A stretch of 46,272 nt of DNA. Origin: Arcobacter sp. Lineage in GTDB: Bacteria; Campylobacterota; Campylobacteria; Campylobacterales; Arcobacteraceae. The notes under the pieces are model-generated. The model searched no databases and had not been told where the DNA came from. It worked only from the letters and a program-made list of their open reading frames with translations. Shown piece by piece: positions 1 through 46,272 of the stretch (positions within the stretch are counted from its first letter, which is position 1; each line of letters begins with the position of its first letter). The position numbers were made by a program, and so were the translations under genes. The stretch lies in the NCBI GenBank assembly GCA_002685075.1, contig NYWO01000143.1, forward strand, positions 1 through 46,272, written 5' to 3'.

Positions 1-327
1 GAGTTATTACACGCATGCGAACTTAATATTATTAAAGAAGCTAGTGTTGGTGTATCTTGGTTAGCAATTATCTCATCTACAGCACCTTTTATTGGTTTAT
101 TCGGTACAGTTGTAGGAATACTAGAATCTTTTGCAAAATTTTCAACACATTCCAAAGTTGCTTTTTCAATTATTGCTCCTGCAATCTCAGAAGCACTTAT
201 AGCTACAGCTGCAGGTATTTTTGTGGCAATTTTTGCATATACTTTTCACCAAATAATTGTAAGAAAAGTTTACGAATTAAATACTTATATTAAGGCTCAA
301 TCTCAAATATTAATTGCAAAGGGCTAA
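1..327 (+). CDS. tolQ: TolQ/ExbB-family proton channel, 3' end only
   Basis: The window opens inside this gene. Frame 1 is open from base 1 to a TAA at 325-327 and gives the last 108 residues. It shows the two C-terminal membrane segments of the MotA/TolQ/ExbB family: the first contains the hallmark TAPFIGLFGTVVGI and the second ISEALIATAAGIFVAIFAY. TolQ forms the inner-membrane proton channel with TolR and energises TolA to tether the outer membrane at division. The gene abuts tolR, with 3 bases between stop and start, and carries tolR's ribosome site in its last codons. ExbB is the alternative name, but tolB and pal downstream favour TolQ. A different-frame reading of 57-293 is a shadow of this gene. 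Confidence 0.93.
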   Translation, partial: ELLHACELNIIKEASVGVSWLAIISSTAPFIGLFGTVVGILESFAKFSTHSKVAFSIIAPAISEALIATAAGIFVAIFAYTFHQIIVRKVYELNTYIKAQSQILIAKG

Positions 328-330
328 TTT

Positions 331-720
331 GTGTATGATTTTAATCAAAAACCAGATTTAAATATAACCCCTTTAGTTGATGTTATGCTAGTTTTACTAG
401 CAATTTTAATGGTAACTGCACCTGTAATTAATTATGAAGAATCTATAAACCTTCCTCAAGGAAGCAAGTCAAAACAAGTTTCTGATTTTAAAAAAATAGA
501 TATTCAAATTGATAAAAATAGAGTAGTTATTATAAATAAAAAAAAATATGATATTGCAAATTTCCCTGATAGTTTTTTACTATTTGTAAATGGTAAAGAC
601 AAAAATACTCCTGTTCATATAAGAGCAGATAAATCACTAAAATATGATGATATTATTTTTGTTTTAAAATCAGTAAAAGAGTCCGGATTTTTTAAAGTTG
701 CACTTGTAACAGATGGTTAA
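331..720 (+). CDS. tolR: TolR/ExbD-family protein
   Basis: A 129-residue protein with a short cytoplasmic N-terminus, one membrane helix at about residues 15-35, and a periplasmic domain. The motif NITPLVDVMLVLLAILMVTAP is the family signature; its Asp (DVML) is the proton-pathway residue known in TolR and ExbD. The start is GTG at 331, preceded by AAAGGG at 318-323 inside the end of tolQ, which supports this unusual start codon. With TolQ it makes the motor that drives TolA. It lies between tolQ and tolA with spacings of 3 bases on each side, so the genes are surely co-transcribed. ExbD is the alternative family name; the Tol context decides. Confidence 0.93.
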   Translation: MYDFNQKPDLNITPLVDVMLVLLAILMVTAPVINYEESINLPQGSKSKQVSDFKKIDIQIDKNRVVIINKKKYDIANFPDSFLLFVNGKDKNTPVHIRADKSLKYDDIIFVLKSVKESGFFKVALVTDG

Positions 721-723
721 TTT

Positions 724-1461
724 ATGCAAAAAAATTCATCTTTTTTAATATCTGGTATATTATCTTTTTCTTTTTACATTCTTCTATGTTTTTTAGTTGT
801 TTACTACATTAGTTCACCTCCTGTAAAAAAATATACTACACAAACAAAAGTTACTGTTTTAGAACTTGACGTTATTGTTGAAAAAAGCGATAAAAAAAGA
901 ATAGAAAAAAAAGAAGATAAAAAAATAGAAAAGAAAGAAGAAGTTGTAGTTGAAAAAGCTGCTTCAAAAGCAGCAGAGAAAAAACCTGACTTAAAATCTC
1001 TATTTGCAAATGTAAGTACAAAATCAACAAATGTTGCTAAAAAAGAGGTAAATAAAGTTGTTAAATCAATTGATCCTAAAAGATATAAATCAAAATTTGA
1101 AAAACAAAAAAAATCCTCAAATGTAAAACTTGATAAATTACTTAATGATAAAAAAACAACTACGAATGTAAGAAGTTCAAGTAAGAGTAAAAGTAAAGAA
1201 AGTGATGAATATTTTTCAGAAGTTTCATCTATGCTTGATGTATGGATTCCACTTATTAGAGAAAATGGATTACAAGCTACTGTTCTTGTTATGATTGATG
1301 TTAATGGAAGATTTGATTATAGATTTAAAAAATATTCAGGAAATAATGACTTTGATATTTCTTTGAAAGCTTTTTTAGAAGAACAAAAAAGTATAATATA
1401 CCCTAAACCTAAAAAAAGAAAAAAAGTTCAAATTGACGTTGACTTTAAATCAAAAGGATAA
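724..1461 (+). CDS. tolA: TolA/TonB-like energy-transducing protein
   Basis: A 245-residue protein with one N-terminal membrane helix at about residues 8-29 and then a long Lys/Glu-rich periplasmic stretch to about residue 150. This is the low-complexity spacer expected of TolA or TonB. A small C-terminal domain (about residues 155-245, with MLDVWIPLIRENG and VLVMIDVNGRFDYRF) resembles the TonB/TolA C-terminal fold that spans to Pal and TolB. The N-terminal helix would dock on TolQR. Campylobacterota TolA proteins are short and poorly conserved, so the name rests mostly on position between tolR and tolB. No strong ribosome site is visible, and coupling to tolR (3-base gap) is likely. Confidence 0.85.
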   Translation: MQKNSSFLISGILSFSFYILLCFLVVYYISSPPVKKYTTQTKVTVLELDVIVEKSDKKRIEKKEDKKIEKKEEVVVEKAASKAAEKKPDLKSLFANVSTKSTNVAKKEVNKVVKSIDPKRYKSKFEKQKKSSNVKLDKLLNDKKTTTNVRSSSKSKSKESDEYFSEVSSMLDVWIPLIRENGLQATVLVMIDVNGRFDYRFKKYSGNNDFDISLKAFLEEQKSIIYPKPKKRKKVQIDVDFKSKG

Positions 1462-1463
1462 AT

Positions 1464-2735
1464 ATGAAAAAAATATTATTAATTACAATATTTCTAATAA
1501 GTTCAGTTTTTGCAGCAGTGGATGCAAAACTTGAAATTGTAAAAAAAGCAAATACATTACCAAAAATTCTTATTTCAGTTGCTAATGATACAGCTGAGAT
1601 TTCTACACTAAGTAAAATCAAAAATTTACTTTCAAAAGATTTAGAAATTAGTGGACATTTTGAAGTGTTAAATATTCAACATAATAAAAACTATATGGAG
1701 TTACCAGATCTAAATACATTAACAAATGAAAATGTTGATTTGTACTTAAATTTATCAGCTGTTAAAAACACTACAGGTGGATATAGCTTATTAACAAAAC
1801 TATATGATATAAATGCACAAGCTATGATTCTAGAGAAAAGTTTCACAACTTCAAGAGAGAACCGATACCCATTTTTAGCTCATAGAACAGCTATATCTAT
1901 TAATGATTATTTTAAAGCACCAAGTATTAAGTGGATGGACAAGTTTGTTATTTATTCAGTTTATAAAGAAGCTGGCAAAGCTGATATTATGATTGGTGAT
2001 TATACTTTAACGTATAAAAAAACGATTATATCAGGTGGTTTAAACATTTTCCCAAAATGGGCAGGAAAAGATCAAAAAAGTATTTATTACACATCATATA
2101 ACTATGATAAACCTACACTTGTGAAACTAAATATTTTTACAAGTAGTAAAAAAGTTATTATGAGTTCTGATGGAATGATAGCTTGTTCTGATGTAAGTGA
2201 TGATGGCTCAAAAATATTAATTACAGCATCACCTTCTGGACAACCTGATATTTATTCATATGATACTCAAACTGCAAAGAAAACAAGAGTTACAACATAT
2301 AGTGGTATTGATGTTAGTGGACAGTTTATTGAAGATGATAGTAGAATAGTATTTGTTTCAGATAGATTAGGAAGTCCAAATATTTTTGCAAAAAGTATAA
2401 ATTCAAGAGGTGTTGAAAAACTAGTTTATCATAGTAGAAATAACTCTTCAGCAACTTCATATAAAGATAACATTGTTTATACAAGTAAAGATAATAACAA
2501 TGAATTAGGTGAAAAATCTTTCAATCTTTATCTAATGTCTACTAAATCAGATGATTTAAAAAGATTGACATCAAATGGAATAAATCAATTTCCAAAGTTT
2601 TCTCCTGATGGAGAATCTCTTTTATTTATTAAAACATTTAAGGGGCTTAGTTCAATTGGAATAATCAGATTAAACTTTAATAAATCGTATTTATTCCCAT
2701 CTAATAATGGCAGAATTCAGTCAATTGATTGGTAA
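1464..2735 (+). CDS. tolB: Tol-Pal system periplasmic beta-propeller TolB
   Basis: A 423-residue protein with a cleavable signal peptide (about residues 1-18, ending SSVFA) and an N-terminal alpha/beta domain (about 20-160). A C-terminal WD40-like six-bladed propeller follows, with repeats such as DVSDDGSKILITASPSGQPDIY, GQFIEDDSRIVFVSDRLGSPNIF and FPKFSPDGESLLFI. The length matches TolB (about 430 residues). It acts in the periplasm, binding Pal and the TolA C-terminus. The ribosome site AAAGGA lies just before the ATG, and the gene starts 2 bases after tolA's stop. I see nothing aberrant. Confidence 0.95.
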   Translation: MKKILLITIFLISSVFAAVDAKLEIVKKANTLPKILISVANDTAEISTLSKIKNLLSKDLEISGHFEVLNIQHNKNYMELPDLNTLTNENVDLYLNLSAVKNTTGGYSLLTKLYDINAQAMILEKSFTTSRENRYPFLAHRTAISINDYFKAPSIKWMDKFVIYSVYKEAGKADIMIGDYTLTYKKTIISGGLNIFPKWAGKDQKSIYYTSYNYDKPTLVKLNIFTSSKKVIMSSDGMIACSDVSDDGSKILITASPSGQPDIYSYDTQTAKKTRVTTYSGIDVSGQFIEDDSRIVFVSDRLGSPNIFAKSINSRGVEKLVYHSRNNSSATSYKDNIVYTSKDNNNELGEKSFNLYLMSTKSDDLKRLTSNGINQFPKFSPDGESLLFIKTFKGLSSIGIIRLNFNKSYLFPSNNGRIQSIDW

Positions 2736-2787
2736 TTAAGTTATGATTTTGTAAAATAAATACAATTTTTAATTTAAGGATAAATTT

Positions 2788-3354
2788 ATGAAAAAATTTA
2801 CTATTTACTCTTTACTAGTTGCATCTGTTTTATTTACAGCAGGTTGTAGTGAAAAAAATGTTGACATGACAGTTGACAATACTCCAAAACAAGTTGTTGA
2901 TAATTCAGAATCTGCTTTAAACACGATTCCTGAAACAACAATCAATGAAATTACTGATGGTTCTTTCACAATGGGTGGAGAAGCTGATAATGGTGTTTAC
3001 TATATCATTAACGGTAAAAAAGTATTAATTGAAAATGTATACTTTGGATTTGATAAGTATGACTTAACAACATCTATGAAAGATGTAGTAATGAATAATG
3101 CTAATAAACTATCAGCAGTTAATACAGCGTCTACTATCAAAGTTACAGGTAACACTGATGAATGGGGAACTGATGAATATAACTATGCTTTAGGTTTAAA
3201 AAGAGCAAAAGTTGTAAAAGATGTTTTAATCAACAATGGTGTAAATGCTAACGTTACTTTAGTTACATTAGGTGAAAGTAATCCAGCTTGTACTGAAAAA
3301 ACTTCTGCTTGTTGGCAAAAGAATAGAAGAGTAGAGCACGCTCTTACTAAATAA
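2788..3354 (+). CDS. pal: Peptidoglycan-associated lipoprotein Pal
   Basis: A 188-residue lipoprotein. The signal peptide ends in a lipobox LFTAGC with the acylated Cys at residue 20, followed by a linker and an OmpA-type peptidoglycan-binding domain (about residues 75-188). Visible family motifs include VYFGFDKYDLT and a GNTDEWGTDEYNYALGLKRA segment, which corresponds to the GHTDxRGTxEYNxxLGxRRA box that binds diaminopimelate. Two Cys near the C-terminus (ACTEKTSAC) could pair. It anchors the outer membrane to peptidoglycan and partners TolB. The start has a clear AAGGA site. A 52-base gap separates it from tolB. Confidence 0.96.
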   Translation: MKKFTIYSLLVASVLFTAGCSEKNVDMTVDNTPKQVVDNSESALNTIPETTINEITDGSFTMGGEADNGVYYIINGKKVLIENVYFGFDKYDLTTSMKDVVMNNANKLSAVNTASTIKVTGNTDEWGTDEYNYALGLKRAKVVKDVLINNGVNANVTLVTLGESNPACTEKTSACWQKNRRVEHALTK

Positions 3355-3358
3355 TTCT

Positions 3359-4354
3359 ATGAATAAATATATTTTATCTTTTTTAATTACAAGCACTATA
3401 GCTGTAGCCCAAGAGGTTTCAGTTTTTGGTGCGGGTGATTTAAATGCTAAAAATCCATACGGATTAAACTCTTCTGAAAAATATATTCTTAAGAATCAAA
3501 AAAAATTAAACACACTTACTTCAAAAGTAAGTGATGTTAAATTACTAATTGATTCTTTAAACAAAAGAATAGAAGGTCTTGAATCAATTTATGAAGGTGA
3601 TTCTTCAAAATTAAATTCTACAGTTTTAAAAATGAATGAAATCATGGAAAAAGTTGAATTGTCTTCTGATATGGCTACTAAAAATAGTACTGATACAGAA
3701 GAAATTAAAAACGTTTCAGAACAACTTTTAAATATGAAAGAAGAGACAGATAAAGAAGTTAAAAAAAGTATTTCTACTTTAAAACATGCAGTTTCAAAAC
3801 TATCTAAATTAGTTAATAAAATCAATTCTCAATATATTTCAGAAAATGAATTAAAAACTAATATGAATCAGTTTGTAACAAGAGCAGAATTTGAAGCATT
3901 GAAAAAAGCTGTTGGAGTTAAATCAACTTCAACTTCGGAAACTTCAACTTCTTCAATAAGCGTGGAAAAAAAATCTAAAGGAATTGATCTTTCTAATAAA
4001 CCTGCACTATCAGCAAGTGCAAAAGAAGATTATAAAAAGAGATTTTTTACAAAAGCAATTCCAAAGTTTGAAGCGCTTGTAGAAGCAAACTATAAACCAG
4101 CTGAGGGTAATTATTACCTAGCTGAAATGTGGTATGTAAGAAAGAAATATGATCTTGCAATAAATCATTTTAAAAAATCTGCTATTCTTTATGATAAAGC
4201 AGCTTATATGCCTACATTATTATTGCACAGTGCTATCTCGTTTGAAAAGATAAAAGATAAAGAAAATGCTAGAAGCTTTTACAGTACTTTAATAGATCTT
4301 TATCCAGATTCATCTGAGTCTAAAGTAGCAAAGAAAAACTTATCAAAATTATAA
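3359..4354 (+). CDS. cpoB: Tol-Pal system TPR protein CpoB/YbgF
   Basis: A 331-residue secreted protein with a signal peptide at about residues 1-17 (cleavage near AVAQ), then a long probable coiled coil (about 40-185) rich in Leu heptads, Lys and Glu. A Ser/Thr-rich hinge follows at about 190-205. The C-terminal TPR domain (about 220-331) contains YYLAEMWYVRKKYDLAINHF and ends with SSESKVAKKNLSKL, matching the YbgF C-terminal TPR region. In E. coli, CpoB links Tol function to peptidoglycan synthesis at division. It starts 4 bases after pal's stop with little ribosome site, suggesting translational coupling. An antisense open frame at 3589-3825 is a shadow. Confidence 0.88.
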   Translation: MNKYILSFLITSTIAVAQEVSVFGAGDLNAKNPYGLNSSEKYILKNQKKLNTLTSKVSDVKLLIDSLNKRIEGLESIYEGDSSKLNSTVLKMNEIMEKVELSSDMATKNSTDTEEIKNVSEQLLNMKEETDKEVKKSISTLKHAVSKLSKLVNKINSQYISENELKTNMNQFVTRAEFEALKKAVGVKSTSTSETSTSSISVEKKSKGIDLSNKPALSASAKEDYKKRFFTKAIPKFEALVEANYKPAEGNYYLAEMWYVRKKYDLAINHFKKSAILYDKAAYMPTLLLHSAISFEKIKDKENARSFYSTLIDLYPDSSESKVAKKNLSKL

Positions 4355-4376
4355 AAAATTATAAAAAGGAACATTT

Positions 4377-4913
4377 ATGTCAAATAAAGTTATAGGTATA
4401 GAATATAATCTTAAAGATGCTAAAACTGGTGATCAGTTAGACACTAATTTAGGTCAAGCACCTTTAGAATTTATTACAGGAAAAGGTCAAATTATTCCAG
4501 GTTTAGAAGCAAAAGTTGAAACAATGGCTGCAAATGAATCTGCAGATGTTTTAGTTGAACCAAAAGATGGATACGGTGAGTACAATGAAGAAGCTGTTCA
4601 AACATTACCAAAAGAGCAATTTGCTGGTATTGAATTAGCTGAAGGTATGTCATTATATGGAACTGGTGAGCAAGGTGAAACTGTTCAAGTTTTAGTTAAA
4701 TCATTTAATGACGAAGAAGTTACTATTGATTATAACCACCCAATGGCTGGTAAAACTTTAATGTTCTCTGTAACAATTTTATCTTTAAGAGATGCTAGTG
4801 AAGAAGAAGTTCAAACTGGTGTTGTTGGTGGAATGGCTGCAATGAGTAGCGGATGTTGTGGTGGAGGTTCTTCTGAATCTGCACCTCAGTCTGGTGGATG
4901 TGGTTGTAATTAG
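4377..4913 (+). CDS. slyD: FKBP-type peptidyl-prolyl isomerase, SlyD-like
   Basis: A 178-residue protein in the SlyD layout: a split FKBP domain (residues 1-70 and about 120-140) with an insert-in-flap chaperone domain between (about 70-120). The C-terminal tail is rich in Gly and Cys (SGCCGGG and GGCGCN). Diagnostic stretches are FITGKGQIIPGLE and the PKDGYGEY turn. It catalyses cis/trans proline isomerisation and acts as a cytoplasmic chaperone; tails of this type bind Ni2+ and other metals in SlyD. Here the tail is Cys-based with no His run, so metal choice is uncertain. It follows cpoB by 22 bases with a good AAAAAGGA site and is the last gene before a terminator. Confidence 0.92.
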   Translation: MSNKVIGIEYNLKDAKTGDQLDTNLGQAPLEFITGKGQIIPGLEAKVETMAANESADVLVEPKDGYGEYNEEAVQTLPKEQFAGIELAEGMSLYGTGEQGETVQVLVKSFNDEEVTIDYNHPMAGKTLMFSVTILSLRDASEEEVQTGVVGGMAAMSSGCCGGGSSESAPQSGGCGCN

Positions 4914-4965
4914 TAGTTGCTAGGTTAGCAAAATGTTTAGATAAACATAAGATATATATTACAAC

Positions 4966-5007
4966 TTTGCCCGAGTGTATTTCTACACTTGGGCAAAACT
5001 ATTTTTT
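4966..5007 (+). terminator. Rho-independent terminator after slyD
   Basis: A 14-bp stem, TTTGCCCGAGTGTA (4966-4979) with TACACTTGGGCAAA (4984-4997), has one G-T wobble and a 4-base loop, and is followed by a T run at 5002-5007. It closes the tol-pal-slyD transcription unit. The rest of the 170-base gap before fabD (5008-5083) is AT-rich leader that probably holds the fabD promoter, but I cannot place one with confidence. Confidence 0.88.
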
Positions 5008-5083
5008 AGGGTTATGAACTTTAACTTTAACAAATAGTTTTGAAATAAACTACAGATTTAAAAATTTAATTATACGAGGTATT

Positions 5084-6016
5084 ATGATGAAAAAAGTTGC
5101 TTTTATTTTTCCAGGACAAGGTTCTCAAACTGTTGGAATGGGAAAAGATTTTTTTGAAAATAGTGATATTGCAAAAGAAATGATTTCAAAAGCTAGTGAG
5201 CGTTTAGGAATTAATTTTGAAGAATTACTATTTACAGAAAATGACAACTTAGGTAAAACTGAATTTACACAACCTGCAATTTTATTAGTAAGTTCAATTG
5301 CAAATGCAATTTTTAAAGAAAAGTTTGATATTGAACCTGCATTTGTTTTAGGACATTCATTAGGTGAGTTTTCAGCATTAGTAGCTGCTGGAGCACTTGA
5401 TTATTTAGATGCAGTTGAATTAGTACATAGACGTGGTTTATTTATGCTTGATGCATGCTCAAATGGTGGTGCTGGGATGATGGCACTTGTTGGAATGGAT
5501 GATAAAGCTGTAGAAAATATTTGTGAAGAGCAAAGAAATGCAGGAAAACAAGTATGGCCAGCAAATTATAATATGGATGGACAACTTGTACTTGCAGGTA
5601 TTAAAGCTGATTTAGAATCATTAGTTGATACATTTAAAGAAGCAGGAGCAAAAAGAGCTATTGTTTTAGACATGTCTGTAGCTTCTCATTGTGAATTGTT
5701 AACAGCTGCGGTTGAGAACTTAAAGCCATATTTAGAAGAGTACTTAAAAGATGAATTCTCTCCTGTTATTTCAAATGTAACTGCAGAAGCTTACTCAACA
5801 AAAGATGAAGCAATTGATTTATTATCATCTCAGCTTACATCACCTGTAAAATATAAGCAATCAATATTAGCAAATACAAAAGTAGATGCATTTATTGAAT
5901 TTGGAAATGGAATAGTATTAAAAGGTTTAAACAGAAAAATTTGTAAACAAGTGCCTACATTAAATGTAAGTGATTTTGCATCATTAGAAAAAACAATTGA
6001 GGCATTAAATGACTAA
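5084..6016 (+). CDS. fabD: Malonyl-CoA:ACP transacylase
   Basis: A 310-residue enzyme that loads malonyl groups onto acyl carrier protein for fatty acid synthesis. It shows the FabD motifs IFPGQGSQ at residues 8-15 and the nucleophile elbow GHSLGE with the active Ser at residue 92. A VHRRGLFM segment with the carboxylate-binding Arg follows, and the catalytic His lies in SVASHCELL near residue 202. The length matches the family. Two ATGs occur in tandem (5084 and 5087); the GAGG at 5076-5079 sits better before the second, so the true start may be 5087. The mtnN start lies inside its last codons. Confidence 0.96.
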   Translation: MMKKVAFIFPGQGSQTVGMGKDFFENSDIAKEMISKASERLGINFEELLFTENDNLGKTEFTQPAILLVSSIANAIFKEKFDIEPAFVLGHSLGEFSALVAAGALDYLDAVELVHRRGLFMLDACSNGGAGMMALVGMDDKAVENICEEQRNAGKQVWPANYNMDGQLVLAGIKADLESLVDTFKEAGAKRAIVLDMSVASHCELLTAAVENLKPYLEEYLKDEFSPVISNVTAEAYSTKDEAIDLLSSQLTSPVKYKQSILANTKVDAFIEFGNGIVLKGLNRKICKQVPTLNVSDFASLEKTIEALND

Positions 6017-6704
6017 ATTAGCAATTATGGGAGCAATGGAAGAGGAAATAGAACCTCTTTTAGCTCACTTTAAAAACGTAAATGTAGTGGAATTTGCAAA
6101 TAATAAATATTATGAAGTAAATCATAATGGTTTAGATATTGTAATTGCATATTCAAAAATAGGAAAAGTTTTTGCTAGTTTAACAGCTACAACTATGATT
6201 GAGAAGTTTGGATGTGATACATTACTTTTTTCAGGTGTTGCAGGTGCTATTAATCCTGATCTTAAAATTGGTGATTTAATTATAGCTGATAAATTATGTC
6301 AACATGACTTAGATATTACTGCTTTTGGACATCCAAATGGTTTTGTTCCAGGTGGAAGTGTTTTTGTAGAAACTTCAAAAAATTTAAGAGATATCGCAGT
6401 TGAAGTAGCAAATGAAAATAATCTTAAAGTAATAGAAGGAACAATTGCAACAGGTGATCAGTTTGTTCATTCAACTGAACGTAAAGATTTTATAGAATCG
6501 ACTTTTAAAGCTGATGCCTTAGAAATGGAAGGTGCTAGTGTTGCAGTTGTATGTGACGCTTTAGATGTGCCATTTTTTGTATTACGTGCTATTTCTGATA
6601 GTGCTGATATGGATGCAGGTTTTGATTTTGATGAGTTCTTAAAATCAAGTGCAGTTAATTCTGCAAACTACTTAATCAAAATAGTAGAAAAACTAAATAA
6701 ATAA
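6009..6704 (+). CDS. mtnN: 5'-methylthioadenosine/S-adenosylhomocysteine nucleosidase
   Basis: A 231-residue enzyme that hydrolyses MTA and SAH (in Campylobacterota also aminodeoxyfutalosine in menaquinone synthesis) to adenine and a thiosugar. Motifs seen are MGAMEEEIEPL with the catalytic Glu near residue 12, FSGVAGAINPDLKIGDLI, the substrate-binding ALEMEGASVAVVC, and RAISDSADMDA with the catalytic Asp. It overlaps fabD by 8 bases, so the two are translationally coupled. The pairing does not follow from shared metabolism and is probably simple operon packing. The dual aminodeoxyfutalosine role is family knowledge, not visible in the sequence. Confidence 0.95.
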   Translation: MTKLAIMGAMEEEIEPLLAHFKNVNVVEFANNKYYEVNHNGLDIVIAYSKIGKVFASLTATTMIEKFGCDTLLFSGVAGAINPDLKIGDLIIADKLCQHDLDITAFGHPNGFVPGGSVFVETSKNLRDIAVEVANENNLKVIEGTIATGDQFVHSTERKDFIESTFKADALEMEGASVAVVCDALDVPFFVLRAISDSADMDAGFDFDEFLKSSAVNSANYLIKIVEKLNK

Positions 6705-6716
6705 AATATTTATTTA
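6694..6716. terminator. AT-only inverted repeat between convergent genes
   Basis: A perfect 10-bp inverted repeat, TAAATAAATA (6694-6703) and TATTTATTTA (6707-6716), with a 3-base loop, spans the stop codons of the convergent mtnN and response-regulator genes. It contains no G or C, so it would be a weak hairpin. It might serve as a shared terminator, or it may be chance in AT-rich DNA. Confidence 0.3.
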
Positions 6717-7406
6717 AGTACTTATAATGCCATAACCAATTCCAAAAGAGTTTGTTATGGTATCTTTTCCAATCTTTTTTGATAACCTATTTAAAAGAGA
6801 TTTTAAAGCAGACTCAGATACTTCTTTATTTCCCCAAATAACTCTTTTTATTTCTTCAACTGATACTATTTTATCTTTATTAGCAAGAAGTAACTCAATA
6901 AATCTAGTTTCTGTTTTTGTTAAAACTTCTTTATTACTATTATTAATAATAGTTTTTTCTATATAATTGTATTTTATATTATTTTTAATACTAGTATTTA
7001 TATCCCCACTATTTAAAATTATTTTTGCTATTTGGTTAAGTGAAAAAATTAATTTATTTATATCAATAGGTTTAAGTAAATAATCTACAAGATTAAGTTT
7101 AACAGCTTCTATTAAATTACTCACTTCTTTATTTTTTGTTATTACTAAAATAGGAATAGTTTTATTTTTTTTTCTTATTTTTTTTATAAGTTCAATACCA
7201 TTTGAATCATCTAAATTTACATCTACAAGTAGTACACTTGGGAATATTTTATTATATATTGAAAGAGCATCTTTTTCATTGTTTGAATATATGATTTTTT
7301 GAAAAAATATTTCTAATATATTATTTATTTTTTTGTAATCTTCTTCTTTATTTGTAACATATAATATAGTGAGTTTTTTTAATAATTTTTTTAAACTTAA
7401 ATTCAT
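6714..7406 (-). CDS. Orphan OmpR/PhoB-like response regulator with degenerate receiver
   Basis: A 230-residue two-domain regulator. The receiver (about residues 10-125) keeps the phospho-acceptor Asp62 (SVLLVDVNLDDSNG), the switch Thr90 (ILVITKN) and the Lys112-Pro pair (LLKPID). Where relatives have an acidic pair (ILYVEDE) it has ILYVTNK, so Mg2+ binding may be impaired. A winged-helix DNA-binding domain (about 150-230) follows, with LTKTETRFIELLLANKDKIVSVEEIKRVIWG and a GIGYGI wing. No histidine kinase is adjacent. It is divergent from the giant adhesin, 111 bases away, and is a natural candidate for its regulator (inference). No ribosome site is visible before the ATG. A TATAAT on this strand ends only 5 bases upstream, which would give a very short or leaderless message. 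Confidence 0.85.
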   Translation of the reverse strand: MNLSLKKLLKKLTILYVTNKEEDYKKINNILEIFFQKIIYSNNEKDALSIYNKIFPSVLLVDVNLDDSNGIELIKKIRKKNKTIPILVITKNKEVSNLIEAVKLNLVDYLLKPIDINKLIFSLNQIAKIILNSGDINTSIKNNIKYNYIEKTIINNSNKEVLTKTETRFIELLLANKDKIVSVEEIKRVIWGNKEVSESALKSLLNRLSKKIGKDTITNSFGIGYGIIST

Positions 7407-7517
7407 ATTTAATTATATCATATAATATTATTAAAAGAAAAAAAAGAAACTATTTTGTAACCATTTTTGAGATAATATTTAATAATAAAATACAAACTAA
7501 ACACCAAGGATTATAGA
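7407..7517. promoter_or_regulatory. Divergent promoter region: response regulator / giant adhesin
   Basis: The 111-base gap between the start codons of the response regulator (-) and the adhesin (+) must hold both promoters. It is extremely AT-rich with several -10-like hexamers: TATAAT on the minus strand at 7417-7412, TATAAT on the plus strand at 7421-7426, and TAAAAT on the plus strand at 7486-7491. The adhesin has a clear AAGGA ribosome site at 7506-7510, 7 bases before its ATG. I could not pick a single promoter or an operator repeat. Confidence 0.5.
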
Positions 7518-10500
7518 ATGGTTTCAATTGTAAAGTATGGTCAAGAAATAGATTTATCAAAAATTGTTGCAGTAAATGGTAAAAAATCATTAACGCTAGA
7601 TAACTTAGTATTAAATAATACGATTAAGATTAAAATTCCAACAGGAACAAAATATGTTTCAGAGCTTGTTGAAGACGATTTAAAAATAGAATTTACTGAT
7701 GAAGAAGGAAATATCTTAGAATTAATTTTAAAAGATATGACTGCTCTTCTTGCTCAAAATGATGGATTTACTTTAGTTGAAATGACATCTGTTCTTCCAA
7801 GTGGTATGGAAAGTATAGTGGGAAGTATTACAGATTTAGCAAGTGCAACACAAGCTGCAGCAGCAGGTCCTGGTCAACAAAATACAAATTCAGATAGTGC
7901 TTCAACTCCTGATGATGTTGAAGATGAAACGGAAGAAGAAAATAATAATGAAAATGCAGGAATTGCTAATGCTATAGTAGTAGAAGAATCTGAAGAAGCA
8001 ACTCTAGCAGGTGATAATAATGAAGACGATACACAAAATCAAGCAACTGATAGAAATAATGCCCCATCAATAACGCCAATAGCTACTCAAACAATTGATG
8101 AGGATAATGGTTCTATTACAATTGCATTCACAGCAACAGATATAGATGGTGATACATTAAGTTCAAGTGTAACAGCAGCAAATGGTACAGTATCAATTGC
8201 TGGAAATGATATAACATATATACCAAATCAAGATTACAATGGTACAGATACAATCACATTAACCGTAACTGATGGAAATGGTGGAACTACAACACAAGTT
8301 ATAAATGTGACTGTAAACCCAGTAAATGATGCACCTGTTATTGAAACAATCGCAACACAAACAGTAGATGAAGATAATGAAAAAACAATTACATTTACAG
8401 CAACAGATGTAGACGGTGATACATTAAACTCAAGTGTAACAGCTACAAATGGAACAGCAACAGTTTTAGGAAATGTTATTACATTTACTCCAAACACAAA
8501 TTATAATGGACCAGCAACAGTAACATTAACAGTAGATGATGGAAACGGAGAAATAGTTTCACAAGTTATTAATGTGACAGTAAATGAATTAAATGATGCA
8601 CCAGTTATTACTCCAATCGCGACACAAACAGTAGATGAAGATAATATAAAAACAATTACATTTACAGCAACAGATGCAGAAAATGACACATTAAATTCAA
8701 GTGTAACAGCTACAAATGGAACAGCAATTATAAATACAAACGGTGATATCGAATTTACTCCAACAGCAGACTTTAATGGAGATGCAACAGTAACATTAAC
8801 AGTAGTTGATATAAATGGTGGAACTACAACACAAGTTATAAATGTGACAGTAAACCCAGTAAATGATGCACCTACAGTTTCATCTGAAACTATTACTGAT
8901 GCTATTAGTGAAGATGCTTTAACTGCTGCTGATAGTACTTTATTAGAATCAGTATCTGTTGATATAAATGCTACAGATTTTTCTTTTGTTATTTCAAACT
9001 CAACAATAGTGTCTTTATTTGATTCTTTAAATTTAGAAAGTCAAATCAAAAGTGCGATTTCTTCAGCTTTAAGTACTGTATCTCAAGATGATATTGATGT
9101 ATCGATAACAAAAGTAGATGATACACTTACTATTGATGCTTCAATTCCTGATTATTCAGGTCCTGCACCATTAAGTGAAATTATGACTCAAGAAAATTTA
9201 AATATTGTGTTATTAGATCATTTAGGAACAGCATTTAATCTACCATTTGAAAATGCAGTTTATGAAGGACAAATTACAATAAGTGATGTAGATACTAATG
9301 ATACGCATACTTTATCTTTAGGAGATGTAAGATTAGAAGTGACTAGTTCAAACAAGTATTTAATTACATTATTTGAACAATTATCAGGAACAGACTCTGC
9401 GCTTAGTTTATCTTATATTAAAGATTTAGCAAGTGACTTATTATCAGGTACTACAGAATCAAGTACAGTTGACGAAGAGATAATTCAAGTTCCTACAAAT
9501 GGCGTTCAAATCTTACAAACAGCAGGATTATTAACGATTTCATTAGATGATAATGGTGAATACAAAGTAGTGTCTCCACTATTTAATACAATGAAAGAAA
9601 CAGATAGTATTGAAATTTCATTTGATTATACAGCAAATGATGGAACTGTTGATTCAAATACTGGAACAACAACATTTACAGTAGTAGGTGTAAATGATAT
9701 ACCTGTAGCAATAGAGCAAACATCAACAGTAGGTACGATTGAAAATGGTTCTACTTCATACGATGGAGCACTTCCTGGATCATATATTTATAAAATGTTT
9801 AAAACAGTAAATGAAAATATTGATACATCAAATGGTATTTCAAATATAGTTGATATCACAGAATTACAAACAGCATTACTAGATAGTGTTTTAGGAAACG
9901 GTGTTGATATTTCAGTTGATGATATTGATGCATTTGCTTTATATAATACTATGAAAGAATTCCAAAACTCTCTTCCTCTTACTGTTGCAAAAGTTGTAGC
10001 TATTATTGAAAGAGATGCAGCAGATACAAGTAAGACTACTCAATTATCTCAATTAGTAAATACATTATTAATAGATTATGGAAAAGCAGATGCTTCTGCT
10101 AAAAATACACTATTAACAGACTTCGCTATAGATGTATCAACACTATTTGCAAATCAAAATAATTTAGTTGAAAATATAGATGAAAATAACGACTTAACAG
10201 ATTTTGCAGAATCAGTTTCATCTTTACCTTCTCAACTTGCAAATGATTTACTTAGTGTTATCGGAGTAGATAGTATTGAATATGCAACTGAGCATACGAT
10301 AGATGCTTATGCAAGTAGTTTTAGTACACTTAATACAAAAGTAGCAACTTTTATTTCACAAGCACCTGACTTTACAAATGAGGAATTAACTTCTGGAATT
10401 AAGGATTTAATAGATGATATTAAAGACTTATTTATATTAAAACCTGAGGAAATAATAGAAGCAGATTATTTACTAGAATTATTAGATAACTTTGATGCTT

Positions 10501-13500
10501 TAGAAACGTTAGTTACACTAGATCCACAAAGTTTATTAGATGTTGACGCTTTATTAACAGAACTAGGAATAGATCTAAATAATTTAGATATAAATGGAAT
10601 CCTAGCAACAGTTCTTAGTGATGTAGTAACTTTTGCAAAAGATATTACTCTTTCAGATTTAGCAAATGATCCAGATGGAATAAAAACATTCTTCAAAGAT
10701 AGTTTAGATGTAGCTTTTGAATCAGTTGATACTGTATTAGATGATGTTTTAAACAATAAAACAACAGAAGAATTAAAAGAAGCAATAAACATCTCTTTAA
10801 CAAATGCTATTCTTGATGAATTAGGTGATAATACTTTATATGATCTTATTTTAGAAACTGTAGAAAGATTAACAGAAGAACCATTACAAGATGTAAGTAT
10901 TGAAAACCTAAAAAGTAGTGCATTAGAAAACATCTTTGAACAAGTAGGCTTAGATAAAGGTTTCCTAGAAGAAGATTCAAGAGATGTTATTGCTGAGAAT
11001 ATGGTTCAAGATTTATATGATAGATTAAGTATGGATGAGGATTTATCAGACATAGCAACGTTAAACTATTTTATTGATGATAGTGTAGATGTAGTTACAA
11101 TAGTTCGTGATGAAAATGGTGATATTGTAGAAAATGCAGTTACAGCTGAAACAACTGTTACAATAGATTCTAGTAAAAATGATGGTATTTATACTATTAC
11201 AAACTCAGATTTTGATGATCTTTCTAGTTTATGGACAGTTGAAGTTTCATTTAATTATTTTTTAAATAATGGAAGTGATGCATCAAATAGTAATTCAGTT
11301 CCTGTAACAGTGTCACTAGATATCGCAGATAATATTATAAACTCTACAGTTTCAGATGGTTATATCTCGAATGCTACAGTATTTGCAGATGCTAATAATG
11401 ATGGAATATGGAATGAAGGTGAAGCTAAAACTACAACTGATGCAAAAGGTGACTTTACACTAATTGGAGGATCAGGTCCTTTAGTTGTAACAGGTGGTAC
11501 AGATATTTCTACAGGTCTTGCATTTGAAGGTACATTTACAGCACCTGAAGGTTCAGAAATGGTTACACCTTTAACTACATTAGTAGCTGAGTTATTAAAC
11601 AAAGATGGAAATACTCTAAGTCTAGAAGAAGCAACAGCATTAGTTAAAAGTTCATTAGGAATAGATAGTAGTGTTGATATTTTAAACTTTGATCCACTTG
11701 AAACAATATCAAATGAAGATGCAAGTGATGCTGAAAAAGAGCTTGCATTAGAAGTTCAATCAGTTGCTGTTCAAATCGTAAATATTATGAGTCAAACAGC
11801 TCAAGCAGTTGAAAAAACTACTGATGGAGAGGTTTCAGAAGAAGAAGCTTCTTTACAAGCTATTGATTCTATACTTGATATTATTGTAAGAGATGAAACT
11901 ATAGACTTAACTAATACTTCAAATATTGAAGAAGTTATGCAAACAGTACAAGATGATAACGGTATAGTTTTTGAAGATAAACAAGATATTGTTGATGTAA
12001 CAACAAATATCAATAAAGCAATGGATAATGCAGATGGATTTGAAAGATTAGCTCAAATTCAAATGGTTGCAGAAGATATTGAAAATGATATTGAAGATAA
12101 TGGTTTAATCGAAACAGTTTATAGTGAAGTTGAAATAGATGATCTTGCAAAACTTAAAACTATAGGAAATGTAATTGTTGAAGAAGCATTAGCAGCACCT
12201 ATTATCCAAGAAGCTGACTTATTAGATTCTCCAACTATAAATAGTGTTTATTCAGGTGTATTAAATAGTATTGAAAATGCAGAAACTTACTCTTTTGCAA
12301 ATGGAGTTGTTTTAACATTTACAAATAATACAAATGAATTATATGAAGCTATAAATGCAATAACAAATGCAAATAGCTTAGTTATGAACATCGATGAAGT
12401 AACATTAGTACAACTAGATGCAGCTGAATTATTATCAATAGAAGTAAATACAGATGGAACATACACAGTTTCTTCTAAATCATTTACTAAATTAGATAAT
12501 TCAGATGATATTGATATTGCATTTAACTACACAGGAACTGCTGAAGATTTAACAGTTAGTGCTGAAATTCCTGTTACATTAACAGTAATTGGTAAAAACT
12601 TTGCACCAACTCTTGAGATTGCAAATCAAAATATTACATTAGATGAAGATGGTTCTAAAACTATTGTATTTACTACATCAGATATTGATGGAACTGTAGA
12701 TTTAACAACAGTATCTTCATTAAATGCTTCTGTAGAAATTGTTAATAATGAGATAGTATACACACCAAATGAAAACTTTTATGGTGTAGATACAATTAAA
12801 GTAGTTTCAACAGATAATGATGGAGCAACAACTACAAAAACTATAGCAGTTACAGTAAATAGTGTAAATGATTTACCAACATTAGAAGTAGTTTCAAGTG
12901 CAACAGTTGATGAAGATGATTCTGTAAGTATTACATTTACAGCTTCTGATATAGATGGAACAATAGCATCAACTACAGCAACATCTACAAATGGTACAGT
13001 ATTAGTTTCAGGTGATCAAGTTACATACACACCAAATGAAAACTTTAATGGAACAGATACTATTACTCTAACAAGTACTGATGATTTAGGTGGAAGTGTT
13101 GTTAAAACTATAGCTATTACAGTTACAGATATCAACGATGCACCAACTTTAGAAGTGCTTAATGAAATAACTTTAGTTGAAGATACAGTTACTGAAATCG
13201 CATTTGTAGCTTCAGATGCAGCCGATATTGATGGTTCTATTGTAGACACAACAGCAGAAGCTTTAAATGGTTCAGTATCAGTAGATACTAATACAAATAA
13301 AATCACATATACACCAAGTGAAAACTATTTTGGTTCAGATACAATTACTGTTACAACTACAGATGATGATGGTGCAAAAACAATAAAAACTATTACACTT
13401 ACAATTACATCTGAAAATGATCTTCCTGTATTAGTTGTAGATTCTACTATGACAGTAGATGAAGATGATGTAAAAACAATCACATTTACAGCAAGTGATG

Positions 13501-16500
13501 TAGAAGGAATTTCTTCATTAGTAGCAAATGCTACAAACGGTGAAGTTTCAATAGAAGATGACCAATTAACATATACACCAAATGAAAACTTCAATGGATC
13601 TGATACTATTGTTATCACTTTAATTGATTCTGATAATGTAACTATAGAAAAGACTATAAATGTAACAGTAAATGATATCAATGATGCACCAACATTAGAC
13701 CTTGTTTCAACAGTAAGTATGGAAGAAGATGGTGAAAAAGTTATTGAATTTACAGCAGCTGATGTTGATGGTCAATACACAGTTACTATTACAGGTGCTG
13801 AAAATGGTACAGCTACATTAAATGATACTTTTACAACTATTACATATATCCCTGATGCTGATTTTGCTGGAAAAGAAACTTTAACAGTTACTGTAACAGA
13901 TGATGATAATCAAACAGTACAAAAAACTATAGATATTAATGTAAATGATGTAAATGAAATACCAACATTAGAAATCATAAGTACTATTACTATGTTAGAA
14001 GATACTATAGAAGAGATTTCTTTTACAGCTAGTGATATTGATGGAAGTGTTACAACTATAGCAGAAGCTTTACACGGTACTGCAAATATTGTAGGAAACA
14101 ATGTTGTTTATACACCTGAAGCAGATTATACAGGTAGTGATACAATTACAGTTACAACAACTGATGATAGAGGTGCAGTTGTTGTTAAAACAGTAAATGT
14201 AACTGTTAATGAAGTAAATGAACTACCAGAATTAACTATTGTTTCAACAGCTAGTACAAATGAAGATGAAGATGCTACTATTACATTTGCAGCTAGTGAT
14301 AGTGATGGTACAGTTGAATCTGTAATCGCAACAGCAACAAAAGGAACAACTTCAATAGCAAATGGTGAGATTACATATACACCAAATGAAAATATTTTTG
14401 GATCAGATATTATAACAGTTGTAGTTACTGATGATAAAGGTGATACGGTTACAAAAACAGTTGCTATAGAAATAAACCCAGTAAATGACTTACCTGTTAT
14501 TGCAGATGTTCAAGTAGTAGTTCCAGAGTCAGACGGAAGAGTTAGTATTCATACAGGTAAATTAGAAGTAAGCGATGCTGATACTACAGATACTCATACT
14601 TTTGCAATTTCAAATATTACTTCAAATAACCCAATGATTACTGACTATGAAATAGAATTTGATGAATCAGGAAATTATTCACTAGTTGGTGATTTTGATA
14701 TTTTAGATTTTGGAAATGATCTTACAATAATATCATTTGATTATATAGCAACTGATAATATGACAGGACAAAGTACAACAGAAACTGTTTCTATTAATAT
14801 CACAGGAGCAAATGACACTCCAATAGCTCCTGAGTTAAGATATGAAGTATCAGGAGAGACAAATCAAGTTTCTTTTGAAGGAGCTTTACCTGGTGCAAAA
14901 GCAGCAATACTTGTAAGTAATACAGAAACTATTAATCCTGTAGAGTTAAGTACTTCAATAGGAAACGATATTGTAAATAACTTAGAGATTAATATTACAC
15001 CAACTACAAATACAGAAGAGTTATTGCCATTAACTTTTAATTCATTAGGTTTAGATAATCAAGATGTTTTAGCTTCTCTTACAGCTATCACAGATCCTTT
15101 ATACGTACTTGTAGATGATTTAAAAGATAAAAGAAATGCCTTACCTGCAACTGTCAAAGCAAGTGTTATTGAGCAATTAGGTGAATTAAGTGAAGAGCAA
15201 GAAGGATTACTAGATGATGCAATTGCTATTTTTGTATCAGGAGCAGAAGAAACATTTGTATCAGGTGATTCAATTCAAGAATTGTCAACAACATTCGGTA
15301 TTTCACTATTTGATATCTATGAATCATCAGTAACACCAAATGACTTAGAATCTATTTCAGTACAAATCCAAGCAATACAACAAGATCTAGAAGATTCAAG
15401 TAACTCTCTTGTATCAGATATAGTTACTGCTATTGAAACACAAATAGATGATACATCTAAAACAGATGAATTAACAAGTGATGTAACGACACTACTAGCA
15501 AATATTCAAGCAACACCTGAAAATCAAACTCAATTATTAGAAACTTTTGCTCAAAGTTTATTTATTACATTTGATGCAAGTGTTACAGTAGGAGATTTAG
15601 AAACTATTTCTGAAACTATTAGTAACTTAGAAGGAGATATTGTAACTTTAGCAGCTACAGCTATTCCTTCAATTGTAACAGCAATAGAAACACAAATAGG
15701 TGATACATCAAAAACAGAAGAATTAACAAATGATGTTACTAGTTTAATATCATCTTTAGAAGATGCAACACCAGCAGAAACACAAACACTATTAGAAGCA
15801 TTTGGGACTTCATTATTTACAACATTTGATGCAAGTGTAACGCCTACAGATTTAGTAAGTATTCAAGATGCTATTACAACTTTACAAACTAATCTTGAAA
15901 CTAATATCTCAAATGCAACAGATGCTTTACCATCAGATATGTTTACTGCAATTATTACAAATATCACAGGAACATATGATCAAGCTTCATTAGTTACTGC
16001 AATAAGTACATTCTTAACAGAACTTGAAGAGGAAAACCCTGATGCAAATAATAACTTTGCTCAAAATGTAATGCAAGCATATGCATTAGGTGGAACTATT
16101 ATTAATCCTGCTGATTTAGCTAACCCTAATTCTGAAATATCTATTGCTCTAGCTTCAGCTGGTGCTCAAATAAGTGAATTAGAAACAACAATTAATACTT
16201 TAACAGCTACATTATCATCGGATATCGTAACTACAATAGAAGGACAAATAGAAGATAGTACACACACAACAGAATTAACAGCAAGTGTTAATCAACTTAT
16301 AGCAGGTACTATTACAACAGAACAGTTTACTGCAAGTTTATTTACACTATTTGATTCTTCTGTAAATACACAAGACTTAACAGATATTCAAACAGATATT
16401 ACAACTATTACAAGTACAATAGAATCTCAAGTTCAAGCAAAAATTGATAGTTTACCTACAGATATAGTAGATGCTATTGAAACTCAATTAGATGATACTA

Positions 16501-19500
16501 CACACACAACAGAATTAACAGCAAGTGTTAATCAACTTATGTCAGGAGCTATTACAGTAGAACAGTTTACTGCAAGTTTATTTACAACTTTTAATTCATC
16601 AGTAACACCAAATGATTTAACTGAAATTGAAACAAGTATAACAACTATCCAAAATACATTATTAGCAAAAGTAAATGGACTAGTTGAAAATATTGTAACA
16701 GCAATAGAAACACAATTAGAAGATACAAGTAAAACTACAGAGTTAACACAAGAAGTTACAACATTATTAGCAAATATAGAAGCAACACCAGAAGAATCTA
16801 GTAATTTATTAGAAGCTTTTGCTCTTAATTTATTTAATATTTATGATGCAAGTGTAACAGCTGAAAAACTAGAAGCTATTGAAGCATCTTTATCTGAAGA
16901 AGTAGATGCTCTATCAAGTGATATAACATCATTCCCAGGTGAATTCACAACAGAATTATTGGAATCTTTAGGAGTTGTAAGACCAACTGATATTGATGAA
17001 TATATTAATGATTATCAACCTAAATTTAATGCTATTCAATTTTCTGTAACTGCACTAATGAACAATGCTTTAACACCAGGATATGATCTAGCAGCAGGTG
17101 CACAAAATATTATAGATCAAGTTATAGTTGAATTTGAACTTTCAATAGAAGAGATTATCTTTGACAATTTACCAGATACATTAACAACATCAGTAAATAC
17201 ATTAATCACAGCAATACAAGAAATAGATTCAAATACTATTACATCAGCTATTGATAATCCATTAGTAGATTTTGGTGTAGATATTTCAACGATGGACTTC
17301 AGTGAATTAGAAGCAATAAAAACTGATTTAACAAACTTTATGAGTACTATTTCACCAGAAAGTTTATTAGCTGATCCTTCAGCAGTTAGTGTATCTATTA
17401 AATCTCAACTTGATAATACGATTGCAGATATCCAAACAGAAGTTGACTCAGTATTTACTATGACACAAGAAGAGTTAAATAGTTCTATAGTTTCATTTAT
17501 AGAAACTCAAATAAAAACACAATTTTCAACTGAACTTGATGCTTATAAAGCAGAATTAGTAGCATTATTTGGAGATACAGTTAATACAAATTTTGATGCA
17601 TTAGTTTCAGATATGATTGCCTCATATTTACCAAATGAAAATATGATTGAAATTGATGAGATTAGAACATCTATTATTTCAAATATTTTAGAAAGTGCAG
17701 GTTTTGATTCTTCTTTAATCCAAGAGACAGCAAGAGCAGAATTTGCTGAAGAATTAACAAATGATTTATTAACAAGCTTAACAATAGATGCAGATATGAG
17801 TGATTATTCTTTTGTCTATTTACTTGACTCTACTAGCATCCAAACAAAAGTTACAGATACATCAGGAGTAGAAACATTTATTACAGATACAGTAGTTGTA
17901 GTAAATCCAAACGGTTCTTATACAGTTACAAATGATGCTTTTGCAAATATTAATCCTGATTATAATGTTGAAGTATCATTTAATTACAGTGTTCAAGATT
18001 CATCAGGAGCTATTAGTGACCCTGCTGAAGTGTCAATAACTTTAGATATTTCAGAAGACAATACTTATACTGATCCTGAAAACAATGATAATTCTCTATA
18101 TATAAACTCTGAACTTTCTGAAAATACTATTGCTAGTGAAAGAACATTAGTATTAGATTCAAACATTAAAGACACAAACTATGTAAGAGCATTAAACATT
18201 TTTGTAGATGGTGCAACAGCTGATTCTACTATAGAATTTGCAGGTAATACAATAAAAGCTCAAGTAGCAACTCAACCAGAAAATGTAAATCTTACATATG
18301 ATGGACTTGTATTAACATCAGGATCAGAAGATAATACTTTTACAACACCAACTCTTACTAGCACTCAAACACTATTTGATTTTGGTTTTGAAGATGATGA
18401 CTATTATGTTGAAGAACTTGCTTTTGATAATGGTACATTAGTTGATACAGCATACGAAGGAGAGGCTGAACCTGAAATATCAAATATAAGTATCACTCTT
18501 AATAGTACTACTGGAAACCTAGAAGCTTCGGGTCTATGGGGTACAGATGAGTTGGTATTTGGTGAAGCAAAACAAGTAACAAATATCAATGGAGTAGATG
18601 TATCTACTGATGGTTTATATCAAGTTGAAGTGACATTTAAAGATTTAATAGTTCCAACAGTAGATAGTACTGATGATTGGTGGACTGAATGGACTGAAAA
18701 TGCTACAACTTTAACAGAGTTTAAAAACCAACTTTTTGATGTAGATAGCTATACATCAGTATATTTAGATGAAAATTCTTCTTCATATAAACTAAATGAT
18801 GATGGTTCAGTTTATAATACATATACTCAACTAACTGTTGATGGAAGCTGGACTGAGGAAACAATAGATAATCAAACTTATTTAGTAGTTGAAATCACAG
18901 GAGTTAATAAAGTTGCATTTAAAGAAGAAAATGGAGAAATCTTAACTACAGAGATTGGAATTGCAGGTGTAACGGAAGATCAAGGTATTTGGTACTATGG
19001 GGAAAATATTAATGTAGGTTATTTCCAAGAATTATTAACAGTTATAGACCCAAATGAAAACAATTTTGAATATCCAGAATATTTAGATGATGCTCCTACA
19101 GAGTATTATTTCTCTATTGATAATAACAACAATGAATCAGATGAAATAGTAAATCAAGTTTTATCAAATGATATTACTATTACAAATGTTGAAGATGATG
19201 TAAACGTAATTACTAAAGTACAAACATATAATGCTGAAGGAAGATATGACTTTACAACAGCAACAGGAGATAATACAGAAGTTTTAACAGATCAAGATGA
19301 TACAATTGTATTAAGTGATTATGCAGATGCAAAATACATAGATGCACTTGATGGTAATGATACACTTGATTTAAGTGAAGAAGATGCTAATTTAGACTTA
19401 GGATCGTTACTAGCTAATGTATCTGTTTACAATATTGAAAATATTGATATGTCAAATGATGATAATTCTGCACATATTTTAAGTAACTTTACACTTGATG

Positions 19501-19715
19501 AATTTATTTCATTAACAGATGAAGATAATACACTTAAAATATTTGGTGATGATGCAGATAAGATTCAGTTAGATGCTGAACAAAACTGGACACAAGCTAT
19601 GAATGCTGATACTACACCATATCAAGAAGATGGCTTTAATGTTTACTATTCAAATAAAGAAGACCAATCTTTAAAACTTCTTATTGAAGATACAGTAACT
19701 GTAGAAAATATTTAA
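7518..19715 (+). CDS. Giant LapA/BapA-like type I-secreted adhesin, 4065 residues
   Basis: One uninterrupted frame of 4065 residues, acidic, with no cysteine seen on reading. Layout: N-terminal retention-module-like domain (1-110) and LapG-type site AAAAG (113-117); acidic linker (120-180); three tandem-95/cadherin-like repeats (181-454), each ending NPVNDAP or similar; a VCBS-like domain with an insertion (455-728); module A (729-1270, beta ends with a helical insert); a DGYISNATVFADANNDGIW domain (about 1275-1370) plus helical linker; seven more cadherin-like repeats (1694-2329); a VCBS repeat (2330-2434); module B (2435-3511), homologous to A and expanded by helical repeats; a unique Trp/Tyr-containing region (about 3512-3915); and a C-terminal type I secretion region (3916-4065) with YIDALDGNDTLDLS and YNIENIDMS. 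Expected to be exported by a LapBCE-type ABC system and held at the surface for attachment or biofilm. No transporter is in the window. It ends at a strong terminator. Confidence 0.9.
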   Translation: MVSIVKYGQEIDLSKIVAVNGKKSLTLDNLVLNNTIKIKIPTGTKYVSELVEDDLKIEFTDEEGNILELILKDMTALLAQNDGFTLVEMTSVLPSGMESIVGSITDLASATQAAAAGPGQQNTNSDSASTPDDVEDETEEENNNENAGIANAIVVEESEEATLAGDNNEDDTQNQATDRNNAPSITPIATQTIDEDNGSITIAFTATDIDGDTLSSSVTAANGTVSIAGNDITYIPNQDYNGTDTITLTVTDGNGGTTTQVINVTVNPVNDAPVIETIATQTVDEDNEKTITFTATDVDGDTLNSSVTATNGTATVLGNVITFTPNTNYNGPATVTLTVDDGNGEIVSQVINVTVNELNDAPVITPIATQTVDEDNIKTITFTATDAENDTLNSSVTATNGTAIINTNGDIEFTPTADFNGDATVTLTVVDINGGTTTQVINVTVNPVNDAPTVSSETITDAISEDALTAADSTLLESVSVDINATDFSFVISNSTIVSLFDSLNLESQIKSAISSALSTVSQDDIDVSITKVDDTLTIDASIPDYSGPAPLSEIMTQENLNIVLLDHLGTAFNLPFENAVYEGQITISDVDTNDTHTLSLGDVRLEVTSSNKYLITLFEQLSGTDSALSLSYIKDLASDLLSGTTESSTVDEEIIQVPTNGVQILQTAGLLTISLDDNGEYKVVSPLFNTMKETDSIEISFDYTANDGTVDSNTGTTTFTVVGVNDIPVAIEQTSTVGTIENGSTSYDGALPGSYIYKMFKTVNENIDTSNGISNIVDITELQTALLDSVLGNGVDISVDDIDAFALYNTMKEFQNSLPLTVAKVVAIIERDAADTSKTTQLSQLVNTLLIDYGKADASAKNTLLTDFAIDVSTLFANQNNLVENIDENNDLTDFAESVSSLPSQLANDLLSVIGVDSIEYATEHTIDAYASSFSTLNTKVATFISQAPDFTNEELTSGIKDLIDDIKDLFILKPEEIIEADYLLELLDNFDALETLVTLDPQSLLDVDALLTELGIDLNNLDINGILATVLSDVVTFAKDITLSDLANDPDGIKTFFKDSLDVAFESVDTVLDDVLNNKTTEELKEAINISLTNAILDELGDNTLYDLILETVERLTEEPLQDVSIENLKSSALENIFEQVGLDKGFLEEDSRDVIAENMVQDLYDRLSMDEDLSDIATLNYFIDDSVDVVTIVRDENGDIVENAVTAETTVTIDSSKNDGIYTITNSDFDDLSSLWTVEVSFNYFLNNGSDASNSNSVPVTVSLDIADNIINSTVSDGYISNATVFADANNDGIWNEGEAKTTTDAKGDFTLIGGSGPLVVTGGTDISTGLAFEGTFTAPEGSEMVTPLTTLVAELLNKDGNTLSLEEATALVKSSLGIDSSVDILNFDPLETISNEDASDAEKELALEVQSVAVQIVNIMSQTAQAVEKTTDGEVSEEEASLQAIDSILDIIVRDETIDLTNTSNIEEVMQTVQDDNGIVFEDKQDIVDVTTNINKAMDNADGFERLAQIQMVAEDIENDIEDNGLIETVYSEVEIDDLAKLKTIGNVIVEEALAAPIIQEADLLDSPTINSVYSGVLNSIENAETYSFANGVVLTFTNNTNELYEAINAITNANSLVMNIDEVTLVQLDAAELLSIEVNTDGTYTVSSKSFTKLDNSDDIDIAFNYTGTAEDLTVSAEIPVTLTVIGKNFAPTLEIANQNITLDEDGSKTIVFTTSDIDGTVDLTTVSSLNASVEIVNNEIVYTPNENFYGVDTIKVVSTDNDGATTTKTIAVTVNSVNDLPTLEVVSSATVDEDDSVSITFTASDIDGTIASTTATSTNGTVLVSGDQVTYTPNENFNGTDTITLTSTDDLGGSVVKTIAITVTDINDAPTLEVLNEITLVEDTVTEIAFVASDAADIDGSIVDTTAEALNGSVSVDTNTNKITYTPSENYFGSDTITVTTTDDDGAKTIKTITLTITSENDLPVLVVDSTMTVDEDDVKTITFTASDVEGISSLVANATNGEVSIEDDQLTYTPNENFNGSDTIVITLIDSDNVTIEKTINVTVNDINDAPTLDLVSTVSMEEDGEKVIEFTAADVDGQYTVTITGAENGTATLNDTFTTITYIPDADFAGKETLTVTVTDDDNQTVQKTIDINVNDVNEIPTLEIISTITMLEDTIEEISFTASDIDGSVTTIAEALHGTANIVGNNVVYTPEADYTGSDTITVTTTDDRGAVVVKTVNVTVNEVNELPELTIVSTASTNEDEDATITFAASDSDGTVESVIATATKGTTSIANGEITYTPNENIFGSDIITVVVTDDKGDTVTKTVAIEINPVNDLPVIADVQVVVPESDGRVSIHTGKLEVSDADTTDTHTFAISNITSNNPMITDYEIEFDESGNYSLVGDFDILDFGNDLTIISFDYIATDNMTGQSTTETVSINITGANDTPIAPELRYEVSGETNQVSFEGALPGAKAAILVSNTETINPVELSTSIGNDIVNNLEINITPTTNTEELLPLTFNSLGLDNQDVLASLTAITDPLYVLVDDLKDKRNALPATVKASVIEQLGELSEEQEGLLDDAIAIFVSGAEETFVSGDSIQELSTTFGISLFDIYESSVTPNDLESISVQIQAIQQDLEDSSNSLVSDIVTAIETQIDDTSKTDELTSDVTTLLANIQATPENQTQLLETFAQSLFITFDASVTVGDLETISETISNLEGDIVTLAATAIPSIVTAIETQIGDTSKTEELTNDVTSLISSLEDATPAETQTLLEAFGTSLFTTFDASVTPTDLVSIQDAITTLQTNLETNISNATDALPSDMFTAIITNITGTYDQASLVTAISTFLTELEEENPDANNNFAQNVMQAYALGGTIINPADLANPNSEISIALASAGAQISELETTINTLTATLSSDIVTTIEGQIEDSTHTTELTASVNQLIAGTITTEQFTASLFTLFDSSVNTQDLTDIQTDITTITSTIESQVQAKIDSLPTDIVDAIETQLDDTTHTTELTASVNQLMSGAITVEQFTASLFTTFNSSVTPNDLTEIETSITTIQNTLLAKVNGLVENIVTAIETQLEDTSKTTELTQEVTTLLANIEATPEESSNLLEAFALNLFNIYDASVTAEKLEAIEASLSEEVDALSSDITSFPGEFTTELLESLGVVRPTDIDEYINDYQPKFNAIQFSVTALMNNALTPGYDLAAGAQNIIDQVIVEFELSIEEIIFDNLPDTLTTSVNTLITAIQEIDSNTITSAIDNPLVDFGVDISTMDFSELEAIKTDLTNFMSTISPESLLADPSAVSVSIKSQLDNTIADIQTEVDSVFTMTQEELNSSIVSFIETQIKTQFSTELDAYKAELVALFGDTVNTNFDALVSDMIASYLPNENMIEIDEIRTSIISNILESAGFDSSLIQETARAEFAEELTNDLLTSLTIDADMSDYSFVYLLDSTSIQTKVTDTSGVETFITDTVVVVNPNGSYTVTNDAFANINPDYNVEVSFNYSVQDSSGAISDPAEVSITLDISEDNTYTDPENNDNSLYINSELSENTIASERTLVLDSNIKDTNYVRALNIFVDGATADSTIEFAGNTIKAQVATQPENVNLTYDGLVLTSGSEDNTFTTPTLTSTQTLFDFGFEDDDYYVEELAFDNGTLVDTAYEGEAEPEISNISITLNSTTGNLEASGLWGTDELVFGEAKQVTNINGVDVSTDGLYQVEVTFKDLIVPTVDSTDDWWTEWTENATTLTEFKNQLFDVDSYTSVYLDENSSSYKLNDDGSVYNTYTQLTVDGSWTEETIDNQTYLVVEITGVNKVAFKEENGEILTTEIGIAGVTEDQGIWYYGENINVGYFQELLTVIDPNENNFEYPEYLDDAPTEYYFSIDNNNNESDEIVNQVLSNDITITNVEDDVNVITKVQTYNAEGRYDFTTATGDNTEVLTDQDDTIVLSDYADAKYIDALDGNDTLDLSEEDANLDLGSLLANVSVYNIENIDMSNDDNSAHILSNFTLDEFISLTDEDNTLKIFGDDADKIQLDAEQNWTQAMNADTTPYQEDGFNVYYSNKEDQSLKLLIEDTVTVENI
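7854..7868 (+). other. Predicted LapG-type periplasmic cleavage site (AAAAG)
   Basis: Codons for residues 113-117, Ala-Ala-Ala-Ala-Gly, directly follow the predicted N-terminal retention domain. LapA-type adhesins carry a [T/A/P]AAG site at about residue 107-110, cut between the two Ala by the c-di-GMP-controlled protease LapG. The motif and its position match, but the site is short and cleavage is inferred. Confidence 0.55.
8059..8880 (+). repeat. Tandem cadherin-like (tandem-95) repeats, first block of three
   Basis: Three successive ~90-residue units share the pattern APxI..IATQTxDEDN..I.FTATD.DGDTLxSSVTAxNGT and close with TVTDGNGGTTTQVINVTVNPVNDAP or a variant. DNA is also well conserved: the segment coding GTTTQVINVT recurs at about 8281 and 8818. 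Such domains form Ca2+-rigidified beta-sandwich rods in bacterial adhesins. Confidence 0.85.
12597..14505 (+). repeat. Tandem cadherin-like (tandem-95) repeats, second block of seven
   Basis: Seven further units of about 88-95 residues. Each opens with a variant of PTLEVxSxxTVDEDD, carries ITYTPNENFNGSDTI in its middle, and ends in VNDxNDxPTL. They differ more from one another than the first block does, as in an older array, and are followed by a single VCBS repeat to about 14820. Confidence 0.85.
15110..16925 (+). repeat. Array of about seven ~80-90-residue helical units in the adhesin
   Basis: Repeated units have the consensus DIVTAIETQxxDTSKTxELTxxVxxLL, then a variable loop, then a segment like LFTTFDASVTPxDLxxIxxxIxTL. 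Copies begin at about 15110, 15397, 15640, 15905, 16202, 16430 and 16671; the fourth is the most divergent. They look amphipathic and alpha-helical, unlike the beta repeats on either side. Module A upstream has one similar unit at about 9956-10240. I do not recognise a named domain. Confidence 0.75.
16259..16586 (+). repeat. Recent 240-bp direct duplication within the helical array
   Basis: A 42-base stretch at 16259-16300 recurs exactly at 16499-16540, and a 28-base stretch at 16319-16346 recurs at 16559-16586. Both have the same 240-base (80-codon) period. This points to recent in-frame duplication or ongoing copy-number change at this part of the gene. Confidence 0.9.
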
Positions 19716-19744
19716 ACATTAGGCTTAAAAAGCCTAATGTTTTT
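19714..19744 (+). terminator. Rho-independent terminator after the adhesin
   Basis: A perfect 13-bp stem, AAACATTAGGCTT (19714-19726) with AAGCCTAATGTTT (19730-19742), has a 3-base loop and leads into TTTTT (19740-19744). It overlaps the adhesin stop codon and separates the adhesin from the phosphatase gene 15 bases later, though some read-through is possible. Confidence 0.9.
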
Positions 19745-19758
19745 AAAAGGAAAATAAA

Positions 19759-20499
19759 TTGTTTTCAAAACTATTTAATAACTTCAAAAAAACCGACCCA
19801 AAAGTCCCAGACTTTTACACTACTGATTTACACTCCCACTTAATTCCAGGTATTGATGATGGTTCCAAATCTATGGAGCAAAGTATAGAGATGATAAAAT
19901 CTTTAAAAAACCTAGGTTTCAAAAAACTTATTACAACTCCACATATTATGTCACATAGATTTCCAAATGATAGAGATATTATTTTAAATGGCTTAGAAGA
20001 ACTTCAAGTAGAGCTTCAAAAACAAAATATTGATATGCCTATCCAAGCTGCAAGTGAGTACTTTTTTGATGAGCATTTTATTGAGCTTATTAGAAAAAAA
20101 GAGCTTCTTACCTTTGGTGACAATCATATACTTTTTGAGCTATCATACACTACACCTGTATATGGAATAGAGCAGACTATATATGAGCTTTTAAAAGCTG
20201 GTTATAAGCCAATCCTAGCACATCCAGAACGATATGCATATTTTGCAGCAAGTCCTGAAAAATACCACAAGATAAAAGAAGCAGGGCTATTATTTCAGAT
20301 AAATGTAAACTCAACAGATGCGTTCTATGGAAAAAAGACAAAAGTAGCAGTGAAGTATTTGATTGATAATGGTTTAGTAGATTTTGTAGGAAGTGATACT
20401 CATAGACCTAACTATGTAGAAGCTTTAGAAAAAAGTATTAACTCAAAGATTTTTAAAACAATAGAAGAAAAAAATATTATAAAAAACGCTTATCTTTAG
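19759..20499 (+). CDS. PHP-family protein-tyrosine phosphatase, CpsB/YwqE-like
   Basis: A 246-residue metal-dependent phosphatase of the polymerase-and-histidinol-phosphatase fold. Visible metal-ligand motifs in order are TDLHSHLIPGIDDGSKS, TTPHIMSHRFP, ASEYFFDEHFI, ILAHPERYAYF, INVNSTDAFYG and DFVGSDTHRPNY, following the CpsB/YwqE/Wzb-analogue pattern. It should dephosphorylate the Tyr-rich tail of the Wzc-type kinase encoded opposite it, resetting the polysaccharide assembly cycle. The start is TTG at 19759, supported by AAAAGG at 19745-19750, 8 bases upstream; the first internal ATG (about residue 39) would remove the first metal ligands. It is convergent with wzc and not in its operon. 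Most Gram-negative systems use the unrelated low-molecular-weight phosphatase Wzb instead. Confidence 0.9.
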   Translation: MFSKLFNNFKKTDPKVPDFYTTDLHSHLIPGIDDGSKSMEQSIEMIKSLKNLGFKKLITTPHIMSHRFPNDRDIILNGLEELQVELQKQNIDMPIQAASEYFFDEHFIELIRKKELLTFGDNHILFELSYTTPVYGIEQTIYELLKAGYKPILAHPERYAYFAASPEKYHKIKEAGLLFQINVNSTDAFYGKKTKVAVKYLIDNGLVDFVGSDTHRPNYVEALEKSINSKIFKTIEEKNIIKNAYL

Positions 20500-20516
20500 A
20501 AGAGGGCAGTTTAAAA

Positions 20517-20541
20517 ATAAGAAGAGTTTAACTCTTCTTAT
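20517..20541. terminator. Bidirectional terminator between phosphatase and wzc
   Basis: The stem ATAAGAAGAG (20517-20526) with CTCTTCTTAT (20532-20541) has a 5-base loop TTTAA. On the minus strand it is followed by TTATTTTT, a good terminator tail for the wza-wzc unit. The plus-strand tail is T-rich but interrupted. It overlaps the wzc stop codon. Confidence 0.8.
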
Positions 20542-22898
20542 CTATTCTTATAGTATTTGTTATTTCCATAACCATATCCATAACTAGAACCATATCCAAA
20601 TCCATATTTCTCACCAATTTCAACACCATTTATAATCATTCCAAATGAATGTTGATTGTGCTCTTTTGATAATCTATCAAGGTTTTTAATAAACTCTTTT
20701 CTAGTATAAGCAGCTCTTGTTACAAGTAAAACAATATCAGAGTAGTTCATAAGAATCAAGGCATCAGTTACAAGTCCTACAGGAGGTGTATCTAAAATCA
20801 CATAGTCATAGTTTTCTTTTAATATAGCTATAAAATCTTTCATCTTATCAGTTAATATTAATTCAGAAGGATTAGGAGGTAATGTACCTGTTGTGATAAC
20901 ATCTACGTTTGTATCTGCTATATGATTCGTAACTTCTTCAAGCGTATTTTGATCTGTTAAGTAGTTTGAAGCACCGATATTGTTTGGAATGCCAAATTCA
21001 TTATGTAAACTTGACTTTCTTAAATCTAAGTCTAAAATTACAACTTTTTTATTAGCTTGTCCTAGTATTTTTCCAAGATTTGCAGATATAGTAGTCTTTC
21101 CTTCTCCTGATACAGAAGAAGTGATAGATATAATTTGACTGCTATTGTGATTTGGTAAAAACTGTAGATTTGTTCGTATAGCTCTATATGATTCTTCTGC
21201 AATTTTATCAGTTTTTCTATTTTTATTTTGTGGAATAACTCCATAAATAGGAATAGAACTAAGCTTTTCAATCTCATCAGAGTTTTTAACAGTATTGTTC
21301 ATAAACTCTCGTAAAAATGCTAAAGCAAGTCCTACAATCAATCCTAAGATAATACCAACTAAAACAATCATACTTCTTTTAGGTTTAATAGGATAGTTAA
21401 TCTCAATAGCCTCATCCAAAAGTCTAGAACTAGAAATAGTAGATGACTGTAGTATTGCAGTTTCAGCTTTTTTCTCTAAAAGAAAAGAGTAGATCTTCTC
21501 ATCAATACCAAAGTGTCTTGTAAGCCTTGAAAGCTCTATCTCTTGTTTTGGAAGTGATGCAATAGACTTATGAAACTTTGCAATCACACTTTTAAATGAA
21601 GACTTTCTTTGGTTTAGTTGTCTGATATTGTTTGAAAGTGCACCTTTAATAGATCTTTTAAGTCTAGAGATATTTTGATTTGCTTTTTGCACATCAGGAT
21701 GTAAATCAGTAAAATCAACCAACAAAGTAGATTTATTATTTGCTTCTTCTTGTAGCTTTGTTACCAAAGACCCAAGAGCAGGGTCAGCAAAGTTTACAGA
21801 ACCAATAGTAATACCTGATAAGTCTTGGTTTGTTCTTATGTATTGATTTAGGTTTGATAAGATATTTAGCTCAGTTTGAATCTCTTCAAGTCTAGCTTCA
21901 TATTCGCTTAATTGAGTAGTAGTTTGTATAGCTTGTTCACTTAACCCAACTACTTGATTTTTTTCTTTAAAATCTTCTAGTTTTGTTTCAGATTTTTTAA
22001 GTCTAGCATTTATAGAGTCAAGCTGTCTATCTATAAAAGATAAAGTAAGATTTGCTTCTTTTGTCTTTTGGTTGACTTCTTGTTCTACATATGCATCATG
22101 AAGTGCATTTAAAATCTCTTTTGCTCTTAAAGATGAAGTATCTTGAAATGATAGTTTTAAAATAGAAGCATTTCTAGAAACTTGTGAAACAGAAATATTG
22201 TTTTTATAAAAGTTATAAAGGCCCATATCAGTCATAAAAGAAAAACTATACTTAGCATTATTTGTAAAGGTATGTATTTTTTCTATATGTAAAGAAAAAT
22301 ATTCTTCGTTTATAGTCTCACCATATTTATGGTTTTTATCATAAACTATCTTATCCGATGGACTAAGAGGAAGTACACCTGTAGTTTTTAGTAAACCTTT
22401 TATACTATATGGAGATATAGGCTCAATAGTTAGATTAAAAGTCTCATTATCAATAGGAGTTAAGATAAACTTTTTACCATAAGCTAAATCATCTATAAAG
22501 CTAGAAGTTACTACAAAAGGTGAACCCTTATAAAGCTCAGTAGTTCTGAAGTTTTTAGTAGCAAAATATCTAGTTTTTAAGTTCAGATAAGAAAACGCTT
22601 TTTGAGCTAAAAATCTAGACTTTATAACTTCTATTTCATTATTTACATTTGCTCCTCCACCATCAAAAGCTTGAAGCATAAAGTCAGTACTACCTCCTGA
22701 TTTTTTGTCATTCATTAATTCTATAGTTGAAGAAGCTGAATAGATATTTGGTTTTAGATATGCAAATACTGCACTTCCTATCATAAATAAAAGGGTAATA
22801 AATATGATAGAAAACTTATATCTAAAGACAGTTTTTAAAACATCTTTTAAATCTATCTCATCATTGCTTATTTGGTTTATTGTTTGGTTATTAGTCAT
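20538..22898 (-). CDS. wzc: Wzc-like polysaccharide copolymerase / tyrosine autokinase
   Basis: A 786-residue inner-membrane protein. Domains are a Wzz chain-length domain with TM1 (about 29-48), a large periplasmic region with coiled coil (about 270-480), TM2 (about 509-529), and a cytoplasmic BY-kinase. The kinase shows the EESYRAIRTNL oligomerisation motif (568-578), Walker A SVSGEGKTT (595-603), Walker A' VVILDLDLRKS (619-629) and Walker B YVILDTPP (699-706). A Tyr/Gly-rich tail (765-783) with eight Tyr is the expected autophosphorylation cluster. It controls polymer length and export with Wza and Wzy. Full length, no defects seen. It lies 10 bases after wza, and both probably use the promoter before wza. 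Confidence 0.95.
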   Translation of the reverse strand: MTNNQTINQISNDEIDLKDVLKTVFRYKFSIIFITLLFMIGSAVFAYLKPNIYSASSTIELMNDKKSGGSTDFMLQAFDGGGANVNNEIEVIKSRFLAQKAFSYLNLKTRYFATKNFRTTELYKGSPFVVTSSFIDDLAYGKKFILTPIDNETFNLTIEPISPYSIKGLLKTTGVLPLSPSDKIVYDKNHKYGETINEEYFSLHIEKIHTFTNNAKYSFSFMTDMGLYNFYKNNISVSQVSRNASILKLSFQDTSSLRAKEILNALHDAYVEQEVNQKTKEANLTLSFIDRQLDSINARLKKSETKLEDFKEKNQVVGLSEQAIQTTTQLSEYEARLEEIQTELNILSNLNQYIRTNQDLSGITIGSVNFADPALGSLVTKLQEEANNKSTLLVDFTDLHPDVQKANQNISRLKRSIKGALSNNIRQLNQRKSSFKSVIAKFHKSIASLPKQEIELSRLTRHFGIDEKIYSFLLEKKAETAILQSSTISSSRLLDEAIEINYPIKPKRSMIVLVGIILGLIVGLALAFLREFMNNTVKNSDEIEKLSSIPIYGVIPQNKNRKTDKIAEESYRAIRTNLQFLPNHNSSQIISITSSVSGEGKTTISANLGKILGQANKKVVILDLDLRKSSLHNEFGIPNNIGASNYLTDQNTLEEVTNHIADTNVDVITTGTLPPNPSELILTDKMKDFIAILKENYDYVILDTPPVGLVTDALILMNYSDIVLLVTRAAYTRKEFIKNLDRLSKEHNQHSFGMIINGVEIGEKYGFGYGSSYGYGYGNNKYYKNR

Positions 22899-22908
22899 AT
22901 TTTTCCTA

Positions 22909-23700
22909 TTAATCTATAAGAGTTTTTCTTTGTACAAATGGATTTAATATACTAGATAGCATACCCCAAAATGGTACTATATCGTTGAATAGTCTATTAT
23001 AACCTTTGATTTCTCCAGGCTGTACATATAATATATCATTTGGTTTTAGATATAGACTTGCCATAGATATCGCATCCATTTTTGTTAGATCTACATTTCT
23101 AATCTCCGGGTCTCTTAAATCCCCTCGGATTACTTTGATATCTGTTCTAGATGCATAATCTGTAAGATCTCCTGATCTTGCTATTGCTTCGATTATATTC
23201 ATAGTTCCATTTGTTACAGATACGATTCCTGGGCTTTTAACTTCACCTATTACAACAACTCTTTGATTTTTAATTTCAACTAAAACATAAGGGTTTCTGA
23301 TATACTTTTTATACTCTTGGATTAACTTATTTGAAGCTTCATCTTGTGTTAATCCTTCGATTTTAAAACTACCAATTAAAGGAAGTCTTACTGTTCCTTT
23401 TTGAGTTACTAGTAATCCTATATTTTCTTGGATATCATTACTTACATTAGTTTCTCTACTTGTAAGCATAGATGTCATTTGCTGTGAACCTTGACCGGCT
23501 TGAATATATACTGTGATATCAACTCTATCATTAGGAGCGATGATATTTTCAAATACAACTTCTTCTTTATATGTATCTTTATCTATAATAGTAGTGCTTT
23601 TTTGCTCTTTCTTATCTGATTGAAAAAGCTTATACTCTTTCATACTACATCCACTAAATATAAGTGCAAACAATACACTTAAAAATATAATTCTTTTCAT
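22909..23700 (-). CDS. wza: Wza-like polysaccharide export lipoprotein
   Basis: A 263-residue outer-membrane lipoprotein with a signal peptide and lipobox IFSGC, acylated Cys at residue 18. A Poly_export domain (about 50-135; NDRVDITVY and GTVRLPLIGSFKIEGLT) is followed by an SLBB domain (about 140-220; VVVIGEVKSPGIVSVTNGTMNIIEAI and LKPNDILYVQPG). It forms the outer-membrane part of the export channel and pairs with Wzc. At 263 residues it is much shorter than E. coli Wza (379), with fewer SLBB domains. The end (DIVPFWGMLSSILNPF) may be a short amphipathic outer-membrane helix. A good AGAGGAAAG ribosome site and a consensus extended -10 lie just upstream. Confidence 0.93.
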   Translation of the reverse strand: MKRIIFLSVLFALIFSGCSMKEYKLFQSDKKEQKSTTIIDKDTYKEEVVFENIIAPNDRVDITVYIQAGQGSQQMTSMLTSRETNVSNDIQENIGLLVTQKGTVRLPLIGSFKIEGLTQDEASNKLIQEYKKYIRNPYVLVEIKNQRVVVIGEVKSPGIVSVTNGTMNIIEAIARSGDLTDYASRTDIKVIRGDLRDPEIRNVDLTKMDAISMASLYLKPNDILYVQPGEIKGYNRLFNDIVPFWGMLSSILNPFVQRKTLID

Positions 23701-23726
23701 AATTCTTTCCTCTTTTCTATCTCTTG

Positions 23727-23735
23727 ATTATAACA
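23727..23735 (-). promoter_or_regulatory. Extended -10 promoter before wza-wzc
   Basis: On the minus strand the nine bases TGTTATAAT match the extended -10 consensus TGnTATAAT exactly, 26 bases upstream of the wza ATG in the 52-base gap after the last glycosyltransferase gene. There is no good -35 hexamer, as is usual for Campylobacterota promoters. It would let wza-wzc be expressed apart from the long upstream cluster. Confidence 0.65.
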
Positions 23736-23752
23736 TAGTTTATTATAAACTT

Positions 23753-24505
23753 TTATTTATACTTCTTAAATCCATTTATTGCATAGTGTACAAAATAGTA
23801 TATTGAAGAAAAGATATTTAGCTTTTCCACTTCTCTATATATCTTCCACTGAAAATGAGCTGCTTTCTTTTTATTACTAGAGATAGAATTTTGTCTTTTT
23901 CTATAAATAGCTAAAGATTCTTCAAGACAATATGCTTTTGGAACAATTTTTAAGATTCTAAGCCATAAACCATAATCTTGTCTTCTTCTTATTAAAGGCA
24001 TATATATTTTACCTATATCTTTTGTATCATAAATAGCTGTTAAACATCCTATTGTACATGTTTTTAAAAGACCTGAATAAGTAGCTTCTTTTTGAGCTTC
24101 AAATGTTTTCCCATATCTGATATTATCTTCACCTATTAAGTCATAGTTTGTGTAAGTAAAATCATAATCGTTTTTAATCATAAAATCAATCTGCTTCTTA
24201 AGCTTATCACTAGTCCAAAGATCATCACTATCCAAAAAAGCTATAAACCTTCCGTTTGCTTCTTCTATAGCTGTATTTCTAGCTACTGCGGCACCTGAGT
24301 TTTCTTTTAGTTGGATTAGTTTTATTCGATTGTCTTCTCGTACATATTTTTCTATAATCTCAATACTTCTATCAGAAGAAACATCATCTACTATAATCAT
24401 CTCCCAGTTTTGGTAAGTCTGATTTAAAACAGAATTTACTGTATCCTCTATAAATTTTTCACAGTTATAGTTTGCTGTTATTATACTTACGAGTTCATTT
24501 TTCAA
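23753..24505 (-). CDS. Family 2 glycosyltransferase
   Basis: A 250-residue GT-A enzyme. The N-terminus VSIITANYNCEKFIEDTVNS and QNWEMIIVDDVSSDRS are GT2 nucleotide-binding motifs, and IAFLDSDDLW holds the DxD metal-binding residues. The C-terminal part (about 180-250), with RRRQDYGLWLRIL, resembles the acceptor region of WcaA/teichuronic-type transferases. It would add one sugar to the lipid-linked repeat at the cytoplasmic face of the inner membrane. It is the last gene before the wza promoter, 3 bases after the CapK-like gene. Donor and acceptor cannot be read from the sequence. Confidence 0.9.
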   Translation of the reverse strand: MKNELVSIITANYNCEKFIEDTVNSVLNQTYQNWEMIIVDDVSSDRSIEIIEKYVREDNRIKLIQLKENSGAAVARNTAIEEANGRFIAFLDSDDLWTSDKLKKQIDFMIKNDYDFTYTNYDLIGEDNIRYGKTFEAQKEATYSGLLKTCTIGCLTAIYDTKDIGKIYMPLIRRRQDYGLWLRILKIVPKAYCLEESLAIYRKRQNSISSNKKKAAHFQWKIYREVEKLNIFSSIYYFVHYAINGFKKYK

Positions 24506-24508
24506 GAT

Positions 24509-25810
24509 TTAATCCTTTAATTCTGAATAAAAATGTTTTAGTTTACCTGTTTTAGGCTTTTCTATTTTACCTGTATATTTTATAAATATTTTATTATCTT
24601 GATTTAAATATTCATTAGCTGTTTTTAAAAGTTTATCTTCTGTTTTTTTTGAAAATTCTTTTATAGAAACTATTTCAAATTCAAACTTATCTAAATCAAC
24701 TTGTTTAATAAAAAATTCTTTTAATAAGTTTGTTTCTTCAAGAATAGGTCGAACTATTTGGTAAAAACTATATCCTAATACTTCTTCACCATTTTTTAAT
24801 TTTACAATATCATTACTTCTACCCATAAAATCATAAATATATCTATTTCTATTTCCACATGAACATTTCTCTGATGAGATTTTTGCCATATCACCAAGTT
24901 TATATTTAACAAAAGGAAAAGACTTATTGTATAAATCAGTAATTATCATTTCATTATTATCATTTGTTTCGACATATAAGTTTTCTTCAACTAAATGAAA
25001 ATGACCATAAGAACATTCAAAAGCTATCATTCCTAAATCAGCACTTCCATATTCATTTTTAACTTTTACACCGGTAGCTTTTTCTATAACTTCTTTATCT
25101 TCTTTTGTACAAGTTTCTGCTGTAACTACAACTAGTTTTATGGTTGGACAAATATTTTTTAATAAAATATTTTTCTCTATCAAATATCTACAAAATAAAA
25201 CTATTGCACTTGTATATCCATAGAGATAGTCAAATTTAATATTTTTAAATTTATTTATAGAGTTCTCATAGTGTTCTACTGATGAAGTTGTAGAATCAAA
25301 TCTAACTCTATTTAAAATAGTATCTTTTATTTTTTCAGTTAAACTAGCTTTAAAGCTTTTTGCACTTCTATAAAAAATAGCTTGTTTAGAAGAAAGATCT
25401 AAACCATTTCCTAGCAAGAAGTGTTTTCTAGCTGCCCAAACTCTAGATTGTGTATAATAATCTTTTGTAAAAATAAATGGTTTTCCGGATGAACCAGAGG
25501 TTTTATTTTTATATAATTCTTCTAGTTTATATGGTTTTGAAATCAAATTATTAATATCATCTTGAAGTAAAGCTTTTTCAACAACTTTTATAGAATTCCA
25601 AGTACTATTTAAATTACTAATATATTTTTTGTATAAATTATTATTTTCAAAATGATATTCTAAAATTTCTTTCTTTTTTCCATTTTGCCAGTTTTCAAAT
25701 TCTTCGTCTGATAAATTTTTTATTTTTTTTATATCTTTTAAACTATTATCAATATTATAATGTTTAAAGTTGTAAATGATTTCAAATAGTGATTTATTAA
25801 ATAGTTTCAT
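24509..25810 (-). CDS. CapK/PaaK-like adenylate-forming enzyme
   Basis: A 433-residue member of the phenylacetate-CoA ligase/CapK branch of adenylate-forming enzymes. Motifs are the phosphate-binding loop KTSGSSGKPFIF (about residue 104), EYGSADLGMIAFEC (about 253-266, the YG..E-type adenine motif with a Cys), a CSCGNRNRYIYDFMGRSNDIVKL segment (about 318-340, Cys pair and hinge), and a C-terminal KTGKLKHF lysine region. Family members activate carboxylic acids as adenylates; CapK proteins occur in capsule loci with no well-settled substrate. Here it could activate an acid that decorates the polymer. It overlaps the upstream glycosyltransferase gene by 14 bases. Exact reaction unknown. Confidence 0.82.
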   Translation of the reverse strand: MKLFNKSLFEIIYNFKHYNIDNSLKDIKKIKNLSDEEFENWQNGKKKEILEYHFENNNLYKKYISNLNSTWNSIKVVEKALLQDDINNLISKPYKLEELYKNKTSGSSGKPFIFTKDYYTQSRVWAARKHFLLGNGLDLSSKQAIFYRSAKSFKASLTEKIKDTILNRVRFDSTTSSVEHYENSINKFKNIKFDYLYGYTSAIVLFCRYLIEKNILLKNICPTIKLVVVTAETCTKEDKEVIEKATGVKVKNEYGSADLGMIAFECSYGHFHLVEENLYVETNDNNEMIITDLYNKSFPFVKYKLGDMAKISSEKCSCGNRNRYIYDFMGRSNDIVKLKNGEEVLGYSFYQIVRPILEETNLLKEFFIKQVDLDKFEFEIVSIKEFSKKTEDKLLKTANEYLNQDNKIFIKYTGKIEKPKTGKLKHFYSELKD

Positions 25811-26801
25811 TTATCACCTTCACCCATTTTTCTTTTATATTTTCCCAGCCAAATTCTTCTGACCTTTTTCTAGCATTTATAGATAATTTTTTTTCCAAAT
25901 CTTGATTTTCAAATATTTCTGAAACTTTTTCAGCAAATTCATTTTCATTAGAATTACACAGTAATATCTCTTCCCCATCTTCCCAAATATATGGTAATTC
26001 ACCTACATTTGTAGAGACAATTGGAATACCACAAGAAGCTGCTTCAAGTACTGCTAATCCAAAGCTTTCATAGAGAGTAGTATTTAAATATACTTGATGG
26101 GTATGAAAATACTTATATAACTCTTCATTTGGTATTTTCCCCAATATTGATATATTATTTTGAAGTTTTAGTTTTGATATAAGTTCTTCTGAACTTTTCT
26201 GAAAACCTTTATCCGGACCTATCATAGTAAGATGAATTTCAGGATATTTTTTTTTAAGTATGCTTACTGTCTTTATTGCTAGTTCCGGCTGATAAATATC
26301 GTTAAATGCTCTAACCCAAAGTAATGAATACTTTTTAATGTTTTCCCTTTTGTATGGAAAAAATTTATTATCAATATAATTTGGTAATGTTTCAACTTTA
26401 AAACCTCTTGAATTAAAGAATTGTGTTAAAAACTTTGATGGTGATATTATTTTATAAGCATTATTTAACAAGTCTAACTTATTGGGGCTACTAATATATA
26501 ATTCACTTAATCTACCACCATGCAAATTCATAATAATCTTTTTTTTTCTAAGATTAGCAATTTTAAAAGCTATATTTGCATAAATTAAAGCTTTTCCACT
26601 GTAAATATCAATATGCATTATATTATACTTACTAAATAGTGAAGTGACCAAAATATCTACCATTCTTGAAAATTGATTTGTTTTTTCTGAACACAGTTCA
26701 ATTTCATAATTATTCTTTAAAAGTTCAGCAACATTTTCTGAAGCACTTTTTGTGCCTTTTTCTTTTGATAAATGACTTCCAATAAATAGAACTTTATTCA
26801 T
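25797..26801 (-). CDS. Family 4 glycosyltransferase
   Basis: A 334-residue GT-B enzyme. The N-terminal domain begins VLFIGSHLSKEKGTKSASENVAELL, with a Gly-containing acceptor loop. The C-terminal Rossmann domain has LLWVRAFNDIYQPELAI, MIGPDKG, ISILGKIPNEELYKYF and the retaining-GT EX7E motif in YESFGLAVLEAASCGIPIVSTNVG. Acts in the cytoplasm on the growing lipid-linked unit. It abuts the hexapeptide acyltransferase gene upstream and overlaps the CapK-like gene downstream, so it is translated within a tight run. Sugar specificity not readable. Confidence 0.9.
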   Translation of the reverse strand: MNKVLFIGSHLSKEKGTKSASENVAELLKNNYEIELCSEKTNQFSRMVDILVTSLFSKYNIMHIDIYSGKALIYANIAFKIANLRKKKIIMNLHGGRLSELYISSPNKLDLLNNAYKIISPSKFLTQFFNSRGFKVETLPNYIDNKFFPYKRENIKKYSLLWVRAFNDIYQPELAIKTVSILKKKYPEIHLTMIGPDKGFQKSSEELISKLKLQNNISILGKIPNEELYKYFHTHQVYLNTTLYESFGLAVLEAASCGIPIVSTNVGELPYIWEDGEEILLCNSNENEFAEKVSEIFENQDLEKKLSINARKRSEEFGWENIKEKWVKVINETI

Positions 26802-27320
26802 TTATATCTCTTTTACAATTTTTGCTGGTACGCCAGCAATCATTAGATTATCAGCAAAAGATTTTATAACAGAGCTATTTGCTGCAATTAAACATCCTTT
26901 TCCAATAGTTATTCCAGCAGTAATTGTACAGTTTGCACCAATCCATGTACCCTTCATAATTTTAATCGGCTTATTTTTAGCTTTACCAAATCTAAAAGAA
27001 TTATTTATTTTTGTATGGTTAGAAGAAGCAAAAACATTATAGGGACCAATTATTGTTTCATCTTCTAAAGCAATATTTTCACCTGCTGAAAACCAATTAC
27101 CATAAGCGATATATACATTTTTACCTATAAATATATTTTTAGGATTGTAAAATGTGACATTTCTTCCAAGTCTAAAGTTTTTATCACAAGAACCTATGAA
27201 AAAACTAGCTAAAAATCCTCTTAATCTTATAAATATAATTAAATCAGGTAACCAGTTTGTTAATAAAAGTATAAAGTGTAAAGGCAAGTCATATCTTAAA
27301 ATTCTTTTTAAACCATTCAT
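26802..27320 (-). CDS. Left-handed beta-helix (hexapeptide) acyltransferase
   Basis: A 172-residue protein of the WcaF/maltose-O-acetyltransferase group. An N-terminal hydrophobic or amphipathic stretch (about 12-42, LHFILLLTNWLPDLIIFIRL) precedes hexapeptide turns such as IFIGKNVYIAYGNW, NIALEDETIIGPYNVFA, TWIGANCTITAGITIGKGCLIAANSSV and the closing MIAGVPAKIVKEI. SSNHTKI probably holds the catalytic His. It likely adds an acetyl or other acyl group to a sugar hydroxyl from an acyl-CoA. It overlaps the preceding transferase gene by 4 bases (ATGA). A + strand open frame at 27154-27393 is a shadow. Confidence 0.85.
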   Translation of the reverse strand: MNGLKRILRYDLPLHFILLLTNWLPDLIIFIRLRGFLASFFIGSCDKNFRLGRNVTFYNPKNIFIGKNVYIAYGNWFSAGENIALEDETIIGPYNVFASSNHTKINNSFRFGKAKNKPIKIMKGTWIGANCTITAGITIGKGCLIAANSSVIKSFADNLMIAGVPAKIVKEI

Positions 27321-28498
27321 TTTAAGTATTCCTTCATTTTATTTATCATATTTAATGATTGTTTTTCTATTGTGTTTGTTTGAGCCAACTTAAAAGATGC
27401 TTCTTTTAAATTTTTTACTAGTTCCTTTTCTTCTATTAATCTTAATATATTTTCTTTTATCTCTATTGGAGAGTTTTTATTTACTAGTAAACAGTTCTTT
27501 TCATTTTCTATAATTACAGGAATTGCGCCTGCTCTTGAAGCTATAACTAAACAAGAATTTGCCATGGCTTCCCAAATAGTTCTTGGAAAACCTTCATCTC
27601 CTCTTGTAGCAATGACATAAATATCACTTTGTCTATACATAGAAAAAAGTTCTTCTCCTACTCTTTTTTTACCATGAAATATAAAATTATCTTTAATCCC
27701 TAATTCTAGAACTCTATTTTTTAAATGATTCAAATGAGATTCACCTCTACTATCATCCCAACCTACAAGATTGAAAATAACATCTATATTCTCCTCTTTA
27801 AGCATTTTTGTGGCTATTAAAATATCTTCTATACCTTTAGAAGGTTCAATTCTTCCCGTATAAAGAAGATTGAGTTTATTATCTTTATAAAAATTATCCT
27901 TTTTATAAAAGTTATTTTCACTTAATGTCGTAGTTCTTATTTCATGAGTATTTAGTTTTTTATATTCATCAAAGATAATAGGGTTATTAGTAAATATTAG
28001 TGCATTTTTTGCATTTTTATCTTGATAGTATTTATTATATTTATAAAAAAGATTTAGGACAAATCTCTTATGAGGTTTTATTCCTTTTGTTTCTTTCAAG
28101 TTTTTTACATAATCACCTACTATCAAATATGAATATTTTATATTATTTTTTATACATACATTTGTAATATAAGGTAATAAAGGAGATGGTGTACGCATTA
28201 AAAATATATCTATATCTCTTTTCTTTATATCATTTTCAATAACATTTATAAAATCTTTATTTTTAAGAACTCTTTTAAACATACTAATATGAGGTCCAAT
28301 ATTTACTAGTTCTATATTTAAAGAATTTAATTTATAATCCATCTTTTCAACTTCATTTTTAAGTGGATTATGCATATAACAAATAAGTTTTGTACAATTT
28401 TGTGCTAAACCATCCAAAAAAGTTCCTAAATATCCGGGTAAATATATTCCATCATTTTTTTGTAAAGTAGGAATATGGTAGTGAAATGCTAAAGTCAT
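27317..28498 (-). CDS. Family 4 glycosyltransferase
   Basis: A 393-residue GT-B enzyme. The N-terminal half is divergent (MTLAFHYHIPTLQKNDGIYLPGYLGTFLD), with RTPSPLLPYI in the middle. The C-terminal domain is typical: LNLLYTGRIEPSKGIEDIL, VIFNLVGWDDSRGE, NFIFHGKKRVGEELFSMYRQSD and GFPRTIWEAMANSCLVIASRAG, where E(x7)E-like spacing is replaced by a looser form. It should add a sugar in the cytoplasm. It overlaps both neighbours by 4 bases, so it is part of a coupled string with the Wzy-like gene before it and the acyltransferase after it. Confidence 0.87.
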   Translation of the reverse strand: MTLAFHYHIPTLQKNDGIYLPGYLGTFLDGLAQNCTKLICYMHNPLKNEVEKMDYKLNSLNIELVNIGPHISMFKRVLKNKDFINVIENDIKKRDIDIFLMRTPSPLLPYITNVCIKNNIKYSYLIVGDYVKNLKETKGIKPHKRFVLNLFYKYNKYYQDKNAKNALIFTNNPIIFDEYKKLNTHEIRTTTLSENNFYKKDNFYKDNKLNLLYTGRIEPSKGIEDILIATKMLKEENIDVIFNLVGWDDSRGESHLNHLKNRVLELGIKDNFIFHGKKRVGEELFSMYRQSDIYVIATRGDEGFPRTIWEAMANSCLVIASRAGAIPVIIENEKNCLLVNKNSPIEIKENILRLIEEKELVKNLKEASFKLAQTNTIEKQSLNMINKMKEYLK

Positions 28499-29760
28499 GT
28501 GATTTCCTTTTTATTGTCAATTATTGCCATAGTTAGACCTAATAAAATCCAAAACTTAGCTCCTTGTATTGTTACTAGAATAAATCCATAAATAATTAAG
28601 GATAAAAATGAAACAAAAATAAATAGTTTAACTTGATCTTTTATTACTATCAAGTATTTAAGTCCATATATAATAAGTATTATAAAAATTAATAATAAGA
28701 AGAAACTTGTAATAATTCCAGTTTCTGTAATAATTTTTAGGTATGTGTTTTGAGATGAAACTTTATTGTATCTTTCTTCACCTCTTTTTAGCCAATGACT
28801 AGCTTGTGTCATATCTAAATCAACAGAATAGTAAGTAAAATTACCAATACCAATTCCTAAGAAAGGATGCTCTTCAAAAATTTGTTCACCTTTTTGTATC
28901 ATTAGCTTTCTTATTAAAAAAGACTTGTCTCTTTCTAATACATTTTGTTCAAGTCTTAGAGTATATGCAAACTTTGGACTTATGTCTTCAACTATGTCTG
29001 ATATTTCATATTTGATATTTTTAATATCCTCTTTTTGTAAATCAACAATAGAATAAGTTAAATATACTAAAGGTACAACAAGTAATATAAAGAAAACTGA
29101 TACTATTCGAACTTTACTATTATTAATATAGATTAATAAAACTAGTTCAAATAAAACTAAAGCTAAACCCGTTCTAGATTCAGACCAAAAAATACCTAGT
29201 AAAATAAATGAAATAACTAATACTAGTTGAGTATTTGAAAACTTTTTTATCATATAATAAAAGGCTAAAGGTAAAGCTAATACTATAGTAAATGCAAATT
29301 CATTAGGATAAAAAACTACATAAAATCTGTTTATCGTTATATAGTAAAGTGTAGATACTACAACTGCATAAAATACAAATTTTGATATCTCTAGATAATC
29401 ATATTTTTCTATCCATGTTTTTATATGTAAAGCAACTATAACCCAATATATATACTGTATAGTTAGCTTAAATAATGAAAAATAACTTCTATCTCTTGCA
29501 GTTTCTTCTGCAAATAGAGATGATAAAATTAAGAAAAATAAAAAAGTTAATAATATTATATCAGTTTTAGTTTCTATTTTAAATATCTTAATCTTATTTT
29601 TTATTAAAATATAACAATAAGCAATAAAAATAAAAAATGTTATTGAAATTCCAGCAATTTTTATTAAAGGAAATAAACTAAAAAATACAAACCAATTAAG
29701 ATATTTTTGATTTGATTTTAAAAGTTCCTCCGTTTTATTTATTTGCATAGTTTTTTTCAT
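28495..29760 (-). CDS. wzy: Wzy/WaaL-family polymerase or ligase
   Basis: A 421-residue integral membrane protein with about 11-12 hydrophobic segments. A long periplasmic loop (about 245-330) contains HPFLGIGIGNFTYYSVD and SSQNTYLKIITETGI, the Wzy_C/O-antigen ligase signature, with SESRTGLAL before it. In this locus, with a Wzx flippase, Wza and Wzc and no other candidate, the Wzy polymerase role is most likely; a ligase cannot be excluded from sequence. The annotated ATG overlaps the neighbouring transferase by 26 bases; a second ATG four codons in (29748) would cut this to 14 and is equally plausible. Confidence 0.82.
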   Translation of the reverse strand: MKKTMQINKTEELLKSNQKYLNWFVFFSLFPLIKIAGISITFFIFIAYCYILIKNKIKIFKIETKTDIILLTFLFFLILSSLFAEETARDRSYFSLFKLTIQYIYWVIVALHIKTWIEKYDYLEISKFVFYAVVVSTLYYITINRFYVVFYPNEFAFTIVLALPLAFYYMIKKFSNTQLVLVISFILLGIFWSESRTGLALVLFELVLLIYINNSKVRIVSVFFILLVVPLVYLTYSIVDLQKEDIKNIKYEISDIVEDISPKFAYTLRLEQNVLERDKSFLIRKLMIQKGEQIFEEHPFLGIGIGNFTYYSVDLDMTQASHWLKRGEERYNKVSSQNTYLKIITETGIITSFFLLLIFIILIIYGLKYLIVIKDQVKLFIFVSFLSLIIYGFILVTIQGAKFWILLGLTMAIIDNKKEIT

Positions 29761-30802
29761 CTCTTTTCATCTCTTTTTTCCAATATTTACTTTTATCTAT
29801 ATTTGCTAATTCAAATACATCTTCAGTAGCTTTATACCAACCCCATAAAAAACCTTTTAACATATCCCATTTACTTTTTCTTTTTTTAGAAATAATCATA
29901 TTTATAAAAAGATTTAATACTCTCCAAAACATATACCAATAAAAATGTAAAAAAGCTAAAAGTTTTGAATTGTCTTTTAACCTTACATATTCAAATGATA
30001 AAAATAGTCTAGAGTAAGATGTTCTTTTAGCATAAGAATAAATATCTAAACTATAAGTACTATCTTTTTGATCATCATGTAAAAACATAGAGTTATCTAA
30101 ATATATTATATTTCCAAATCTAGAAGCTTCAAATCCAAGTATTGTATCTTCTCCCATACCTATTCTTTTTTCAAATAAAGAAAAAAGTAAAGGGTTGAAA
30201 ATATTTGTAAATATAGCATTTCTTTTTACAGAGAAAACTCCTCCATTAAAATACTCAACTGTTCCTTTATCTTTTGGCTTATTTCCTCTTATACCACAAT
30301 AACTTAATTCACCATCATCAGGGATATAATATCCCGTAAATATTCTTTTTAATTTATCCAATTTTTGATTTTTTAATTTTGTTTTTGATTTTGGTAATTT
30401 TTCTTGTAAAAATTCATTTGCATTTGTAAAATTTGGTTGTACACCAATTATATTCTTATCCTCATACTTATTTATAATTTTTTCAAAGGCACTATTTTCT
30501 AGTATCCTCATATCATCATCCATAAATATTAATATTTCATTTTTACTAACTTTCTTACCTAAATATCTTTGATATGGCTGATTACCATGAGAAGATTTTA
30601 TATATAAAATTTTTTGTATTTTTTGTATTTCTTCATTTTCTTTAGAAGATGAATCAACCACAATAATATTTTCAGGTAATAGTGTTTGTTCTAAAATATT
30701 TTCAACCAATATTTTAAGACTTTCTTCTCTATTATAAGTAGTGATTATTACATCAAATTTATTTTGCATTAGTAACTTCTTTATAAAATCTAATATTTTC
30801 AT
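29735..30802 (-). CDS. Family 2 glycosyltransferase
   Basis: A 355-residue protein if started at 30802. The GT2 domain begins FDVIITTYNREESLKILVEN, with ENIIVVDSSSKENEE and ILIFMDDDMRI (the DxD metal site). EKRIGMGEDTILGFEAS is a likely catalytic-base region (ED). A basic C-terminal tail follows, with a possible membrane-associated stretch (about 285-315, LAFLHFYWYMFWRVLNLFINMII). The first ATG overlaps the next gene by 44 bases; the ATG at residue 12 (30769) places the start directly at the GT2 domain and shortens the overlap to 11, so it is likely the real start. Donor unknown. Confidence 0.87.
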   Translation of the reverse strand: MKILDFIKKLLMQNKFDVIITTYNREESLKILVENILEQTLLPENIIVVDSSSKENEEIQKIQKILYIKSSHGNQPYQRYLGKKVSKNEILIFMDDDMRILENSAFEKIINKYEDKNIIGVQPNFTNANEFLQEKLPKSKTKLKNQKLDKLKRIFTGYYIPDDGELSYCGIRGNKPKDKGTVEYFNGGVFSVKRNAIFTNIFNPLLFSLFEKRIGMGEDTILGFEASRFGNIIYLDNSMFLHDDQKDSTYSLDIYSYAKRTSYSRLFLSFEYVRLKDNSKLLAFLHFYWYMFWRVLNLFINMIISKKRKSKWDMLKGFLWGWYKATEDVFELANIDKSKYWKKEMKRDEKNYANK

Positions 30803-31919
30803 TTATCCATCTATCATAAGAGAACATTTCATCTACTCTTATTTTACCATTATAAGCTATATTTTTAGATAATTCTTCATCTTCAAGAAGTTCTATAATT
30901 TTATTCGCAATATCATCAGGATTTTTAGTATCTGCTAATAATCCTGATACACCATCTTCTATAAGTTCTGGTCCCGATACATATTTAGTAAAAACAACTG
31001 CTTTCCCTAAAGCCATAGCTTCAATTGGAGCTAGTGAAAATGCTTCAACATGAGAAGGAAATACACAAAAATTAGCTTTTTGAATTAAAGGCATTAATTC
31101 GATTTCTCTATTCAATGGTCCTAAAAATTCTATATTATTTTGAAATTGACTAGGAACAAAATTTCTTAAATATTCTTCATAATTTTTCCCATCAATTTGG
31201 TATAAATTTTTACCAGCTAATTTTAGTGTAATCTTTGGAAATCTTTCAAGCACTATAGGCATAGCTTTTATAAGTTCTGTTACGCCTTTTCTTGGAACAA
31301 CTGAACCTGTAAATAGTATAAGATTTCTATCAATATTTTCTTTTTTTATTTCTTTTGGTATTTTTATTGAATTATATATAACTTTATACTCTTTTTTTAG
31401 ATTAAAAATATTTAAAGTTTCTACAGCCGTAAACTTTGATACTGAAACTATATAATCACTTTTTTTTAATTGCCATTTTTCAAAAATAGATGTAAGTTTT
31501 GAATAACCTTTATTTAGTAATTTTCCATGTAAAGTTACACTTGAATGTAATCTTGTAATCATAGGAATATTTTTTATACTTCCAAAAGGCATCCATCCAT
31601 CATGTTCTGCAATTTCAATAACATCAATAGAATGTTTCTTATTTAGTTTTTTTATTTTTTTCTTTAAGAAATATCTATTATAAAAGTAATTAAGTCTTTT
31701 ATCTTTAAACTTATTTATAAATGGATACCTTTCTATATGTACTCCATTGATAGTCTCAATTATAGGTTCATCTAAATCTAAAACATACTTTGAGTATACA
31801 CCAATAATTGAAATATCAAAGCCATTACTTGTTAAACCTTCTGCTAAGTCTTTTGCAAAAGAACCAATACCTCCATGATTTGAATCTGGATATTCATTAC
31901 AAACTATACAAATATGCAT
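30759..31919 (-). CDS. Family 4 glycosyltransferase
   Basis: A 386-residue GT-B enzyme. The N-terminus has CIVCNEYPDSNHGGIGSFAKDLAEGL, with the glycine-rich acceptor loop. The C-terminal domain has LILFTGSVVPRKGVTELIKAM, ITLKLAGKNLY, NIEFLGPLNREIELMPLIQKA and the EX7E motif EAFSLAPIEAMALGKAVVFT. This is a well-preserved GT4 of the PimA/WbaZ type. It follows the 443-residue putative transferase by a 2-base gap and overlaps the GT2 gene after it. Probably adds a hexose or deoxyhexose; specificity not readable. Confidence 0.91.
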   Translation of the reverse strand: MHICIVCNEYPDSNHGGIGSFAKDLAEGLTSNGFDISIIGVYSKYVLDLDEPIIETINGVHIERYPFINKFKDKRLNYFYNRYFLKKKIKKLNKKHSIDVIEIAEHDGWMPFGSIKNIPMITRLHSSVTLHGKLLNKGYSKLTSIFEKWQLKKSDYIVSVSKFTAVETLNIFNLKKEYKVIYNSIKIPKEIKKENIDRNLILFTGSVVPRKGVTELIKAMPIVLERFPKITLKLAGKNLYQIDGKNYEEYLRNFVPSQFQNNIEFLGPLNREIELMPLIQKANFCVFPSHVEAFSLAPIEAMALGKAVVFTKYVSGPELIEDGVSGLLADTKNPDDIANKIIELLEDEELSKNIAYNGKIRVDEMFSYDRWINENIRFYKEVTNAK

Positions 31920-31921
31920 TA

Positions 31922-33253
31922 TTATTTTTTCTCCATAATATTTATTACTTTATCTAATGATTTTCCCTCAAAAATACCAAGTATACTTGGAACAATAAAT
32001 TCAAGTATTTTCTTATTAGTACTAATCTTTTCCAATAATTGTCTTGTATTACTAGATACATGAATATCTTCTCTTTTTAATAATTCTTTATAAAAGTCAA
32101 CTTCACAAAGAGTTTTTAAAAATCTATCTTCATTACCATTTTTATCAAAGCAAATAGTTAAAACTGGTTTTTTCATCATTATTGCTTCTAATGCAACAGT
32201 TGAAGCAGCTCCTAATATATAATTACTATATGCTAATAAATCAATCCATTCTTTTTCACCATTAATTGATTGTATGAAAAAATCATTTTTTTTATCTCTT
32301 TGAGAATAGTGTTCTAAAACAGATATATCTTCATTGTTTTTAAAAAAATGATTAACTTTTAAACTACTATCAAAAGGATTTTTCTTTACTAATATTTTAA
32401 AATCAAATTGTGTTTCTTTTAACTTTTTTGAAATTAGCAATATAATTTTTTCTTCATCTTGATATCTATCAGGATCTAACATACAATATAAGAATAATTT
32501 ATCTGTATTTTTAAAGTTGTATTTATTTTGATAATATTCTCTTTTAAAAGAAATAATAGGATTATAAAATCTATCAAAAACAATATTTCCTGTTGGATAA
32601 ATAATATTTTTATTTATATGTGTATTCGTACTTAAAAAATCATGTTTCATTGACTCGCTCCATACAAAAAAGCCATTTGCTTTAAATGGTAAAAAATCAT
32701 TGATATAATAATCTTTCCAGCTATTTATAAATGTCCATACTTTAATATTCGAAGCTAATGAATTTATAGCAAAATTTATATTACAAGTTGAAGAATATCC
32801 TGATATAACAATATCTGTAATACCACCTTTTTTAAGAATATTTTTTAGCTCATCATCAGAGTAATTTTTTGAAATACTTTTTAATGTAAATAGTCTAGCT
32901 ATATTGAAGGTTAAAAAATTACCTTTTATAATATCTTTAAATAACAATTTGTTTTTTTTAATATTATAGTTTTTAAAGGGTGTTTTACCTAATAGTTTTA
33001 TTCTCGATTGTCTAATACTTTGAAATATATTTTCTAATTTAGTTCTTTTTGGATTCATTAATCTATTATCTAAAGTAATAGTCTCAAAGTCAAAAATAGA
33101 TTTATACTCATCAAAATATTTATTTTCAATATCTCTTCTAATTACAACTACTTGATTACTCTTTGATAATTCTTCTAATAAACCACTTATCAAATACATA
33201 CGATATTCAATACCGTAATTTATAATAAAAGCAAACTTTCTATTTTTAGCCAT
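31922..33253 (-). CDS. Putative GT-B-fold glycosyltransferase, family not recognised
   Basis: A 443-residue protein that I cannot place in a named family. It begins KFAFIINYGIEYRMYLISGLLEELS, as expected of a GT-B N-terminal Rossmann domain, with a basic central part. Its C-terminal domain has LFLYCMLDPDRYQDEEKIILL, ILVKKNPFD and WIDLLAYSNYILGAASTVALEAIMMKKPVLTICFD, which resembles the sugar-nucleotide-binding half of CDP-glycerol/capsular transferases or UDP-GlcNAc 2-epimerase-like folds. No membrane segment. Its place between glycosyltransferases (1-base overlap upstream, 2-base gap downstream) supports a transfer role, but the substrate is unknown. Confidence 0.6.
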   Translation of the reverse strand: MAKNRKFAFIINYGIEYRMYLISGLLEELSKSNQVVVIRRDIENKYFDEYKSIFDFETITLDNRLMNPKRTKLENIFQSIRQSRIKLLGKTPFKNYNIKKNKLLFKDIIKGNFLTFNIARLFTLKSISKNYSDDELKNILKKGGITDIVISGYSSTCNINFAINSLASNIKVWTFINSWKDYYINDFLPFKANGFFVWSESMKHDFLSTNTHINKNIIYPTGNIVFDRFYNPIISFKREYYQNKYNFKNTDKLFLYCMLDPDRYQDEEKIILLISKKLKETQFDFKILVKKNPFDSSLKVNHFFKNNEDISVLEHYSQRDKKNDFFIQSINGEKEWIDLLAYSNYILGAASTVALEAIMMKKPVLTICFDKNGNEDRFLKTLCEVDFYKELLKREDIHVSSNTRQLLEKISTNKKILEFIVPSILGIFEGKSLDKVINIMEKK

Positions 33254-34227
33254 TATTTTCTCTTTATCAAATATTTGATTAATTCTTTCAAATATTTCTT
33301 ATAGCTTAAGGATTTATGCTTTCTTTCAAATATAGAGATAGATTTAATGATGTTTTTTATTGAAAATATAATTTGTTCATTTCTTATATAATTTATTGAT
33401 TGTCGATAATAAGAAAAGTTAATTTTAATAGTTATCACTTTTCTTAAGTTATTATTCTTAAAATAAATATATAATAAATTATAAAACTTTATAGCCTCTA
33501 ACTCATGAAATTCCTGTTTTTTAAGACTCCATATTCCACCCTCATGTATTCTATATATAGACATAGCTCTAGGGATATATTTTAATTTACCAAATTCAGA
33601 TACTCTAACAGCTACTGCATAATCACCTTTTTTAGTCTCTTGATAGTATTTTGGTAATTCACCTAAATTATTTCTGAATATCAAAGAAGCTGTTGCTATA
33701 TTATTTTCATAAATTAAAGATGCAGTATCAACATCTTCATCAATGTCTCGATTTCCAATACGCAAGTCATTTTTTGATTCATCATCATACATATTTAAAC
33801 TATCATGGAAAGATCCATTATATTCTTTATTATTATCTAAAAAATTAACTTGTATTTGAAGTTTGTCTTTATCCGTCCAATAGTCATCACCTTCACAAAG
33901 AGCTATATATTCACCAATTGCTTTTTTAAAAACAGCTGGTGTAGCTCTTATTCCTTTAGAATATGTATTTTCTGGCTCTAATATAGGTTTTATTATCTTT
34001 GAATATTTTTTTTGATATTGTCTTATTATTTCAGCTGTTTTATCACTCGAACCATCATCACGAACTATTATCTCAAAAGGAAAACTTGTCTCTTGCATAA
34101 GAAAACTATCAAGTGCTTGTGATATATAATTTTCATGCATAAAAGTGATACAACAAATACTAACCTTTGGATTAGAAAGATTGCCTTTCCAATTCTTTAT
34201 AATTTCTTGCTCTGTTTTATCAGGCAT
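33253..34227 (-). CDS. Family 2 glycosyltransferase
   Basis: A 324-residue GT-A enzyme. After a 20-residue charged N-terminus come VSICCITFMHENYISQALDSFL, FEIIVRDDGSSDKT and GEYIALCEGDDYWTDKDKL, which is the DxD-like site (EGDD). The IHEGGIW segment (about 225) resembles the acceptor region of GT2 enzymes in capsule loci. The tail is Lys-rich. It is the first transferase after the Wzx gene, with which it abuts exactly. Could be an early or late transferase; not decidable. A + strand open frame at 34145-34573 is a shadow of this gene and wzx. Confidence 0.9.
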   Translation of the reverse strand: MPDKTEQEIIKNWKGNLSNPKVSICCITFMHENYISQALDSFLMQETSFPFEIIVRDDGSSDKTAEIIRQYQKKYSKIIKPILEPENTYSKGIRATPAVFKKAIGEYIALCEGDDYWTDKDKLQIQVNFLDNNKEYNGSFHDSLNMYDDESKNDLRIGNRDIDEDVDTASLIYENNIATASLIFRNNLGELPKYYQETKKGDYAVAVRVSEFGKLKYIPRAMSIYRIHEGGIWSLKKQEFHELEAIKFYNLLYIYFKNNNLRKVITIKINFSYYRQSINYIRNEQIIFSIKNIIKSISIFERKHKSLSYKKYLKELIKYLIKRK

Positions 34228-35697
34228 TTATTTCTTTCCTCTTTTTAATTTTTTTAATACCATTGGAAATATTTCAATCTTAAGATTTTCAAATGATTTA
34301 GTTTTGAATAAAATATTAATTAGAAAATACATTACTACAAAAATAGATAACTTTATAATTAGTGAAACAATCAAATATAAATCAAACTCTAAAAAGTTAA
34401 ATATACCTTTGACAGTTATTACTGAAATTATAACTATAAAGATTTGTATTAATATTGGTTTAGCAAAATCAAAAAAACTCAAACTAATCTCTTTTGAAGC
34501 AAAAAGTATATTTAAGCTAACACCTAAAAAAGAACAAACTATTAAACCATATAAAAATACTGTAACACCATAATAATATAAAACCAAAAAATTAACTGAT
34601 AAAATCAGTTTCTTTAGTATTTCTAATCTTAAAAATGCTTTTGAATTTCCTCTACTACTTAAGATATTTACTAATAATGCACTTAAAGGCAAAGAAAAAC
34701 CACTTAAAGCAAGTATTTGAAATATATCAACAGAGGGCTCCCATTTGCTACCAAAAAGTATCAATATCAATTCATAAGAAACCAAATATAAACTTCCTAA
34801 AAGTAAAAAGACTACAAAACTAAGTATAGACAAGCCTTTTAAAACAACATTTTGAAACCTTGGCAAATCATTTTGTATAGAACTTAAAACAGGAAAAAGA
34901 ACACTCATCAAACTTTGAGAAGAATATTTTGTAACCAAAAGATTTAAAGACTTTGCTCTTTGGAAAAAACCTAATGCTGTAGCATCAAAAAGTTTACCAA
35001 TAATTAAATAATCAAGTCTAGTAAATATGGCATCTATAAGACTAGATAGAAACATTCTAAATCCATAAGCCCATAATTGCATAAGTGCTTTAATTGAAAA
35101 ACTAAAATTTGGCTTCCATGAACTTTTATACCAAATAATAGTACTGAAAAATAGCGCTTTTGATAAAGTAAGAATTGCTAAACTCCAAACTCCTAATCCA
35201 TAAAAAGCAGAAGAAACTGCTAAAATAGCACTTAACACTGATGATTGTAGTTCAGTTTGTGTTAAGAGTTTATAGTTTAATACTTTTCTTAATCTAACTC
35301 TTTGAATACTTGATATAGCATTTAATAAAAAAGACAAAGACAAAACTTGTACCAATGGTACTAAATCATTATTATTATAAAAATTTGCTATATGAGGTGC
35401 TGATAAATATATTATTAAAGTTAAAAATAATGCTATAAAAATATTAAAATAAAAAACAGAACTATAATGAATATCTAAAGTTCTTCTTCTTTGTATCAAA
35501 GCTCCACCTAAACCCATCTCTGTAAATATTCCAGCCATTCCTACAACAACCATAACCATAGCAACCATACCAAAATCAGAAGGTTCAAGTAATCTAGCTA
35601 AAAAGATCATAACAATAATATTAAGACCATTTTTGGCTAATTTGCCTAAAAAATCCCAAGCAAAGGCTCTAGTTCCTTTTGATTTTAGTTCACTCAT
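34228..35697 (-). CDS. wzx: Wzx-type lipid-linked oligosaccharide flippase
   Basis: A 489-residue polytopic protein of the MATE/MOP flippase superfamily (WzxC/RfbX subgroup). It opens with SKGTRAFAWDFLGKLAKNGLNIIVMIFLARLLEPSDFGMVAMV, typical of this subgroup, and has about 12-14 hydrophobic helices. Conserved patches include GGALIQRR and LDYLIIGKLFDATALGFFQRA. It moves undecaprenyl-diphosphate-linked repeat units across the inner membrane for polymerisation. Found between the sugar-nucleotide cassette and the transferases, which is where Wzx genes usually lie. Full length. A 12-base gap follows the acetyltransferase gene. Confidence 0.93.
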   Translation of the reverse strand: MSELKSKGTRAFAWDFLGKLAKNGLNIIVMIFLARLLEPSDFGMVAMVMVVVGMAGIFTEMGLGGALIQRRRTLDIHYSSVFYFNIFIALFLTLIIYLSAPHIANFYNNNDLVPLVQVLSLSFLLNAISSIQRVRLRKVLNYKLLTQTELQSSVLSAILAVSSAFYGLGVWSLAILTLSKALFFSTIIWYKSSWKPNFSFSIKALMQLWAYGFRMFLSSLIDAIFTRLDYLIIGKLFDATALGFFQRAKSLNLLVTKYSSQSLMSVLFPVLSSIQNDLPRFQNVVLKGLSILSFVVFLLLGSLYLVSYELILILFGSKWEPSVDIFQILALSGFSLPLSALLVNILSSRGNSKAFLRLEILKKLILSVNFLVLYYYGVTVFLYGLIVCSFLGVSLNILFASKEISLSFFDFAKPILIQIFIVIISVITVKGIFNFLEFDLYLIVSLIIKLSIFVVMYFLINILFKTKSFENLKIEIFPMVLKKLKRGKK

Positions 35698-35709
35698 TTA
35701 AATATCTTT

Positions 35710-36336
35710 CTAAAATTCATTAAAATCTGTATCATATTTTTTACAAAACTCATCAATATTTTCTAGTCTTAAATCTTCAATTCTTTTTTCAAGTTGTTCT
35801 CTAGACCAATTCCACCAAGAGATTTTTAATAAAGACTTTATTATATTCTCCCTAAAACGCTTCTTTACAACTCTGCCAGGATTACCAACAATAATTGAGT
35901 AATCTTCTACATCTTTTGTTACAATAGTACCACCACCAATTACAACACCATTTCCAATTTTACAACCAGGCATTATTAATACATTTTGTCCGATCCAAAC
36001 ATCATTTCCAATTGTAACTTTCTGTTCTTTTCTATAATCAAAAAAGTTTTGATCATTATTTCCTAATCCATAGTCCATAGATCTATATGTAAAGTTTGCC
36101 ATTGCAGGTCTCCAATAAGGATGATTACCAGGATTAATTCTTACAAAGGGAGCAATAGCACAAAATTTTCCAACAGTTGTATAAATCATTTCAGAATCAT
36201 GCAAAATATAAGAGTAATCTCCTAGATAAGAATCAGTTACCCTTCCCCTTTCATCAACATATGTATATACACCAAAATCACTATTTCTTACTTTTGCTGT
36301 GTCATGTATTATTACACCATTAGGATCATATTTCAT
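35710..36336 (-). CDS. Hexapeptide acetyltransferase, XAT/phosphonate-associated type
   Basis: A 208-residue left-handed beta-helix enzyme. Family marks are GKFCAIAPFVRINPGNHPYWRP with the catalytic His in GNHP, NFTYRSMDYGLG, VTIGNDVWIGQNVLIMPGCKIGNGVVIGGG and the closing IIVGNPGRVVKKRF. The FCAIAP..RINPGNHP plus FTYRS and FFDYRK combination reminds me of the hexapeptide proteins found next to phosphonate genes, as well as of CatB-like xenobiotic acetyltransferases. In this locus it more likely acylates a sugar amine or hydroxyl. It overlaps the PrpD-like gene by 4 bases, forming the end of a coupled four-gene cassette. Confidence 0.83.
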   Translation of the reverse strand: MKYDPNGVIIHDTAKVRNSDFGVYTYVDERGRVTDSYLGDYSYILHDSEMIYTTVGKFCAIAPFVRINPGNHPYWRPAMANFTYRSMDYGLGNNDQNFFDYRKEQKVTIGNDVWIGQNVLIMPGCKIGNGVVIGGGTIVTKDVEDYSIIVGNPGRVVKKRFRENIIKSLLKISWWNWSREQLEKRIEDLRLENIDEFCKKYDTDFNEF

Positions 36337-37712
36337 TTACAACTCCTCAAAATAGACATTATTTCACTATAAGTATTATCATTAGTACCTAACTTTATTA
36401 CTAAGTCTAATATTTTTGTTTGTTTATCTTTAGATAATATATTCTTACTTAAATCAATAAACTTTAACGATAAGTTTTCTAAGTCCATTGGTCGTTTTGC
36501 ATGTCCTTTTGGATATACACATTCTCCTTGATAAACACTCTTATCCTTTAGAATAATTTTAACAATATCTGGTCTCCAATCATTTTCACCATCTATCCAG
36601 TCTTCATGTTCATCAAAATCTATTAAACTTATTAATGACAATAATTCTTTATCAACAACTAAATTATCAGTAAACATAGAAGGAGTAACCTTTTTAAACT
36701 TTAAAGCACATGACAAGACAAAAGGCATACAGAATTTACCTTCTAAGCCTTTATTTGGATATTTATAAAACAAAACTTTTGTAGCCCGAGGTGGAACTCT
36801 ACAAATAACTTTTTCAATCAATGAAGTATCAATATTATTTAAAGATAATAGTTCTAACATAATATCGAGCGATCTATGTGTCAAAGCACAACATGGATAT
36901 CTCTTAAAATTTAACCCAAATTTATTAATTGCCAAAGGATGTTTCCACGGTTTTATTAATTCAGTATAGTTTACTTCATCTTTTCCAAAGATACTTGTTA
37001 AAAAACTTTTATTTTTATCATCTAAAATATTTATAGAAGAAGTAAAATTATTTTGAGCTAATTTAACTGCTTGAACAGCATTAGAAGAGGCTTTCCCTAT
37101 ATGAAAAGGTTTTGTCATTGAACCAAAGTTACATACCAACCCAGAAGACATTGATGTTGCTAAACCGATTGCATAAGCCATTTTATCCTTATTCAGTTTT
37201 AATAAATATGAAACTGAAACAGTCGCAGCTACAATTCCTATTACAGAAGAAGGATGCCATCCTTTAAGATGTAATTTTGGTAAAGCTCTTGAAAGTTTAG
37301 ACATAACTTCTACTCCTATTACATATGAACTAATAATATCTTTATCATTAGTTTTTTCATCCATAAAAGCCCAAATAGTTGACCAAATAATAGCACTTGG
37401 ATGCCCTTGTGTTGAAGCACCAGTATCATCTAAGTCTAACGCATGAGATGATGTTCCATTTAATAATGCTGCTATTTCTGGAGTAGAGCTAAAAGGAGTA
37501 CCTAAAATAGGTATTCCTTCTGTCTCTTTAAACTTTAAGTATGTTTTTTGTAATATTTTAGAACATTCTTCATCAGCCCCTGCAAGTGTTACTGCAAGAG
37601 TATCGATAAAAGACATTTGTACTACGTTTATAATATCTTTACCTAAATTTTCAAACTTAAACTCTGTTACAAATTCTAATAAATTCGATAAAATATTAAT
37701 TTCTTTATTCAT
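36333..37712 (-). CDS. MmgE/PrpD-family protein (dehydratase/decarboxylase-like)
   Basis: A 459-residue member of the MmgE/PrpD family, which includes 2-methylcitrate dehydratase and cis-aconitate decarboxylase. Seen are DTLAVTLAGADEECS (about 34-48), the active-site region HALDLDDTGASTQGHPSAI (about 94-112), LKGWHPSSVIGIVAATVSVS (about 148-167), and the C-terminal-domain motif KRYPCCALTHRSLDIMLEL. Length fits the family. No propionate genes (prpB, prpC, acnD) are nearby; instead it sits between an ATP-grasp ligase and an acetyltransferase, overlapping both. A role in making an acid that decorates the polymer is inferred; the real substrate is unknown. Confidence 0.85.
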   Translation of the reverse strand: MNKEINILSNLLEFVTEFKFENLGKDIINVVQMSFIDTLAVTLAGADEECSKILQKTYLKFKETEGIPILGTPFSSTPEIAALLNGTSSHALDLDDTGASTQGHPSAIIWSTIWAFMDEKTNDKDIISSYVIGVEVMSKLSRALPKLHLKGWHPSSVIGIVAATVSVSYLLKLNKDKMAYAIGLATSMSSGLVCNFGSMTKPFHIGKASSNAVQAVKLAQNNFTSSINILDDKNKSFLTSIFGKDEVNYTELIKPWKHPLAINKFGLNFKRYPCCALTHRSLDIMLELLSLNNIDTSLIEKVICRVPPRATKVLFYKYPNKGLEGKFCMPFVLSCALKFKKVTPSMFTDNLVVDKELLSLISLIDFDEHEDWIDGENDWRPDIVKIILKDKSVYQGECVYPKGHAKRPMDLENLSLKFIDLSKNILSKDKQTKILDLVIKLGTNDNTYSEIMSILRSCK

Positions 37713-38820
37713 TTATTTTTAATTCTTTATTTTCTTTAAGTTTATTAACATTTTCTAGTGAGATTACATTACTAGATAAACTTTTACCAATCACAAATTC
37801 ACTACTATTTAAGCCATCTTTATGAATTGGAAACTCTTTATCTTTAAATAAATTATTAATCATCAAACCTAAATCATCTTGTCCCATTAAAAACCTAGGA
37901 TATGTGTTACCATTAGTTCTCATATTCATTTCTTGTGCTTTATAAAATCCATTTACATCTTTTCTTAATTGAACAGTAATTGGTCCATATCCACCTTCTT
38001 TAAATACTGCTTCGGCATATCTCTTAGTAATTGATTCTAATTCTTCATCATATACTCTTTTAAATCCAACTGTCACTCCATTTTCATGCTCATTTCTTGA
38101 AATAAAAACTTCGTCAATTGAACCATCAGGAGAAATTATTGTATGACAAGAGTGATGAAAAATATTTGGAGCACTTGTAAATAATGGTACATTCTCTGAA
38201 TATTGCTCAAAATACTTTTTTAACTTCTCCCCATCACCTAAATACTCCTGAACCATATAGTTTTCATACTCAACTACTCTCATTGCTTCCTCTTCATTTC
38301 TTGCAAAAACTACACCTTTAGAAGCAAACCCTTCAATTGGTTTAGCAATTAAAGGAAATGAGTGTTTATCAATAAAATCTTTAAAATCTTTAATATCACC
38401 AGTTTTACCTAAAACAAATGTATCTGCGAATGGTAAACTATTTCTTTGGCAAAACTCCCAAGTCTTTAATTTATTTAATGCTGCTTGTATAGTTTTTATA
38501 TTACCATAAGGTAATCTTCCTGGTAATTCAGGATTGTCTAACATTAGTTTTGCCAATGCTTCAGTATCTTCATCTCTTCCACTTAATATTAAATCTGGTT
38601 TTTCTACTTTAATGATTTCTATCATTTTATCAACAAATTCACTTTCTGCAGTATTAGGAAGTAAATAACATTTATCACATCTAAAATTCATAGGATTTAA
38701 TGCAATACTATTTGTACCTATAATCGTCACTAAGTCTCGCCGATAACATTTCTCACTTTCTAAAACATCAAGAATGTTTTGCCCAACAAGACTACCTATA
38801 CTACTAACTAAAATTTTCAT
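37705..38820 (-). CDS. CarB-like ATP-grasp ligase
   Basis: A 371-residue protein. The N-terminal pre-ATP-grasp Rossmann domain (KILVSSIGSLVGQNILDVL; NFRCDKCYLLPNT) is followed by the ATP-grasp domain (about 105-320) with FPLIAKPIEGFASKGVVFARN (nucleotide-binding Lys and glycine loop), YMVQEYLGDGEKL (adenine hinge) and KAQEMNMRTNGNTYPRF (Mg2+-binding Glu and Asn). Such enzymes join a carboxylate to an amine or similar through an acyl-phosphate. Placed between a sugar aminotransferase (4-base overlap) and the PrpD-like gene (8-base overlap), it could amide-link an acid or amino acid to the amino sugar. Substrates are inferred only. Confidence 0.85.
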   Translation of the reverse strand: MKILVSSIGSLVGQNILDVLESEKCYRRDLVTIIGTNSIALNPMNFRCDKCYLLPNTAESEFVDKMIEIIKVEKPDLILSGRDEDTEALAKLMLDNPELPGRLPYGNIKTIQAALNKLKTWEFCQRNSLPFADTFVLGKTGDIKDFKDFIDKHSFPLIAKPIEGFASKGVVFARNEEEAMRVVEYENYMVQEYLGDGEKLKKYFEQYSENVPLFTSAPNIFHHSCHTIISPDGSIDEVFISRNEHENGVTVGFKRVYDEELESITKRYAEAVFKEGGYGPITVQLRKDVNGFYKAQEMNMRTNGNTYPRFLMGQDDLGLMINNLFKDKEFPIHKDGLNSSEFVIGKSLSSNVISLENVNKLKENKELKINE

Positions 38821-39908
38821 AATTTTCTCCTTATAATTTGGTTAATTTTTTTTTGTTTATCTTCTACTAAATTAGGATAGCAAGGTAAACAAAGTATTTT
38901 TCTACTTATATCTCTTGATACTTTGCATTCTTGTTTTGGCTCAATATAATCCAAAGTATCAAGTGATGGATAAAAGTATCTTCTTGGAAATATATTTTCA
39001 TCATTTAAAGCTTTTTGTACTTTTAAAAGTTCTTCTTCACTCTTTAAAACTATTGGAAAATAGCTATTATTTAACTCTACATTTTCATCAATATCTTGAA
39101 ACTTTACATATCCCTCAAGCTCAGATGTATAAGTGTCTACTACTTTTTTTCTACCTTGCTTTATATTTTCTATTTCATCTAGTACGCATAGTCCCATAGC
39201 TGCTTCAAACTCATTCATTTTTGCATTTGTTCCAAGTTCTGGAATTGACTCTGCATTTTGAATACCAAAATTTATAAGATATCTAGCTTTTTGAACTAGT
39301 TCATCATCATTTATGATTAAAGCTCCACCTTCAATAGTATGAAAAAGTTTAGTAGCGTGAAAACTCAAAGTTGATATATCACCATAGTTTAATACACTTT
39401 CACCTTTGTACTTTACATCAAAAGCATGAGCTGCATCATAAACAACTTTTAGGTCATGTTTTTCTGCTATCTCATTTATTTTTTCTACATCACAAGGATT
39501 ACCAAATACATGTACAGGAACAATTGCTGAAGTATTTTTAGTGATACTATCTTCTATTTTTTCAGCATCTATATTATATGTATCTTTATTTATATCTACA
39601 AAAATAGGTTTAATACCATTTGTTACAAGTGAACTTGTAGTCGCTACAAATGAAAATGGTGTAGTTATAGCAAAATCTTTTATTCCTAGTGTTCTATATG
39701 CTATTTCAAGAGCAACTGTACCATTTGATACTAATATAACATTTTTAACACCTAGATAATTAGCAAGTCTTTTTTCTAGTTCTTGGAGCTTTGGACCATT
39801 GTTTGTTATCCAAGAACTTTCAAATATCTCATTAACATATTTTTGATACTTCTCTTTACTTGGCATATATGTTTTTGTCACGTGAGTAGGTCCATTATTT
39901 TGCATCAT
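38817..39908 (-). CDS. DegT/DnrJ/EryC1/StrS sugar aminotransferase
   Basis: A 363-residue PLP enzyme. Motifs are SSWITNNGPKLQELEKRLANYLG, VSNGTVALEIAYRTL (phosphate grip), TPFSFVATTSSLVTNGIKPIFVD, VVYDAAHAFDVKY (the Asp that contacts the PLP nitrogen) and LSFHATKLFHTIEGGAL, where Lys is the Schiff-base residue. Downstream of rfbA and rfbB, its natural substrate is dTDP-4-keto-6-deoxyglucose. The product would then be a dTDP-4-amino-4,6-dideoxyhexose (VioA-like), though a 3-amino product would need a ketoisomerase that is not present here. Tandem ATGs (39908, 39905) overlap the end of rfbB. Confidence 0.9.
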   Translation of the reverse strand: MMQNNGPTHVTKTYMPSKEKYQKYVNEIFESSWITNNGPKLQELEKRLANYLGVKNVILVSNGTVALEIAYRTLGIKDFAITTPFSFVATTSSLVTNGIKPIFVDINKDTYNIDAEKIEDSITKNTSAIVPVHVFGNPCDVEKINEIAEKHDLKVVYDAAHAFDVKYKGESVLNYGDISTLSFHATKLFHTIEGGALIINDDELVQKARYLINFGIQNAESIPELGTNAKMNEFEAAMGLCVLDEIENIKQGRKKVVDTYTSELEGYVKFQDIDENVELNNSYFPIVLKSEEELLKVQKALNDENIFPRRYFYPSLDTLDYIEPKQECKVSRDISRKILCLPCYPNLVEDKQKKINQIIRRKL

Positions 39909-40929
39909 ACTTCCCTAAATACCAATCCACAGTCAATACAATTCCTGTATCAAAGTTCTCATCCGCTTTCCAACCAAGTTCATCTTCAAGCTTTGTTGCA
40001 TCAATTGCATATCTTCTATCATGTCCTGCTCTATCTTCTACAAAGGTAATTAATTCTTTATATGATTTTAGAGTTTTTGATGGAACTTTTTCATCTAAGA
40101 TTGTACAGATTGCATCTACTATTTGTAAATTTGTTCTTTCATTTCTTCCACCAATATTATATGTATTTGCTGTCTTTCCTGTATGATAAACAATATCTAT
40201 ACCTTTACAGTGATCAAGTACATATAACCAATCTCTAATATTTTTCCCATCACCATAGATTGGAATTGGATTTCCTTTTAGAGCATTTCTTATAATTGTA
40301 GGAATTAGTTTTTCATCATGTTGTTTTGGTCCATAGTTATTTGAACAGTTTGTAATAACACAGTTCATACCAAATGTTTCCACATAAGATCTGATGATCA
40401 TATCACTTGATGCTTTCGAAGCTGAATATGGAGAGTTAGGAGCATAAGGAGTTGATTCTGTAAATAAATCTTTTGGATTATCACTTAGTGTTCCATATAC
40501 TTCATCTGTACTTATATGATGAAATCTACAATTATTATAATCATCTTTATATTCAAATGGTTTATTCATCCAATATTTTTTAGCAACATCTACTAAAGTA
40601 TATGTGCCATTTACATTTGTTTGTACAAATACTCCTGGGTTTTTAATAGAGTTATCTACATGTGATTCTGCTGCAAAGTGAATTACACCTTTTATATCAT
40701 ATTCAGTAAATATAAACTCTATTAGTTCTCTATTACAGATGTCACCTTTTATGAATTTATATCTTGGATTATCTTCACACTCTTTTAGGTTTTCTAGGTT
40801 CCCTGCATATGTTAATAAATCTATATTTACTATAGTTATATCTTTATGAGTATCTAGAAAGTATGGTACAAAGTTTGCACCTATGAATCCTGCACATCCT
40901 GTTACTAGTATTGTTTTACGACTCAGCAT
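39895..40929 (-). CDS. rfbB: dTDP-glucose 4,6-dehydratase
   Basis: A 344-residue extended short-chain dehydrogenase. It has the NAD+-binding VTGCAGFIGANFV, the NIDLLTYAGNLENLKE region specific for dTDP-glucose dehydratases, HISTDEVYGTL with the catalytic Thr-Asp-Glu, and YSASKASSD with the YxxxK pair. It makes dTDP-4-keto-6-deoxyglucose from dTDP-glucose. It lies 45 bases after rfbA; I see no promoter, gene or repeat in that gap. There is no rfbC or rfbD in the window, so the product is probably aminated by the neighbouring DegT enzyme instead of becoming dTDP-rhamnose. Confidence 0.96.
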   Translation of the reverse strand: MLSRKTILVTGCAGFIGANFVPYFLDTHKDITIVNIDLLTYAGNLENLKECEDNPRYKFIKGDICNRELIEFIFTEYDIKGVIHFAAESHVDNSIKNPGVFVQTNVNGTYTLVDVAKKYWMNKPFEYKDDYNNCRFHHISTDEVYGTLSDNPKDLFTESTPYAPNSPYSASKASSDMIIRSYVETFGMNCVITNCSNNYGPKQHDEKLIPTIIRNALKGNPIPIYGDGKNIRDWLYVLDHCKGIDIVYHTGKTANTYNIGGRNERTNLQIVDAICTILDEKVPSKTLKSYKELITFVEDRAGHDRRYAIDATKLEDELGWKADENFDTGIVLTVDWYLGKYDAK

Positions 40930-40974
40930 TTAGTGCCTCGCTTGTACTGAATTTTAATTCTTGTATTTTCATTA

Positions 40975-41850
40975 TTAAACATTTTCATCTCTTATCAAAT
41001 CTAATAAATATTGACCATATCCATTTTTAGAAAGTGGTTTAGCTATTTCTAATACTTTTTCTTTAGTAATCCAACCTTTAGAATATGCTATTTCTTCAAG
41101 ACAAGCTATTTTATATCCTTGTCTATGCTCTATAGTTTGTACAAATTGTCCAGCTTCTATTAAGCTATCATGAGTACCTGTATCAAGCCATGCAAAACCA
41201 CGACCTAAAAGTTCTACTTTTAGATTACCCCTTTTTAGGTATTCTTCATTTACAGTTGTGATTTCTAACTCACCTCTATGTGATGGTTTTACATTTTTAG
41301 CTATTTCTACAACACTGTTATCATAAAAATATAATCCCGTTACAGCATAGTTAGATTTTGGGTTAGTTGGTTTTTCTTCTATACTTATTGCTTTTCTATT
41401 TCTATCAAACTCTACAACTCCAAATCTTTCAGGATCTTTTACTTGATATCCAAATACTACAGCACCATCTTTTATTGAAGCCGCATTTTCAAGCATAAGT
41501 CTAAAACCTTGACCATAAAAAACATTATCACCAAGAACTAAACATACACTGTCGTTTCCAATAAACTCTTCACCTAATATAAAAGCTTGTGCAAGACCAT
41601 CAGGACTAGGTTGTACTTTATATTCTAGTTTTATACCCCAATCGCTACCATCACCCAAAAGTTCTTTAAACTTATTATTATCTTCGGGTGTTGTAATAAT
41701 TAAAATTTCTTTAATACCTGCTAACATTAAAACAGATAATGGATAAAAAATCATTGGTTTATCATATATTGGAAGTAATTGTTTAGACGTACTTCTTGTG
41801 ATAGGATAAAGTCTTGTTCCACTTCCTCCAGCTAATATTATACCTTTCAT
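40975..41850 (-). CDS. rfbA: Glucose-1-phosphate thymidylyltransferase
   Basis: A 291-residue nucleotidyltransferase. The N-terminal [32 protein letters not shown] is the classic RmlA signature, followed by [13 protein letters not shown] (metal-binding Asp), [11 protein letters not shown], and [22 protein letters not shown]. It makes dTDP-glucose from dTTP and glucose-1-phosphate, the first step of the dTDP-sugar branch. It overlaps kdsA by 4 bases, so Kdo and dTDP-sugar genes share one transcript. Length is standard; no oddities. Confidence 0.97.
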
Positions 41851-42632
41851 TTTATACTCTCTAAAATATCTCTAAAATCTTTTAAATAAACCATATTAGG
41901 TCCATCACTTAAAGCCTCTTCTGGGTTTTCATGTACTTCAAAGAAAAAGCCATCTACACCAACTGCATTTGCTAGTTTTGCCATGTATGGAGCATATTTT
42001 CTATCTCCACCACTTGTACCACCTAAAGCACTTGGTTTTTGAGTAGAGTGCGTTACATCCATAACTACAGGATATCCAAACTCTTTCATATCTATAATTT
42101 GTCTAAAATCAACTACTAAGTTTCCAAGACCAAACATACTACCTCTTTCAGTAAGCATAATCTTATTATTACCTGATTCTTTTACTTTATTTACAGGATG
42201 AATCATATCTTTACCATCTAAAAACTGTGCTTTTTTGATATTTATTATTCTGTCTGTTTTAGCAGCTTCTACTAAAAGATCTGTTTGCCTACAAAGAAAA
42301 GCTGGTATTTGAAGTATGTCTACTACTTCAGCTACTGGTTTTGCTTGATTTGGTTCATGAATATCAGTTGTAAGAGGAAGATTAAACTCTTTTTTTACTC
42401 TTTCAAGTATTCTAAGGCCTTCTTCAAGTCCTGGACCTCTATAGCTACTTATAGATGTTCTATTTGCTTTGTCAAAACTAGCTTTAAAAATATATGTGAA
42501 ACCTAACTCTTCTGTTAACTTTTTGATATTTTCAGCTAAATTCATAATCATAGATTCATTTTCTATAACACATGGTCCTGAAAGTATAAACTTTCTTTCT
42601 TTTAATTTTTGGTAAAGCTCTTCATTATCCAT
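41847..42632 (-). CDS. kdsA: 3-deoxy-D-manno-octulosonate-8-phosphate synthase (metal-dependent class)
   Basis: A 261-residue TIM-barrel enzyme that condenses arabinose-5-phosphate and phosphoenolpyruvate to Kdo-8-phosphate. The motif [11 protein letters not shown] places Cys21 where E. coli KdsA has Asn, so this is the metal-dependent class known from Aquifex and Helicobacter. Also seen are [12 protein letters not shown], the TTDIHEP loop, [39 protein letters not shown] and [14 protein letters not shown]. It overlaps kdsC by 8 bases. The + strand open frame at 42285-42506 is a shadow. Confidence 0.96.
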
Positions 42633-43176
42633 TTATATCAACCTTTTTACTATCATTTATAAGTTTTTCTAAAAGATTTTGTGAATCAAGTACAAAATCA
42701 GCTATATCTCTAAAAACACCTTCTCCACCTTTTGAAGAAGTTACAATATCTACATTCTCTTTTATATATTCTCTAGCATCTGCTGGAGTTGCACTTAAAC
42801 CACAACGAACTAATATAGACAAATCTATAATATCATCACCTATATATGCTATTTGTGAATCTTCTAAGTTATACTCTTTTTTAAAATTTGTATACTCAAC
42901 TAACTTATCTTTCACTCCATGTTTATGAAAGTTAAGTTTTAGCTCATTACATCTGTTTTTTACAACATCTGATTCTCTACCTGTGATAGCAGCAACTACA
43001 AAACCAAGTCTTTTTAGATGAGATATTATTTGACCATCTTTTACATTGTATCTTTTATACTCTAGTCCTGAATCATCATAGATAATCCCTCCATCAGTCA
43101 TAACTCCATCTATATCAAAAATTATAGCTTTAATATTTTGTGCTTTTTGTTTACAATTATCTTTTTTAAATATCAT
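42625..43176 (-). CDS. kdsC: Kdo-8-phosphate phosphatase
   Basis: A 183-residue HAD-family phosphatase without a large cap, as in the tetrameric KdsC/YrbI group. [20 protein letters not shown] carries the nucleophile Asp21 and general acid Asp23; [15 protein letters not shown] holds motif II; and [26 protein letters not shown] carries the motif IV acidic pair. It removes phosphate from Kdo-8-phosphate. Neighbours kdsA and kdsB overlap it by 8 bases and 1 base, so the pathway enzymes are coupled. Two Cys near the N-terminus (NCKQ) are not part of the fold core. Confidence 0.94.
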
Positions 43177-43922
43177 TATAAAAGCTCCAATGCTTTGTGA
43201 TAGTCTTCAATAGTATCTATTCCTATTGAGTTATAGTCTGTTTCTATCATCTTTATCTTGTAACCATTTTCTATTACTCTTAGTTGCTCTAGTTTTTCTA
43301 CTCTTTCTAAATATGTTTGTTCCATATTTGAGTATGTCTTTATAAAGTCCTTTGTGTATGCATAAATACCAAGATGTCTATAAAACTTCAAAGGTTCAGG
43401 AACTTTTACATGATGATTTATTAAAGCATCCCATTTGTCCCTATGATAAGGAATAATTGATCTTGAAAAATATATAGCATTAGAATTTTTATCAATATTA
43501 ACTTTCACTACATTTGAGTTTTTTAAATCTTCTACTAATTCTATTTTATGCATAGCACTTGCCATAGTAGTATTTTCATCAAATGAATTCGCTAATTCTT
43601 CTATAAGTTCTATATCAATAAATGGTTCATCACCTTGTACATTTATAACGATATCACAGTCTATATTTTCAACTGCTTCTGCTATTCTATCTGTACCTGA
43701 TTCATGAGTATCTTTTGTCATAATTATATTTTTTGTAAAAGGTTCACAAATATTTTTTACTTTTTGATTATCAGTTGCTATAAATACTTCATCAATATTT
43801 TTAGCTTGAATACATCTTTCATAAACTCTTTGAACAACTGTTTTACCTTTTAAATCAAGGATTACTTTATTTGGAAGTCTCGAAGAGTTCAGTCTTGCAG
43901 GTATAACTATAACTTTCTTCAT
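43176..43922 (-). CDS. kdsB: CMP-Kdo synthetase
   Basis: A 248-residue cytidylyltransferase that activates Kdo with CTP. Seen are VIPARLNSSRLPNKVILDLKGK (the P-loop-like CTP site), VFIATDNQKV, SGTDRIAEAV, VINVQGDEPFID (metal Asp) and YRHLGIYAYTKDFI, then the C-terminal dimer part LEQLRVIENGYKIKMIETD. The product CMP-Kdo feeds lipid A-core assembly and, in some bacteria, capsules. It abuts kdsD with no gap. Length agrees with the family. Confidence 0.96.
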   Translation of the reverse strand: MKKVIVIPARLNSSRLPNKVILDLKGKTVVQRVYERCIQAKNIDEVFIATDNQKVKNICEPFTKNIIMTKDTHESGTDRIAEAVENIDCDIVINVQGDEPFIDIELIEELANSFDENTTMASAMHKIELVEDLKNSNVVKVNIDKNSNAIYFSRSIIPYHRDKWDALINHHVKVPEPLKFYRHLGIYAYTKDFIKTYSNMEQTYLERVEKLEQLRVIENGYKIKMIETDYNSIGIDTIEDYHKALELL

Positions 43923-44870
43923 TTATATACCTAAATCATACATTTGAACTACACCAACAAAATTAAGTTCATCATCTATAACCAAAAGTGAATTTACTTT
44001 ATTTTGATTCATGATATCACTTGCTACTGTTAGTTTTTCATTTTTATTTATTGTTTTAGGATTTTTGCTCATAAGGTCATCTGCATTTAATGAAAAGAAA
44101 TTGTCTTCACTACTTTCCATAGCTCTTCTTATATCACCATCTGTTATTACGCCAGCTATTTTACTATCTTCTAAAACTACTACAAGACCACACTTACCAT
44201 CTGTAATTTTATGAATCACTTCTTTTATGTTTATATCTTTTGAAGAAATAGGAAGATTATCTTTTTTCATAACATTTTCTACTTTTGTAAGTAGTCTTCT
44301 TCCTAAACTACCACCCGGATGAAACTGAGCAAAATCTTTATCTTGAAAATCTCTTAGTTTCATTAAAGCAACTGCAATAGCATCACCCATAACCAAAGTT
44401 GCTGTAGTAGAACTTGTAGGTGCAAGTTGTAAAGGACAAGCTTCTTTTTCTACTGCTACATTTAGATGATAGTTTGTATTTTGTGCTAAAGTAGAGTTTG
44501 GTTTTCCTGTCATAGATATAGTAATATTTTCTTGATTTTTTAAAAATGGAATAAGTTTTAAAACTTCATCTGTTTCACCTGAATTTGATATAAGTAAAAT
44601 AATATCATCTTTTTCAATCATTCCTAAATCACCATGATAAGCCTCACCAGGATGTAAGAAAAAACTAGGTGTTCCAGTACTAGCTAATGTTGCAGCTATT
44701 TTTTTACCTATTATTCCTGATTTTCCCATACCTGAAATGATAAACTTACCTGTAGTATTAAGTACAGCATTTATACTTTGCTCAAAATCATCACTTAAAA
44801 GATTTGATAAACTTGCTATTTCTTTTGCTTCTATTTCAAAAACTTCTTTTGCTATACTTAATGTGTTCAT
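43923..44870 (-). CDS. kdsD: Arabinose-5-phosphate isomerase (SIS + two CBS domains)
   Basis: A 315-residue enzyme that converts ribulose-5-phosphate to arabinose-5-phosphate, the first step to Kdo. The SIS domain (about 35-170) has KFIISGMGKSGIIGKKIAATL, SFFLHPGEAYHGDLGMI, LISNSGETDEVLKLI and ACPLQLAPTSSTTATLVMGDA; the linker has FHPGGSLGRRLL. Two CBS domains follow (about 205-315), including GKCGLVVVLEDSKIAGVITDGDIRRAM. This is the KdsD/KpsF/GutQ type; a KpsF name would suit a capsule role. It overlaps the dehydrogenase gene by 1 base. Confidence 0.95.
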   Translation of the reverse strand: MNTLSIAKEVFEIEAKEIASLSNLLSDDFEQSINAVLNTTGKFIISGMGKSGIIGKKIAATLASTGTPSFFLHPGEAYHGDLGMIEKDDIILLISNSGETDEVLKLIPFLKNQENITISMTGKPNSTLAQNTNYHLNVAVEKEACPLQLAPTSSTTATLVMGDAIAVALMKLRDFQDKDFAQFHPGGSLGRRLLTKVENVMKKDNLPISSKDINIKEVIHKITDGKCGLVVVLEDSKIAGVITDGDIRRAMESSEDNFFSLNADDLMSKNPKTINKNEKLTVASDIMNQNKVNSLLVIDDELNFVGVVQMYDLGI

Positions 44871-46120
44871 TACAACCTACCATCACTATTTTTTAGAATA
44901 GATTTAATATCATAAACTACTTGATTCTTATTTGAAAATTCTAATACTTTATATTTATCATGAGAAACAGCCATAACTATAGCTTCATAATCATCATAGT
45001 TCACATCATTATCAAGATTTAAGTTATATTCATGTTTTACTTCATCTTTATCAGCCCAATAGTCACTTACTGTAATATCACAACCAAACTCTTGTAGTTC
45101 TTCTATTACATCAATAACTCTAGAGTTTCTAATATCAGGACAATTTTCTTTAAAAGTAATTCCAAGTACTAGTACTTTTGAACCTTCTATTTTATGACCT
45201 TTTTTAATCATAAGTTTAATAACTTGATTAGCTACATAAATACCCATATTATCATTTAGTCTTCTACCTGCTAAAATAATCTCCGGGTTATATCCAATTT
45301 GTTGTGCTTTATGTGTTAAGTAGTATGGATCTACACCAATACAATGTCCACCTACAAGTCCAGGCTTAAACTTTAAGAAGTTCCACTTTGTTCCTGCCGC
45401 ATCTAATACATCATTTGTATTAATACCAAGCTTATTAAAAATAATTGACAGTTCATTTACAAATGCAATATTTATATCTCTTTGAGAATTTTCTATTACC
45501 TTTGCAGCTTCTGCTACTTTAATAGTAGGTGCAAGATGAGTACCTGCAGTAATAATACTTGCATAAAGTTCATCTACTTTTTTTCCTATTTCAGGAGTTG
45601 AACCTGCTGTTACTTTTAATATCTTTGTAACTGTATGTTCTTTATCACCTGGATTTATTCTTTCAGGAGAGTATCCACAAAAGAAATCTTCATTAAATTT
45701 TAAGTTAGAGAACTTTTCTAGTACTGGTACACACTCTTCTTCTGTTGCACCTGGATACACTGTAGATTCATAGATAACGATATCATCTTTTTTAAGAACC
45801 TTACCAATAGTTTCACTAGCTTTTATTAAAGGAGTTAAATCTGGTCTTTTATTTTTATCAATAGGAGTTGGAACTGTAACGATATAAACATTACAATCTT
45901 TGATATCTTCTATATTACAAGTAAATTTGATATTATTATCAATAGCTTCTTGAAGTTGAGCTTCATTTAATTCTAGTGTTCTATCATAAGCACGAGATAA
46001 TTCATCTATTCTTGTTTGATAAATATCTAATCCAACAACATTATATTTTAAAGAGAAAGCATGAGCCAATGGTAATCCAACATATCCTAATCCAATTATA
46101 CAAATCTTACTGTTTTTCAT
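44870..46120 (-). CDS. UDP-N-acetylhexosamine 6-dehydrogenase (WbpO/TviB-like)
   Basis: A UDP-sugar dehydrogenase of 416 residues with the start chosen here. It has KICIIGLGYVGLPLAHAFSLKYNVVGLD (NAD+ site), VPTPID, YSPERINPGD, NSQRDINIAFVNELS, GLVGGHCIGVDPYYL with the catalytic Cys, and LGITFKENCPDIRNSRV. These fit the WbpA/WbpO/TviB branch, which oxidises UDP-GlcNAc or UDP-GalNAc to the uronic acid. An ATG eight codons upstream (46144) would overlap the 4-epimerase stop by 23 bases; the ATG at 46120 has AAAGGA at 46136-46131 (minus strand) and leaves a 1-base gap, so I prefer it. It pairs with the 4-epimerase gene to give UDP-GalNAcA. Confidence 0.93.
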   Translation of the reverse strand: MKNSKICIIGLGYVGLPLAHAFSLKYNVVGLDIYQTRIDELSRAYDRTLELNEAQLQEAIDNNIKFTCNIEDIKDCNVYIVTVPTPIDKNKRPDLTPLIKASETIGKVLKKDDIVIYESTVYPGATEEECVPVLEKFSNLKFNEDFFCGYSPERINPGDKEHTVTKILKVTAGSTPEIGKKVDELYASIITAGTHLAPTIKVAEAAKVIENSQRDINIAFVNELSIIFNKLGINTNDVLDAAGTKWNFLKFKPGLVGGHCIGVDPYYLTHKAQQIGYNPEIILAGRRLNDNMGIYVANQVIKLMIKKGHKIEGSKVLVLGITFKENCPDIRNSRVIDVIEELQEFGCDITVSDYWADKDEVKHEYNLNLDNDVNYDDYEAIVMAVSHDKYKVLEFSNKNQVVYDIKSILKNSDGRL

Positions 46121-46121
46121 T

Positions 46122-46272
46122 TTACTTATTTCCTTTAATATCATTTATATACCACTCTAGTGATTCTTTTAAACCTTCTTCTAGGTTATGTGTTGGTTCA
46201 TATCCTAGAAGTTCTTTTGCTTGATCTATATTCGCATTTGAGTGTCTTATATCTCCAGCTCTAAAATCTCTA
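46122..46272 (-). CDS. UDP-N-acetylglucosamine 4-epimerase, C-terminal end only (WbpP/TviC-like)
   Basis: The last 49 residues of a gene that runs off the window, ending at a TAA (46124-46122, minus strand). They start RDFRAGDIRHSNANIDQAKE and go on with LLGYEPTHNLEEGLKESLEW, closely matching the C-terminus of the WbpP/TviC/WbgU epimerases, where FRxGDVRHSxADIxKA is conserved. Such enzymes interconvert UDP-GlcNAc and UDP-GalNAc. Adjacent to a WbpO/TviB-like dehydrogenase, it implies a UDP-GalNAcA supply like that of Vi antigen or Pseudomonas O6. It lies too close to the edge to be detected as a full open frame. Confidence 0.85.
   Translation of the reverse strand, partial: RDFRAGDIRHSNANIDQAKELLGYEPTHNLEEGLKESLEWYINDIKGNK

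What the first reader, a model, noticed from the sequence alone, without database searches (positions are those of the whole stretch)
36333..39908. Coupled aminotransferase / ATP-grasp / PrpD-like / hexapeptide cassette: possible new amino-sugar acylation route
Four genes read as one unit with overlaps of 4, 8 and 4 bases: DegT aminotransferase, CarB-like ATP-grasp ligase, MmgE/PrpD protein, hexapeptide acetyltransferase (the last starts at 36336 and ends at 35710). Families are clear from motifs. PrpD-family enzymes are known to dehydrate or decarboxylate tricarboxylates, and ATP-grasp enzymes form amides through acyl-phosphates. I infer that the PrpD-like enzyme makes or trims a small carboxylic acid, and the ligase attaches it to the 4-amino group of a dTDP-4-amino-4,6-dideoxyhexose. 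I know of no described pathway with this set.
Basis: partly seen in the sequence, partly recalled or inferred. Interest (0 to 1): 0.72.

Follow-up and report, generated by a model that had tools for sequence, protein, structure and literature searches.

The report
Capsule sugar acylation module with PrpD
A capsule gene cluster of a bacterium that looks related to Arcobacter carries a set of genes that probably makes an amino sugar and decorates it with a small acid, using an unusual pair of enzymes not seen together in the relatives that were looked at.

Summary
The four overlapping genes are real and uninterrupted, with overlaps of 4, 8 and 4 bases. They lie in a Wza/Wzc/Wzx/Wzy-type locus right after rmlA and rmlB.
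The DegT enzyme is VioA-like: 43-47% identical to three E. coli homologues, two annotated VioA. No RmlC was found in the incomplete genome. dTDP-Qui4N is the likely intermediate.
New evidence: 17 other genomes among 104 of the family carry this DegT at 65-75% identity. The gene after it is swapped: ATP-grasp 4, WbqC-like 3, hexapeptide transferase 2, ketosynthase 1, other 5, of 15 with a following gene. These ATP-grasps fall into at least two lineages, both remote from the window's. An ATP-grasp ligase acting on Qui4N is therefore well supported.
New variant of a known kind.

The parts
40975..41850 (-). RmlA, glucose-1-phosphate thymidylyltransferase
   Evidence: Pfam NTP_transferase 6e-79; RmlA hits at 78-87% precede RmlB-DegT in several relatives
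39895..40929 (-). RmlB, dTDP-glucose 4,6-dehydratase; overlaps DegT by 14 bases
   Evidence: Pfam GDP_Man_Dehyd 4.7e-86; RmlB directly precedes DegT in 12 of 17 relative loci
38817..39908 (-). VioA-like sugar aminotransferase (DegT), predicted to make dTDP-4-amino-4,6-dideoxyglucose (dTDP-Qui4N)
   Evidence: Pfam 7.6e-98; 43-47% identical to three E. coli homologues, two annotated VioA; 65-75% to 17 genomes of the same family
37705..38820 (-). CarB-like ATP-grasp ligase, predicted to acylate the 4-amino group
   Evidence: NCBIfam PRK12767 113 bits, below cut-off; profile of 8 sequences matches 2pn1 'carbamoylphosphate synthase large subunit' E 2e-43; K117, K160, Q191, Q284, R286, N299, R301 invariant in the 8 aligned
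36333..37712 (-). MmgE/PrpD-fold enzyme, predicted to supply or epimerise the acid
35710..36336 (-). XAT/CatB-type hexapeptide acyltransferase, perhaps acetylating the acyl group or a sugar hydroxyl
   Evidence: TIGR03308 235.8 bits, cut-off 201.65; Vat, CatB and ApmA models match below their cut-offs; nearest solved structures are CatB/Vat acetyltransferases
34228..35697 (-). Wzx-type flippase next to the module (context)
   Evidence: Pfam Polysacc_synt_3 2.9e-81
28495..29760 (-). Wzy-type polymerase/ligase (context)
   Evidence: Pfam Wzy_C 4.6e-17
20538..23700 (-). Wzc-type kinase (20538-22898) and Wza-type exporter (22909-23700) (context)
   Evidence: Pfam Wzz/GNVR/AAA_31 and Poly_export/SLBB
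41847..46144 (-). KdsA, KdsC-like phosphatase, KdsB, KdsD and UDP-glucose dehydrogenase genes (context)
   Evidence: Pfam; the Kds names are assigned from the domain set and order (recalled)

Best explanation
The unit is a dTDP-Qui4N N-acylation module of a capsule locus. RmlA, RmlB and the VioA-like DegT make dTDP-4-amino-4,6-dideoxyglucose. The ATP-grasp ligase activates a small carboxylic acid as an acyl phosphate and joins it to the 4-amino group. The MmgE/PrpD-fold enzyme next to it prepares that acid by proton abstraction or addition beside a carboxylate (epimerisation, hydration/dehydration or decarboxylation of a di- or tricarboxylate), so that the ligase gets a non-standard acid or stereoisomer. 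A plausible but unproven product is an N-malyl or N-aspartyl type Qui4N. The hexapeptide enzyme may then acetylate the acyl group. Shown by sequence: gene order, families, kept key residues, and recurrence of ATP-grasp genes after this DegT in relatives. Inferred: the amide bond, the acid, and the roles of the PrpD-like and hexapeptide enzymes.
Against: No second example of ATP-grasp + PrpD was found: 0 of 17 DegT loci hold PrpD and 0 of 80 PrpD loci hold DegT or ATP-grasp hits, so the functional link of PrpD rests on one locus. The ATP-grasp is remote from every relative found (30% identity or less). The PrpD-like enzyme lacks both tyrosines that were proposed as second catalytic bases. The 17 relatives are not independent samples. 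In 5 of 15 relatives the gene after DegT is not an obvious acylation gene, and the function of WbqC proteins (3 of 15) is not established here. Of three E. coli loci looked at, the gene after DegT is acyltransferase-like in two and a glycosyltransferase in one. Six other remote ATP-grasp relatives do not lie beside a DegT gene within the short stretches read. No enzyme was assayed, and the ATP-grasp could not be folded.
Confidence: 0.5

Rival explanations
1. Amino-acid version: the ATP-grasp attaches an amino acid to Qui4N, the PrpD-like enzyme racemises or epimerises it, and the hexapeptide enzyme N-acetylates it, giving for example an N-acetyl-alanyl or N-acetyl-aspartyl Qui4N.
For: 4-(N-acetyl-D-alanyl)amino-4,6-dideoxy-D-glucose is a known polysaccharide component and N-acetylglycyl Qui4N is known (PMC3210612). 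The closest single PDB hit to the ATP-grasp is an L-amino acid ligase (3vot, E 1e-5). The hexapeptide enzyme also matches the aminocyclitol N-acetyltransferase ApmA model (68.6 bits, far below its cut-off of 550). Iminodisuccinate epimerase interconverts stereoisomers of iminodisuccinate (PMC7347537).
Against: No amino-acid racemase is known to me with this fold (recalled). The hexapeptide enzyme is closest to O-acetyltransferases CatB/Vat.
Confidence: 0.25
2. The PrpD-like gene has nothing to do with the sugar: a metabolic gene caught in the operon. The ATP-grasp alone acylates Qui4N with an ordinary metabolite.
For: PrpD is absent from all 17 related DegT stretches, five of which carry an ATP-grasp without it. 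The window PrpD is a long orphan branch.
Against: It is tightly coupled on both sides (overlaps of 8 and 4 bases), has a composition like the locus, is uninterrupted, and keeps most active-site residues.
Confidence: 0.17
3. The ATP-grasp acts elsewhere (for instance on a uronic acid or another glycan part) and Qui4N is N-acetylated by the hexapeptide enzyme, as by VioB.
For: Hexapeptide transferases follow this DegT in L138 and L145, and a PglD-type one follows the DegT homologue of one E. coli strain (L108).
Against: The window enzyme has no PglD_N match and no Pfam match beyond hexapeptide-type repeats. It is CatB/Vat-like. ATP-grasp genes recur next to this DegT.
Confidence: 0.15

Closest known systems
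Viosamine (dTDP-Qui4N) pathway with VioA and VioB
   Same: RmlA, RmlB and a VioA-like aminotransferase
   Different: No VioB/PglD-type N-acetyltransferase follows; an ATP-grasp ligase, a PrpD-like enzyme and a CatB-type transferase stand in its place
VioA-like DegT + ATP-grasp modules in family relatives L135, L137, L139, L141, L150
   Same: ATP-grasp gene directly after (L150: second after) the same DegT
   Different: ATP-grasps of other lineages; neighbours are methyltransferase, oxidoreductase, sulfotransferase, MBOAT or glycosyltransferase-type genes instead of PrpD
Iminodisuccinate epimerase (2HP0/2HP3) and cis-aconitate decarboxylases (6R6U, 7BR9, 7BRA)
   Different: 27% identity to the epimerase; the second-base tyrosines are absent; found in a capsule locus
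2-Methylcitrate dehydratase PrpD/MmgE
   Different: NCBIfam scores 30-44 bits against cut-offs of 458-950

Membership tests
dTDP-Qui4N (viosamine) pathway | RmlA and RmlB plus a VioA-like DegT aminotransferase together | tested here: met
   12 of 17 relatives have RmlB directly before this DegT
dTDP-Qui4N (viosamine) pathway | Product is dTDP-4-amino-4,6-dideoxy-D-glucose, not the galacto isomer | not testable with these tools
   Homology only. Curated aminotransferase equivalog cut-offs were not reached (DesI 258.6 of 650, dTDP-4-amino-4,6-dideoxygalactose transaminase 208.3 of 375)
dTDP-Qui4N (viosamine) pathway | VioB/PglD-type N-acetyltransferase beside VioA | tested here: not met
   Hexapeptide protein lacks a PglD_N match; NeuD/PglB/VioB model 44 bits, cut-off 160.8
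PRK12767 CarB-like ATP-grasp | Curated score cut-off | tested here: not met
   113 bits against 218 for the best of five models
ATP-grasp superfamily | Conserved residues of the aligned relatives, nucleotide and metal sites among them (site assignment recalled) | tested here: met
   K117, K160, Q191, Q284, R286, N299, R301 invariant in 8 sequences; RimK model just over cut-off
MmgE/PrpD superfamily | Both Pfam domains above gathering score, and the fold | tested here: met
2-methylcitrate dehydratase | NCBIfam equivalog cut-off | tested here: not met
   43.6/575, 32.2/950, 30.3/458 bits
Iminodisuccinate epimerase | His99 and Tyr145, the two proposed bases (PMC7347537) | tested here: not met
   His kept as His104; no Tyr at the place of Tyr145, the loop is one residue shorter. 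30 of 38 aligned family members have a Tyr there, 8 including the window do not
Mammalian-type cis-aconitate decarboxylase | His277 and Tyr318, important for human IRG1 (PMC7347537) | tested here: not met
   Cys275 and Val313 stand opposite, by counting in the alignment, whose printed human chain (12vt) itself shows Ala at the place of Tyr318. The B. subtilis protein named IRG1 also lacks both, per the same paper
TIGR03308 hexapeptide transferase | Model cut-off | tested here: met
   235.8 bits, cut-off 201.65
TIGR03308 hexapeptide transferase | Lies in a phosphonate C-P lyase operon (recalled) | not tested
   None of the window proteins scanned matched such a family, but no search for phn genes was made

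The most novel reading that the evidence does not exclude
An MmgE/PrpD-fold enzyme with an altered active site, missing both proposed second-base tyrosines, works as a dedicated acid-making or epimerising enzyme in capsule biosynthesis, feeding an ATP-grasp ligase that puts the acid on dTDP-Qui4N. This would be the first polysaccharide role for this fold that I know of, within a slot behind VioA into which different bacteria of the family plug different N-acylation enzymes.
Probability: 0.4. Interest if true: 0.65.

Novelty: new variant of a known kind. Interest (0 to 1): 0.5.

Why it matters
N-acyl groups on surface amino sugars help set antigen type and phage binding (general knowledge), yet few enzymes other than CoA-dependent transferases are known to place them (recalled). 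If true, the locus gives a CoA-free route to an unusual acyl group and a new job for the MmgE/PrpD fold. The comparison also turns a single odd operon into a testable rule: the gene behind VioA in this bacterial family predicts the acyl chemistry.

Tried and rejected
Search for a second ATP-grasp + PrpD pair: PrpD in 100 relatives (4 with a match at E<=1e-20, own included) and 397 genomes of the phylum (37 with a match at E<=1e-30, own included, 34 of them in one family). ATP-grasp in 397 genomes of the phylum (only the own genome, E<=1e-25), 18 genomes by handle (0, E<=1e-10), 321 of the class of G443 (0, E<=1e-18), 200 of the phylum of G444 (0, E<=1e-14), 104 of the family (own plus 3 remote, E<=1e-8), 148 and 149 of two further phyla (2 and 2 remote, E<=1e-10). 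Thresholds differed, so the empty answers are not equal. The G444 search overlaps in some genomes. Plasmids: 634 records with PrpD (none at 60% identity or more) and 68 with ATP-grasp. Of these I fetched four; the ORFs of L024 and L025 were read, L022 and L023 were only compared by tblastn. Phages and viral contigs were asked for the ATP-grasp only and gave nothing.

Genome contigs: the single-sequence scan found no relative. So 'pair not found' is not 'pair absent'.

Tree of 128 PrpD proteins: the window protein is a long branch. Its join with L043_11m is flagged as long-branch attraction, and I do not use it.

Literature: searches gave no paper in the rows shown on an ATP-grasp + PrpD polysaccharide pathway; some searches showed only 20 of 47, 20 of 118 and 15 of 27 papers. 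Seen: listings for all; passages only for PMC7347537, PMC11167607, PMC2147049, PMC3210612 and PMC4431377. PMC11167607, PMC2147049 and PMC4431377 did not help. Subscription journals are mostly not covered.

Itaconate as the acyl group: not excluded, but the places of Tyr318 and His277 of human IRG1 differ. Rhamnose as the fate of the dTDP sugar: unlikely, no RmlC, though the genome is only 86.5% complete. In my first script on the active site I had placed Tyr318 in the wrong column; the recount puts it opposite Val313, made to see a wild-type human chain, did not print one.
Full report
OBSERVATION. The window is one contig of a 2.68 Mb assembly, 86.5% complete. The four genes are present and uninterrupted: DegT 38817-39908, ATP-grasp 37705-38820, MmgE/PrpD 36333-37712, hexapeptide 35710-36336, all minus strand, overlapping by 4, 8 and 4 bases. 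RmlB overlaps DegT by 14 bases, and RmlA lies before it. Downstream follow a Wzx-type flippase, glycosyltransferases, a Wzy-type protein, and Wza and Wzc proteins; upstream lie Kdo-pathway genes and UDP-glucose dehydrogenase. I read this as a Wzx/Wzy-type capsule locus. The composition of the four genes is within the range of the locus.

THE SUGAR. The DegT protein is 43-47% identical to three E. coli homologues, two of which are annotated VioA (DNA 66-69% over the matched parts in the ten rows shown of 150 records). It does not reach curated cut-offs of narrower aminotransferase models such as DesI, so the product rests on VioA homology. No RmlC was found in the own genome, while the same family search rings in 11 of 14 control genomes. 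dTDP-4-keto-6-deoxyglucose therefore most likely goes to dTDP-Qui4N.

THE SLOT BEHIND VioA. I searched the DegT protein in 104 held genomes of the family: 18 match at E<=1e-70, the own one included, the others at 65-75% identity. I fetched stretches around all 17 others. RmlB lies directly before DegT in 12 of 17. In 15 of 17 an ORF of at least 90 codons follows within the stretch; in L140 and L151 none does. The follower is an ATP-grasp in 4 (L135, L137, L139, L141), WbqC-like in 3 (L143 by Pfam, L144 and L149 by visible likeness of the N-terminus), a hexapeptide transferase in 2 (L138, L145; in L145 with an AMP-ligase next), ketosynthase III in 1 (L142), Wzy-type in 3 (L136 by Pfam, L147 and L148 by visible likeness), a CDP-glycerol transferase type in 1 (L150, with an ATP-grasp as the next gene), and not assigned in 1 (L146). 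A profile of the window ATP-grasp and seven remote relatives, made without these loci, finds exactly five ATP-grasp ORFs among 252, and four of the five stand directly behind DegT. The hypergeometric chance is 5e-5, or 7e-4 if the two most similar loci are counted once. This takes ORFs as exchangeable and the loci as independent, which is only roughly true. The five ATP-grasps fall into at least two lineages, L135/L137/L150 at 38-67% to each other and L139/L141 at 25%, and the window's is a third, at about 22-23% to all over the aligned parts (to L141 only E 0.008). Repeated recruitment of different ATP-grasp ligases to the same place is the strongest evidence here that the window's ATP-grasp acylates the product of VioA. 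Two remote relatives outside the family also lie beside a DegT gene: L024 directly after it, and L116 with a WbqC-family gene between. Other remote relatives do not: L110, L111, L112, L113, L114 and L115 lie beside phosphoesterase, epimerase, PHP, methyltransferase or glycosyltransferase-type genes, by my reading of the ORFs in short stretches, and L025 beside PHP- and epimerase-type genes. In three E. coli loci with a related DegT the next gene is acyltransferase-like in two (L107, L108) and a glycosyltransferase in one (L109).

THE ATP-GRASP ITSELF. It has no close relative in anything searched (see Tried and rejected). It keeps the residues invariant in eight aligned sequences and carries about 22 extra residues after position 195. 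Best solved relative by profile is 2pn1, named carbamoylphosphate synthase large subunit; by single sequence, an L-amino acid ligase (3vot, E 1e-5). I could not fold it.

WHAT ACID. Not known. Qui4N in nature carries formyl, acetyl, N-acetylglycyl, N-acetyl-D-alanyl, 3-hydroxybutyryl and 3-hydroxy-3-methylbutyryl groups. L- and D-malic acid are amide-linked to other amino sugars of marine bacteria, the D form partly O-acetylated, and Qui3N carries a dimethyl-hydroxy-oxopyrrolidine carboxylic acid (PMC3210612, passages). A ligase, an enzyme that sets configuration beside a carboxylate, and an acetyltransferase would fit an O-acetylated malyl or an N-acetylated aspartyl group. That is a suggestion only.

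PAIR NOT SEEN ELSEWHERE. PrpD is absent from all 17 related stretches (tblastn down to E 10 gives only two short chance pieces; no phmmer hit at E<=1e-3). None of the 80 genome contigs PrpD loci has a DegT or ATP-grasp hit. Sampling was incomplete, so this lowers but does not remove the claim that the pair is a unit.

VERDICT. Observation confirmed. The N-acylation reading is supported for the ATP-grasp by comparison and plausible but unproven for PrpD. The system is a new variant of a known kind (dTDP-Qui4N N-acylation), with a partner enzyme that my searches have not seen in such a place.

Noticed in passing
7518-19715 (+): A 4065-residue open frame made of bacterial Ig and cadherin-like repeats (Big_9 ten stretches, Cadherin_5 nine), probably a giant surface adhesin, with a response regulator gene just before it on the other strand.
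   Followed up: partly
L135-L151 (17 family relatives): The gene behind the VioA-like DegT differs between relatives: ATP-grasp, WbqC-like, hexapeptide, ketosynthase III and others. It looks like a swappable acylation slot that could predict capsule chemistry.
   Followed up: yes
L116:1078-3575 and L143:8977-11416: WbqC-family genes lie directly between or after DegT and acylation-type genes (DegT-WbqC-ATP-grasp; DegT-WbqC-hexapeptide), which hints at a role of the WbqC family in amino-sugar acylation.
   Followed up: partly
L139:3258-6404: DegT is followed by an ATP-grasp with a weak L-amino acid ligase C-terminal match (below cut-off), a protein that looks aminotransferase-like to me but has no Pfam match, and a sulfotransferase: a possible further unusual acyl group.
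   Followed up: no
L002:1420-4221 and L003:1447-4248: In two family relatives another PrpD-like gene pairs with an aspartase/fumarase-like gene, perhaps an iminodisuccinate-type degradation pair.
   Followed up: no
L005-L021: One family of the same order (f10) accounts for 34 of the 37 genomes with a PrpD match. The 16 of its proteins that entered the tree form one starred group far from the window protein.
   Followed up: no
26802-27320 (-): A second hexapeptide acetyltransferase in the same capsule locus (WcaF/WbbJ-like, below cut-off), so O-acetylation of the polysaccharide need not come from the module's own transferase.
   Followed up: no
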